NCBI RefSeq assembly: GCF_027744825.2
Contig: NC_071348.1
Span: forward strand, 17,703,563 to 17,767,562
Direction: 5' to 3'
Length of the DNA stretch: 64,000 bases
DNA from: Synchiropus splendidus
Lineage: Eukaryota; Chordata; Actinopteri; Syngnathiformes; Callionymidae
Both the position numbers and the translations under genes were made by a program. The notes beneath the pieces are model-generated. The model was given only the letters and a program-made list of their open reading frames with translations. It had not been told where the DNA came from and did no database searches. Shown here piece by piece: positions 1 through 64,000 of the stretch. How positions within the stretch are numbered: position 1 is the first letter of the stretch; each line of letters begins with the position of its first letter.

Positions 1-2249
1 TTCATGTTCTGAAGATTTCCTTCAAAGTTATGGCACAATGCAGAAAACGCGTTTTCAGCCTGAGATATGGTGGGTTCCGGAACGCCAAACATAAAAATGT
101 TGATGACTTTGGAAAAACACTTCAGACAGCTTAGATTTGATGTGCAACGACTCGAAAGTCCCTTTCTGCTACAGTGGGAGGTGAAAATTCCATGTTCTGA
201 AGCTCCCCTATAAAGTTAAGGCACAATGCAGATAACGCGTTTTCAGCCTGAGATAAGGTGGGTTCCGGAACGCCAAACATAAAAATGTTGGTAACTTTGG
301 AAAAACACTTCAGAAAGCTTAGATTTGATGTGCAACTACTAGAAAGACCCTTTCTGCTATAGTGGGAGGTCGAAATTTCATGTTCTGAAGCTTCCCTGAG
401 AAGTTATGGGAAAATGCAGAAAACGATTTTTCAGCCTGAGACAAGGTGGGTTCCGAAACGCCAAACATAAAAATGTTGATAACTTTCGAAAAACACTTCG
501 GACAGCTTAGATCTGATGTGCAACTACTAGAAAGACCCTTTGTGCTATAGTGGGAGGTGAAAATTTCATGTTCTGAAGCTTCCTTGCAAAGTTATGGCAC
601 AATGCAGAAAACGCGTTTTCAGCATGAGATAAGGTTGATTCCGGAACGCCAAACATAACAATGTTGATAACTTTGGAAAAACACTTCAGACAACTTAGAT
701 TTGATGTGCAACTACTCGAAAGACCCTTTCTGCTATCGTGGGAGGTGAACATTTCATGTTCTGAAGCTTCCCAGAGAAGTTATGGCACAATGCAGAAAAC
801 GCGTTTTCAGCCCGATATAAGGTCGTTTCTGGAACGCCAACATAAAAAATGTTGATAGCTTTCGAAAAAACATTTCAGACAGCTTAGATTTGATGTGCAA
901 CTACTAGAAAGACCCTTTCTGCTATAGTGGGAGGTTAAAATTTCATGTTCTGAAGCTTTCCTGCAAAGTTAAGGATCAATGCACAAAACGGGTTTTCAGC
1001 CTGAGATATGGTGGGTTCCGGAACGCCAAACATAAAAATGTTGATGACTTTGGAAAAACACTTCAGACAGCTTAGATTTGATGTGCAACGAATTGAAAGA
1101 CCCTTTCTGCTACAGTGGGAGGTTAAAATTTCATGTTCTGAAGCTTCCCTGCAAATTTATGGCACAATGCAAAAAACGCGTTTTCAGCCTGAGATAAGTT
1201 GAGTTCCCGAACGCCAAACATAAAAATGTTGGTAACTTTGGAAAAACACTTCAGACCGCTTAGATTTGATGTGCAACTACTAGAAGGACCCTTTCTGCTA
1301 TGGTGGGAGGTGAAAATTCCATGTTCTGAAGCTCCCCTGAAAAGTTAAGGCACAATGCAGAAAACGCGTTTTCAGCCTGAGATAAGGTGGGTTCCGGAAC
1401 GCCAAACATAAAAATGTTGGTAACTTTGGAAAAACACTTCAGACAGCTTAGATTTGATGTGCAACTACTAGAAAGACCCTTTCTGCTTTAGAGGGAGGTG
1501 AAAATTTCATGTTCTGAAGCTTCCCTGCAAAGTTAAGCATCAATGCAGAAAACGCGTTTTCAGCCTGAGATAAGTTGAGTTCCGGAACGCCAAACATAAA
1601 AATGTTGATTACTTTGGAAAAAAACTTCAGACCGCTTAGATTTGATGTGCAACTACTACAAAGACCCTGTCTGTGAGAGTGGGAGTTGAAAATTTCATGT
1701 TCTGAAGCTTCCCTGCAAAGTTATGGGATAATGCAGAAAACGCGTTTTCAGCCTGAGATAAGGTGGGTCCCGGAACGCCAAACATAAAAATGTTGATAAC
1801 TTTGAAAAACATTGCAGACAGCTTAGATTTGATGTGCAACTACTAGAAATACCCTATCTGCTATAGTGGGAGGTGAAACTTTCATGTTCTGAAGCTTCCC
1901 TGCAAAGTCAAGGAACAATGCAGTAAACGCGTTTTCAGCCTGAGATAAGGTGGGTTCCGGAACGCCAAACACAAAAATGTTGACAACCTTGGAAAAACAC
2001 TTCAGACAGCTTAGATTTGACGTGCAACTACAAGAAAGACCCTTTCTGCTATAGTGGGAGGTCAAATTTTCATGTTCTAAAGCTTTCCTGCAAAGTTATG
2101 GCACAATGCAGAAAACGCGTTTTCAGCCTGAGATAAGGTGGGTCCCGGAACGCCAAACATAAAAATGTAGCTAACTTTCGAAAAACACTTCAGACCGCTT
2201 AGATTTGATGTGCAATTACTAGAAGTACCCTTTCTGTTATAGTGGGAGG
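1..2249 (+). repeat. Satellite array, left tract (about 12 monomers of ~188 bp)
   Basis: Head-to-tail monomers of about 188 bp. The landmark CATGTTCTGAAG recurs at 567, 755 and 944, giving spacings of 188 and 189. Each monomer carries the palindromic core AAAACGCGTTTT, the palindrome TTCCGGAA, the string CCAAACATAAAAATGTTG, and CTACTAGAAAGACCCTTTCTG. All copies point the same way. Short ORFs of 60-80 codons arise because the monomer is rich in open frames, but 188 is not a multiple of 3, so no frame continues from one monomer to the next. No gene is supported here. The tract ends inside a monomer at the retrovirus insertion. Confidence 0.95.
2245..2249. other. Target-site duplication, left copy (GGAGG), retrovirus
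   Basis: GGAGG lies immediately before the 5' LTR (which starts TGTTGTATAC) and is repeated immediately after the 3' LTR at 22122-22126. The satellite monomer reads continuously across the two copies. A 5-bp duplication indicates integrase-mediated insertion. Confidence 0.9.
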
Positions 2250-2289
2250 TGTTGTATACACTGGAAGTTCGAAAATATTATAATCAAAA

Positions 2290-2385
2290 CCTGCTAAATA
2301 ATATTTGATATTGTTTCTGTTTTTTATCATTAATGGACCTGCTAAATAATATTTGATATTGTTTTTGATTTTTTATCATTAATTG
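2290..2385 (+). repeat. 48-bp direct duplication in U3
   Basis: Two copies of a 48-bp unit starting CCTGCTAAATAATATTTG (at 2290 and 2338), differing by a few bases. U3 duplications of this sort often hold enhancer elements; that role is inference. The same pair occurs in the 3' LTR. Confidence 0.85.
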
Positions 2386-2541
2386 TTTAATGTTTCAAAC
2401 TTTAGTGAACCTGTATGCGTTTGATCATGCGCGTTTGAACTCACGAACAGCTGTGTGCTTGGATCTGAGAATGACCTTGAAGGCGCGCTCATCTGAAGTC
2501 ATGAGAGAGCGGCCATCTTGAACTTAGTTTGAACCTGTGCG

Positions 2542-2640
2542 CACGTGCTGACAAAATGGAGTGGATGTACTGACCTAATATGGTGAACCGGGCATCAGTG
2601 ACGTATAAAAAATGATGTAAGTGCTGACGCAATTGACACT
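2542..2640 (+). promoter_or_regulatory. U3 cluster of CRE/AP-1-like TGAC motifs with an E-box
   Basis: CACGTG at 2542-2547 is followed by five TGAC cores within about 90 bp, including a CRE-like TGACGTA near 2598 and TGACGCAAT near 2623. The context CTGAC is repeated three times with small changes. This is compatible with bZIP-responsive transcription, but no factor can be assigned from sequence alone. A second TATA-like string (TATAAAA, 2604-2610) lies within the cluster. Confidence 0.45.
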
Positions 2641-2786
2641 AATATGATCTATCACCGAACATGTATCCTTTTGAGGGAGGAACTTCAAAAGGCCACCTGG
2701 AGAAAAAACAAGATAAGTTATAGATATGACTAATTGGCTTGGCGTGAGAAAACGGATGTCGGTATGTCTTCAAAGCCGTGTGTCGC

Positions 2787-2794
2787 TATATAAG
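2787..2794 (+). promoter_or_regulatory. LTR core promoter TATA box
   Basis: TATATAAG in the context CGCTATATAAGCGCTCGG. A start site about 25-30 bp downstream would fall near 2815, ahead of a pyrimidine-rich stretch. The spacing to the AATAAA at 3416 defines an R of roughly 600 nt. It is preferred over the TATAAAA at 2604 because of its GC-rich flanks and the TC-rich initiator-like sequence behind it. Confidence 0.65.
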
Positions 2795-2855
2795 CGCTCG
2801 GAGATGTGACCCTGAGTTCTTGCTCTTTTTGGATCTTCGCCCGCGTTTGTCCGCC

Positions 2856-2861
2856 GTAAGT
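2856..2861 (+). promoter_or_regulatory. Candidate major splice donor inside R (GTAAGT)
   Basis: CCGCC|GTAAGT is a consensus 5' splice site about 40 nt downstream of the predicted start. Spumaviruses place their major donor in R, so this position fits a spuma-like plan. A second good donor, AG|GTGAGT, starts at 3522 in U5. Which one is used cannot be read from sequence. Confidence 0.5.
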
Positions 2862-2968
2862 TTTTATCTTATCTTGGGACGGTGCTCTTGCTGTTTGCTC
2901 TCGGACCATTTGATTTCAACTCATCTTTTATTTCCTCTTTTACTATTTTTGAATTAATCCTTTTTTAT

Positions 2969-3252
2969 TGAAGTGTTTTTGATTATATGGTTTTGAAGTA
3001 TTTTAATTATACGGCTTTTGAAGTGTTTTTGATTATATGGTTTTGAAGTATTTTTAATTATACGGCTTTTGAAGTGTTTTTGATTATATGGTTTTGAAGT
3101 ATTTTTAATTATACGGCTTTTGAAGTGTTTTTGATTATATGGTTTTGAAGTATTTTTAATTATACGGCTTTTGAAGTATTTTTGATTATATGGTTTTGAA
3201 GTATTTTAATTATACGGCTTTTGAAGTATTTTTGATTATATGGTTTTTGAAG
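2969..3252 (+). repeat. Tandem repeat in R, six 50-51-bp units
   Basis: GATTATATGG recurs at 2981, 3031, 3082, 3133, 3184 and 3234. Each unit is two half-units, one ending ATTATATGG and one ending ATTATACGG, each introduced by TTTTGAAGT. The copies are nearly identical and have the same number in both LTRs. The array is AT-rich and would be present at both ends of the viral RNA. Confidence 0.9.
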
Positions 3253-3262
3253 TATATGTACT

Positions 3263-3320
3263 AGTACCAGCGTCTGGCGGTACTTTTGATATTGTTGGGT
3301 ATCAGCGTCTGGCAATACCC
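3263..3320 (+). promoter_or_regulatory. Two tandem hairpins with a shared loop and covarying stems
   Basis: Hairpin 1: AGTACC (3263-3268) pairs with GGTACT (3279-3284). Hairpin 2: GGGTAT (3297-3302) pairs with ATACCC (3315-3320). Both enclose the same 11 bases, CAGCGTCTGGC (3268-3278 and 3303-3313). The stems differ in sequence but keep pairing, which argues for selection on structure. They lie about 100 nt before the polyadenylation signal. The 3' LTR has the same pair at 21384-21441. The function is unknown; a TAR-like protein-binding site or control of polyadenylation are possibilities. Confidence 0.7.
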
Positions 3321-3415
3321 TTGAGTTTATGGATTTTATTGTTTTTGGTTGACTTTGCTGTTTTTACTATTCTTTTATTAATTTTTTGAAGAAACATTTT
3401 TGTGACAAAAAACAA

Positions 3416-3421
3416 AATAAA
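3416..3421 (+). terminator. Polyadenylation signal AATAAA (5' LTR)
   Basis: A canonical AATAAA downstream of the TATA box and R repeats. The 3' LTR counterpart is 21537-21542 and would end the viral transcripts. Cleavage near 3440 would close R. Confidence 0.7.
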
Positions 3422-3999
3422 ATTGAGTACGAATTAAGTACTGAAAAGGCACAACGGCGTGGATCCCTGACTACTAAAGAATCAACTGGCTCCTACCTAC
3501 TACCATCAATTGGGTTATAGGTGAGTTACTGTTTGATTTCCTCCTGTTGCACATTTAATGAGTGTCTCACATGGCAGCATTATTCCATCCTGAATTATTG
3601 TGTCAATGATTAGGTGGTAGTTTTAGGCATTTATGGGGAAAATGTTATTTGAAAGGAATGGATTTAGGATCCGATCATGAGTCCCTAAACGAAGTTAAGT
3701 AAAGAGACTACGATAAGGTGTAGCATTGTAAGGTCAAGAACCTGTTTCTTAACAGGTCGGGCTAATTAAATAACCCGCTCAGTGAAGCGCCGACACTACT
3801 CACTAATATAATAAGGTATAGTTGATATGCTTATTATAGATTTAGAACCGTGTCCGCAACAAGAGGCTGACTGAGTTGACCAACCGAGGGGCCCTTTACC
3901 AGAGAGGCAAAGGGAGGTAGTGTGCTTGGAACTAGGGACGGCTTATGTTATAGCTAATCGCCTTGTACACAAGACCTTGAAAACCTAAACCCGACGACA

Positions 4000-4017
4000 T
4001 GGCGCCCGAACAGGGAC
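4000..4017 (+). other. Primer binding site, tRNA-Lys3 type
   Basis: TGGCGCCCGAACAGGGAC directly abuts the CA end of the 5' LTR. It is the 18-nt complement of the 3' end of tRNA-Lys3, the primer class used by primate lentiviruses. Spumaviruses use a different lysine tRNA (Lys1,2), so this differs from the rest of the spuma-like plan. Confidence 0.95.
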
Positions 4018-4449
4018 ATGATTGAAAAACGTACAATCTATTTGTGAGTAACTGGACCACAGATTAAAATTCTGGCGGGAAAAGTTCGGTAGTGAATAGA
4101 TGGATCCTACAATCTCTGAGTTTTGAATCAAAGAGAAAGATTCAGGCTCTATCACTCGACAACGTACGATCGTGTTGACTCTACAATTTACCGAAAGACT
4201 GTCCCTTGGGACTGATCACCCCGAGCAGGATAGTTAAAGTATTAAGGTAATTGTAGTACAACTATATAATATAGCTGGAATACAGAAGTACAGCAAAAAG
4301 TCCCGTGAGGCCTTATAACGGGCACCCCATGGTAAAGAGTCCGCTAAGGACAACTGGGGAACTGCAGCAGGAAGCAGCGGCATAGTTCGGGAAACTGTTC
4401 ATAGCCGGTAAAGTGAATTCCTTAAAAATAATTTGACTGAGATTGAAAA
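4018..4449 (+). other. 5' untranslated leader with possible packaging structure
   Basis: 432 bp with no long ORF, between the primer site and gag. Visible pairings: CCCGT (4302-4306) with ACGGG (4318-4322), and CCCCA (4325-4329) with TGGGG (4355-4359), the latter enclosing GTCC (4339-4342) with GGAC (4348-4351). Retroviral leaders in this place normally hold dimerisation and packaging signals; assigning them here is inference from position and pairing. Confidence 0.55.
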
Positions 4450-7400
4450 ATGGAAATGAGCAAAGAGGTTGTGCCAAAAAGTGGTGGAGCTCTTAAAAGA
4501 AGAGCTTCCATAGCTGAGTCTGAGGTTGTGACTGCTCCCCCTGATATGTGGGTGCTGAGATCTTTTCTGATAATCGATACACGATTAGAAAACCAGGAAT
4601 TTTGGGACATCTTGCCACCCGGCTCGTATACGCTTCTGAACCCACGAAGATGTCCGAGACCAACCGATGGTGCGGGGGTGGCTCGTTGGGTGAAAGAAAA
4701 ATTTGGTGAACAAGTCGAGAAGTTTGATCAAGAATACTCTGAGAACTGGGACCCAGGCGAGGCACGTCCTTTGGACACAGGGGAGTCGAAGTTACAAACG
4801 ATATCAATGGCTCATTACTCGCCATATGACGACAAGAACCACGAGGGCTCCTTTCGGATGCTTTCAGAAACTTATTACAACTCCTTGAGCCATGCTAAAA
4901 CGGAAGCTGTCATAATTCCTGTCTTCGGAACCGGGGTGTTTAATTACCCCCTCGAGAAGGCAGTGCAAACTTGTCTTGAACATGCTCAACATTGGGTGAA
5001 CTATAACTTTGAATCCGCCCGAATGGTGATCCTCTTGGCCTCCGAGGCTGGGCTACGGCAGGAAATTATCAAACAACTGGTAGAGAGGAATAAGGTGTAT
5101 CCGGTGAAAGTTCAGGATTATGCAGCGACTCACGGTTGTCCGCTTGACGCAACCTTGGTTGATGGTTTAATGAAGAAGCCCAAAGTGAGCAAGTTGTATA
5201 AGGAGTCTACCCATGACCATGACGCAGGGAGTATTACTGAAAGTTTTGCAAGTCAATACCAGCACTACCCAAGCCCTGCTAGGCCGGGGATTCATCCCCG
5301 AGGTGAACTCCAAAATGTTCAATCGATGTACCAAGCAACTGGTACACTGCCCCTGACAAATAAGGGACCACTGGACACTGCGTTACAAGAGATAGTCAAA
5401 CTTCCGACTGCGCCACCCGCCTATGAAGCTGACCCAGCTCTTAGGGACCATGGCTATGCCACGCCAGCGAGGGTCCGCTTTTTTGATTCGTCAGAAAATG
5501 ACCCCGATGATGGGGAATCCCTGAGCCTGAGTGAAACTGACAGAGGAGTCATTGCAAGAAGTTTAGAGAGGATGTCAGAGCAACTTAGTGCAATAACACG
5601 GCAAATAGGAAGCCAACAAGATCAGCTCGACAGGAGTTTGAGTCAGGGAGGATTAGGATGCATTCTAGGTTCCCAGGGAAATCGCCCGCATGCTATACAA
5701 CCACTCAATCCCTCTAATGGCTCCATAGGGGCCTTGGATCTCAACGCCTCGGAAAACCCTGATGTCAGAGACCCAGGATCGAGTGAGCCGGCCTTGGGTG
5801 AAATCCCAGTCATTAGAATGGATAATGGATCCATGTTTGTCATTTTACACACTTCAACGGCCAAATATAAGCCAACTGGGGACAATGTAGTAATCCCCAT
5901 AAGGAAGTGGAATGGACTGGAGGAAGTGAAGGCATTCACTCCGTGGAGAAAGAAAATTGGTAAAAGGGACTTCAATCACCGTCTCTCACTTTTGGGAGAA
6001 GAGGTTCGTGATCGAAATTACCGAGCTCTGGAACAGGTCCATCAGTTAGATTTTACTGAGTGCGAGGACTCCCCCGTAGCCGCCGTTTATGTGACGCCAC
6101 TGGTGCATTCGCGTTCTGTAGAAGGGCAGATACACGCTGGAGCCAGTAAAATTGCTCGGCTTGAGTTGTCTAAGGTGACCCTTGACCTTAATCCCCCCGA
6201 ATCATTGGGAGTCCTCACAAATGCACAGCTAGCACGGTGGGTGACCGCCACCTATGCGACGCTGACCTCATTAGGTTACTTTGAGACAGTTACGTGTCTG
6301 ATAGGGGACCGACAACTAGCAAAGACACTATACGACACAGTGTTACTTTTGAAGCAGGATAAATTTGCAAAGTATTTGGAAAATTCCCCTCAGCTACAAC
6401 GTGGCCTGGAGGATGAGGAGCACAGAGAGCCAGAGGAACCTCGGGTCCCCTTTCGACCCTCCTCTGCGTCTACACCACGTCCCCCAACCCCCCTACCTAG
6501 ATCTCCGCGGGTTGAACAATCACCTTCACCCCCCACTGACTGTCAACCCACCCGAATGGTACAAGCAAGAAATTCTAGAGGGCGAAAGATAACGTGGGGA
6601 GATTATGATGCCACCAAATGGCCGTGCGACCCCGATGAGGAAGGATTAAGAGAACGCCCTACGGCTCATGCTTATGATCCAGTTGTACACCAGCAACCTC
6701 CGGAGCCAGATTGGAACAAAGAAATAATCACACCTCAATGGTTTCCTCATGATAGGAGGGAAAGGGCCCGGAGAATGCGATCTCCCTCCTCTGAGGAAAT
6801 AGGTGGATGGCAGGGAGTGTCTAGGTCCTTTAAACAAGCATATCTTGCACGTGGATATGATGCTCATCGCAATTCCTTAACAGATATCTACTCCCACATG
6901 CCCAGGGCCACCCGCTTGCCGACAGACTCATGGGAGAGATGGTCTCCATGCCCCTCAGACTCCGACGACCAGAGTGACGATGACTCTGGCAGTGATAGTG
7001 ACCCGACTCTGGGTCCACAGCCAGACCCCCCAACTCCTTCAAGACAGGGTAGCAGGATGGCCTCCACAGGAAGGATAGGACGACAGCGTACTCAGCTGGC
7101 GGTCTCAATCCTTGCAGGGGGCCCCCCATCAGAGCCCAGACAAAACACTGACGTTAGAGTGTCAAATAAAATTACTGTAGCAGACCTGTGTAAGGCACTC
7201 CCGAAAAGGAAAGATAAGGAGTCCAACTGCGAATACGTTAGAAGGTTGAATAAGGAATTGTCTCCATCTCAAATGGCTGACCCGGTTATTAGTAAATACG
7301 TCTCCAAAGGGAACGGGCTAGACTTGGTTCAAGGTCAGACATTAATGCATTTGCTGACCTCTGATATGGCTACTCTGCTCACAAGCCAAGTGGAGGCAAC

Positions 7401-8103
7401 CATTCGAGATCTGGTTGATAAAGTGAATAAAGGAGAGATGTCCCTTCTGCAAGCTTATTCCATACTGGCAGATGAAGGGGCTGATGAGTCGCAGGTCAAA
7501 CATTTCCTGGTACAGATTAACTGCCCTGATCAGGCCAAATTGGTTCTGGAGTTCCTCCAAGCGAAGGGACTGGATGCAAAGACTGAGGTTATCTCCCGCC
7601 ACAGCTCTGTGATGGCTGTTAGAAGAGCCCTCAGAAAAGAAAAAGAGAGACCTGATGTTCCCGAGGCTCGACCGTCAAAAAACGAGCAGAGGGGGAAGTC
7701 TCTTCCCCCTTTCGGAAAAGTAACGGCAAAACCCCAATACGGCCCGGCTCGCACTCAGTCTACCTTTCCACCGAGAAAGGATCGAAATCAGCAAGACATC
7801 AGGCCCAATGGACAGGGTGGGGCCAAGCGCCCTCCATTCAACAAGAACGTGAATGGCTCAGCCTCGAATGCCCCCAGACAGCCTCATTGGAGGCAGGATC
7901 GTGCCGACAATCGATCCCAAGCAAAAGGCCAGGATCGTCCCCGTTCAAAACCCGTGTCCGAGGAAGAATGGAAGGCGATGACCCAAGAGCAGAGGGAAGC
8001 AGTAATACTTGCAGCGGCCCGACGAAACCAGGATATGGGAAGAGATCTGACCGCAGCCCAGAGGAGAGTGCTAGAAAAGCACGAGCCCAAAACCCAACAA
8101 TGA
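4450..8103 (+). CDS. gag: Gag polyprotein with N-terminal macro domain
   Basis: 1,217 aa, starting at an ATG with A at -3 and G at +4, the first large ORF after the leader. Residues about 55-215 resemble a macro domain: strand GSYTLLNP (58-65), a DGAGVARW segment (73-80) in place of the usual glycine-rich loop, a YSPYDD strand end (123-128), and VIIPVFGTGVFNYPLEKAV (154-172), the phosphate-loop signature of ADP-ribose-binding macro domains. The second Asn of the usual NAAN loop is absent, so catalysis is doubtful. PTAP (319-322) overlaps PPAY (322-325), which are Tsg101 and Nedd4-family late-domain motifs. Residues 360-395 look coiled-coil. 453-645 and 905-1060 are the structured capsid candidates, separated by a Pro-rich and acidic linker. 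The C terminus (1060-1217) is Arg/Lys-rich with no CCHC knuckle, as in spumavirus Gag. It is far longer than usual (500-700 aa). The stop overlaps the Pol ATG. Confidence 0.9.
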   Translation: MEMSKEVVPKSGGALKRRASIAESEVVTAPPDMWVLRSFLIIDTRLENQEFWDILPPGSYTLLNPRRCPRPTDGAGVARWVKEKFGEQVEKFDQEYSENWDPGEARPLDTGESKLQTISMAHYSPYDDKNHEGSFRMLSETYYNSLSHAKTEAVIIPVFGTGVFNYPLEKAVQTCLEHAQHWVNYNFESARMVILLASEAGLRQEIIKQLVERNKVYPVKVQDYAATHGCPLDATLVDGLMKKPKVSKLYKESTHDHDAGSITESFASQYQHYPSPARPGIHPRGELQNVQSMYQATGTLPLTNKGPLDTALQEIVKLPTAPPAYEADPALRDHGYATPARVRFFDSSENDPDDGESLSLSETDRGVIARSLERMSEQLSAITRQIGSQQDQLDRSLSQGGLGCILGSQGNRPHAIQPLNPSNGSIGALDLNASENPDVRDPGSSEPALGEIPVIRMDNGSMFVILHTSTAKYKPTGDNVVIPIRKWNGLEEVKAFTPWRKKIGKRDFNHRLSLLGEEVRDRNYRALEQVHQLDFTECEDSPVAAVYVTPLVHSRSVEGQIHAGASKIARLELSKVTLDLNPPESLGVLTNAQLARWVTATYATLTSLGYFETVTCLIGDRQLAKTLYDTVLLLKQDKFAKYLENSPQLQRGLEDEEHREPEEPRVPFRPSSASTPRPPTPLPRSPRVEQSPSPPTDCQPTRMVQARNSRGRKITWGDYDATKWPCDPDEEGLRERPTAHAYDPVVHQQPPEPDWNKEIITPQWFPHDRRERARRMRSPSSEEIGGWQGVSRSFKQAYLARGYDAHRNSLTDIYSHMPRATRLPTDSWERWSPCPSDSDDQSDDDSGSDSDPTLGPQPDPPTPSRQGSRMASTGRIGRQRTQLAVSILAGGPPSEPRQNTDVRVSNKITVADLCKALPKRKDKESNCEYVRRLNKELSPSQMADPVISKYVSKGNGLDLVQGQTLMHLLTSDMATLLTSQVEATIRDLVDKVNKGEMSLLQAYSILADEGADESQVKHFLVQINCPDQAKLVLEFLQAKGLDAKTEVISRHSSVMAVRRALRKEKERPDVPEARPSKNEQRGKSLPPFGKVTAKPQYGPARTQSTFPPRKDRNQQDIRPNGQGGAKRPPFNKNVNGSASNAPRQPHWRQDRADNRSQAKGQDRPRSKPVSEEEWKAMTQEQREAVILAAARRNQDMGRDLTAAQRRVLEKHEPKTQQ
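8060..8061 (+). promoter_or_regulatory. Possible splice acceptor for a separate pol mRNA (weak)
   Basis: CCGCAGCCCAG|AGG ends at 8061. No ATG occurs between here and the Pol ATG at 8100, so an exon starting here would present that ATG first. The pyrimidine tract is poor, so this is only a candidate. Confidence 0.25.
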
Positions 8104-11100
8104 GGCCCTATAAAGTGCAGATTTGGGTTAAAAATCAAAAAAGAGATTGTTACTATGACACTGGAACAGACATATCCATATTACCAAAGGAGTGGTTAGA
8201 TGAAGAACTCGATCAGAAGGTGCTAGTAAAATTGGCTAATGGAGATGTTACTATGTTGGCTCTAGGAAGATTTAATGGTAAAAAGGTGGCAATAGGGCCG
8301 AACCCTTTATTGTCTCCAAATGACTCAGAATGGATTATAGACGCCCCTTCCTCAAATTGGATGAGAGAGGTTAACAGGATCACGGCCATAGAAAAATTAG
8401 TGTGTACTTCACACATAAAGGACAAGGCACGCCTAGAGAAGATCCTTTATTCTGCCGAAGTGGCCCGATTTAAAAATGATGTAGGATTAATGAAAACTGA
8501 ACCATATGTCATCAGGGGTGGCCTCCCAGGTAAACAGAAGCAGTACCCATTAGGTAAATATGAAGATCAATTGCTAGCAGTGTTCAAAGAATTGGAACAA
8601 CTAGGGGTCATTGAGAAAATTAAAGAACCACCCTGCTTAATGCCAGTACAAGCAGTACCAAAAAAGGATGGTACTGTCAGACCTGTCCATAACCTAAAAA
8701 TGTTAAATGACGTGACAGTGAAAGACACTAGACAAATCATCAATCCCCGACAGACCATGTTAAAAATACGCCCGGGAGAATATAACTCCAGTATTGACCT
8801 TGCAAATGGATTCTGGTCCGTACCACTGGCCGAGGAAAGCAGGCCGAAAACCTGTTTTATGATTAAAGGACAAGGCTACATGTGGACTAGGCTTCCCCAA
8901 GGATTTGTGAATTCCCCTAACGCATTTCAGGAACGTATGGAGAAACTGTTGCAAGACTTGCCAGTCACGTGTTATATAGACGACATATTCATCTCCACGG
9001 AGACAGAAGAAGAACATCTCGAACTTTTGGAAGAAGTAATCCGGAGACTGAAAGACCATGGAATGAAAATTGGAATCGCCAAATGTGAGATAGGAGTACC
9101 TCAAGTCAAATATCTGGGTGTCCTAGTCACTAAGCATGCGATAACTTCCACTGACGACTATCTCCAAAATCTGCACCCTACTACGCTTAAAGAGCTAGAG
9201 AAATGTTTAGGAAAATTGGGGTGGCTACGAAGTATGATCCCTTATTATTCCACCTTAGCGAGACCTGTCGAGTTGATCAAAAATAAGGTCAGGACATTTG
9301 ACAAACGATCCCTAAAGTTAATAGAACATGATAGAATGCTAACGCCAGAAGAAATTGAAACCTGGAACTGCCTTATACAACAAATTCTCACGGATGGGGT
9401 GAAACTCGCTCCGTACCGAGATGGACAAAATATCTCTGTAAAAGTGTTAGAGGAAAAGGAAAATGGTGGATGCGCGGCAGTCTACGAGGAAAGCAGTGAC
9501 ACACCAATTTGTTACGTATCCGTCAGGTATTCACCCACTGAGAGTCGATTTGCCCCAGCAGAAAGAGAACTCAGGTTGTTATGGAAAGTTTACACGGAAC
9601 TGGCTTCCAACTTAGGCCAGGTCTATGTAAAATGTACAGTACAGAATGACCTCACTAAAGAAACGGTCAAAGATACGGTGGAATTCGCTAAAGCTTATGC
9701 CTCTAGATGGGGAAAGTGGAAGCAGATGCTCTTGGATCCGAATTGGTCATTTATAATGGCCAAGTCTAAGCAGCAGCCAAAAAACCCTGCAATATCCCAG
9801 CCGGATTATACAGGAATATACACCCTCTTTACTGATGGAAGTAAAACTGCACAAGACCCCGAGGGATATTGGGGTTTTGTGCTTTACAAACGAGATAAAC
9901 CTCTGTATAAAGAAAAAGGAAGAATGGGCAAGACAGCACAGGAAGCCGAGTTACAGGCAGTTGTCAGCGGACTGCAATATGTAAAGAAGAAGGGAATAAA
10001 ATCCTTACGAATTGTGACTGACAGTTGGTATGTGTCGGAAGGACTGAAAGATAACCTTAAATACTGGCAGCAGCGAGACTTCCAGAATTACAAAGGAAAA
10101 GAGTTGGAACATCGTGACCTATGGATAGTGGTGAACCAATTGCTACAACACATAAAACTTTGGGTGACCCATGTCAATAGTCACACAGGAATCCAGGATT
10201 TTGATCACATGGGAAATGACGTGGTTGACAAACTAGTGCAGACTAGGGCGGTTGTGGTAGGCACTTTGATTTTTCCTGATAAATGGAAGAATGACCAAGG
10301 GAAGCTTGTCATTCCTCAGGAAGAAAGGCTGGATTATGTCCGGCATATTCATCGTGCTTTGTTACATGTCGGAAATGAGAGAACGCGAAGATGGATGGTT
10401 GATAACGGGATTGAGGCCGGTCCTCTCAAAGACACCATATCTCTAGTTAGACATGACTGCGAGATATTCATGGAGAAGGGATTGTTACCTCCTATTGCTT
10501 ATCAGGAAGGAAAAATTGCTGAAGAGTTCCCGGGCATTTCCGCGTCTATGGATGTAGGGGTCCTGGGGAGTCACTATGGCATATATAAAAAATTCCTGGT
10601 GATAGCTGACAATGGGGGAGGACACACACGAGTCTACCCCATTAAGAAAGAAACCACAAAGACAGCTAAAGAGTGTGTAATGTCATTTATTCAGGGGAAT
10701 CCAGTCAAAACCCTCAGATCGGATAATGCCGCCATGTTTACTTCCAAGCACTTTCGTTCATGGTTGGAGCAGGAAGGGATACGACATGTCTTATCCATCC
10801 CGCATCAATCCAACACTAACGGAGTCGCGGAACGTGCAGTGCGCGCGGCAAAATCACAAATACTACTGTATAAGCACAGATGGCACTTACCTGAAAACCT
10901 CTTTGCCATTAACCAACAACTCAGTCTCCCCAAGTTACGGGGCTCTACCCCTGCCCACTCTCACGAGCCCTCTGTATCGTTACAGGTGGGAAGTGAGGTG
11001 TGGATACTCGCCACCGGAAAATCTACCACAATAGTAAAAGTCGAAGGGAACGTACTTACGGGTAAAGATGGCCACAGGTACCACCCCAAGCAACTACGAC

Positions 11101-11129
11101 TTAAGTATAAAAATCAGGATGGAAGCTGA
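8100..11129 (+). CDS. pol: Pol polyprotein: protease, RT, RNase H, integrase
   Basis: The ATG at 8100 overlaps the gag stop (ATGA). The frame is -1 to gag and open upstream to at least 7887, with another in-frame ATG at 7968. No heptameric slippery site was seen near the gag end, so a separate mRNA or reinitiation is more likely than frameshifting. Numbered from 7887: protease DTG at 91-93; RT from about 200 to 420 with D304 (SSIDLANG), LPQGF (336-340) and catalytic YIDD (363-366); RNase H with D650, E688, D712 and D778; integrase zinc region H822/H827 with C858; DDE core D889, D946, E982 with 35 residues between the last two; and an SH3-like C-terminal piece (about 1033-1075). The second integrase zinc-binding Cys is replaced by F861, which is unusual or damaging. 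The product from 8100 is 1,009 aa, near the size of spuma and gamma Pol proteins. Confidence 0.93.
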   Translation: MRPYKVQIWVKNQKRDCYYDTGTDISILPKEWLDEELDQKVLVKLANGDVTMLALGRFNGKKVAIGPNPLLSPNDSEWIIDAPSSNWMREVNRITAIEKLVCTSHIKDKARLEKILYSAEVARFKNDVGLMKTEPYVIRGGLPGKQKQYPLGKYEDQLLAVFKELEQLGVIEKIKEPPCLMPVQAVPKKDGTVRPVHNLKMLNDVTVKDTRQIINPRQTMLKIRPGEYNSSIDLANGFWSVPLAEESRPKTCFMIKGQGYMWTRLPQGFVNSPNAFQERMEKLLQDLPVTCYIDDIFISTETEEEHLELLEEVIRRLKDHGMKIGIAKCEIGVPQVKYLGVLVTKHAITSTDDYLQNLHPTTLKELEKCLGKLGWLRSMIPYYSTLARPVELIKNKVRTFDKRSLKLIEHDRMLTPEEIETWNCLIQQILTDGVKLAPYRDGQNISVKVLEEKENGGCAAVYEESSDTPICYVSVRYSPTESRFAPAERELRLLWKVYTELASNLGQVYVKCTVQNDLTKETVKDTVEFAKAYASRWGKWKQMLLDPNWSFIMAKSKQQPKNPAISQPDYTGIYTLFTDGSKTAQDPEGYWGFVLYKRDKPLYKEKGRMGKTAQEAELQAVVSGLQYVKKKGIKSLRIVTDSWYVSEGLKDNLKYWQQRDFQNYKGKELEHRDLWIVVNQLLQHIKLWVTHVNSHTGIQDFDHMGNDVVDKLVQTRAVVVGTLIFPDKWKNDQGKLVIPQEERLDYVRHIHRALLHVGNERTRRWMVDNGIEAGPLKDTISLVRHDCEIFMEKGLLPPIAYQEGKIAEEFPGISASMDVGVLGSHYGIYKKFLVIADNGGGHTRVYPIKKETTKTAKECVMSFIQGNPVKTLRSDNAAMFTSKHFRSWLEQEGIRHVLSIPHQSNTNGVAERAVRAAKSQILLYKHRWHLPENLFAINQQLSLPKLRGSTPAHSHEPSVSLQVGSEVWILATGKSTTIVKVEGNVLTGKDGHRYHPKQLRLKYKNQDGS

Positions 11130-11487
11130 CCGAGACCATGTGCCAGGTTGGGTTCAGGGGGTTGGGGAGGACTATGTGAAGATGCTCCCCGACCGAGTCT
11201 TCCCAAATAATGGCCTTTTGGTCATGGCCTGGGATGGTGTTAATCATTCCTGGAAAAAAGGGATTGTTATGCCCTATACTCACCCCACCACCAGTGTTAG
11301 TTGGTCTAACTATGAGCCTGGTGACTGTGTCCTTTGTGCTGCGCCTGTTTTTGCCCTAATTTGGTCTGGAGATGCAAAGTACAAGCAAGAGCACCGTCCT
11401 AAGCGAGCGGAGGTGGGCGCTGAACATTTGATGTGCGGGATCGAATTAATGGGGTCTGCCCCCTTCACGTTTTGCAAATGCTGCTAG
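11068..11487 (+). CDS. Accessory protein, N-terminal frame (139 aa), overlaps pol end
   Basis: 139 aa from an ATG with A at -3 and G at +4, overlapping the last 62 nt of pol in another frame. I recognise no database family. Residues 79-99 align without gaps to residues 111-131 of the 3' 663-aa protein (W79/W111, S80/S112, L89/L121, A91/A123, P93/P125, F95/F127), and flanking Trp/Arg positions also correspond. It is therefore probably the N-terminal part of a diverged duplicate of that protein. The ORF stops at 11487 while the frame that continues the similarity is already open from 11450. That suggests a frame break, or a product joined by splicing or shifting. An AG at 11034 (CTACCACAATAG) could act as splice acceptor with no ATG before 11068. 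Confidence 0.6.
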   Translation: MATGTTPSNYDLSIKIRMEADRDHVPGWVQGVGEDYVKMLPDRVFPNNGLLVMAWDGVNHSWKKGIVMPYTHPTTSVSWSNYEPGDCVLCAAPVFALIWSGDAKYKQEHRPKRAEVGAEHLMCGIELMGSAPFTFCKCC

Positions 11488-12679
11488 GGACTCGTGGGGA
11501 TGTCGATATCAAATACTACGCAAAGACACCCATTGCGGGCCATGCACCTGTGGCCGACGTAACGGGGTTTGGAATGTGTGCGATACTGGCACCCCCTGGC
11601 AGATAAACCCAGCACAGTTCTTGGCGCTACGGTATCGTTTCCACTCAAACGATCACCTTCCTCAGCCGCCGTTTGCTTTACGGGCCAGTGTCATAGATTC
11701 TTGGAACTGCCCCATTCTGATATACCAGACTGTGATGACTATTGGCTATGACAAATTGTCATCTAAACAGGAAAAGAAACTCTCAGTCATCCCCAGGGAT
11801 ACCACCATGAAGTGGGAAGACTTCCTCCCTTGGAAGTGGGAGGATGGCTTGCGTTTGTCTGGAGATGGAAGCCTATCCTTGCCAGGCTATAGCCAGAGAG
11901 ATTGGGAATCCACCTCCATGGGAAGGTGGTGGACCGAACAAATATGGCCCCAAGATAGAGTGGCTAAGGGGAAAATATTCTGCCCAGACGTGTACAACTA
12001 CCCGCATTTAACCAACAATAAGAGGATTTTTACAACTTCTGGAACCTTGCCCAGGCATGCTAAGGAGGTACAGGAAGCCAGGGTCTCCACTATTGAACGT
12101 AACCTTATTCTTGTTACTGAATGCGGCCCACGTGTAGTGTCTGGGACCGCCCATGTCCTTATCTTGTTCACTGGCTTCATATGGTGCCCGTTGGGGGTCT
12201 TCATAGAAGTTGACACAAAGGACTTGATGATACTGACTAATGTCTCGATCCCGGTCAGACCTGTAGCAAGGACAAAGGTGACTGGATGGTGGTCAGCCTG
12301 GCTGAGGAGGAGAGCTAAGCTCCGCCGTACTGGATTTACTGAAGCTGTCTTGGATCATGAGATGCCAGGCAGCACGTTTTTCCAGCAGCACCAGGGGCCA
12401 TGCCAGGGTGGTGCGATTGGTCCAGAGGGGGAGAGGAATAATCCCAAGAACAGTTCGGCTATTATGAACCAATCAGGAGAGATCAAAAAGACGGCGTCGC
12501 AAGAACTAATGCCACCACCCTCTTCTCACCCACAGGATCTTGATAGTCCTGGGTCAGAAGACGAGGAGGTGCCTAAAGTACGCGATAAAGGCAAGCGACC
12601 AGCTAGTGGTAAGCAATCGCGATTAGCCCTCCTTCTCAAAAGAAGAAAGGGAAAGAAGAATAATGAATTTATGGGATAA
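11450..12679 (+). CDS. Accessory protein, C-terminal frame, paralogous to the 3' protein
   Basis: Open frame from 11450 to the TAA at 12677-12679. Its first ATG is at 11735 (314 aa), so the upstream part is probably reached from the 11068 frame or by splicing. A Cys-rich stretch (CGPCTC, about 11536-11553) precedes the region similar to the 3' protein. Shared ordered motifs are DHLP...ALRA with DKLP...AIRA, FLPWKWEDGLRL with FHPSYMMEGMVL, NLILVT-x5-VVS with NLLMVT-x5-VVS, and TGWWS with SGYYE. The C terminus is acidic (SEDEE) followed by a Lys/Arg-rich tail (LLLKRRKGKKNN) that could be a nuclear signal. It lacks the acidic tail of its paralogue. Nuclear regulation or antagonism of the 3' protein is a guess. 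The end overlaps env by 17 nt. Confidence 0.6.
   Translation, partial: WGLPPSRFANAARDSWGCRYQILRKDTHCGPCTCGRRNGVWNVCDTGTPWQINPAQFLALRYRFHSNDHLPQPPFALRASVIDSWNCPILIYQTVMTIGYDKLSSKQEKKLSVIPRDTTMKWEDFLPWKWEDGLRLSGDGSLSLPGYSQRDWESTSMGRWWTEQIWPQDRVAKGKIFCPDVYNYPHLTNNKRIFTTSGTLPRHAKEVQEARVSTIERNLILVTECGPRVVSGTAHVLILFTGFIWCPLGVFIEVDTKDLMILTNVSIPVRPVARTKVTGWWSAWLRRRAKLRRTGFTEAVLDHEMPGSTFFQQHQGPCQGGAIGPEGERNNPKNSSAIMNQSGEIKKTASQELMPPPSSHPQDLDSPGSEDEEVPKVRDKGKRPASGKQSRLALLLKRRKGKKNNEFMG
12512..12535 (+). promoter_or_regulatory. Strong splice acceptor for the env mRNA
   Basis: CCACCACCCTCTTCTCACCCACAG is a near-ideal pyrimidine tract plus CAG, ending at 12535. No ATG occurs between 12536 and the env ATG at 12663, so env would be the first start codon of the spliced RNA. 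This supports expression of env from a message spliced from a donor in the LTR or leader. Confidence 0.7.
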
Positions 12680-15600
12680 ATTCTGGTATTGGAGAGCTAG
12701 GCGCTGGTGGCAGTTTAAGGCGAGACAACAATTGGCATATAAAGATCAGGCTAAGGATATACAGCACCAGACACCAGCTACAATTTCCAGGAAACAAATG
12801 AAACGCGACAAAATGATCAAGGAATGGGAGAAAACCACTAGGATGTCTCCCTTGAGTCTTTTTATAATTGGAATGCTACTATTTATATTAATATTAGTAA
12901 TAGCCTCATGGTCAAATATAGTCTATGAACATATGACCTATACCAGCAGTGTCACCCGACGTTGGAAATCGAAAACAGTACGTTGTAGAAACTGCACCGT
13001 CTTGACCCCGGATACGAAAGAAATATCTTTGCCAATTGCAACAGATAAAAATGGCACTCAATTTGATCAAGCTCTGTGGATAAAACAAGCAATTGTCTAC
13101 CTAAATATCCATGGAGCTATAAGTGGCACTTGTGAGTATGAGAAACCAAAACTTGATAGTCAGGAAGTGAAGAGTCAGGTGACCGCCAAGACACTTAAAC
13201 GGAGACGTCGCCGAAGCGCGGAAAGCCCTGTGGACAAAACTGCCGCACGTCCCACTTGGACAGCTGCTGCTATGTCAATTACCCCCAGTCTGATCAATCA
13301 AACGGGAAATATTAATGTGATCGAAAACCATATGGCCAGTAGCATGACTACACCTGAACCTGGAAAAGATACCAGGAATAATGGCACGACAGGAATAGAT
13401 ACTCAGACTACTTTATCTGCCAAAAATAATGTAGGGAATCTCGGTGCAGCAATGACTGAAAAGAAGACAGTCATGGCCACATCTCCTATAGATTCCATAA
13501 TCATGTATACCCCAACAATGGCCCCTGATCAAATGGAGACTAACATAATCTCAACACCTGATGGCAAAACAGTTGACGTAAATCCGATGGCCCCAATGTT
13601 CACATCGGAGCCCGCAGATCCTCACAAGGAAGGCATGGGAGAATGTGATATCCCATTTAAAAGTGTTAACGTGTTAAATTGTGATGAAGGACTCATGGAT
13701 TGGCTTCTCCAGGCATCTCAGGCAGCGTATGAGAGGCTGTGTGAATATAAGGCCCAGTGTAAACGGAAGAATCAAACCCTATGTGAATACGACACCTGGA
13801 AAGATATAGTAACTCATTATGGACCTACCTCCAAGGAATTTGTAACAGTAAAAGTAAAGTTAATCAATCATGAAGAGATGAGACTTTCTGGATGGTCCTT
13901 CAATATCAACTCTGATAAAACTTGTTATTATAAAGTTTTTGCCCAACAAACAAGACGGGGCTGGTCGACGGGAGAAGATAGATATTATATGATGAAAACA
14001 TGCCAGAAAATCAATACCACCCATGTGTGGAATGCCCCGCTTATTAGAAGGGTTGAACAATCTATCTATAATAATAGAACATGGGAAGAAGAGCTGTGGA
14101 CAACCACAGAAGCATATGGAAATGAAGAATGGGATAAAAGTAATCAAATAGGACAACTCCTGTTAGATATAGCCCCCCTACCTTTTTCAGCTAACTCTGA
14201 TCCCGATGTGTTAAACACTGATTCGGCTGACCCTGTTTCTAGAAGAGTTAGAAGAGAGCTGGAGTACACATGTTCTAAAGAAATGTTCCAAAAGGTAGAG
14301 ACAAAAACCATGCTGGTGTTACTTGAATCCATTCTTAACACTGTAACCGCAGCGAACTCAGCTAAAAGTGAAGGAAAGAAGGAACAACAAGTTAAGTTTT
14401 TTCTCTCCATACCAGAAGAGACACAATTCGACAATTGTCTTTATTTAATGACAAATGGTTCTAAACCATGGTCGGACGGCAAGTCTCCCCCGGACACCCA
14501 TTTCGGGGAAGAGGAGGTTTATCCTAGGTGTCAACCAGGGAAAAATTGCAGAAACAAAGGGCCCAAGAGTGATGAGTATGACACTAGCCCACGAGACACT
14601 GGCTTACGTAATGTTTATTGGAGGTGGCATCTGTTGACCACCATGAGTGAACAACATAGGGACAAGATTAATGGATCAGGAAAAGAGTACATTGCAGATC
14701 AGCATCCAGATAGTAAATTCTGGAAAATTTGGCTGAAATACCCTGTGGTACAGAGAAGAGTCATGTGGTACAAATTAAGGGCATTGCAAGAAGATGGTAT
14801 ATTATGCCATAATAAACAGTTTAATGGTAAAGGAATGGAAGAAGGAAATGACTGTCACAAAGAACCATGTGAGTGCCGAAGGGACCAAATAGGCCTCGCG
14901 ATCCCTATGATGACGCAGCAACCTTGGAAAAACTGGGTCAGAAATAATCAGTCAGTTTGGTGGACTGAAGCTAAGAGATGTTTATCTCAAAAGCTTGGTA
15001 TAAACATAACTCATGTCAAATACGCATATCAGCTCATTAATGAGAAGCCTAACAATACAGAGAATAGGATATTTTATCCTATGAGAGGAAAAGACTGGGC
15101 AGAGGCGATGGAGTATTGTACATCGGACCTACCAGTTAATTTATCCTGCCCAAGCGGCCAACCAACAGGTCAACAACTGAATAGTCATAAACACATTATT
15201 CTTCCCACATGTCTGAACGATAAAGCTAAAAATGATCCGACGGTTTTCTTTAGGGCATGGGAATGGTCACAGTTGGCTGGTCTCATTTTGGGACAAGGAT
15301 TAGGGTGGAATTCGTTTGACACAGAAAGTTTAGAAATGCTGATATGGCCACACCTAGTATCGTACGATGAATTACAAACTCCTAGCGATGGAGGAAAAAA
15401 TACCACTGTGATACATAGGTTCCTTGTAAACCCAGGATTGCCAGATTCCGTGAATCCACTCAACACATTAAGAGGAAAGGTTAGAAACTATGAAGTAAAA
15501 GTACAGACTGAGCAAGGAGAATGGGGATATGATTCAGTATACCAGGAGAATATTACTGAATGGAATAAACCATCTACGGAGGGACTCCAAAATGATGACC

Positions 15601-17147
15601 AAAGAACGTGGTACGCCGCTCTTAAAGAAGCAACGTTATTGTTTAACCCAAGCCAATTATGGGGCGACATTACTCAAATAAAAGGAGGAAAAAGAACCCC
15701 GGGAATGGCCCTTCAGGATCAATTAGCTAATTATCAAAATTTCTTAAAAAGGAAAGAAGTCTCCTGGAATGACTCCAATGGGGAAGTATCTATACGAGCC
15801 TGGCCTCATCTCGCAAGGGAACCACTTTTCGTAGAGGCCTCGCCAAAAGATAGTGGACAGAAAAAGGGAAAAGTTGAAGATATATCTACAAGGTATACAG
15901 CTACATTTCTGTTGCCCGATCATCTGAAGACAGTCAAACAATATTTTAAACAACACCCGGAATGGCGCCACGTAAGAACAATTCAGTCATCATTCCCGTT
16001 TGTCCATACTACTCTAATGACTACGGAAAGATTTCTGATAGCAGGGCTAGACCTCTTTCAGGTCAATAATACAAGACAAACACAGAGTCAGGTGTTTGAT
16101 AAAACTGAATTTAAGAAGACTTGGTTCCCCATTATAAGTAGTGTTCAATATCCACAACTTAGATGGCAACCCCAAGACCCCGAGCATTTTAGTTTAAACG
16201 TTACAGGATACCAAGGGTGTTTCCGAGCACCTAACCTGAAGCCTAAGGCAGTTTATAGTCACGACTCTAATCCATGTGACCCACATCAGTGGGGTTATAT
16301 CCCGTGTAATAGTTCTGGATGTTTTAATGGGTCCCAAGTAGCCAAGCAACTGAAAAGAGAGCATGAATCCTATTTTACTACTAGGTGGGGAACACATGGT
16401 ATATTGTTGAATAATAGAGAAAAAATGTGTGGACGGCTTGGAATACATGTAGCCATACCACACTGGCCGAAAGTGGCTGCTCCGATTGGGCTTTTAGAAA
16501 GTATAAATCCAGGGTTCCTCATGTATAATCGATATGAAACATATCGAGATCAACTATGTAACAAAGACAATGTGTATGCAAAGTCACAGACACATGTTTT
16601 TGAATTGGATGATATTATCCTATCAAAGATGACATACAGTAATTCATCTCCCTGGTACATTCCAAAAGGAGAGAGAAGCTGCGTATATGAGGAATATAGT
16701 GCCCCTGAGATCAATATAACCAAGGACCCATATGCCTGTGAGAAATTAAACGATTATTGGCATGTTGTACGTGACTTTCGGAAGAAAGTACCGACGGCAG
16801 GATGGCTAGGATTTTTTGGAATGATGTCGGAAGCTATGATGTATGGAATAGGACAGGGAGTTGTAGATACAGCGGCAGCTGTGTGGGAAATTATCGAATT
16901 TATATGGTGGTACCTAAAATGGATACTGCTTGTATTAGCGATCCTCGTAGCTCTCGCCGTAATCTCTAAAGTAGTCACTTTATGTCGGTGCCTTAATAGT
17001 ATATGCTGCTATCCGTGCCGTGCAGTCCAAAGACGAAAAGGAAGACAAGAGAAAGAGTTCTTGAGAAAGGCTCTTCGAGATGTCAAAGAAGAAATAAAGA
17101 AAAAGAAGCAAGAAAAGTGGAAAAAAGTCAATGGACAAAGGGTCTAG
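12663..17147 (+). CDS. env: Envelope glycoprotein precursor, 1,494 aa
   Basis: A membrane glycoprotein for attachment and fusion, judged by position and topology. The ATG at 12663 is the first after a strong splice acceptor. The N terminus is cytoplasmic in character and rich in Trp and Arg (WDKFWYW, RRWWQF at 4-18), then a hydrophobic segment at about 62-82 forms a leader membrane anchor. This long N-terminal leader is typical of spumavirus Env. Two furin-type basic sites are visible: RRRRR ending at residue 184, and RRVRR ending at 531. A Thr/Asn-rich stretch (200-320) looks mucin-like, and many N-X-S/T sequons and Cys residues follow. Near the C terminus are a Gly-rich amphipathic stretch (about 1380-1410), a membrane anchor (about 1415-1439), a Cys-rich palmitoylation-like motif (CRCLNSICCYPC) and a Lys-rich tail. 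It is about 1.5 times the length of spumavirus Env. Family identity beyond topology is not established. Confidence 0.85.
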   Translation: MNLWDKFWYWRARRWWQFKARQQLAYKDQAKDIQHQTPATISRKQMKRDKMIKEWEKTTRMSPLSLFIIGMLLFILILVIASWSNIVYEHMTYTSSVTRRWKSKTVRCRNCTVLTPDTKEISLPIATDKNGTQFDQALWIKQAIVYLNIHGAISGTCEYEKPKLDSQEVKSQVTAKTLKRRRRRSAESPVDKTAARPTWTAAAMSITPSLINQTGNINVIENHMASSMTTPEPGKDTRNNGTTGIDTQTTLSAKNNVGNLGAAMTEKKTVMATSPIDSIIMYTPTMAPDQMETNIISTPDGKTVDVNPMAPMFTSEPADPHKEGMGECDIPFKSVNVLNCDEGLMDWLLQASQAAYERLCEYKAQCKRKNQTLCEYDTWKDIVTHYGPTSKEFVTVKVKLINHEEMRLSGWSFNINSDKTCYYKVFAQQTRRGWSTGEDRYYMMKTCQKINTTHVWNAPLIRRVEQSIYNNRTWEEELWTTTEAYGNEEWDKSNQIGQLLLDIAPLPFSANSDPDVLNTDSADPVSRRVRRELEYTCSKEMFQKVETKTMLVLLESILNTVTAANSAKSEGKKEQQVKFFLSIPEETQFDNCLYLMTNGSKPWSDGKSPPDTHFGEEEVYPRCQPGKNCRNKGPKSDEYDTSPRDTGLRNVYWRWHLLTTMSEQHRDKINGSGKEYIADQHPDSKFWKIWLKYPVVQRRVMWYKLRALQEDGILCHNKQFNGKGMEEGNDCHKEPCECRRDQIGLAIPMMTQQPWKNWVRNNQSVWWTEAKRCLSQKLGINITHVKYAYQLINEKPNNTENRIFYPMRGKDWAEAMEYCTSDLPVNLSCPSGQPTGQQLNSHKHIILPTCLNDKAKNDPTVFFRAWEWSQLAGLILGQGLGWNSFDTESLEMLIWPHLVSYDELQTPSDGGKNTTVIHRFLVNPGLPDSVNPLNTLRGKVRNYEVKVQTEQGEWGYDSVYQENITEWNKPSTEGLQNDDQRTWYAALKEATLLFNPSQLWGDITQIKGGKRTPGMALQDQLANYQNFLKRKEVSWNDSNGEVSIRAWPHLAREPLFVEASPKDSGQKKGKVEDISTRYTATFLLPDHLKTVKQYFKQHPEWRHVRTIQSSFPFVHTTLMTTERFLIAGLDLFQVNNTRQTQSQVFDKTEFKKTWFPIISSVQYPQLRWQPQDPEHFSLNVTGYQGCFRAPNLKPKAVYSHDSNPCDPHQWGYIPCNSSGCFNGSQVAKQLKREHESYFTTRWGTHGILLNNREKMCGRLGIHVAIPHWPKVAAPIGLLESINPGFLMYNRYETYRDQLCNKDNVYAKSQTHVFELDDIILSKMTYSNSSPWYIPKGERSCVYEEYSAPEINITKDPYACEKLNDYWHVVRDFRKKVPTAGWLGFFGMMSEAMMYGIGQGVVDTAAAVWEIIEFIWWYLKWILLVLAILVALAVISKVVTLCRCLNSICCYPCRAVQRRKGRQEKEFLRKALRDVKEEIKKKKQEKWKKVNGQRV

Positions 17148-17474
17148 CTAAGTTCAGGTTAGGCATCCCACTTAGGTATTAAGGTACCGGACACGAAAGT
17201 GCCTGAGGGGGAAGTAAATAAGGAAAATCTTAGGATGAAAATCAAAATTTTAACCTGAGTGTTAGGCATCATTTTAATAATATTAATATTACTTAACTTC
17301 AAAGTTACCCAGTTCTCCTAAAGAGAGGACTGGTGTTGAAGGATGGACAATACACCGTATAACGTTACTAATACATCTTAATCAGTACCAAAGTACTAGT
17401 TTACGATATCAATTCAGGATTGATTAAAATAAGAACTAAATGACACAAATTCACAGAGCAATGTACTACGCTTC
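17148..17474 (+). other. Gap between env and the 3' ORFs
   Basis: 327 bp, AT-rich, with no ORF over 60 codons. It contains several short ATG starts followed by stops, including one at 17461 just before the next ORF. An AG after TATCAATTC (near 17415) could be a splice acceptor. Nothing else is recognisable. Confidence 0.5.
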
Positions 17475-17684
17475 ATGGCTTTTACCCACAATTATATTAA
17501 AATGCCCATAAAGTGTTTAAACACAGCACGGAACCAGACAATAGTTTGGACTCTCTTCTGGATGACATGGGCGTGTATTGGAGCAGATGCACTGACGCTC
17601 CGCCTACATCAACAGGGGACTCAAGGTAACGCCTTCACCCGCAAGCACCTGCAAAGAGCAGCGCAGCAAATATCTCACGTTTAG
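17475..17684 (+). CDS. Small ORF, 69 aa, one hydrophobic segment
   Basis: 69 aa from an ATG. A hydrophobic stretch (TIVWTLFWMTWACIGADAL, about 23-41) could be a signal peptide or a single membrane anchor, followed by a polar Gln/Arg tail. No family is recognised. It ends 11 bp before the next ORF in the same interval, so the two may share a transcript. Its coding status is uncertain because it is short and a competing ATG lies upstream. Confidence 0.35.
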   Translation: MAFTHNYIKMPIKCLNTARNQTIVWTLFWMTWACIGADALTLRLHQQGTQGNAFTRKHLQRAAQQISHV

Positions 17685-17695
17685 TCGCGCTGAAC

Positions 17696-18346
17696 ATGGC
17701 AAGCAACCAGACGAACACCACCGGGTATCACCCCGAGAGTCCTCCCCAGGTAGGGGCAGATTTTATTGATCTTGCAATACTGTCCATTTTACAAGTAATA
17801 TTTGTTCCTCCATTACATAAGCAAAAAACTTGTCTGGGATGCATCCTCGGATTAATAGTAGGGTGCATTCGCTTTTTCGTTAGAAAAGCATCCCCTTTAC
17901 ATGCCTCGTTCAGCCTCATTGGATGCGCGGGTTTAAATTTAAGCCCTCAGAGACCATGGCTTTGGCCGACCGCGGTCACCATAGTATACGTACTGGACAG
18001 TCTGTACACCGAATTGGCCCTTTTGTTTTGCATAGGTTCTCAGTGTACCTATTGCATTATAGCAGGAACGGCAATATATTTCATACTCATAGGTTTATTG
18101 CTGACATTAATTTGGTCAACCCTGGGGAGGTATAAAAGGGCAGCACTTAATCTTACTGCGCAATGGATAATTCTGATGATATGGATTCTGTTCAAAAAGT
18201 TAGCTGGAGGAACTTCTTTGTATGTCTCTGTGTTTTATATAGGTTACCTGATGGGGACTTGTTACCCCATAAAGATATGGAAAACTTCGAACAGCATAAG
18301 GCTGTTTGGGATGGCGTCTACTATTCGTAGACCTTCTCAGAATTGA
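17696..18346 (+). CDS. Multi-pass membrane accessory protein, 216 aa
   Basis: 216 aa from an ATG. The N terminus is polar with two sequons (NQT, NTT at 4-9). Hydrophobic segments are visible at about 23-39, 46-62, 90-112, 118-140, 155-169 and 175-190, predicting around six membrane spans. It has Cys residues within and between spans (C46, C49, C57, C77, C112, C117, C120) and a short basic C terminus (IRRPSQN). I recognise no family. Multi-pass proteins are not standard retroviral products; viroporin-like or receptor-modulating roles are speculation. The frame is intact despite its hydrophobic composition. A TATAAAAGG box sits inside its coding region at 18131. Confidence 0.6.
   Translation: MASNQTNTTGYHPESPPQVGADFIDLAILSILQVIFVPPLHKQKTCLGCILGLIVGCIRFFVRKASPLHASFSLIGCAGLNLSPQRPWLWPTAVTIVYVLDSLYTELALLFCIGSQCTYCIIAGTAIYFILIGLLLTLIWSTLGRYKRAALNLTAQWIILMIWILFKKLAGGTSLYVSVFYIGYLMGTCYPIKIWKTSNSIRLFGMASTIRRPSQN
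18131..18139 (+). promoter_or_regulatory. Candidate internal promoter TATA box
   Basis: TATAAAAGG is a full TATA consensus with GC-rich flanks (GGGGAGG before, GCAGC after). It lies 225 bp upstream of the ATG at 18356. Spumaviruses start their regulatory-gene transcripts from an internal promoter just upstream of those genes, and the position matches. The bases also encode YKR of the membrane protein, so chance is possible. Confidence 0.45.
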
Positions 18347-18367
18347 CATTTTGTAATGTTTCTACAG
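18332..18367 (+). promoter_or_regulatory. Two candidate splice acceptors before the 3' regulatory ORF
   Basis: CCTTCTCAG ends at 18340, 15 nt before the ATG at 18356. TTTCTACAG ends at 18367, just inside the ORF. Use of the second would move the first in-frame ATG to 18464 (ATCATGG). Both match the acceptor consensus moderately. Confidence 0.4.
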
Positions 18368-20347
18368 GGCTCAATTGTGATTACGGACGGGAACAACAAA
18401 GCAGATCAATGGGATCCATGGCACACGCAAAAAACGAGAGTCCTGTATGCCCTAGATGTGATCATGGAGCCCCTTGATCCCGGAACCAAAGTCCGCCCTG
18501 TAGACAGAGGAAGACATAGGATTTTTAGTTGGGGACCCTCCACCAAAATGGTTGAATATTGGAGGGGTGAGCCCCGCATGAGATTTACAGCAAAGGTGTC
18601 ACGCGGTGTACTTACCCAAGATCATAAAAAGCAGGTCCAAAAATTGTGGATACCGCATGAAATCAAAGCAAAGGATCGGGTTGTGTGGTCATTCGAAAAG
18701 GAGACCCCGTTCATTCTCCAGGCATGGCCACGTTTTGTGGTAATGTGCCGGGAGAACGAGCCATTGAACCATTGGCTCCCAGTTGTTTGTGCTGAACTCT
18801 GGGAGTTTACGTTCCCCGGGGATGATAAGCTGCCCCCGTTGACCACGTACGCCATTAGGGCGTACCATTGTAAAATAGGACCTGGGCAGACATCCTGGAT
18901 TGAACGCGGAGCATTCCATCCCTCATATATGATGGAGGGAATGGTGCTGAAAACTGAACAGGTGGGAGAAATATACAACGAAGACTTGGGAAATGTTAGC
19001 CCAGCCAGACCTTGGGGGCCAGGAAACATTCAGCCAGGCTACCAACCTCCCGGAAAGCAGATTTACCTCTGCGACACAAACTTACTGATGGTGACTCAAT
19101 GGCAGAAAGATGTTGTGAGTGTGTATGAGGACTGGGAGGAGTGCGTTGACAGGGAGCATGATGAATTGTGGCATGGGGGGTTTGGTACACAACATTACCA
19201 AGGAGGATATTGTCCTAGTGGTTACTATGAGTGGATCGAAAGGTTGTTGAAAGGCAGATCAGTGGTGCCCACAGCACATGGATGGCATATGCGAAGACCA
19301 GTCACTTGGGAAAAATTCGCCCGACTGGTGATGAGTGGAGCTAAGGAGGAAGCAATGGCGGTGTTGGAGGGGAATCGCGACTGGAAGCGCCCTGCCATGC
19401 TCCAACAGTACAAACGGCAACGCGGGAGGCCCGCCCCCCGGAGACCAAACCCGGCGAGACGTTGGGCAAGGAGAGCCGCGACATCCAGTAGCACAGAGGT
19501 GGCCTCTGGAGGGAGAAGCAATCTCCCGTCCAATGACGAGGCACCTGCTAGCTCGGAGTCGGTAGCTACTCCAGCCCCAAGGGCACCCAAGTGTCGGAGG
19601 GCCTCCGTGTCTGTACCGATGTACCCTGAGCCAGCGCGGTCCTCTCCCGAACCACTGCCAAATGCCCCACCACCTTCAGAAAGTGGTGCAGTTGAGGACA
19701 GCCAGGAAGAACAGCCAAATCACCAAGGAGATGCCAGCGCAGCAAATTGTGCTTATTGTAAGGGAGAATTAGTAGCCCTTAAAGATCCACTCCTTTGTAA
19801 GCACGATGGCCATATCCTGGGAAGTTGCCACCTGTGTGGGTTAAACATGAGGGACATCAGCTTTGTCTTCCCTGATGTTGGACAGTTCGTAGCAGGCCCC
19901 GTTAATGACTCTCACACGGGGACAGATGGCCCTGTGGAGATGAACCCCGGAAGCATGCTAAACCCTGTACCCCCGGCATCACCAAGACGCCAGACACCTT
20001 CTCCTCAAACTGAAGACTCCAGTGATCTGAGCCCCACATCTTCTCAATCTGCAAGCCACTCGACTCCAGCCCCACGAAATGAATATTCACCCACCACTCC
20101 CCAATATGAGGTTCCAGCTCCCCCAGCGTCTGTGGATGGTGATGGAGAACCTAATGACTACACTGCCCCTTTGACGTCCAGCCCTGCGTCGCCTGGTGTG
20201 CCAAGATCGGCATCTGTGCTGATGTGGATCTGCTACTACGTGAACATGCTGAGAGAATTGGATGATCTCGAGTCCCTGATGAGACAACAAAATGATGACG
20301 ACGAAGGAATCGGACCACTGGACTTTGACGAACTGGACAAATGGTGA
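18356..20347 (+). CDS. Candidate transcriptional transactivator, 663 aa
   Basis: The last ORF before the polypurine tract, the place of regulatory genes in complex retroviruses. N-terminal residues 1-320 are globular and Trp-rich and hold the motifs shared with the pol-env accessory gene. Residues 352-373 are basic with an AT-hook-like RGRP core (356-359) and RRPNPARRWARR, suiting DNA binding and nuclear entry. A Ser/Pro-rich linker follows. C465/C468, C481/H483 and C491/C494 form a probable zinc-binding module (CAYC...CKH...CHLC). The tail (634-661) is acidic with spaced hydrophobics (ELDDLESL, PLDFDELDKW), the pattern of acidic activation domains. A spumavirus Tas-like role is inferred from position and composition; no sequence match to a known transactivator was recognised. 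The start is the first ATG after the acceptor at 18340; 18464 is the alternative. Confidence 0.7.
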   Translation: MFLQGSIVITDGNNKADQWDPWHTQKTRVLYALDVIMEPLDPGTKVRPVDRGRHRIFSWGPSTKMVEYWRGEPRMRFTAKVSRGVLTQDHKKQVQKLWIPHEIKAKDRVVWSFEKETPFILQAWPRFVVMCRENEPLNHWLPVVCAELWEFTFPGDDKLPPLTTYAIRAYHCKIGPGQTSWIERGAFHPSYMMEGMVLKTEQVGEIYNEDLGNVSPARPWGPGNIQPGYQPPGKQIYLCDTNLLMVTQWQKDVVSVYEDWEECVDREHDELWHGGFGTQHYQGGYCPSGYYEWIERLLKGRSVVPTAHGWHMRRPVTWEKFARLVMSGAKEEAMAVLEGNRDWKRPAMLQQYKRQRGRPAPRRPNPARRWARRAATSSSTEVASGGRSNLPSNDEAPASSESVATPAPRAPKCRRASVSVPMYPEPARSSPEPLPNAPPPSESGAVEDSQEEQPNHQGDASAANCAYCKGELVALKDPLLCKHDGHILGSCHLCGLNMRDISFVFPDVGQFVAGPVNDSHTGTDGPVEMNPGSMLNPVPPASPRRQTPSPQTEDSSDLSPTSSQSASHSTPAPRNEYSPTTPQYEVPAPPASVDGDGEPNDYTAPLTSSPASPGVPRSASVLMWICYYVNMLRELDDLESLMRQQNDDDEGIGPLDFDELDKW

Positions 20348-20360
20348 AGGACGATATTTT

Positions 20361-20370
20361 CGGAGGGGGA
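20361..20370 (+). other. Polypurine tract (retrovirus)
   Basis: CGGAGGGGGA directly abuts the 3' LTR start TGTTGTATAC, the required position for plus-strand priming. It is short but purely purine after the first C. Confidence 0.85.
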
Positions 20371-22121
20371 TGTTGTATACACTGGAAGTTCGAAAATATT
20401 ATAATCAAAACCTGCTAAATAATATTTGATATTGTTTCTGTTTTTTATCATTAATGGACCTGCTAAATAATATTTGATATTGTTTTTGATTTTTTATCAT
20501 TAATTGTTTAATGTTTCAAACTTTAGTGAACCTGTATGCGTTTGATCATGCGCGTTTGAACTCACGAACAGCTGTGTGCTTGGATCTGAGAATGACCTTG
20601 AAGGCGCGCTCATCTGAAGTCATGAGAGAGCGGCCATCTTGAACTTAGTTTGAACCTGTGCGCACGTGCTGACAAAATGGAGTGGATGTACTGACCTAAT
20701 ATGGTGAACCGGGCATCAGTGACGTATAAAAAATGATGTAAGTGCTGACGCAATTGACACTAATATGATCTATCACCGAACATGTATCCTTTTGAGGGAG
20801 GAACTTCAAAAGGCCACCTGGAGAAAAAACAAGATAAGTTATAGATATGACTAATTGGCTTGGCGTGAGAAAACGGATGTCGGTATGTCTTCAAAGCCGT
20901 GTGTCGCTATATAAGCGCTCGGAGATGTGACCCTGAGTTCTTGCTCTTTTTGGATCTTCGCCCGCGTTTGTCCGCCGTAAGTTTTTATCTTATCTTGGGA
21001 CGGTGCTCTTGCTGTTTGCTCTCGGACCATTTGATTTCAACTCATCTTTTATTTCCTCTTTTACTATTTTTGAATTAATCCTTTTTTATTGAAGTGTTTT
21101 TGATTATATGGTTTTGAAGTATTTTAATTATACGGCTTTTGAAGTGTTTTTGATTATATGGTTTTGAAGTATTTTTAATTATACGGCTTTTGAAGTGTTT
21201 TTGATTATATGGTTTTGAAGTATTTTTAATTATACGGCTTTTGAAGTGTTTTTGATTATATGGTTTTGAAGTATTTTTAATTATACGGCTTTTGAAGTAT
21301 TTTTGATTATATGGTTTTGAAGTATTTTAATTATACGGCTTTTGAAGTATTTTTGATTATATGGTTTTTGAAGTATATGTACTAGTACCAGCGTCTGGCG
21401 GTACTTTTGATATTGTTGGGTATCAGCGTCTGGCAATACCCTTGAGTTTATGGATTTTATTGTTTTTGGTTGACTTTGCTGTTTTTACTATTCTTTTATT
21501 AATTTTTTGAAGAAACATTTTTGTGACAAATAACAAAATAAAATTGAGTACGAATTAAGTACTGAAAAGGCACAACGGCGTGGATCCCTGACTACTAAAG
21601 AATCAACTGGCTCCTACCTACTACCATCAATTGGGTTATAGGTGAGTTACTGTTTGATTTCCTCCTGTTGCACATTTAATGAGTGTCTCACATGGCAGCA
21701 TTATTCCATCCTGAATTATTGTGTCAATGATTAGGTGGTAGTTTTAGGCATTTATGGGGAAAATGTTATTTGAAAGGAATGGATTTAGGATCCGATCATG
21801 AGTCCCTAAACGAAGTTAAGTAAAGAGACAAGAGATAAGGTGTAGCATTGTAAGGTCAAGAACCTGTTTCTTAACAGGTCGGGCTAATTAAATAACCCGC
21901 TCAGTGAAGCGCCGACACTACTCACTAATATAATAAGGTATAGTTGATATGCTTATTATAGTTTTAGAACCGTGTCCGCAACAAGAGGCTGACTGAGTTG
22001 ACCAACCGAGGGGCCCTTTACCAGAGAGGCAAAGGGAGGTAGTGTGCTTGGAACTAGGGACGGCTTATGTTATAGCTAATCGCCTTGTACACAAGACCTT
22101 GAAAACCTAAACCCGACGACA
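20371..22121 (+). repeat. 3' LTR of the retrovirus
   Basis: 1,751 bp, nearly identical to 2250-3999. It carries the same U3 duplication, TATA box, six-unit R repeat, twin hairpins (21384-21405 and 21418-21441) and AATAAA (21537-21542), which would terminate viral RNAs. Confidence 0.95.
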
Positions 22122-22126
22122 GGAGG
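22122..22126. other. Target-site duplication, right copy (GGAGG), retrovirus
   Basis: GGAGG after the terminal CA, matching 2245-2249. The satellite continues with TGAAAATTCC in the correct phase. Confidence 0.9.
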
Positions 22127-25100
22127 TGAAAATTCCATGTTCTGAAGCTCCCCTGGAAAGTTAAGGCACAATGCAGAAAACGCGTTTTCAGCCTGAGATA
22201 AGGTGGGTTCCGGAACGCCAAACATAAAAATGTTGGTAACTTTGGAAAAACACTTCAGACAGCTTAGATTTGATGTACAACGACTAGAAAGACCCTTTCT
22301 GCTGTGGTGGGAGGAGAAAATTTCATGTTCTGAAGCTTCCCTACAAAGTTATGGCACAATGCAGAAAACGCGTTTTCAGCCCGAGATAAGGTCGTTTCCG
22401 GAACGCCAAACATAAAAATGTTGATAGCTTTCGAGAAACACTTCAGACAACTTATATTTGATGTGCAACTACTAGAAAGACCCTTTCTGCTATAGTGGGA
22501 GGTTAAAATTTCATGTTCTGAAGCTTCCCTGCAAAGTTAAGGATCAATGCAGAAAACGCGTTTTCAGCCTGAGGTAAGGTGGGTTCCGGAACGCCAAACA
22601 TAAAAATGTTGGTGACTTTGGAAAAACACTTCAGACAGCTTAGATTTGATGTGCAACGACTAGAAAGACCCTTTCTGCTACAGTGGGAGGTTAAAATTTC
22701 ATGTTCTGAAGCTTCCCTGCAAATTTATGGCACAATGCAGAAAATGCGTTTTCAGCCTTATAAGGTGGTTTCCGAAACGTCAAACATAAAAATGTTGATA
22801 ACTTTCGAAAAACACTTCAGACAGCTTAGATTTGATGTGCAACTACTAGAAAGACCCTTTCTGGTTTAGAGGGTGGAGAAAATTTCATGTTCGGAAACTT
22901 CCCTGAGAAGTTATGGCACAATGCAGAAAACGCGTTTTCAGCCTGAGATAAGGTGGGTTCCGGAACGCCCAACGTAAAAATGTTGATAACTTTGGAAAAA
23001 CACTTCAGACAGCTTAGATTTGATGAGCAACTACTAGAATGACCCTTTCTGTTACAGTGGGAGGTGAAAATTTCATGTTCTGAAGCTTCCCTGCAAAGTT
23101 ATGGCACAATGCAAAAAACGCGTTTTCAGCCTGAGATAAGGTGGGTTCCGGAACGCCAAACATAAAAATGTTGATAACTTTGGAAAAACACTTCAGACAG
23201 CTTAGAGTTGATGTGCAACTACTAGAAAGACCCTTTCTGCTATAGTGGGAGGTGAAAATTTCATGTTCTAAAGGTTCCCTGCAAAGTTATGGCACAATGC
23301 GTAAAACGCGTTTTCAGCCTGAGATAAGGTCGATTCCGGAACGCCAAACATGAAAATGTTGATAACTTTCGAAAAACACTTCAGACAGCTTAGATTTGTT
23401 GTGCAACTACTAGATAGACCCTTTTTGCTATAGTGGGAGGTTAAAATTTCATGTTCGGAAGCTTCCATGCAAAGTTATGGCACAATGCAGAAAATACGTT
23501 TTCAGCCTGAGATAAGGTTGATTCCGGAATGCCAAACATAAAAATGTTGATAACTTTGGAAAAACACTTCAGACAGCTTAGATTTGATGTGCAACTACTC
23601 GAAAGACCCTTTCTGCTATAGTGGGAAGTTAAAATTTCATGTTCGGAAGCTTCCATGCAAAGTTATCGCACAATGCAGACAACGCGTTTTCAGCCTGAGA
23701 TAAAGTCGATTCTGGAACGCCAAACATAAAAATGTTGATAACTTTCAAAAAACACTTCAGACAGCTTAGATTTGATGTGCAACTACTAGAAAGACCCTTT
23801 CTGCTATAGTGGGAGGTTAAAATTTCATGTTCGGAAGCTTCCATGCAAAGTAATGGCACAATGCAGACAACGCTTTTTTTGCCTGAAATAAGGTCGATTC
23901 TGGAACGGCAAACATAAAAATGTTGACAACTTTCGAAAAACACTTCAGACTGCTTAGATTTGATGAGCAACTACTAGAAAGACCCTATCTGCTATAATGG
24001 GAGGTGAACATTTCATGTTCTGAAGCTTCCATGCAAAGTTATGGCACAATGCAGAAAACGCGTTTTCAGCTTGAGATAAGGTGGGTTCCGAAATGCCAAA
24101 CGTAAAAATGTTGATAACTTTGGAAAAACACATCAGACAGCTTAGATTTGATGTGCAACTACTAGAAAGACACTTTCTGCAATAGTGGGAGGTGAAAATT
24201 TCATGTTATGAAGCTTCCTAGCAAAATTATGGCACAATGCAGAAAATTCGTTTTCAACCTGAGATAAGGTTGATTCCGGAACGCCAAACATAAAAATGTT
24301 GATAACTTTGGAAGAACAATTCAGACAGCTTAGATTTGATGTGCAACTACTAGAAAAACCCTTTCTGCTATAGTGGGAGGTGAAAATTTCATTTTCTGAA
24401 ACTTCCTTGCAAAGTTATGGCACAAAGCGTGAAAAGCGTTTTCAGCCTGAGATAAGGTAGATTCCGGAACGCCAAACATAAAAATGTTGATAACTTTGGA
24501 AAAACACTTCAGACAGCTTAGATTTGATGTGCAACTACTAGAAAGACCCTTTCTGCTATAGTGGGAGGTTAAAATTTCATGTTCTGAAGCTTCCTTGCAA
24601 AGTTATGGCACAATGCAGAAAATGCGTTTTCAGCATAAGATAATGTTGATTCCGGAAAGCCAAACATAAAAATGTAGATAACTTTGGAAAAACACTTCAG
24701 ACAGCTTAGATTTGATGTGCAACTACGAGAAGGACCCTTTCTGCTATAGTAGAGGATAAAATTTCATCTTCTGAAGCTTCCCTGCAAAGTTATGGCACAA
24801 TGCAGAAAACACGTTTTCAGCCTGAGATAAGGTGGGTTCCGGAACGCCAAACATAAAAATGTTGATAACTTTGGAAAAACCCTTCAGACAGCTTAGATTT
24901 GATGTGCAACTACTAGAAAGACCCTTTCTGCTATAGTGGGAGGTGAACATTTCATGTTCTGAAGCTTCCCTGAGAAGTTATGGCACAATGCAGAAAACGG
25001 ATTTTCAGCATGAGATAAGGTTGATTCCGGAACGCCAAACATAAAAATGATGATGACTTTGGAAAAACACTTCAGACAGCTTAGATTTGATGTGCAACTA

Positions 25101-28100
25101 CTAGAAAGACCCTTTCTGCTGTAGTGGGAGGTGAAAATTTCATTTTCTGAAGCTTCCTTGCAAAGTTTTGGCACAATGCAGAAAATGCGTTTTCAGCCTG
25201 AGATAAGGTTGATTCCGGAACGCCAAACATGAAAATGTTGATAATTTTGTAAAAAAACTTCAGACAGCTTAGATTTGATGTGCAATTACTAGAAAGACCC
25301 TTTCTGCCATTGTGGGAGGTGAAAATTTGATGTTCTGAAGCTTCCCTGCAAAGTTATGGCACCATCCGTTAAACGCGTTTTCAGCCTGAGATAAAGTCGA
25401 TTCCGGAACGCCAAACATAAAAGTGTTGATAACTTTGAAAAAACATTTCAGACAGCTTAGATTTGATCTGCAACTACCAGAAAGACCCTTTCTGCTACAG
25501 TGGGAGTTGAAAATTCGATGTTCTGAAGCTTCCCTGCAAAGTTATGGCACAATGCGTAAAACGCGTTTTCAGGCTGAGATAAGGTCGATTCCGGAACGCC
25601 AAATATAAAAATGTTGATAATTTTGGAAAAACACTTCAGACAGCATAGATTTGATGTGCAACTACTAGAAAGACCGTTTCTGCCATAGTGGGAAGTGAAA
25701 ATTTCATGTTCTGAAGCTTCCCTGGAAAGTTATGGAACAATGCGTTAAACGCGTTTTCAGCCGGAGATAAGGTCGATTCAGGAACGCCAAACATAAAAAA
25801 TATGATAACTTTTGAAATACACTTCAGACAGCTTAGATTTAATGTGCAAATACTAGAAAGACCCTTTCTGCTATAGTGGGAGGTGAAAATTTCATGTTCT
25901 GATTCATCCCTGCAAAGTTATGGCACAATGAAGAAAACACATTTTCAGCCTGAGATAAGATGGGTTCCGGAACGCCAAACATAAAAATGTTGATAACTTT
26001 GGAAAAACACTCCAGACAGCTTAGCTTTGATGTGCAACTACTGGAAAGACCCTTTCTGCTATAGTGGGATGTGAAAATTTCATGTTCTGAAGCTTCCCTG
26101 CAAAGTTATGGCACCATGCGTAAAACGCGTTTTCAGCCTGAGATAAGGTCGATTCCGGAACGCCAAACATAAAAATCTAGATAATTCTGGAAAAACACTT
26201 CAGACAGCTTAGATGTGATGTGCAACTACTAGAAAGACCCTTTCTGCTATAGTGGGAGGTTAAAATTTCATGTTCTGAAGCTTCCCTGCAAAGTTATGTC
26301 ACAATTCAGAAAACGCGTTTTCAGCCTCACATAAGGTCAATTCTGATACGCCAAACATAAAAGTGTTGATAACTTTGGAAAAACACTTCAGACAGCTTAG
26401 ATTTGATGTGCAAGTACTAGAAAGACCCTTTCTGCTATAGTGGGAGGTGAAAATTTCATGTTCTGAAGCTTTCCTGCAAAGTTATGGCACAATGCGTAAA
26501 ACGCGTTTTCAGCCTGAGATAAGTTAGATTCCGGAACGCCAAACATAAAAATGTTGATAACTTTGGACAAACACTTCAGACAGCTTAGATTTGATGTGCA
26601 AGTAGTAGAAAGACCCTTTCTGCTATAGTGGGATGTGAAAATTTCATGTTCTGAAGATTTCCTGCAAAGTTATGGCACAATGTGTAAAACGCATTTTCAG
26701 CCTGAGATAAGGTGGGTTCCAAAACGCCAAACATAAAAATGTTGATTACTTCGGAAAAACACTTTAGACAGCTTAGATTTGATGTGCAACTACTAGAAAG
26801 GCCCTTTCTGCTATAGTGGGAGGTGAAAATTTCATATTCTGCAGCTTTCCTGCAAAGTGATGGCAAAATGCAGAAAACGCGTTTTCAGCCTGAGAAAAGG
26901 TCGATTCCGGAACGCCAAACATAAAAATGTTGATAACTTTCGAAAAACACTTCTGACAGCTTAGATTTGATGAGCAACTTCTAGAAAGACCGTTTCTGCT
27001 ATAGTGGGAGGTGAACATTTCATGTTCTGAAGCTTCCCTGCAAAGTTATGGCACAATGCAGAAAACGCGTTTTCAGCTTGAGATAAGGTCGATTCCGGAA
27101 CGCCAAAATTAAAAATGTTGATAACTTTGGAAAAATACTTTCGACAGCTTAGATTTAATGTGCAACTACTAGAAATACCCTTTCTGCTATAGTGGGACGT
27201 GAAAATTTCATGTTGTGAAGCTTCCCTGCAAAGTTATGGCACATTGCAGAAAACGCGTTTTCAGCCAGAGATAAGGTCGATTCTGAAATGCCAAACATAA
27301 AAATGTTGATAATTTTGGAAAAACACTTCAGACAGCTTAGATTTGACGTGCAACTACTAGAAAGACCCTTTCTGCTGTAGTGGGAGTTGAAAATTTCATG
27401 TTCTGAAGCTTCCCAGCAAAGATATGGCACAAAGAAAGAAACACGATTTCAGCCTGAGGTAAGGTGGGTTCTGGAACACCAAACATAAAAATGTTGATAA
27501 CTTTGGAAAAACATTTCAGACAGCTTAGATTTGATCTGCAACTACTCGAAAAACCCTTTCTGCTACATTGGGAGGTGAAAATGTCATGTTCTGAAACGTC
27601 CCTGCAAAGTTATGGCACAATGCAGAAAACGCGTTTTCAGCCTGAGATAAGGTCGATTCCGGAACGCCAAACATCAAAATGTTGATAAGTTTGGAAAAAC
27701 ATTTCAGACAGCTTAGATTTGATCTGCAACTACTCGAAAAACCCTTTCTGCTACATTGGGAGGTGAAAATGTCATGTTCTGAAACGTCCCTGCAAAGTTA
27801 TGGCACAATGCAGAAAACGCGTTTTCAGCGTAAGATAAGGTGAGTTCCCGAACGCAAAAGATTAAAACGTTGATAACTTTGGAAAAAATCTTCAGACAGC
27901 TTAGATTTGATGTGCACCTACTAGAAAGACCCTTTCTACTATAGTGGGAGGTTGAAAATTTCATGTTTTGAAGCTTCCATGCAAAGTTATGGCACAATCG
28001 AGAAAACGCGTTTTCAGTCTGAGATAAGGGGGGTTCCGGAAAGCCAAACATATAAATGTTGATATCTTTCGAAAAACACTTAACACAGCTTAGATTTCAT

Positions 28101-28440
28101 GTGCAACTACTAGAAAGACCCTTTCTGCCATAGTGGGAGGTGAACATTTCATGTTCTGAAGCTTCCCTGCAAAGTTATGGCACAATGCAGAAAACGCATC
28201 ATCAGCCTGAGATAAGGTGGGTTCCAGAACGCCAAACATAGAAATGTTGATAACTTTGGAAAAACACTTCAGACAACTTAGATTTGTTGAGCAACTACTA
28301 GAAAAACCCTTTCTACTATAGTGGATGGTGAAAATTTCATGTTCTGAGGCTTCCCTGCAAAGTTATGGCACAATCCAAATAAGTCGTTTTCAGACTGAGA
28401 TAAGGTGGGTTCCGGAACGCCAAACATAAAAATGTTGATA

Positions 28441-31400
28441 ACTTTGGAAAAAAACTTCATACAGCTTCGATTTGATGTGCAACTTCGAGAAAGACCCTTT
28501 CTGCGATAGTGTGAGGTGAACATTTCATGTTCTGAAGCTTCCCTGAGAAGTTATGGCACAATGCAGAAAACGGATTTTCAGCCTGATATAAGGTGGGTTC
28601 AGGAAGGAGAAACATAAAAATGTTGATAACTTTGGAAAAACACTTCAGACAGCTTAGATTTGATGTGCAACTACTATAAAGACCCTTTCTACTATAGCGG
28701 CAGGTGAAAATTTCATGTTCTGAGGCTTCCCTGCAAAGTTATGGCACAATGCAAAAAACGCGTTTTCAGGCTGTGATAAGGTTGATTCCGGAACGCCAAA
28801 CATAAAAAAGTTGATAACTTTTTAAATACACTTCAAACAGCTTAGATTTGATGTGCAACTACTACCAAGACCCTTTCTGCTATAGTGGGAGGTGAAAATT
28901 TTATGTTCTGAAGCTTCCCTGCAAAGTTATGGCACAATGCAGAAAACGCATCATCAGCTTGAGATAAGGTGGGTTCCAGAACGCCAAACATAGAAATGTT
29001 GATAACTTTGGAAAAACACTTCAGACAGCTTAGATTTGTTGAGCAACTACTAGAAAAACCCTTTCTACTATAGTGGATGGTGAAAATTTCATGTTCTGAG
29101 GCTTTCCTGCAAAGTTAAGGCACAATCCAAATAAGACGTTTTCAGACTGAGATAAGGTGGGTTCCGGAACGCCAAGCGTAAAAATGTTGAAAACTTTGGA
29201 ACAAAACTTCAGACAGCTTAGATTTGATGTGCAACTACTAGAAAGATCCTTTCTCCTTTAGTGGGAGGTGAAAATTTCATTTTCTGAAGCTTCCCTGCAA
29301 AGTTATGGCACAATGCGTGAAACGCGTTTTCAGCCTGAGATAAGGTCGATTCCGGAACGCCAAACATAAAAATGTTGATAACTTTGGAAAAACACTTCAG
29401 ACAGCTTAGATTTGATGTGCAACTACTAGAAAGACCCTTTCTACTATAGCGGCAGGTGAAAATGTCATGTTCTGAGGCTTCCCTGCAAAGTTATGGCACA
29501 ATGCAAAAAACACGTTTGCAGACTGAGATAAGGTGGCTTCCGGAACGGCAAATATAAAAATATTGATAACTTAAAAAACACTTCAGACCGCTTAGATTTG
29601 ATGTGCAACTGCTAGAAAGACCCTTTATGCTACTGTGGGAGGTGAAAATTTCATGTTCTGAAGCTTCTCTGCAAAGTTTTGGCACATTGCAGAAAACGCG
29701 TTTTCATCCTCAGATAAGGTCGATTCCGGAACGCCAAACATAAAAATGTTGATAACTTTGGAAAAACACTCCAGACAGCTTCGATTTGATGTGCAACTAC
29801 TAGAAAGGCCCTTTCTACTATAGTGGGAGGTGAAAATTTCATGTTCTGAAGCTTCCCTGCAAAGTTATGGCACAATGCAGAAAACGCGTTTTCAGCTTGT
29901 GATAAGGTGGGTTCCAGAACGCCAAACATAAAAATGTTGATAACTTTGGAAAAACACTTCAGACAGCTTCGATTTGATGTGCAACTACTAGAAAGACCCT
30001 TTCTGCTATAGTGGGAGGTGAACATTTCATGTTCTGAAGCTTCCCTGCAAAGTTATGGCACAATGCGTGAAACGCGTTTTCAGCCTGAGATATGGTCGAT
30101 TCCGGAACGCCAAACATAAAAATGTTGATAACTTTGGAAAAACACTTCAGACAGCTTAGATATCATGTGCAACTACTAGAAAGACCCTTTCTACTATGGT
30201 GGGAGGTGAAAATTTCATGTTCTGAAGCTCTATGCAAAGATATGGCACAATGCGTGAAACGCGTTTTCAGCCTGAGATAAGGTCGATTCCGGAACGCCAA
30301 ACATAAAAATGTTGATAACTTTGGAAAAACACTTCAGACAGCTTAGATTTGATGTGCAACTACTAGAAAGACCCTTTCTACTATAGCGGCAGGTGAAAAT
30401 GTCATGTTCTGAGGCTTCCCTGCAAAGTTATGGCACAATGCAAAAAACACGTTTGCAGACTGAGATAAGGTGGCTTCCGGAACGGCAAATATAAAAATAT
30501 TGATAACTTTGGAAAAACACTTCAGACAGCTTAGATATCATGTGCAACTACTAGAAAGACCCTTTCTACTATAGTGGGAGGTGAAAATTTCATGTTCTGA
30601 AGCTTTATGCAAAGTTATGGCACAATGCGTGAAACGCGTTTTCAGCCTGAGATAAGGTCGATTCCGGAACACCAAACATAAAAATGTTGATAACTTTGGA
30701 AAAAAACTTCATACAGCTTCGATTTGATGTGCAACTTCGAGAAAGACCCTTTCTGCGATAGTGTGAGGTGAACATTTCATGTTCTGAAGCTTCCCTGAGA
30801 AGTTATGGCACAATGCAGAAAACGGATTTTCAGCCTGATATAAGGTGGGTTCAGGAAGGAGAAACATAAAAATGTTGATAACTTTGGAAAAACACTTCAG
30901 ACAGCTTAGATTTGATGTGCAACTACTATAAAGACCCTTTCTACTATAGCGGCAGGTGAAAATTTCATGTTCTGAGGCTTCCCTGCAAAGTTATGGCACA
31001 ATGCAAAAAACGCGTTTTCAGGCTGTGATAAGGTTGATTCCGGAACGCCAAACATAAAAAAGTTGATAACTTTTTAAATACACTTCAAACAGCTTAGATT
31101 TGATGTGCAACTACTACCAAGACCCTTTCTGCTATAGTGGGAGGTGAAAATTTTATGTTCTGAAGCTTCCCTGCAAAGTTATGGCACAATGCAGAAAACG
31201 CATCATCAGCTTGAGATAAGGTGGGTTCCAGAACGCCAAACATAGAAATGTTGATAACTTTGGAAAAACACTTCAGACAGCTTAGATTTGTTGAGCAACT
31301 ACTAGAAAAACCCTTTCTACTATAGTGGATGGTGAAAATTTCATGTTCTGAGGCTTTCCTGCAAAGTTAAGGCACAATCCAAATAAGACGTTTTCAGACT

Positions 31401-32932
31401 GAGATAAGGTGGGTTCCGGAACGCCAAGCGTAAAAATGTTGAAAACTTTGGAACAAAACTTCAGACAGCTTAGATTTGATGTGCAACTACTAGAAAGATC
31501 CTTTCTCCTTTAGTGGGAGGTGAAAATTTCATTTTCTGAAGCTTCCCTGCAAAGTTATGGCACAATGCGTGAAACGCGTTTTCAGCCTGAGATAAGGTCG
31601 ATTCCGGAACGCCAAACATAAAAATGTTGATAACTTTGGAAAAACACTTCAGACAGCTTAGATTTGATGTGCAACTACTAGAAAGACCCTTTCTACTATA
31701 GCGGCAGGTGAAAATGTCATGTTCTGAGGCTTCCCTGCAAAGTTATGGCACAATGCAAAAAACACGTTTGCAGACTGAGATAAGGTGGCTTCCGGAACGG
31801 CAAATATAAAAATATTGATAACTTAAAAAACACTTCAGACCGCTTAGATTTGATGTGCAACTGCTAGAAAGACCCTTTATGCTACTGTGGGAGGTGAAAA
31901 TTTCATGTTCTGAAGCTTCTCTGCAAAGTTTTGGCACATTGCAGAAAACGCGTTTTCATCCTCAGATAAGGTCGATTCCGGAACGCCAAACATAAAAATG
32001 TTGATAACTTTGGAAAAACACTCCAGACAGCTTCGATTTGATGTGCAACTACTAGAAAGGCCCTTTCTACTATAGTGGGAGGTGAAAATTTCATGTTCTG
32101 AAGCTTCCCTGCAAAGTTATGGCACAATGCAGAAAACGCGTTTTCAGCTTGTGATAAGGTGGGTTCCAGAACGCCAAACATAAAAATGTTGATAACTTTG
32201 GAAAAACACTTCAGACAGCTTCGATTTGATGTGCAACTACTAGAAAGACCCTTTCTGCTATAGTGGGAGGTGAACATTTCATGTTCTGAAGCTTCCCTGC
32301 AAAGTTATGGCACAATGCGTGAAACGCGTTTTCAGCCTGAGATATGGTCGATTCCGGAACGCCAAACATAAAAATGTTGATAACTTTGGAAAAACACTTC
32401 AGACAGCTTAGATATCATGTGCAACTACTAGAAAGACCCTTTCTACTATGGTGGGAGGTGAAAATTTCATGTTCTGAAGCTCTATGCAAAGATATGGCAC
32501 AATGCGTGAAACGCGTTTTCAGCCTGAGATAAGGTCGATTCCGGAACGCCAAACATAAAAATGTTGATAACTTTGGAAAAACACTTCAGACAGCTTAGAT
32601 TTGATGTGCAACTACTAGAAAGACCCTTTCTACTATAGCGGCAGGTGAAAATGTCATGTTCTGAGGCTTCCCTGCAAAGTTATGGCACAATGCAAAAAAC
32701 ACGTTTGCAGACTGAGATAAGGTGGCTTCCGGAACGGCAAATATAAAAATATTGATAACTTTGGAAAAACACTTCAGACAGCTTAGATATCATGTGCAAC
32801 TACTAGAAAGACCCTTTCTACTATAGTGGGAGGTGAAAATTTCATGTTCTGAAGCTTTATGCAAAGTTATGGCACAATGCGTGAAACGCGTTTTCAGCCT
32901 GAGATAAGGTCGATTCCGGAACACCAAACGTA
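28441..32932 (+). repeat. 2,252-bp tandem duplication of 12 monomers
   Basis: 28441-30692 and 30693-32932 are near-identical, offset 2,252 bp (12 x about 188). The rare string TTCAGGAAGGAGAAACAT and the variant GCGGCAGGTGAAAATGTC recur at that spacing. Divergence resumes near 32929. A partial third copy of four monomers (offset 752 bp from the second) follows at about 33100-33650. Confidence 0.85.
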
Positions 32933-34660
32933 AAAATGTTTATCACTTTGGAACAACACTTCAGACAGCTTAGATTTGATGTGCAACTACTAGAAAGACC
33001 CTTTCTGCTATAGTGTTAGGTCAAAATTTCATGTTCTGAAGCTTCCCTCAAAAGTTATGGGACAATGCAGAAAACAATTTTTCATCCTGAGATAAGGTCG
33101 ATTCCGGAACGCCAAACATAAAAATGTTGATAACTTTGGAAAAACACTTCAGACAGCTTAGATATCATGTGCAACTACTAGAAAGACCCTTTCTACTATA
33201 GTGGGAGGTGAAAATTTCATGTTCTGAAGCTCTATGCAAAGTTATGGCACAATGCGTGAAACGCGTTTTCAGCCTGAGATAAGGTCGATTCCGGAACGCC
33301 AAACATAAAAATGTTGATAACTTTGGAAAAACACTTCAGACAGCTTAGATTTGATGTGCAACTACTAGAAAGACCCTTTCTACTATAGCGGCAGGTGAAA
33401 ATGTCATGTTCTGAGGCTTCCCTGCAAAGTTATGGCACAATGCAAAAAACACGTTTGCAGACTGAGATAAGGTGGCTTCCGGAACGGCAAATATAAAAAT
33501 ATTGATAACTTTGGAAAAACACTTCAGACAGCTTAGATATCATGTGCAACTACTAGAAAGACCCTTTCTACTATAGTGGGAGGTGAAAATTTCAAGTTCT
33601 GAAGCTTTATGCAAAGTTATGGCACAATGCGTGAAACGCGTTTTCAGCCTGAGATAAGGTCGATTCCGGAACACCAAACGTAAAAATGTTGATCACTTTG
33701 GAACAACACTTCAGACAGCTTAGATTTACTGTGCAACTACTAGAAAGACCCTTTCTGCTATAGTGGGAGGTGAAAATTTCATGTTCTGAAGCTTCCCTGC
33801 AAAGTTTTGGCACAATGCAGAAAACGCGTTTTCAGCTTGAGATAAGGTGGGTTCCGGAACGCCAAACATAAAAATGTTGATAACTTTGGAAAAACACTTC
33901 AGACATCTTAGATTTGATGTGCAACTACTAGAAAGACCCTTTCTGCGAAAGTGGGACCTGAAAATTTCATGTTCTGAAGCTTACCTGCAAAGTTATGGCA
34001 CAATGCAGAAAACGATTTTTCATCCTGAGATAAGGTTGATTCCGGAACGCCAAAGGTAAACATGTTGATAACTTTCGAAAAACACTTCAGACAGCTTAGA
34101 TTTGATGTGCAACTACTAGAAAGACCCTTTCTGCTATAGTGGGACGTGAAAATTTCATGTTCTGAAGCTTACCTGCAAAGTCATGGCACAATGCAGAAAA
34201 CGCGTTTTCAGCCTGAGATAAGGTGGGTTCCGGAACGCCAAACATAAAAATGTTGATAACTTTGGAAAAACACTTCAGACAGCTTAGATTTGATGTGCAA
34301 CTACTAGAAAGACCCTTTCTGCTATTGTGGGAGGTCAAAATTTCATGTTCTGAAGCTTCCCATGGAAAGTTATGGGACAATGCAGAAAACGATTTTTCAT
34401 CCTGAGATAAGGTCGATTACGGAACATGAAACATAAAAATGTTCATAACTTTCGAAAAACACTTCAGACAGCTTAGATTTGATGTTCAAATACTAGAAAG
34501 ACCCTTTTTGCTATAGTGGGACGTGAAAATTTCATGTTCTGAAGCTTCCCTGCAAAGTTATGGCACAATGCCGAAAACGCGTTTTCATCCTGAGATAAGG
34601 TCGATTCCGGAACGCCAAACATAAAAATGATGATAACTTTCGAAAAACACTTCAGACAGC

Positions 34661-37600
34661 TTAGATTTGATGTGCAACTACTAGAAAGACCCTTTCTGCT
34701 ATAGTGGGAGGTGAAAATTTCATGTTCTGAAGCTTCTCTGCAAAGTTATGGCACAATGCAGAAAACGCGTTTTCAGCCTGAGATAAGGTGGGTTTCGGAA
34801 CGCCAAACATAAAAATGTTGATAACTTTGGAAAAATACTTCAGACAGCTTAGATTTGATCTGCAACTACTAGAAAGACCCCTTCTGCTATAGTGGGAGGT
34901 GAAAATTTCATGTTCTGAAGCTTCCATGCAAAGTTATGCCACAATGCAGGAAACGCGTTTTCAGCCTGAGATAAGGTCGATTCCGGAACGCCAAACATAA
35001 AAATGTTGATAACTTTGGAAAAACACTTCAGACAGCTTAGATTTGATGTGCAACCACTAGAAAGACCCTTTCTGCTATAGTTGGAGGTGAAAATTTCATT
35101 TTCTGAAGTTTCCCTGCAAAGTTATGGCACAATGCTGAAAACGTGTTTTCAGCCTGAGATAAGGTCGATTCTGGAACGCCAAACATAAGAATGTTGATAA
35201 CTTTGGAAAAACACTTCAGACAGGTTAGATTTGATGTGCAACTACTAGAAGGACCCTTTCTGCTATAGTGGGAGGTGAAAATTTCATGTTCTTAAGCTTC
35301 GCTGCAAAGTTCTGGCACAATGCGTAAAACTCGTTTTCAGCCTGAGATGAGGTGGGTTCCGGAACGCCAAATACAAAAATGTTTAAAACTATCGAAAAAC
35401 ACTTCAGACAGCTTAGATTTGATGTGCAAGTAGGAGAAAAACCCTTTCTGCTTTAGTGGGAATTGAAAATTTCATGTTCTGAAGCTTTCCTGCAAAGCTA
35501 TGGCACAATGCGTAAAACGCGTTTTCAGGCAGAGATAAGGTTGATTCCGGAACGCCAAACATAAAAATGTTGATAACTTCGGAAAAACACATCAGTCAGC
35601 TTAGATTTGACGTGCAACTACGAGAAAGACCCTTTCTGCTATAGTGGGATGTGAAAATGTAATGTTCTGAAGCTTTATGCAAAGTTATGGCACAATGCCG
35701 AAAAAGCGTTTTCAGCCTGAGATAAGGTCGATTTCAGAACGACAAACAAAAAAATTTTGCTAACTTTGGAAATACACTTCAGACAGCTTAGATTTGATGT
35801 GCAACTACTAGAAAGACCCTTTCTGCTATAGTGGGAGGTTAAAATTTCATGTTCTGAAGCTTCGCTGCAAAGTTATGGCACAATGCAGAAAGCACGTTTT
35901 CAGCCTGACAAAAGGTGGGTTCCGGAACGCCAAACATAAAAAAGTTGAGAACTTTGGAAAAACAGTTCAGACAGCTTAGATTTGATGTGCAACTACTAGA
36001 AAGACCCTTTCTGCTATAGTGGGAGGAGAAAATTTCATGTTCTGAAGTCGCCCTGCAAAGTTATGGCACAATGCAGAAAACGCGATTTCAGCCTGAGATA
36101 AGGTGGGTTTCGGAACGCCAAACAAAAAAATGTTGATAACTTTCGAAAAACACTTCAGGCAGCTTAGATTTGATGTGCAACTACGAGAAAGACGATTTCT
36201 GCTATAGTGGGAGGTGTAAATTTCATGTTCTGAAACTTCCCTGCAAAGTTATGGCACAATGCAGAAAACACGTTTTCAGCATGAGACAAGGTCAATTCTG
36301 GAACGGCAAACATAGAAATATGATAACTTTGGAAAAACACTTCAGACAGCTTAGATTTGATGTGCAACTACTCGAAAGACCCTTTCTGCTATGGTGGGAG
36401 GTGAAAATTTCATGTTCTGAAGCTTCCCTGCAATGTTATGGCACAATGCAGGAAACGCGTTTTCAGCCTGAGATAAGGTCGATTCCGGAACGAAAAACAT
36501 AAAAATGTTGATAACTTCGGAAAAACACATCAGACAGCTTAGATTTCATTTGCAACTACGAGAAAGACCCTTTCTGCTATAGTGGGATGTGAAAATTTCA
36601 TGTTCTGAAGCTTCCCTGCAAAGTTATATCACAATGCAGAAAACGCATTTTCAGCCAGAGATAAGGTCGATTCTGGAATGCCAAACATAAAAATGTTGAT
36701 AACTTTGGAAAAACACTTCAAACAGCTTAGATTTGATGTGCAACTACTAGAAAGACCCTTTCTGCTATAGTGGGATGTGAAAATTTCATGTTCTGAAGCT
36801 TCCCTGCAAAGTTATATCACAATGCAGAAAACGCATTTTCAGCCAGAGATAAGGTGGGTTTCGGAACGCCAAACATAAAAATGTTGATAACTTTGGAAAA
36901 AGACTTCAAACAGCTTAGATTTGATGTGCAACTACTAGAAAGACCCCTTCTGCTATAGTGGGAGGTGAAAATTTCATGTTCTGAAGCATTATGCAGAGTT
37001 ATGGCACAATGCGTAAAACGCATTTTCAGCCTGAGATAAGGTCGATTCCGGAACGCCAAACATTAAAATGTTGATAACTTTGGAAAAACACTTCAGACAG
37101 CTTAGCTTTGATGGTGCAACTACTAGAACGACCCTTTCTGCTATAGTGGGATGTGAAAATTTCATGTTCTGAAGCTTCCTTGCAAAGTTATGGCACAATG
37201 CAGAAAACACATTTTCAGCCTGATTTCAGTTGGGTTCAGGAATGAGAAACATAAAAAAGTTGATAACCTTGGAACAACACTTCAGACAGCTTAGATTTGA
37301 TGTGCAACTCACAGAAAGACCCTTTCTGATATAGTGGGTGGTGAAAATTCGATGTTCTGAAGCTTCCCTCCAAAGTTATGGCACAATGCGTAAAACGCAT
37401 TTTCAGCCTTAGATAAGGTCGATTACGGAACGCCAAACATTAAAATGTTGATAACTTTCGAAAAACACTTCAGACAGCTTAGCTTTGATGGTGCAACTAC
37501 TAGAACGACCCTTTCTGCTACAGTGGGATGTGAAAATTTCATGTTCCGAAGCTTCCCTGCAAAGTTATGGCACAATTCCGAAAACGCGTTTCCAGCCTGA

Positions 37601-40600
37601 GATACGGTCGATTCCGGAACGCCAAACATAAAAATGTTGATAACTTTGGAAAAACACTTAAGACAGCTTAGATTTGATGTGCAACTACTAGAAAGACCCT
37701 TTCTGCTATAGTGGGAGTTGAAAATTCGATGTTCTGAAGCTTCCCTGCAAAGTTATGGCACAATGCGTAAAACGCATTTTCACCCTGAGATGAGGTCGAT
37801 TCCGGAACGCCAAACATAAAAGTGTTAATAACTTTGGAAAAACACTTCAGACAGCTTAGATTTGATGTGTAACTACTAGAAAGACCCTTTCTGCTATAGT
37901 GGGAGGTGAAAATTTCATGTTCTGAAGCTTCCCTGCAAAGTTATGCCACAATGCAGGAAACGCGTTTTCAGCCTGAGATAAGGTGGGTTCCGGAACGCAA
38001 AACATAAAAATGTTGAGAACTTTGGAAAAACACTTCAGACAGCTTAGATTTGATGTGCAACTACTAGAAAGACCCTTTCTGCTATAGTGGGATGTTTAAA
38101 TGTCATGTTCTGAAGCTTCCCTGCAAAGTTATGGCACAATGCAGAAAAGGCGTTTTCAATAAGGTGCGATCCGGAACGCCAAACATAAAAATGTTGATAA
38201 CTTTCGAAAAACACTTCAGACAGCTTAGATTTGTTGTGCAACTACTAGAAAGACCCTTTCTGCTGTAGTGGGAGGTGAATTTTTCATGTTCTGAAGCTTC
38301 CCTCCAAATTTATGGCACAATGCAGAAAACGCGTTTTCAGCCTGAGATAAGGTCGATTCCGGAACGGCAAACATAAAAATGTTGATAACTTTGGAAAAAC
38401 ACTTCAGACAGCTTAGATTTGACAAGCAACTACTAGAAAGACCCTTTCTGCTATAGTGGGAGGTGAAAACTTCATGTTCTGAAGCTTCCCTGCAAAGTTA
38501 AGGCACAGTGCAGAAAACGCGTTTTCAGCCTGAGATATGGTCGATTCCGGAACGCAAAACATAAAAATGTTGAAAACTTTGGAAAAACACTTCAGACAGC
38601 TTAGATTTGATGTGCAACTACTAGAAAGACCCTTTCTGCAACAGGGGGTGGTTAAAATTTCTTATTCTGAAGTTTCCTGCAAAGTTATGGCACAATGCAG
38701 AAAACGCGTTTTCAGCTTGAGATAAGGTGGTTTCCCGAACGCCAAACATAAAAATGTTGAAAACTTTGGAAAAACACTTCAGACAGCTCAGATTTGATGA
38801 GCAACTCTTAGAAAGACCCTTTCTGCTATAGTGGAAGTTTAAAATTTCATGTTCTGAAGCTTCCTTGCAAAGTTATGGCACAATGCGGAAAAAAAGGTTT
38901 TCAGCCTGAGATAAAGTCGGTTCCGGAACGCCAAACATAAAAATGTTGATAACTTTGGAAAAACACTTCAGACAGCTTAGATTTCAGGTGAAACTACTAG
39001 AAAGACCCTTTCTGCTATAGTGGGAGTTGAAATTTTCATGTTCTGAAGCTTTCCTGCAAAGTTATGGCACAATGCGTAAAACGCGTTTACAGCCTGAGAT
39101 AAGGTTGATTCCGGAACACCAAACATGAAAGTGTTGATAATTCTGGAAAAACACTTCAGACAGCTTAGATTTGATGTGCAACTACTAGAAAGACCATTTC
39201 TGCCATTGTGGAAGTGAAAATTCGATGTTCTGAAGCTTCCCTGCAAAGTTATGCCACAATGCAGGAAACGCGTTTTCAGCCTGCGATAAGGTCGATTCCG
39301 GAACGCCAAACATAAAAATATTGATAACTTTGGAAAAACTCTTTAGACAGCTTAGATTTGATGTGCAACTACTAGAAAGACCCTTTCTGCTATCGTGGGA
39401 GGTGAAAATTTCATGTTCTGAAGCTTCCCTGCAAAGTTATGTCACAATGCAGAAAACGCGTTTTCAGCCTCACATAAGGTCAATTCCGGAACGCCAAACA
39501 TAAAAATGTTAATAACTTCGGAAAAACACTTCAGACAGCTTAGATTTGATGTGCAACTACTAGAAAGACCCTTTCTGCTATAGTGGGAGGTGAAATTTTT
39601 TTGTTCTGAAGCTTCCCTGCAAAGTTATGGCACAATGCAGAAAACGCGTTTTCAGCCTCACATAAGGTCGATTCCGGAACGCCAAACATAAAAATGTTGA
39701 TAACTTCCGAAAAACACTTCAGACAGCTTAGATTTGATGTGCAACTACAAGAAAGACCCTTTCTGCTATAGTGGGTAGTGAAAATTTCATGTTCTGAAGC
39801 TTCCCTGCAAAGTTATGGCACAATGCCTAAAACACGTTTTCAGCCTGAGATAAGGTCGATTTCAGAACGGCAAACATAGAAATGTTGCTAACTTTGGAAA
39901 AACACTTCAGACAGCTTAGATTTGATGTACAACTACTAGAAAGACCCTTTCTGCTATAGTGGGAGGTGAAAATTTCATGTTCTGAAGTTTCCCTGCAAAA
40001 TTATGGCACAATGCAGAAAAGGCGTTTTCAATAAGGTGTGTTCGGGAACGCCAAACATAAAAATGTTGATAACTTTCGAAAAACACTTCAGACAGCTTAG
40101 ATTTGTTGTGCAACCACTCGAAAGACCCTTTCTGCTATAGCGGGAGGTGAAAATTTCATATTCTGCAGCTTTCCTGCAAAGTGATGGCACAATGCAGAGA
40201 ACGCGATTTGAGCCTGAGATAAGGTTGATTACGGAACGCCAAACATAAAAATGTTGAAAACTTTGGAAAAACACTTCAGACAGCTCAGATTTGATGAGCA
40301 ACTCTTAGAAAGACCCTTTCTGCTATAGTGGAAGTTTAAAATTTCATGTTCTGAAGCTTCCTTGCAAAGTTATGGCACAATGCGGAAAAAAAGGTTTTCA
40401 GCCTGAGATAAAGTCGGTTCCGGAACGCCAAACATAAAAATGTTGATAACTTTGGAAAAACACTTCAGACAGCTTTGATTTCACGTGAAACTACTAGAAA
40501 GACCCTTTCTGCTATAGTGGGAGTTGAAATTTTCATGTTCTGAAGCTTTCCTGCAAAGTTATGGCACAATGCGTAAAACGCGTTTACAGCCTGAGATAAG

Positions 40601-42659
40601 GTTGATTCCGGAACACCAAACATGAAAGTGTTGATAATTCTGGAAAAACACTTCAGACAGCTTAGATTTGATGTGCAACTACTAGAAAGACCATTTCTGC
40701 CATTGTGGAAGTGAAAATTCGATGTTCTGAAGCTTCCCTGCAAAGTTATGCCACAATGCAGGAAACGCGTTTTCAGCCTGCGATAAGGTCGATTCCGGAA
40801 CGCCAAACATAAAAATATTGATAACTTTGGAAAAACTCTTTAGACAGCTTAGATTTGATGTGCAACTACTAGAAAGACCCTTTCTGCTATCGTGGGAGGT
40901 GAAAATTTCATGTTCTGAAGGTTCCCTGCAAAGTTATGTCACAATGCAGAAAACGCGTTTTCAGCCTCACATAAGGTCAATTCCGGAACGCCAAACATAA
41001 AAATGTTAATAACTTCGGAAAAACACTTCAGACAGCTTAGATTTGATGTGCAACTACTAGAAAGACCCTTTCTTCTATAGTGGGAGGTGAAATTTTTTTG
41101 TTCTGAAGCTTCCCTGCAAAGTTATGGCACAATGCAGAAAACGCGTTTTCAGCCTCACATAAGGTCGATTCCGGAACGCCAAACATAAAAATGTTGATAA
41201 CTTCCGAAAAACACTTCAGACAGCTTAGATTTGATGTGCAACTACAAGAAAGACCCTTTCTGCTATAGTGGGTAGTGAAAATTTCATGTTCTGAAGCTTC
41301 CCTGCAAAGTTATGGCACAATGCCTAAAACACGTTTTCAGCCTGAGATAAGGTCGATTTCAGAACGGCAAACATAAAAATGTTGCTAACTTTGGAAAAAC
41401 ACTTCAGACAGCTTAGATTTGATGTACAACTACTAGAAAGACCCTTTCTGCTATAGTGGGAGGTGAAAATTTCATGTTCTGAAGTTTCCCTGCAAAATTA
41501 TGGCACAATGCAGAAAAGGCGTTTTCAATAAGGTGTGTTCCGGAACGCCAAACATAAAAATGTTGATAACTTTCGAAAAACACTTCAGACAGCTTAGATT
41601 TGTTGTGCAACTACTCGAAAGACCCTTTCTGCTATAGCGGGAGGTGAAAATTTCATATTCTCCAGCTTTCCTGCAAAGTGATGGCACAATGCAGAGAACG
41701 CGATTTGAGCCTGAGATAAGGTTGATTACGGAACGCCAAACATAAGACTGTTGATGACTTTGGAAAAACACTTCAGACAGCTTAGATTTGATGTGCAACT
41801 ACGAGAAAGACCCTTTCTGCTATAGTGGGAGGTGAAAATTTCATGTTCTGAAGCTTCCCTACAAAGTTATGCCACAATGCAGGAAACGCGTTTTCAGCCT
41901 GAAATAAGGTCGATTCCGGAACGCCAAAAATAAAAATATTGATAACTTTGGAAAAACACTTCAGACAGCGTAGATTTGATGTGCAACTACTAGAAAGACC
42001 CTTTCTGCTATAGTGGGAGTTGAAAATTTCATGTTCTGAAGCTTTCCTGCAAAGTTATGGCACAATGCGTAAAAAGCGTTTTCAGCCTGAGATAAGGTTG
42101 ATTCTGGAACGCCAAACATAAAAATGTTGATAACTTTGGAAAAACACTTCAGACAGCGTAGATTTGATGTGAGACTACTAGAAAGACCCTTTCTGCTATA
42201 GTGGGAGGTGAAATTTTCATGTTCTGAAGCTTCCCTGCAAAGTTATGGCACAATGCGTAAAACGCTTTTTTAGCCGGAGATGAGGTTGATTTCAGAACCC
42301 CAAACATAAAAATGTTGATAACTCAGGAAAAATTCTACAGACAGCTTAGATTTTATGTGCAACTACTAGAAAGTCCCTTTCTGCTAAAGCGGGAGGAGAT
42401 AATTTCATGTTCTGAAGTCTCCCTGCAAAGTAATGGCACTATCCAGAAAACGCGTTTTCAGCCTGAGATAAGGTCGATTCCGGAACGCCAAACATAAAAA
42501 TGTTGATAACTTTGGAAAAACACTTCAGACAGCTTAGATTTCACGTGAAACTACTAGAAAGACCCTTTCTGCAATAGTGGGAGGTGAAAATTTCATGTTC
42601 TTAAGCTTTATGCATAGTTGTGGCACAATGCTTAAAACACGTTTTCAGCCTGAGATAAG
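34661..42659 (+). repeat. Duplicated satellite segment, copy 1 (8.0 kb)
   Basis: Matches 45728-54289 almost base for base, sharing variant monomers in the same order. The offset between copies steps from 11,067 to about 11,631, 11,818 and back to about 11,630, so the copies differ by whole monomers (2 + 1 extra in copy 2, plus one gained and lost). The right edge is sharp: TGAGATAAGG at 42651 against TGAGATAAGA at 54281. Confidence 0.85.
38741..41738 (+). repeat. 1,497-bp tandem duplication of 8 monomers
   Basis: 38741-40237 and 40238-41738 are near-identical, offset 1,497 bp. Shared marks include CAGCTCAGATTTGATGAGC, the GCGGAAAAAAAGG variant, and the 12-bp-deleted monomer. The same pair exists in the second segmental copy (about 50560-53370), so this tandem duplication predates the 8-kb duplication. 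Confidence 0.8.
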
Positions 42660-45600
42660 GTCAATTCCGGAACGCCAAACATTAAAATGTTGATAACTTT
42701 AGAAAAACACTTCAGACAGCTTAGATTTGATGTACAACTACGAGAAAGACCTATTCTGCTATAGCGCAAGTTTAAAATTTCATGTTCTGAAGCTTCCCTG
42801 CAAAGTTATGGCACAATGCAGAAAACACGTCTTCAGCCTGAGATAAGATAGATTCCGGAACGCCAAACATAAAAATGTTGATAACTTCGGAAAAACACTT
42901 CAGACAGCTTAGTTTTGATCTGCAACTACTTGAAAGACCCTTTCTGCTATAGTGGGGGGTGAAAATTTCATGTTCTGAAGCTTTATGCAAAGTTATGGCA
43001 CAATGCGTAAAACGCGTTTTCAGCCTGAGATAAGGTCAATTCCGGAACGCCAAACATTAAAATGTTGATAACTTTAGAAAAACACTTCAGACAGCTTAGA
43101 TTTGATGTACAACTACGAGAAAGACCTATTCTGCTATAGCGCAAGTTTAAAATTTCATGTTCTGAAGCTTCCCTGCAAAGTTATGGCACAATGCAGAAAA
43201 CGCGTTTTCAGCCTGAGAAAAGGTCGATCCCGGAACGCCAAACATAAAAATGTTGATAACTTTGGATAAACACTTCAGACAGCTTGGCTTTGATGTGCAA
43301 CTACTAGAAAGACCATTTCTGCTATAGTGGGATGTGAAAATTTCATGTTCTGAAGCTTGCCTGCAAAGTTATGGCACAATGCAGAAAACACGTCTTCAGC
43401 CTGAGATAAGATAGATTCCGGAACGCCAAACATAAAAATGTTGATAACTTTGGAAAAACACTTCAGACTGCTTAGATTATATGTGCAACTACTAGACAGA
43501 CCCTTTCTGCTATAGCGGGAGGTGAAAATTTCATGTTCTGAAGCTTTTTGCAAAGTTATGGCACAATGCATAAAACGCGTTTTCAGCCTGAGATAAGGTG
43601 GTTTCCAAAACGCCAAACGTAAAAATGTTGATTACTTTGGAAAAACACTTCTGACAGCTTAGATTTAATGTGCAACTACTAGAAATAACCTTTCTGCTAA
43701 AGTGGGAGGTGAACATTTCATGTTCTGAAGCTTCCCTGCAATGTTATGGCACAATGCAGAAAACGCGTTTTCAGCCTGAGATAAGGTGGATTCCGGAACG
43801 CCAAACATAAGAATGTTGATAACTTTGGAAAAACAGTTCAAACAGCTTCGATCTGATGTGCAACTACTAGAAAGACCCTTTTTGCTATAGTGGGAGGTGA
43901 AAATTTCATGTTCTGAAGCTTCCCTGTAAAGTTATGGCACAATGCAGAAAACGCGTTTTCAGCCTCACATATGGTCAAATCCGGAATGCCAAACATAAAA
44001 ATGTTGATAACTTTGGAAAAACACTTCAGACAGCTTAGATTTGATGTGTAAGTACTAGAAAGACCCTTTCAGCTATAGTGGGAGGTGAACATTTCATGTT
44101 CTGAGGCTTCCCTGCAAAGTTATGGCACAATGCAGAAAACGCGTTTTCAGCCTGAGATAAGATCGATTCCGGAACGCCAAACATAAAAATGTTGATAACT
44201 TTGGAAAAACACTTCAGACAGCTTAGATGTGATGTGCAACTACTAGAAAGATCCTTTCTGATAGAGTGGGAGGTGAAAATTTCATGTTCTGAAGCTTCCC
44301 TGCAAAGTTATGGCACAATGCAGAAAATGCGTTTTCAGCCTGAGATAAGGTCGATTCCGGAACGCCAAATATGAAAATGTTGATAACTTTGGAAAAACAC
44401 TTCAGACAGCTTCGATTTGATGTGCAACTACAAGACAGACCCTTTCTGCAACAGTGGGTGGTTAAAATTTCTTATTCTGAAGCTTCCCTGCAAAGTTATG
44501 GCACAATGCGGAAAAAAAGGTTTTCAGCCTGAGATAAAGTCGATTCCGGAACGCGAAACATAAAAATGTTGATATCTTTGGAAAAACACTTCAGACAGCT
44601 TAGATTTCACGTGAAACTACTAGAAAGACCCTTTCTGCTATAGTGGGAGGTGAACATTTCATGTTCTGAAGCTTCCCTGCAAAGGTATGGCACAATGCAG
44701 AAAACGCGTTTTCAGCCTGAGATAAGGTGGGTTCCCGAACGCCAAACATAAAACTGTTGATAACTTTGAAAAGACACTTCAGACAGCTTAGATTCGATGT
44801 GCAACTACGAGAAAGACCCTTTCTACTATAGCGGGAGGTGAAAATTTCATGTTCTGAGGCTTCCCTGCAAAGTTACGGCACAATGCAGAAAACACATTTT
44901 CAGACTGAGATAAGGTAGGTTCCAGAACGCCAAACAAAAAAATGTTGATAACTTTGGGAAAACATTTCAGACAGCTTAGATTTTATCTGCAACTACTAGA
45001 AAGACCCTTTCTGCTATAGTGAGAAGTGGAAAATTTCATGTTCTGAAGCTTTATGCAAAGTTATGGCACAATGCGTAAAATGCGTTTTCAGCCTGAGATA
45101 AGGTCGATTCCAGAACGCCAAACATAAAAATGTTAATAACTTTGGAAATACACTTCAGACAGCTTAGATTTGATGTGCAACTACTAGAAAGACCATTTCT
45201 GCGAAAGTGGGACCTGAAAATTTCATGTTCTGAAGCTTCCCTGCAAAGTTATGGCACAATGCAGAAAAAACGTTTTCAGCCTGAGATAAGGTCGATTCCG
45301 GAACGAAAAACATAAAAATGTAGATAAGTTTGGAAAAACACTTCAGACAGCTTAGATTTGATGTGCAACTACTAGAAAGACCCTTTCTGCTATAGTGGGA
45401 GGTGAAAATTTCATGTTCTGAAGATTCCCTGCAAAGTTATGGCACAATGCAGAAAACGCGTTTTCAGCCTGAGATAAGGTTGATTCCGGAACGCCAAACA
45501 TAAGAATGTTGATAACTTTGGAAAAACACTCCAGACAGCTAAGATTTGAAGTGCAACTACTAGAAAGACCCTTTCTGCTATAGTGGGATGTGAAAATTTC

Positions 45601-45727
45601 ATGTTCTGAAGCTTCCCTGCAAAGTTATATCACAATGCAGAAAACGCATTTTCAGCCAGAGATAAGGTCAATTCTGGAATGCCAAACATAAAAATGTTGA
45701 TAACTTTGGAAAAACACTTCAAACAGC

Positions 45728-48700
45728 TTAGATTTGATGTGCAACTACTAGAAAGACCCTTTCTGCTATAGTGGGAGGTGAAAATTTCATGTTCTGAAGC
45801 TTCTCTGCAAAGTTATGGCACAATGCAGAAAACGCGTTTTCAGCCTGAGATAAGGTGGGTTTCGGAACGCCAAACATAAAAATGTTGATAACTTTGGAAA
45901 AATACTTCAGACAGCTTAGATTTGATCTGCAACTACTAGAAAGACCCCTTCTGCTATAGTGGGAGGTGAAAATTTCATGTTCTGAAGCTTCCATGCAAAG
46001 TTATGCCACAATGCAGGAAACGCGTTTTCAGCCTGAGATAAGGTCGATTCCGGAACGCCAAACATAAAAATGTTGATAACTTTGGAAAAACACTTCAGAC
46101 AGCTTAGATTTGATGTGCAACCACTAGAAAGACCCTTTCTGCTATAGTTGGAGGTGAAAATTTCATTTTCTGAAGTTTCCCTGCAAAGTTATGCCACAAT
46201 GCAGGAAACGCGTTTTCAGCCTGAGATAAGGTCGATTCCGGAACGCCAAACATAAAAATATTGATAACTTTGGAAAAACACTTGAGACAGCTTAGATTTG
46301 ATGTGCAACTACTAGAAAGACCCTTTCTGCTATAGTGGGAGTTGAAAATTTCATGTTCTGAAGTTTCCCTGCAAAGTTATGGCACAATGCGTAAAACGCG
46401 TTTTCAGCTTGAGATAAGGTTGTTTCTGGAACGCCAAACATAAAAATGGTGTTAACTTTGGAAAAACACTTCAAACAGCTTAGATTTGATGTGCAACTAC
46501 AAGAAAGACCCTTTCTGCTATAGTGGGAGTTGAAAATTTCATGTTCTGAAGTTTCCCTGCAAAGTTATGGCACAATGCTGAAAACGTGTTTTCAGCCTGA
46601 GATAAGGTCGATTCTGGAACGCCAAACATAAGAATGTTGATAACTTTGGAAAAACACTTCAGACAGGTTAGATTTGATGTGCAACTACTAGAAGGACCCT
46701 TTCTGCTATAGTGGGAGGTGAAAATTTCATGTTCTTAAGCTTCGCTGCAAAGTTCTGGCACAATGCGTAAAACTCGTTTTCAGCCTGAGATGAGGTGGGT
46801 TCCGGAACGCCAAATACAAAAATGTTTAAAACTATCGAAAAACACTTCAGACAGCTTAGATTTGATGTGCAAGTAGGAGAAAAACCCTTTCTGCTTTAGT
46901 GGGAATTGAAAATTTCATGTTCTGAAGCTTTCCTGCAAAGCTATGGCACAATGCGTAAAACGCGTTTTCAGGCAGAGATAAGGTTGATTCCGGAACGCCA
47001 AACATAAAAATGTTGATAACTTCGGAAAAACACATCAGTCAGCTTAGATTTGACGTGCAACTACGAGAAAGACCCTTTCTGCTATAGTGGGATGTGAAAA
47101 TGTAATGTTCTGAAGCTTTATGCAAAGTTATGGCACAATGCCGAAAAAGCGTTTTCAGCCTGAGATAAGGTCGATTCCGGAACGCCAAACATAAAAATGT
47201 TGATAACTTTGGAAAAACACTTCAGACAGCTTAGATTCGATGTACAAGTACTAGAAAGACCCTTTCTGCTATATTGGGAGGTGAAAATTTCATGTTCTTA
47301 AGCTTCGCTGCAAAGTTCTGGCACAATGCGTAAAACTCGTTTTCAGCCTGAGATGAGGTTGATTTCAGAACGACAAACAAAAAAATTTTGCTAACTTTGG
47401 AAATACACTTCAGACAGCTTAGATTTGATGTGCAACTACTAGAAAGACCCTTTCTGCTATAGTGGGAGGTTAAAATTTCATGTTCTGAAGCTTCGCTGCA
47501 AAGTTATGGCACAATGCAGAAAACACGTTTTCAGCCTGACAAAAGGTGGGTTCCGGAACGCCAAACATAAAAAAGTTGAGAACTTTGGAAAAACAGTTCA
47601 GACAGCTTAGATTTGATGTGCAACTACTAGAAAGACCCTTTCTGCTATAGTGGGAGGAGAAAATTTCATGTTCTGAAGTCGCCCTGCAAAGTTATGGCAC
47701 AATGCAGAAAACGCGATTTCAGCCTGAGATAAGGTGGGTTTCGGAACGCCAAACAAAAAAATGTTGATAACTTTCGAAAAACACTTCAGGCAGCTTAGAT
47801 TTGATGTGCAACTACGAGAAAGACGATTTCTGCTATAGTGGGAGGTGTAAATTTCATGTTCTGAAACTTCCCTGCAAAGTTATGGCACAATGCAGAAAAC
47901 ACGTTTTCAGCATGAGACAAGGTCAATTCTGGAACGGCAAACATAGAAATATGATAACTTTGGAAAAACACTTCAGACAGCTTAGATTTGATGTGCAACT
48001 ACTCGAAAGACCCTTTCTGCTATGGTGGGAGGTGAAAATTTCATGTTCTGAAGCTTCCCTGCAATGTTATGGCACAATGCAGGAAACGCGTTTTCAGCCT
48101 GAGATAAGGTCGATTCCGGAACGAAAAACATAAAAATGTTGATAACTTCGGAAAAACACATCAGACAGCTTAGATTTCATTTGCAACTACGAGAAAGACC
48201 CTTTCTGCTATAGTGGGATGTGAAAATTTCATGTTCTGAAGCTTCCCTGCAAAGTTATATCACAATGCAGAAAACGCATTTTCAGCCAGAGATAAGGTCG
48301 ATTCTGGAATGCCAAACATAAAAATGTTGATAACTTTGGAAAAACACTTCAAACAGCTTAGATTTGATGTGCAACTACTAGAAAGACCCTTTCTGCTATA
48401 GTGGGATGTGAAAATTTCATGTTCTGAAGCTTCCCTGCAAAGTTATATCACAATGCAGAAAACGCATTTTCAGCCAGAGATAAGGTGGGTTTCGGAACGC
48501 CAAACATAAAAATGTTGATAACTTTGGAAAAAGACTTCAAACAGCTTAGATTTGATGTGCAACTACTAAAAAGACCCTTTCTGCTATAGTGGGTGGCGAA
48601 CATTCGATGTTCTGAAGCTTAATGCAAAGTTATGGCACAATGCGTAAAACGCGTTTTCAGCATGAGATAAGGTCGATTCCGGAACGCCAAACATAAAAAT

Positions 48701-51700
48701 GTTGATAACTTTGGAAAAATACTTCAGACAGCTTAGATTTGATCTGCAACTACTAGAAAGATCCCTTCTGCTATAGTGGGAGGTGAAAATTTCATGTTCT
48801 GAAGCATTATGCAGAGTTATGGCACAATGCGTAAAACGCATTTTCAGCCTGAGATAAGGTCGATTCCGGAACGCCAAACATTAAAATGTTGATAACTTTG
48901 GAAAAACACTTCAGACAGCTTAGCTTTGATGGTGCAACTACTAGAACGACCCTTTCTGCTATAGTGGGATGTGAAAATTTCATGTTCTGAAGCTTCCTTG
49001 CAAAGTTATGGCACAATGCAGAAAACACATTTTCAGCCTGATTTCAGTTGGGTTCAGGAATGAGAAACATAAAAAAGTTGATAACCTTGGAACAACACTT
49101 CAGACAGCTTAGATTTGATGTGCAACTCACAGAAAGACCCTTTCTGATATAGTGGGTGGTGAAAATTCGATGTTCTGAAGCTTCCCTCCAAAGTTATGGC
49201 ACAATGCGTAAAACGCATTTTCAGCCTTAGATAAGGTCGATTACGGAACGCCAAACATTAAAATGTTGATAACTTTGGAAAAACACTTCAGACAGCTTAG
49301 CTTTGATGGTGCAACTACTAGAACGACCCTTTCTGCTACAGTGGGATGTGAAAATTTCATGTTCCGAAGCTTCCCTGCAAAGTTATGGCACAATTCCGAA
49401 AACGCGTTTCCAGCCTGAGATACGGTCGATTCCGGAACGCCAAACATAAAAATGTTGATAACTTTGGAAAAACACTTAAGACAGCTTAGATTTGATGTGC
49501 AACTACTAGAAAGACCCTTTCTGTTATAGTGGGAGTTGAAAATTCGATGTTCTGAAGCTTCCCTGCAAAGTTATGGCACAATGCGTAAAACGCATTTTCA
49601 CCCTGAGATGAGGTCGATTCCGGAACGCCAAACATAAAAGTGTTAATAACTTTGGAAAAACACTTCAGACAGCTTAGATTTGATGTGTAACTACTAGAAA
49701 GACCCTTTCTGCTATAGTGGGAGGTGAAAATTTCATGTTCTGAAGCTTCCCTGCAAAGTTATGCCACAATGCAGGAAACGCGTTTTCAGCCTGAGATAAG
49801 GTGGGTTCCGGAACGCAAAACATAAAAATGTTGAGAACTTTGGAAAAACACTTCAGACAGCTTAGATTTGATGTGCAACTACTAGAAAGACCCTTTCTGC
49901 TATAGTGGGATGTTTAAATGTCATGTTCTGAAGCTTCCCTGCAAAGTTATGGCACAATGCAGAAAAGGCGTTTTCAATAAGGTGCGATCCGGAACGCCAA
50001 ACATAAAAATGTTGATAACTTTCGAAAAACACTTCAGACAGCTTAGATTTGTTGTGCAACTACTAGAAAGACCCTTTCTGCTGTAGTGGGAGGTGAATTT
50101 TTCATGTTCTGAAGCTTCCCTCCAAATTTATGGCACAATGCAGAAAACGCGTTTTCAGCCTGAGATAAGGTCGATTCCGGAACGGCAAACATAAAAATGT
50201 TGATAACTTTGGAAAAACACTTCAGACAGCTTAGATTTGACAAGCAACTACTAGAAAGACCCTTTCTGCTATAGTGGGAGGTGAAAACTTCATGTTCTGA
50301 AGCTTCCCTGCAAAGTTAAGGCACAGTGCAGAAAACGCGTTTTCAGCCTGAGATATGGTCGATTCCGGAACGCAAAACATAAAAATGTTGAAAACTTTGG
50401 AAAAACACTTCAGACAGCTTAGATTTGATGTGCAACTACTAGAAAGACCCTTTCTGCAACAGGGGGTGGTTAAAATTTCTTATTCTGAAGTTTCCTGCAA
50501 AGTTATGGCACAATGCAGAAAACGCGTTTTCAGCTTGAGATAAGGTGGTTTCCCGAACGCCAAACATAAAAATGTTGAAAACTTTGGAAAAACACTTCAG
50601 ACAGCTCAGATTTGATGAGCAACTCTTAGAAAGACCCTTTCTGCTATAGTGGAAGTTTAAAATTTCATGTTCTGAAGCTTCCTTGCAAAGTTATGGCACA
50701 ATGCGGAAAAAAAGGTTTTCAGCCTGAGATAAAGTCGGTTCCGGAACGCCAAACATAAAAATGTTGATAACTTTGGAAAAACACTTCAGACAGCTTAGAT
50801 TTCACGTGAAACTACTAGAAAGACCCTTTCTGCTATAGTGGGAGTTGAAATTTTCATGTTCTGAAGCTTTCCTGCAAAGTTATGGCACAATGCGTAAAAC
50901 GCGTTTTCAGCCTGCGATAAGGTCGATTCCGGAACGCCAAACATAAAAATATTGATAACTTTGGAAAAACTCTTTAGACAGCTTAGATTTGATGTGCAAC
51001 TACTAGAAAGACCCTTTCTGCTATCGTGGGAGGTGAAAATTTCATGTTCTGAAGCTTCCCTGCAAAGTTATGTCACAATGCAGAAAACGCGTTTTCAGCC
51101 TCACATAAGGTCAATTCCGGAACGCCAAACATAAAAATGTTAATAACTTCGGAAAAACACTTCAGACAGCTTAGATTTGATGTGCAACTACTAGAAAGAC
51201 CCTTTCTGCTATAGTGGGAGGTGAAATTTTTTTGTTCTGAAGCTTCCCTGCAAAGTTATGGCACAATGCAGAAAACGCGTTTTCAGCCTCACATAAGGTC
51301 GATTCCGGAACGCCAAACATAAAAATGTTGATAACTTCCGAAAAACACTTCAGACAGCTTAGATTTGATGTGCAACTAAAGAAAGACCCTTTCTGCTATA
51401 GTGGGTAGTGAAAATTTCATGTTCTGAAGCTTCCCTGCAAAGTTATGGCACAATGCCTAAAACACGTTTTCAGCCTGAGATAAGGTCGATTTCAGAACGG
51501 CAAACATAGAAATGTTGCTAACTTTGGAAAAACACTTCAGACAGCTTAGATTTGATGTACAACTACTAGAAAGACCCTTTCTGCTATAGTGGGAGGTGAA
51601 AATTTCATGTTCTGAAGTTTCCCTGCAAAATTATGGCACAATGCAGAAAAGGCGTTTTCAATAAGGTGTGTTCCGGAACGCCAAACATAAAAATGTTGAT

Positions 51701-54289
51701 AACTTTCGAAAAACACTTCAGACAGCTTAGATTTGTTGTGCAACCACTCGAAAGACCCTTTCTGCTATAGCGGGAGGTGAAAATTTCATATTCTGCAGCT
51801 TTCCTGCAAAGTGATGGCACAATGCAGAGAACGCGATTTGAGCCTGAGATAAGGTTGATTACGGAACGCCAAACATAAAAATGTTGAAAACTTTGGAAAA
51901 ACACTTCAGACAGCTCAGATTTGATGAGCAACTCTTAGAAAGACCCTTTCTGCTATAGTGGAAGTTTAAAATTTCATGTTCTGAAGCTTCCTTGCAAAGT
52001 TATGGCACAATGCGGAAAAAAAGGTTTTCAGCCTGAGATAAAGTCGGTTCCGGAACGCCAAACATAAAAATGTTGATAGCTTTGGAAAAACACTTCAGAC
52101 AGCTTAGATTTCACGTGAAACTACTAGAAAGACCCTTTCTGCTATAGTGGGAGTTGAAATTTTCATGTTCTGAAGCTTTCCTGCAAAGTTATGGCACAAT
52201 GCGTAAAACGCGTTTACAGCCTGAGATAAGGTTGATTCCGGAACACCAAACATGAAAGTGTTGATAATTCTGGAAAAACACTTCAGACAGCTTAGATTTG
52301 ATGTGCAACTACTAGAAAGACCATTTCTGCCATTGTGGAAGTGAAAATTCGATGTTCTGAAGCTTCCCTGCAAAGTTATGCCACAATGCAGGAAACGCGT
52401 TTTCAGCCTGCGATAAGGTCGATTCCGGAACGCCAAACATAAAAATATTGATAACTTTGGAAAAACTCTTTAGACAGCTTAGATTTGATGTGCAACTACT
52501 AGAAAGACCCTTTCTGCTATCGTGGGAGGTGAAAATTTCATGTTCTGAAGGTTCCCTGCAAAGTTATGTCACAATGCAGAAAACGCGTTTTCAGCCTCAC
52601 ATAAGGTCAATTCCGGAACGCCAAACATAAAAATGTTAATAACTTCGGAAAAACACTTCAGACAGCTTAGATTTGATGTGCAACTACTAGAAAGACCCTT
52701 TCTTCTATAGTGGGAGGTGAAATTTTTTTGTTCTGAAGCTTCCCTGCAAAGTTATGGCACAATGCAGAAAACGCGTTTTCAGCCTCACATAAGGTCGATT
52801 CCGGAACGCCAAACATAAAAATGTTGATAACTTCCGAAAAACACTTCAGACAGCTTAGATTTGATGTGCAACTACAAGAAAGACCCTTTCTGCTATAGTG
52901 GGTAGTGAAAATTTCATGTTCTGAAGCTTCCCTGCAAAGTTATGGCACAATGCCTAAAACACGTTTTCAGCCTGAGATAAGGTCGATTTCAGAACGGCAA
53001 ACATAAAAATGTTGCTAACTTTGGAAAAACACTTCAGACAGCTTAGATTTGATGTACAACTACTAGAAAGACCCTTTCTGCTATAGTGGGAGGTGAAAAT
53101 TTCATGTTCTGAAGTTTCCCTGCAAAATTATGGCACAATGCAGAAAAGGCGTTTTCAATAAGGTGTGTTCCGGAACGCCAAACATAAAAATGTTGATAAC
53201 TTTCGAAAAACACTTCAGACAGCTTAGATTTGTTGTGCAACTACTCGAAAGACCCTTTCTGCTATAGCGGGAGGTGAAAATTTCATATTCTCCAGCTTTC
53301 CTGCAAAGTGATGGCACAATGCAGAGAACGCGATTTGAGCCTGAGATAAGGTTGATTACGGAACGCCAAACATAAGACTGTTGATGACTTTGGAAAAACA
53401 CTTCAGACAGCTTAGATTTGATGTGCAACTACGAGAAAGACCCTTTCTGCTATAGTGGGAGGTGAAAATTTCATGTTCTGAAGCTTCCCTACAAAGTTAT
53501 GCCACAATGCAGGAAACGCGTTTTCAGCCTGAAATAAGGTCGATTCCGGAACGCCAAAAATAAAAATATTGATAACTTTGGAAAAACACTTCAGACAGCG
53601 TAGATTTGATGTGCAACTACTAGAAAGACCCTTTCTGCTATAGTGGGAGGTGAAAATTTCATGTTCTGAAGCTTTCCTGCAAAGTTATGGCACAATGCGT
53701 AAAAAGCGTTTTCAGCCTGAGATAAGGTTGATTCTGGAACGCCAAACATAAAAATGTTGATAACTTTGGAAAAACACTTCAGACAGCGTAGATTTGATGT
53801 GAGACTACTAGAAAGACCCTTTCTGCTATAGTGGGAGGTGAAATTTTCATGTTCTGAAGCTTCCCTGCAAAGTTATGGCACAATGCGTAAAACGCTTTTT
53901 TAGCCGGAGATGAGGTTGATTTCAGAACCCCAAACATAAAAATGTTGATAACTCAGGAAAAATTCTACAGACAGCTTAGATTTTATGTGCAACTACTAGA
54001 AAGTCCCTTTCTGCTAAAGCGGGAGGAGATAATTTCATGTTCTGAAGTCTCCCTGCAAAGTAATGGCACTATCCAGAAAACGCGTTTTCAGCCTGAGATA
54101 AGGTCGATTCCGGAACGCCAAACATAAAAATGTTGATAACTTTGGAAAAACACTTCAGACAGCTTAGATTTCACGTGAAACTACTAGAAAGACCCTTTCT
54201 GCAATAGTGGGAGGTGAAAATTTCATGTTCTTAAGCTTTATGCATAGTTGTGGCACAATGCTTAAAACACGTTTTCAGCCTGAGATAAG
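45728..54289 (+). repeat. Duplicated satellite segment, copy 2 (8.6 kb)
   Basis: Second copy of 34661-42659. It has about 563 bp more, equal to three monomers, for example an extra pair near 46190-46560 and one near 47160-47350. About 3 kb of ordinary array (42660-45727) separates the copies. Confidence 0.85.
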
Positions 54290-55559
54290 ATGGGTTCCGG
54301 AACGCCAAACATAAAAATGTTGATAAGTTTGGAAAAACACTTCAGACAGCTTAGCTTGAATGTGCAACTACTTGAAAGACCCTTTCTGCCATAGAGGAAG
54401 TTTAAAATGTCATGTTCTGAAGCTCCCCTGAAAAGTTATGGCACAATGCAGCAGAAAAAGCGTTTTCAGCCTGAGATAAGGTGGGTTCCGGAACGCCAAA
54501 CATAAAAATGTTGATAAGTTTGGAAAAATACTTCAGACAGCTTAGCTTTAATGTGAAACTACGAGAAAGACCCTTTCTGCTATTGTGGGATGTGAAAATT
54601 TCATGTTCTGAAGCTTCCCTGCAAAGTTACGGCACAATGCAGAAAACACTTTTTCAGACTGAGATAAGCTGGGTTCCAGAACGCCAAAAAAAAAAATGTT
54701 GATAACTTTGGAAAAACATTTCAGATAGCTTCGATTTTATCTGCAACTACTAGAAAGACCCTTTCTGCTATAGTGGGAGGTGAAAATTTCTTGTTCTGAA
54801 GCTTTATGCGAAGTTATGGCACAATGCGTAAACCGCGTTTTTAGCCTGAGATAAGGTCGATTCCAGAACGCCAAACATTAAAATGTGGATAACTTTGGAA
54901 AAACACTTCAGACTGCTTAGATTTGATGTGCAACTACTAGAAAGACGATTTCTGCTATAGTGGGAGGTGTAAATTTCATGTTCTGAAACTTCCCTGCAAA
55001 GTTATGGCACAATGCAGAAAACACGTTTTCAGCATGAGACAAGGTCAATTCTGGAACGCCAAACATAGAAATATGATAACTTCGGAAAAACACTTCAGAC
55101 AGCTTAGATTTGATGTGCAACTACTCGAAAGACCCTTTCTGCTGTGGTGGGAGGTGAAAATTTTATGTTCTGAAGCTTCCCTGCAATGTTATGGCACAAT
55201 GTAGGAAACGCGTTTTCAGCCTGAGATAAGGTGGGTTTCAGAACGCCAAGGATAAAAATCTTGATAACTTTGGAAAAACACTTCAGACAGCTTAGATTTG
55301 ATGTGCAACTACTAGAAAGACCCTTTCTGCTATAGTGGGAGGTCAAAATTATATGTTCTGAAGCTTCCCTGCAAAGTTAAGGGACAATGCAGAAAACGAT
55401 TTTTCATCCTGAGATAAGGTCGATTCCGGAACGCCAAACATAAAAATTTTGATAACTTTTGAAAAACACTTCAGACAGCTTAGATTTGATGTGCAACTAT
55501 TAGAAAGACCCTTTCTGCTATAGTGGGAGGTGAAAATTTCATGTTCTGAAGCTTCCCTG

Positions 55560-55563
55560 CAAA
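55560..55563. other. Target-site duplication, left copy (CAAA), gypsy element
   Basis: CAAA before TGTTGTGGG, repeated at 63221-63224. The satellite string CCCTGCAAAGTTATGG is split exactly here. Confidence 0.85.
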
Positions 55564-55733
55564 TGTTGTGGGTTAGAAAATGCCCAGAAAATTAGTAAGG
55601 AAAAAGAAGAAAAAACATTCACCCCCTATTTTTCAAAGTAACACCATTTGTTCATTTGAAAACGTTGGATTGTTATTTATCCAGGAGGTGGTGCACATGC
55701 GCCGTGAGGCACATGAGTGACGCATGCGCAGCT

Positions 55734-56185
55734 CAGTAAACAACTGAGCTGAACGAAACCGTGTCTGACTTCTCATGTGCTTCACAGGTAAGCAGTAAAA
55801 AGGAGGTATAAGTGCTCCTCAGCTCGTTAAAGTAAATGAAAAGTGTTTGTGAGTGATTGTATGTCTGTTTGAGGTGAGAGTTTTGCAATGAGAGTCTATC
55901 ATTTAGTTTTCTAAAGCTAATACAGAGACGGTCGGTACCACGTGGGTTGCGTGTGTGAGGATATAGATTGTTGTATTTGGTGTTTGGGTCCTTTTGTTTC
56001 ACACTGATGTTGTTTTTATGTGCAAATATGGCTGTATTGTTGCTTGTTTTTGTTGCTTCAAATGTATTTTGAAAATGTAGAATTAGAGTTTTTACAGTTG
56101 TTGAATTATGTTGAATTATATGTTTAAAATCAGTAAAACAACTGAGCTGAACGAAACCGTGTCTGACTTCTCATGTGCTTCACAG
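55734..56185 (+). repeat. 54-bp direct repeats inside the LTR with intron-like junctions
   Basis: Both copies start CAGTAAA and end GTGCTTCACAG (55734-55787 and 56131-56185, the second with one extra A). The first is followed by GTAAGC, a splice-donor match. The second ends in a pyrimidine-rich acceptor-like tract followed by ATTTTC. The 398 bp between therefore look like an intron. The 3' LTR has the same arrangement (62700-62753 and 63095-63149). Confidence 0.8.
55807..55812 (+). promoter_or_regulatory. Gypsy LTR TATA box
   Basis: TATAAG in GGAGGTATAAGTGCTCC. A start near 55835-55840 is predicted. It lies between the two 54-bp repeats. Confidence 0.5.
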
Positions 56186-56258
56186 ATTTTCTGCATCGTA
56201 TATCGCGGAAATCTATTGTTGCCGACCAGATACCCCTAGATCTGAGGCCGGTAACATT

Positions 56259-56276
56259 TGGGGGCTCGTCCGGGAT
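56259..56276 (+). other. Primer binding site, tRNA-Pro type
   Basis: TGGGGGCTCGTCCGGGAT, two bases after the 5' LTR. It equals the tRNA-Pro primer site familiar from murine leukaemia viruses. Confidence 0.93.
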
Positions 56277-56397
56277 CGTGTTGCAACGTCGGTGTGGGGA
56301 AGAAGTAAGCATCGCCGAGATCTAGTGACTGACACTTCAGGGAAGGCTGCAAAGTCTGCGTCATCCAGAGAGTAGAGGACATAGATTCTACGCTAAG
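56277..56397 (+). other. Leader of the gypsy element
   Basis: 121 bp between the primer site and the gag ATG. No ORF or clear structure was noted. Confidence 0.6.
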
Positions 56398-57933
56398 ATG
56401 GCTACGACAACCCCACGGCGAATGCTGGTTTTCAAGATCCAAAAGAGACTCTCTGAATTGAGATTGAGCCAGCTTCAAGCTTTTGCAAGTGCAATGGATG
56501 ATGGTGAAGAAAGGGAAACTCTGGCTAATCTGACTGAGCTAGAACTTTATGACATGATTGTTGATTACCTCAGAGGGGAAAGATTGAGAGACCTCGAAGA
56601 TGAAGGCATGGCTCAACTCCTCTATCTCGAAGACCTACAGAATCACCTGCTGTTCGACAGAGATGAAGGATCCAGAATGACAGAAGAGGTGCCAACTCAC
56701 CAGGTGGAAAAGACGACATCTACTGGCCAACCAGCCGCCTCGGCATCATCAGCCAAGAATAGAGACGTCCAGATATCAACACCTACAACGGACAACAACT
56801 CTCATTCACCGCCACATCGGAGCCACCTCATCACATCGCCAGTGCATCTGGACGGTAACGGTGCCCACGGTGTTCGGTTCGATAGTGCCAACCCTTCTCA
56901 TGCTGGGGAACAGTTGGTGAGATTTACGGATGTGACAGCTCTGCTTCCACGCAGAGAGTTTAAAATTCATGGTGGTCAGATTTCTGACACAGGGTCTGAA
57001 GTGTCATTCAGTTGTCTTTGTAAACAGATGGACGAAGGATTGCAAGAAGGGTTTAGTGAGAGAGAGATACTACGCACTGTAATTAAGATCACAAAACCTG
57101 GTACCTTCAGAGAGATGTTGGCCAACAAAGATGACTTGACCCTGGACGAACTAAAACGGTTTCTTCGTTCACATATAGGAGACAAGAGCAGCACTGAGCT
57201 CTTTCAGGAACTTAGTACTGCAAGACAGCATGACAGAGAAAGCCCACAGCAGTTTCTGTACAGACTGGTGGGTCTAAAGCAGCGAGTTTTGTTCGAATCA
57301 CAGCAACCTAGTACAGAGTTTTGTTATGACCGAAAGCTTGTACAGGGAACTTTCCTTCATACTCTTTACCAAGGTTTGAATGAAAAAAACACCCATGTTC
57401 GTCGTGATATCAAACGTTTCCTGTCAGACGTGCCGGTCAGTGACGACTTCCTTTTGGAGCAGATCACCAAGTCCACCAATGAGGAAACTGAGAGATTACG
57501 ACGCCTTACTACAGTAGTCAAAACCCGACCGATAACAGTAAGTACCATTCAACATGACACTGTTGAGCAGATTGATCAAACTAAGCAGCCCAAGGCTGAT
57601 CAGAATAAGCACTCCAGAGTTGATTCTGAGCTTCAAGCTAATCGTGCTGCTATTCTGGAACTGACTGCCCAAGTGACATCATTGACTCAACATTTAGCTC
57701 AAGTAGTAAGACCAAGTGAACCAGTGAGTTCGATGAGACCTTGTCCTCCCCCAGGTAGGACCCAGACACCCACAAAGGAAACAAGGGGCAGGTGTCCTGA
57801 CTGCATTCAAGCAAACAATTTAAATTGTCCTCACTGTTTCATTTGTGGCCAAGCTGGTCATAGAGCAGTTGGATGTTTGCAAAGAAACATTTCGGGAAAC
57901 ACGAAGAGGTCACTGGAGCGAGGCTGCCAGTGA
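56398..57933 (+). CDS. gag: Gag of the Ty3/gypsy element
   Basis: 511 aa from the first good ATG after the leader. The N-terminal ~100 residues are helical with a Leu-rich SAP-like pattern. A Ser/Thr/His-rich linker follows. The capsid-like helical region spans about 180-370 (from LLPRREFKIHGG through the QQFLYRL helix), and a coiled stretch lies near 405-440. The nucleocapsid has one CCHC knuckle, [14 protein letters not shown] (480-493), preceded by CPDC (466-469). It forms the particle and binds the element RNA. The 3' end overlaps the protease ORF, which is in the -1 frame. Confidence 0.9.
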   Translation: MATTTPRRMLVFKIQKRLSELRLSQLQAFASAMDDGEERETLANLTELELYDMIVDYLRGERLRDLEDEGMAQLLYLEDLQNHLLFDRDEGSRMTEEVPTHQVEKTTSTGQPAASASSAKNRDVQISTPTTDNNSHSPPHRSHLITSPVHLDGNGAHGVRFDSANPSHAGEQLVRFTDVTALLPRREFKIHGGQISDTGSEVSFSCLCKQMDEGLQEGFSEREILRTVIKITKPGTFREMLANKDDLTLDELKRFLRSHIGDKSSTELFQELSTARQHDRESPQQFLYRLVGLKQRVLFESQQPSTEFCYDRKLVQGTFLHTLYQGLNEKNTHVRRDIKRFLSDVPVSDDFLLEQITKSTNEETERLRRLTTVVKTRPITVSTIQHDTVEQIDQTKQPKADQNKHSRVDSELQANRAAILELTAQVTSLTQHLAQVVRPSEPVSSMRPCPPPGRTQTPTKETRGRCPDCIQANNLNCPHCFICGQAGHRAVGCLQRNISGNTKRSLERGCQ

Positions 57934-58850
57934 CCGACTCCCGTAAGAAGCCTCAGGAACAGGTTGACTCATTTAGGAACATTACACCTGTTAAATCCAA
58001 CAAAGGATGTCAACCTATACAGAAGAAGCGTGTGACACAGCTAATTGGTAAGCGATGCATGGTCTCATGTGCCATTAATGGGGTGCCAATACAGATGCTG
58101 TTAGACTCAGGGGCTCAGGTTACTATGGTGGGGAGGGAGTTTGTCAGGAACGCATTGCCCAACATTGAAATTCTGTCACTTGAATCTCTGCTTACAGAAC
58201 AGCCACTGAAGATATCAGCCGCTAATGGCACAGAGGTTCCCTTTGACGGGTGGGCTATTGTCGAACTCCAAATACGCAGTGAGAACCATGGACATGCTGA
58301 AATTCAGGTGCCTCTTTTGATTAGTCGTAATGGTGTTAACTGTGCTATTCTTGGGAGCAACGTCATCCCTGAGATAGTCAAAGAAAACAAAGAGCATGGT
58401 GATAAAGTTGATGTTACTGCCATACTCAAGGAAGCAATGAGTGCCAGTGAGAGTACAGTTGAATCTTTAACTACTGCCCTTCAGATGCAAACTTCTGAGG
58501 AAACACCTCTTCAGTGTAGTGTGCGAGTTGGGAGGAAAGGAGTGAAAGTACCAGCTGGTCAAATCTTTGAGGTTCGTTGTAGAGTCAGAGAATGCCCAGA
58601 AGGGGGAACTGTGTTGTTTGAGCCTGCGATGGAGAACAGCTGTCCGGATGGGTTAGATTGTTTTCCTACTCTTGTAGATGTTGGCCGAGGTGCTTCCAAA
58701 ATTGTCAGAATCCCTGTTCAGAATTTTACTCAACGTGACATTTACCTGGCACAGAGAACGATTCTGATGGTGAAAACCCAAAGTCCAAGCTGCGTCCTGT
58801 TGTGCAGACTTGTTCAGCTCAGTTTAGAAGTCAACAACCTGCGGATGTGA
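57873..58850 (+). CDS. pro: Aspartic protease ORF of the gypsy element
   Basis: 325 codons, -1 to gag with a 61-nt overlap. Its ATG at 57873 lies within gag; expression could be by frameshift. The retropepsin signature [12 protein letters not shown] (about 74-85) has the DSG active site, and the later CAILGSNVI matches the conserved C-terminal ILG motif. After the protease fold comes a linker ending in [15 protein letters not shown], which in related elements runs straight on into RT. Here the ORF ends at 58850 and RT continues in the next -1 frame, so an indel near 58760-58800 probably separates them. Confidence 0.85.
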
Positions 58851-61800
58851 CCAGAGAAAAGTGGCATCCACCTGTCGATTTGTCACACCTCGAAGAGGAT
58901 GAGCAACAAATAGCAAGAGAAATGCTATATGATGAATCAGACGTATTTGCTCAAGATGATTCAGACATTGGTTGCATTCCAAACCTGCAACTCAAGATAC
59001 AGCTCAGTGATGAGACGCCAGTCCAAAAGCGTTACAACTCAATACCGAAACCTTTGTATAAAGAGGTCAAAGACTATGTGCAGAACTTACTGGACCATGG
59101 TTGGATAAGAAAATCAACATCGTCATACTCATCCGCTGTTGTCTGTGTGAGAAAGAAAGACAAGAGCTTACGTTTGTGTGTAGATTATAGAGAGTTAAAT
59201 CGCAAGACCAGACCTGACCGTCATCCACTTCCACGTATTCAGGAGCTGCTGGATAACCTGGGAGGCTATTCCTGGTTCTCGATACTTGACCAGGGAAGCG
59301 CTTACCACCAGGGTTTTGTTGATGAGGACTCCAGACATGTCACTGCATTTAGTACTCCGTGGGGGTTATACGAGTGGCTCCGTCTTCCGTTTGGTCTGAG
59401 CAATGCGCCGGCAGCTTTCCAAAGATGTATGGAAGGTGTCCTAGATGGCTTGCGTGATGAATGCTGTTCACCATATCTAGATGATGTGCTTTGTTTTTCC
59501 AAGACATTCCATGAACATGTAGAGGACCTGAGGCGGGTACTCAGCCGCTTAAGAGAGAATGGAATCAAGTTGCGTCCAAAGAAATGTGAGATGTTCAGAA
59601 GACAGGTGAGATATGTTGGTCGTCTTGTGACGAGTGAAGGTGTACAAATTGATCCCAAAGACATAGAAGCTGTTTTGCAACTCAAAAACAGGGAACCAAA
59701 GAATGTGGGGGATGTCAGAGCCCTGCTAGGCTTCCTTGGCTATTACAGATCTTTTGTGCAGGACTTTTCCAGAATTGAAAGGCCACTGTATAAGCTACAA
59801 GAGAGTTGCAGTGACACTAGTCAAAGGGTTGTTGGAGACAAGTCATTCAAATCCAGGAGACGAAGTAACAAATCTGGCCAACTTCCATCAAAGACACCTG
59901 TCAACTGGACATCTGAGCACAGTGCTGTTGTAGCTCGTCTGGTAGATGTGTTGACAAATCCTCCCATCTTGGCCTATCCAGATTTCAACTTACCTTTTAT
60001 TCTGAATACAGATGCATGTAGTGAGGGCCTGGGAGCTGTGCTTTACCAAAATCAAGGGGGTAAGCTTCGAGTCATTGCTTATGGGTCCAGAGCGCTTACA
60101 CCTGCTGAAAAGAATTACCACCTGCATTCTGGCAAGCTTGAGTTTCTGGCATTAAAGTGGGCCATCTGTGACAAGTTTAGAGATTATCTCTATTATGCTC
60201 CAACATTCACCGTTTACACCGACAATAACCCATTGACGTATGTGCTAAGCTCAGCTAAGTTGAATGCAGTTGGCTATCGTTGGGTGGGTGAGTTGGCGGA
60301 CTTCCACTTCACTATCAAGTACAGACCAGGAAGAAACAACATTGATGCAGACACACTATCACGTTATCCTGTGAAACTTGAAGGACATTTCGGGGAGTAT
60401 ACTGAAATCCTACCCCCAGACTTGATCTCCACCATCTGGCAAGGAAATAAAGCCATTGAGGAAAATGAGGTACCATGGATGGCAGAACTGCACATATCAT
60501 CTGGCTGTGATTATGATCCAGTTATCACAAGTCCAACTTTCACCTCTGAGGACATCCAAGTTGCCCAGATGGACGACGCAGCAATCAGTGAAGTGATAAT
60601 GTTGAAAAAGAGTGGATGGAATCCTCAAGAGAAAAGACACCTGGGAGAAGAGACGAAAAGACTCGTACGTGAGTGGAAAAAGTTAAAACTTGATAAAGGC
60701 ATGCTGTATAGGCTGGCAGGCAAATGGAAACAACTTGTCCTACCAAGCAAGTGGAAATCGTTGGTGCTAAAACATCTGCACGATGACATGGGTCATGTGG
60801 GTTCTGATAAAGTGATCCATCTGGCTAGACAAAGGTTTTATTGGCCATTCATGCAGCGTGACATAGAAAACTATGTGACTCGCCAATGCTCCTGTATCAA
60901 GCAGAAGAGACCCACCAGACCACAAAAGGCTCCCATGAGTTCAATAACAACCAGTAGTCCATTTGAACTAGTTTCAATTGACTATCTCCACCTCGAACCA
61001 AGCAAAGGAGGCTTTGAGTATATCTTGGTCATCGTTGATCGTTTTACTCGCTTTGCGCAAGCCTATCCGACGAAGAATAAGTCTGGTAAGACAGCAGCTG
61101 AGAAAATATTCAGTGATTTCATCCCTCGCTTTGGATATCCCGAAAGGCTCCACCATGATCAAGGTCGAGAATTCGAGAACAGTTTATTCAAGCGACTCCA
61201 ACAACTGTCTGGTATCTCTCATTCCCGAACTACTCCATACCACCCACAGGGTAACCCTGTTGAGCGTCTAAACAGAACACTTTTGCAAATGCTTCGCACT
61301 CTGCAAGAGGATCGAAAGATTGAATGGAAAGACCACTTGCCGCAGATCGTGCATGCATACAATTGTACGAGGCACGAAGCAACAGGTTATTCCCCGTTTT
61401 TTCTCCTGTATGGCAGAGCTCCACGATTGCCCATTGACTTGCTTTTTGGCTTGAACACCGAGGAGGAAATGTCAAATCAAAGGGAATATGCGCAAAAGTG
61501 GGCTTCTCGAATGCAGGCAGCTTACAAGATCGCCTCAGAGAACAGCAAGAAATGTTCGGCCCGAGGAAAAAGAAATTATGACCGTGGTGTTAATGGGATT
61601 CCACTGCAGCCAGGAGATAGGGTGCTTGTAAGAAACCTGTCAGAAAGAGGTGGACCAGGCAAACTCCGCTCTTATTGGGAGGAGATTGTTCACAGGGTTA
61701 TTGAGAAGGTTGGGGATGGGCCGGTGTACAGGGTTCAGGCTGAAAAGGGAGACAAAACTGCTCGTGTGCTGCATCGTAACCTTCTGTTGCTTGTGAATGA

Positions 61801-62425
61801 TTTGCCAGTTGAGCTGGAGATGCGCCCTCATGCAGGAAAGAATCTAAAACAAATGAGTAAGACCAAAGCGAACAGTAAGGAAGCAGAAGAACTAGATTCT
61901 GATGATTCTGTTGAAGAGGAAGAGTTGTCGTACAGCTTACGACTTGTACCATTGTATTCTAGAAGCACAGTTAGACGTCGGGTACCTCAACCCGAATCTC
62001 GCAGAGAGCTTAGAGCAATGGCACCTGAATTTCAGCCTCTTAGACAGATAACAGAATCAGGGGAGGACCAAAGAGAGAGTGTTCCACTGATTGCTTCGGA
62101 ACCAGTACAAATATTGACCACACCGCCTGATGAAAGTGAAACACTTCATGAAAGGACAGACTTGACTGGAGTTGAGGAACCACATGAAAAAGCAGATGAG
62201 ATGGTTGAACCTGATAGGGACACGCCACTGAGGGACAATCCGCCTGCTAGAAGGTCCAATCGAACCATAAGGCCGAGGGAGAGGTTTACGTATGATACTT
62301 TTGGTCAACCGTCATACCAGCCTTGGGGACTGACAGCAAATGCCATGTTATCATGTGGTCCTTACTCTGTTGTACCAGGAACACACTACAACTTTATTCA
62401 GGTACCAACAGTGTGGGGCTATTAA
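58802..62425 (+). CDS. pol: Pol of the gypsy element: RT, RNase H, integrase
   Basis: 1,207 codons, opening upstream of 58802, where the codon is GTG, so it has no ATG of its own there and probably continues the protease frame in an undamaged element. RT spans about 60-330 with motif [11 protein letters not shown] (D163), LPFGLSNAP (195-203) and YLDD (225-228). RNase H has D404, E447, D474 and D517. Integrase has H660/H665 with C696 and C698 in C-x-C spacing, and a core of D727, D786, E821 with 34 residues between the last two, a spacing also expected in elements carrying the GNPVER form. The GPY/F-type module (LRSYWEE...GPVYRVQ) is near 960-990. The last 200 residues are acidic and Pro-rich with no chromodomain. 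No env follows. Confidence 0.92.
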
Positions 62426-62529
62426 ATGTATGGGATTTGATTAATTACAGTTGTTAACTATAACAGCACTTAAAACATCCATTGGTGGTGCTCAAGATGT
62501 CCGGAGACATCTCTTAAAGCAGGGGAGAG
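62426..62529 (+). other. 3' untranslated segment with polypurine tract
   Basis: 104 bp after pol. GCAGGGGAGAG (62519-62529) abuts the 3' LTR and serves as polypurine tract. No envelope or other ORF. Confidence 0.8.
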
Positions 62530-63220
62530 TGTTGTGGGTTAGAAAATGCCCAGAAAATTAGTAAGGAAAAAGAAGAAAAAACATTCACCCCCTATTTTTC
62601 AAAGTAACACCATTTGTTCATTTGAAAACGTTGGATTGTTATTTATCCAGGAGGTGGTGCACATGCGCCGTGAGGCACATGAGTGACGCATGCGCAGCTC
62701 AGTAAACAACTGAGCTGAACGAAACCGTGTCTGACTTCTCATGTGCTTCACAGGTAAGCAGTAAAAAGGAGGTATAAGTGCTCCTCAGCTCGTTAAAGTA
62801 AATGTGATTGTGAAAAGTGATTGTATGTCTGTTTGAGGTGAGAGTTTTGCAATGAGAGTCTATCATTTAGTTTTCTAAAGCTAATACAGAGACGGTCGGT
62901 ACCACGTGGGTTGCGTGTGTGAGGATATAGATTGTTGTATTTGGTGTTTGGGTCCTTTTGTTTCACACTGATGTTGTTTTTATGTGCAAATATGGCTGTA
63001 TTGTTGCTTGTTTTTGTTGCTTCAAATGTATTTTGAAAATGTAGAATTAGAGTTTTTACAGTTGTTGAATTATGTTGAATTATATGTTTAAAATCAGTAA
63101 AACAACTGAGCTGAACGAAACCGTGTCTGACTTCTCATGTGCTTCACAGATTTTCTGCATCGTATATCGCGGAAATCTATTGTTGCCGACCAGATACCCC
63201 TAGATGTGAGGCCGGTAACA
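62530..63220 (+). repeat. 3' LTR of the gypsy element
   Basis: 691 bp, near-identical to 55564-56256. The difference near 62805 is a short rearranged string around GTGATTGTGAAAAGTG. The end is CCGGTAACA. Confidence 0.95.
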
Positions 63221-63224
63221 CAAA
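63221..63224. other. Target-site duplication, right copy (CAAA), gypsy element
   Basis: CAAA after the terminal CA, followed by GTTATGGCAC, so the interrupted monomer resumes in phase. Confidence 0.85.
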
Positions 63225-64000
63225 GTTATGGCACAATGCAGAAAATGCGTTTACAGCCTGAGATAAGGTGGGTTCCGGAACGCCAAACATAAGAATGTTG
63301 ATAACTTTGGAAAAACACTTCAGACAGCTTAGATTTGATGTGCAACTACTAGAAAGACCCTTTCTGCTATAGTGGGAGGTGAAAATTTCATGTTCTGACG
63401 CTATACTGCAAAGTTATGGCACAATGCAGAAAATGCGATTTCAGCCTGAGATAAGGTCGATTCCGGAATGCCAAACGTAAAAATGTTGACAACTTTGGAA
63501 AGACACTTCAGACAGCTGAGATTTGATGTGCAACTACTAGAAAGACCCTTACTGCTATAGTGGGAGGTGAAAATTTCATATTCTGCAGCTTTCCTGCAAA
63601 GTTATGGCACAATGCAGAAAACGCGTTTTCAGCCTGAGATAAGGTGGGTTTCGGAACGCCAAGCATAAAAATGTTGATAACTTTGGAAAAACACTTCACA
63701 CAGCTTACATTTGATGTGCAACGTCTAGAAAGACCATTTCTGCTATACTGGGAGGTGTAAATTTCAAGTTCTGAAACTTCCCTGCAAAGTTATGGCATAA
63801 TGCAGAAAACTTGTTTTCAGCATGAGACAAGGTCAATTCCGGAACGCCAAATATAAAAATATGATAACCTTTGAAAAACACTTCAGACAGCTTAGATTTG
63901 ATGTGCAACTACTAGAAAGACCCTTTCTGCTACAGTGGGAGGTGAAAATTTCATGTTCTGAAGCTTCCGTGCAAAGTTATGGCACAATGCAGAAAAGGCG
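63221..64000 (+). repeat. Satellite array, right tract (about 4 monomers)
   Basis: The same 188-bp monomer in the same orientation as the other two tracts, continuing to the window edge. No gene is supported. Confidence 0.95.

What the first reader, a model, noticed from the sequence alone, without database searches (positions are those of the whole stretch)
4612..5094. Macro domain at the N terminus of a retroviral Gag
Gag residues about 55-215 carry the macro-domain pattern, most clearly PVFGTGVFNYP at 157-167. Macro domains bind or remove ADP-ribose and counter PARP-based antiviral defence in several RNA viruses. I know of no described retroviral Gag with one. Acquisition from a host or another virus would be a new antiviral-evasion route for retroviruses.
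Basis: partly seen in the sequence, partly recalled or inferred. Interest (0 to 1): 0.9.

Follow-up and report, generated by a model that had tools for sequence, protein, structure and literature searches.

The report
Macro domain in fish retrovirus Gag
The core protein of a young, many-copied foamy-like retrovirus in what looks like a fish genome starts with a real 'macro' domain, the kind that handles ADP-ribose, and selection has kept it, which suggests the virus may carry a tool against the host's PARP defences inside its own particle.

The parts
2250..3999 (+). 5' LTR (TG...CA), 1750 bp
   Evidence: 99.6% identical to 3' LTR (6 mismatches, 1 gap over 1757 aligned columns); flanked by GGAGG
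2245..2249 (+). target-site duplication GGAGG, left copy
   Evidence: read from the flanks
4000..4017 (+). primer binding site of tRNA-Lys type (the tRNA assignment is recalled, from no call)
   Evidence: sequence directly after the 5' LTR
4450..8103 (+). gag ORF, 1217 aa; no CCHC zinc knuckle pattern; PTAP at 319 and PPAY at 322
4540..5100 (+). macro domain, Gag about 31-217; Pfam core Gag 73-175
4639..4683 (+). loop 1 region of the macro domain, Gag 64-78 (N64 ... G76 V77 A78); the catalytic-Asn position falls on R67/C68 in a forced global alignment
   Evidence: Gag 67-74 is modelled below pLDDT 50
4918..4950 (+). loop 2 motif PVFGTGVFNYP, Gag 157-167
7887..11129 (+). pol ORF: protease DTG, RT (YIDD), RNase H, integrase; best solved relatives are 'Peptidase A9/Reverse transcriptase/RNase H' chains (foamy virus by recall)
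11576..12679 (+). ORF of 367 aa between pol and env, no Pfam match (position of FLERV acc3/acc4)
   Evidence: names from PMC5512871 passages
12663..17147 (+). env-like ORF, 1494 aa: hydrophobic 19-residue windows starting at 58-72 and about 1409-1431, 22 N-glycosylation motifs, basic motifs at 11, 180 and 528 (RVRR)
   Evidence: no Pfam match over cut-off and no PDB match
17696..18346 (+). ORF of 216 aa, no Pfam match
18356..20347 (+). ORF of 663 aa, no Pfam match
20371..22121 (+). 3' LTR, 1751 bp
22122..22126 (+). target-site duplication GGAGG, right copy

Best explanation
A foamy-like endogenous retrovirus of a fish carries a genuine macro domain as the N-terminal globular domain of Gag, ahead of the late-domain motif and the rest of Gag. 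Shown: the fold family, its place inside the Gag frame, its presence in all four identity groups of this element in the genome, and its maintenance by purifying selection. Inferred: the domain binds ADP-ribose on host or viral proteins (or a related nucleotide) as a reader, with little or no hydrolase activity. As part of Gag it would be present in high copy in assembling and incoming particles (general retrovirus knowledge, recalled), where it could mask or recruit PARP-modified targets and blunt interferon-induced PARP restriction.
For: Pfam match above curated cut-off; one copy each of groups B (L019, 29.2 bits) and C (L017, 29.6) and L010 (37.6) are also above it, while the group-D copy L029 has 18.8 bits, below 22. 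Profile-profile score with shuffle and reversal controls. MACROD1 is the best solved relative by sequence profile, E 4.1e-4. Fold matches. An alignment of another Gag stretch (7 rows against 10) gave no fold (pLDDT 34.3), so the macro model is not a default output. Macro region, group A (window) vs D (L029): dN/dS 0.17 and 0.24 in its two halves; N against S odds ratio 0.18, p 6.5e-14; all six pairs of window, L019, L021, L029 lie below 1 (0.18-0.55, p from 6.5e-14 to 0.038). Gag D43, N64, G76, A78, G160, G162, V163, F164, N165 and P167 are identical in 12 of 12 rows of A4. The loop-1 Gly and the hydrophobic+aromatic pair of loop 2 are among the features that PMC10221186 (passages) gives for active macro domains; the missing Asn/Ser argues against strong hydrolysis, while SARS-CoV-2 Mac1 N40 mutants keep ADP-ribose binding and lose most activity (PMC10499221, passages).
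Against: No binding or enzyme data. Only one of five AlphaFold models was confident, and loop 1 (Gag 67-74) is below pLDDT 50. No single-sequence PDB match at E 0.001, and no hit in the 5.8-billion-protein database. dN/dS is higher in some closer pairs: 0.73 and 0.46 for the two halves of L019 vs L021, 0.67 for Gag 126-225 of window vs L019, 0.72 for L019 vs L022; constraint is much weaker than in Pol. G160 is not universal: L013, a row of A1 that I left out of A4, has Val there, and L019 has Pro for T161. The equivalence of R67/C68 with the catalytic Asn rests on a forced global alignment of a low-confidence loop. A sub-group (19 of 24 group-C rows) carries a stop inside the domain yet has multiplied, presumably helped in trans.
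Confidence: 0.5

Rival explanations
1. The domain is an active ADP-ribosylhydrolase (eraser) that strips ADP-ribose placed by interferon-induced PARPs, as coronavirus Mac1 and alphavirus nsP3 do.
For: Loop 2 hydrophobic+aromatic pair V163-F164 and loop-1 glycine G76 are kept in 12 of 12 rows of A4 (criteria in PMC10221186 passages); the best sequence-profile relatives are MacroD-type proteins.
Against: The catalytic Asn/Ser position falls on Arg67 (Ser only in L019) or Cys68 in the forced global alignment; that loop is poorly modelled, so this is not final.
Confidence: 0.2
2. The macro fold has been recruited for a structural or nucleic-acid role: a matrix-like N-terminal domain that binds RNA, membrane partners or the Env leader, without ADP-ribose recognition.
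For: It sits where foamy Gag has its N-terminal domain (recalled, no call); macrodomains of the SARS-unique domain show G-quadruplex binding (start of abstract in the listing, PMC7247444); the catalytic Asn seems lost.
Against: Ligand-pocket motifs of both loops are among the invariant columns, though other parts are invariant too.
Confidence: 0.25
3. Not a macro domain: chance motif or a different Rossmann-like fold.
For: No single-sequence match to solved structures at E 0.001; four of five structure models poor; the group-D copy tested falls below Pfam's cut-off (18.8 bits).
Confidence: 0.03

Closest known systems
[quoted passage not shown] AciFLERV, AliFLERV; PMC5512871, passages seen)
   Same: Foamy-type Pol, tRNA-Lys primer site, very large genome, ORFs between pol and env and after env, env-like ORF.
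   Different: The passages seen name gag by position, and the words 'macro domain' do not occur in that text; whether their Gags carry one was not testable here.
ERV-F.1-Xeve-chr-15 of swordtail fish (PMC12642411, passages seen)
Gag of Rhinella marina endogenous retrovirus (BFVD A0A2U9K508)
   Same: A retroviral Gag (873 aa) with a predicted stretch of the same fold, E 3.1e-5, TM 0.62 on the query.
   Different: 17% identity; the part matched, its annotation and its retroviral class could not be read with these tools (a paper on it, DOI recalled, is not held).
Macro-domain ORFs of fish epsilon-like ERVs (Basta et al. 2009, as cited in PMC4977317; original not seen)
   Same: Macro domain in a fish retrovirus.
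   Different: Cited as additional open reading frames in epsilon-like elements, not as part of Gag in a foamy-like one.
Coronavirus, torovirus and alphavirus macro domains; host PARP9/PARP14, MacroD1/2, macroH2A
   Same: Same fold.
   Different: The viral ones lie in non-structural polyproteins; active ones keep the loop-1 Asn/Ser (PMC10221186 passages).

Membership tests
Macro domain (Pfam PF01661) | Score above the curated cut-off (22 bits) | tested here: met
   34.9 bits whole Gag, 39.1 bits for the piece; group-D copy L029 only 18.8
Macro domain (Pfam PF01661) | Three-layer alpha/beta/alpha macro fold | tested here: met
Macro domain (Pfam PF01661) | ADP-ribose binding | not testable with these tools
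   Pocket motifs conserved, no assay
Hydrolytic (MacroD/Mac1-like) macro domain | Asn/Ser in loop 1 | tested here: not met
   R67 in 11 of 12 (Ser in 1), C68 in 12 of 12; alignment of this loop is uncertain
Hydrolytic (MacroD/Mac1-like) macro domain | Gly after loop 1 and hydrophobic+aromatic pair in loop 2 | tested here: met
   G76, V163-F164 in 12 of 12
Foamy-like endogenous retrovirus (Spumaretrovirinae-like) | Pol nearest to foamy virus protease-RT-RNase H | tested here: met
   213 bits to 7ksf over Pol 81-790; 7kse is titled Peptidase A9/RT/RNase H and 7o24 Pr125Pol, foamy virus proteins by recall; next outside that group Ty3 at 109. Pfam Spuma_A9PTase reaches only 17.2 bits, below its cut-off 21
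Foamy-like endogenous retrovirus (Spumaretrovirinae-like) | Gag without CCHC zinc knuckle; tRNA-Lys primer site | tested here: met
   No CCHC pattern; primer site at 4000-4017 (tRNA assignment recalled)
Foamy-like endogenous retrovirus (Spumaretrovirinae-like) | Placement with foamy viruses in an RT tree | not tested
   No retroviral reference sequences available
Foamy-like endogenous retrovirus (Spumaretrovirinae-like) | Homology of Gag to foamy virus Gag | tested here: inconclusive
   Profile of Gag 456-1042 finds no solved chain at E 10; model of Gag 440-670 failed

The most novel reading that the evidence does not exclude
A lineage of foamy-like retroviruses has made a macro domain the N-terminal structural domain of Gag, so that an ADP-ribose reader is packaged in every particle and enters the cell with the core: a structural-protein route of antagonising PARP defence, unlike the replicase-borne macro domains of coronaviruses and alphaviruses, perhaps old enough to be shared with an amphibian retrovirus.
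Probability: 0.35. Interest if true: 0.85.

Novelty: new variant of a known kind. Interest (0 to 1): 0.68.

Why it matters
The viral macro domains in the passages seen sit in non-structural proteins. One inside Gag would be delivered with the particle in high copy and could act on the incoming core, on assembly or on budding. It makes a question testable: do PARP-based defences restrict retroviruses through ADP-ribosylation of Gag or other core proteins? This genome has open frames that look to me like PARP9/PARP14 macro exons (L001-L003; named by eye). The element is young (LTRs 99.6% identical) and present in many open copies, so it may still be expressed.

Tried and rejected
Chance match: rejected by Pfam, shuffles and fold. 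An assembly artefact or a host macro gene fused to one copy: rejected, since the domain lies in open frames of Gag length in many copies on different contigs. Of 28 loci then held, 17 (L008-L024) match Gag and the other 11 do not; L001-L003, which look like host PARP exons, are among those without a match.

Module swap: I first read the higher divergence of the macro segment between some groups as exchange of the domain. Group-D Pol (L039, L040: dS 0.66, 0.65; other copies than the Gag compared) and other parts of Gag (dS 0.53-1.04) are about as diverged at synonymous sites as the macro part (0.88, 1.01), so a plain lineage split is enough. An excess remains in some pairs: synonymous p 0.043 (window-L021), 0.018 (window-L029), 0.012 (L019-L021) but 0.37, 0.36, 0.21 in the other three; nonsynonymous p 9.9e-5 (window-L021) and 5.2e-6 (L019-L021) but 0.38-0.79 in the other four. 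Exchange or faster change of the domain is thus not excluded.

Searches that led nowhere: protein database with Gag 1-400 (5285 candidates, 0 hits) and with A1 (1352 candidates, 0 hits); viral contigs with Gag and with Pol; PDB with Env and with Gag 456-1042, none; PDB with the N-terminal half of the domain, one match at E 0.45 to an enkurin-domain protein. No donor tree was built: identities of 10-20% in the fold lists would not support one. The fold lists also contain SPX, mitochondrial-ribosome and designed-hydrolase entries; by their titles some are carrier-driven crystallisations or designs on another scaffold; I did not check each.

Papers: passages only were seen of PMC4977317, PMC5512871, PMC12642411, PMC8672886, PMC8278194, PMC9723728, PMC10221186, PMC10499221, PMC4245714; the rest only in search listings. 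Not held: a DOI I recalled for Basta et al. 2009 (may be wrong), the cane toad virus paper, PMC5210030.

Full report
WHAT IS THERE. The window is part of a 583-Mb genome (G000:C15:17703563-17767562). A macro exon of that genome (L002) matches ten teleost UniRef proteins at 59-76% identity (10 of 53 hits), so the host is inferred to be a teleost fish; it is not named. A provirus of 19,872 bp (2250-22121) is inserted in a 188-bp satellite array. Its LTRs are 99.6% identical, flanked by GGAGG, with a primer site of tRNA-Lys type (recalled) right after the 5' LTR. ORFs in order: gag 4450-8103, pol 7887-11129, a 367-aa ORF, an env-like ORF of 1494 aa, and two more of 216 and 663 aa. Pol's best solved relatives are protease-RT-RNase H chains titled Peptidase A9 and Pr125Pol (213 bits; next group, Ty3, 109), which I know as foamy virus proteins. 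Order, primer site, size and extra ORFs agree with the ray-finned fish foamy-like elements of PMC5512871 (passages). No RT tree was made.

THE DOMAIN. Pfam Macro matches Gag 73-175 above its cut-off. A profile of 10 Gag copies finds MACROD1 (E 4.1e-4), MACROD2 and bacterial macro domains among solved chains; the single sequence finds none at E 0.001. hhalign against 53 macro proteins aligns Gag 72-186, from the loop-1 glycines through loop 2; neither 100 column shuffles nor the reversed profile come near the score. The predicted structure (Gag 31-225) matches macro domains in PDB and those of toroviruses, coronaviruses and alphaviruses in the viral library. Weak points: only one of five models is confident, and Gag 67-74 in loop 1 is poorly modelled. 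A second Gag stretch given to the same program did not fold (pLDDT 34.3), which serves as a rough control.

HOW WIDESPREAD AND HOW KEPT. Searching the own genome with the domain gives 106 matches: 36 rows at 94-100% identity spanning nearly the whole query (27 of 36 in open frames of 1218 or more; 16 of 36 at 100%), group A; 3 rows at 83-85%, B; 24 at 72-74%, C (19 of 24 with one in-frame stop); 28 at about 65%, D; and 15 partial rows. The tool says such counts are lower bounds. The Pfam search of the genome listed 75 matches, host exons included, and I find none of the 28 D rows among them; the D copy tested scores 18.8 bits. Group A (window) vs D (L029): dN/dS 0.17 (Gag 31-125) and 0.24 (126-225), against 0.66 in Gag 226-310, 0.38 in 311-450 and 0.09-0.11 in 451-680; Pol of another D copy, L039, 0.03 (dN 0.020, dS 0.664). 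The shortage of nonsynonymous change in the macro part is significant in all six pairs of window, L019, L021 and L029 (p 6.5e-14 to 0.038). Some pairs show weaker constraint (0.46-0.73). So the domain has been maintained while the element replicated, less strictly than Pol or the conserved Gag core.

LIKELY WORKING. In the 12 rows of A4 (chosen open copies out of 27 gag loci fetched, plus the window), D43, N64, G76, A78, G160, G162, V163, F164, N165 and P167 are identical; L013, not in A4, has Val at 160. By the criteria quoted in PMC10221186 (passages) hydrolases need Asn/Ser and Gly around loop 1 and a hydrophobic plus aromatic residue in loop 2. Gag has the Gly and the loop-2 pair; the Asn/Ser position falls on R67 or C68 in a forced global alignment (Ser at 67 in L019 only). 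SARS-CoV-2 Mac1 N40 mutants keep ADP-ribose binding and lose most activity (PMC10499221, passages). Hence: binding likely, hydrolysis weak or absent. That the domain then shields or recruits PARP-modified proteins is inference; nothing here tests it.

KNOWN OR NEW. In ten searches of the open-access library I noticed no paper describing a macro domain in a Gag; lists were cut, I saw titles, starts of abstracts and passages, and most subscription papers are not held. Two facts limit novelty: fish epsilon-like retroviruses with macro-domain ORFs are cited in PMC4977317, and a deposited toad retroviral Gag matches the same fold. I therefore call it a new variant of a known kind: a viral macro domain in a protein context (Gag of a foamy-like retrovirus) that I did not find described.

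LIMITS. No retroviral references for a tree, no other fish genomes, no binding data, donor unknown.

Noticed in passing
L029, L046, L047 (G000:C1:39930500-39949400); 11 group-D rows at C1:39.85-40.19 Mb: Same-strand run of group-D copies; four neighbouring pairs lie 13,055-13,065 bp apart, and two units compared are 99.86% identical over 5.5 kb. In the unit looked at, gag is open (1184 aa) but only the last 382 bases of pol were found.
   Followed up: partly
L016, L023, L024; 19 of 24 group-C rows: Three fetched copies share one stop at the same place in the macro domain and a second match to a middle Gag piece; 19 of 24 rows list one TGA. It has multiplied, so it is probably non-autonomous.
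   Followed up: no
window 4450-8103, Gag 319-325: Overlapping late-domain motifs PTAP and PPAY.
   Followed up: no
window 56398-62425: A second, different LTR-type retroelement: weak zinc knuckle, aspartic protease, RT, RNase H, integrase in three overlapping ORFs; it looks Ty3/gypsy-like to me.
   Followed up: no
window 1-2244 and from 22127 on: Array of a 188-bp satellite repeat into which the provirus inserted (searched to 28000).
   Followed up: no
window 12663-17147: The env-like ORF is long (1494 aa), without Pfam match over cut-off or PDB match; its N-terminal hydrophobic segment recalls the foamy Env leader (recalled).
   Followed up: partly
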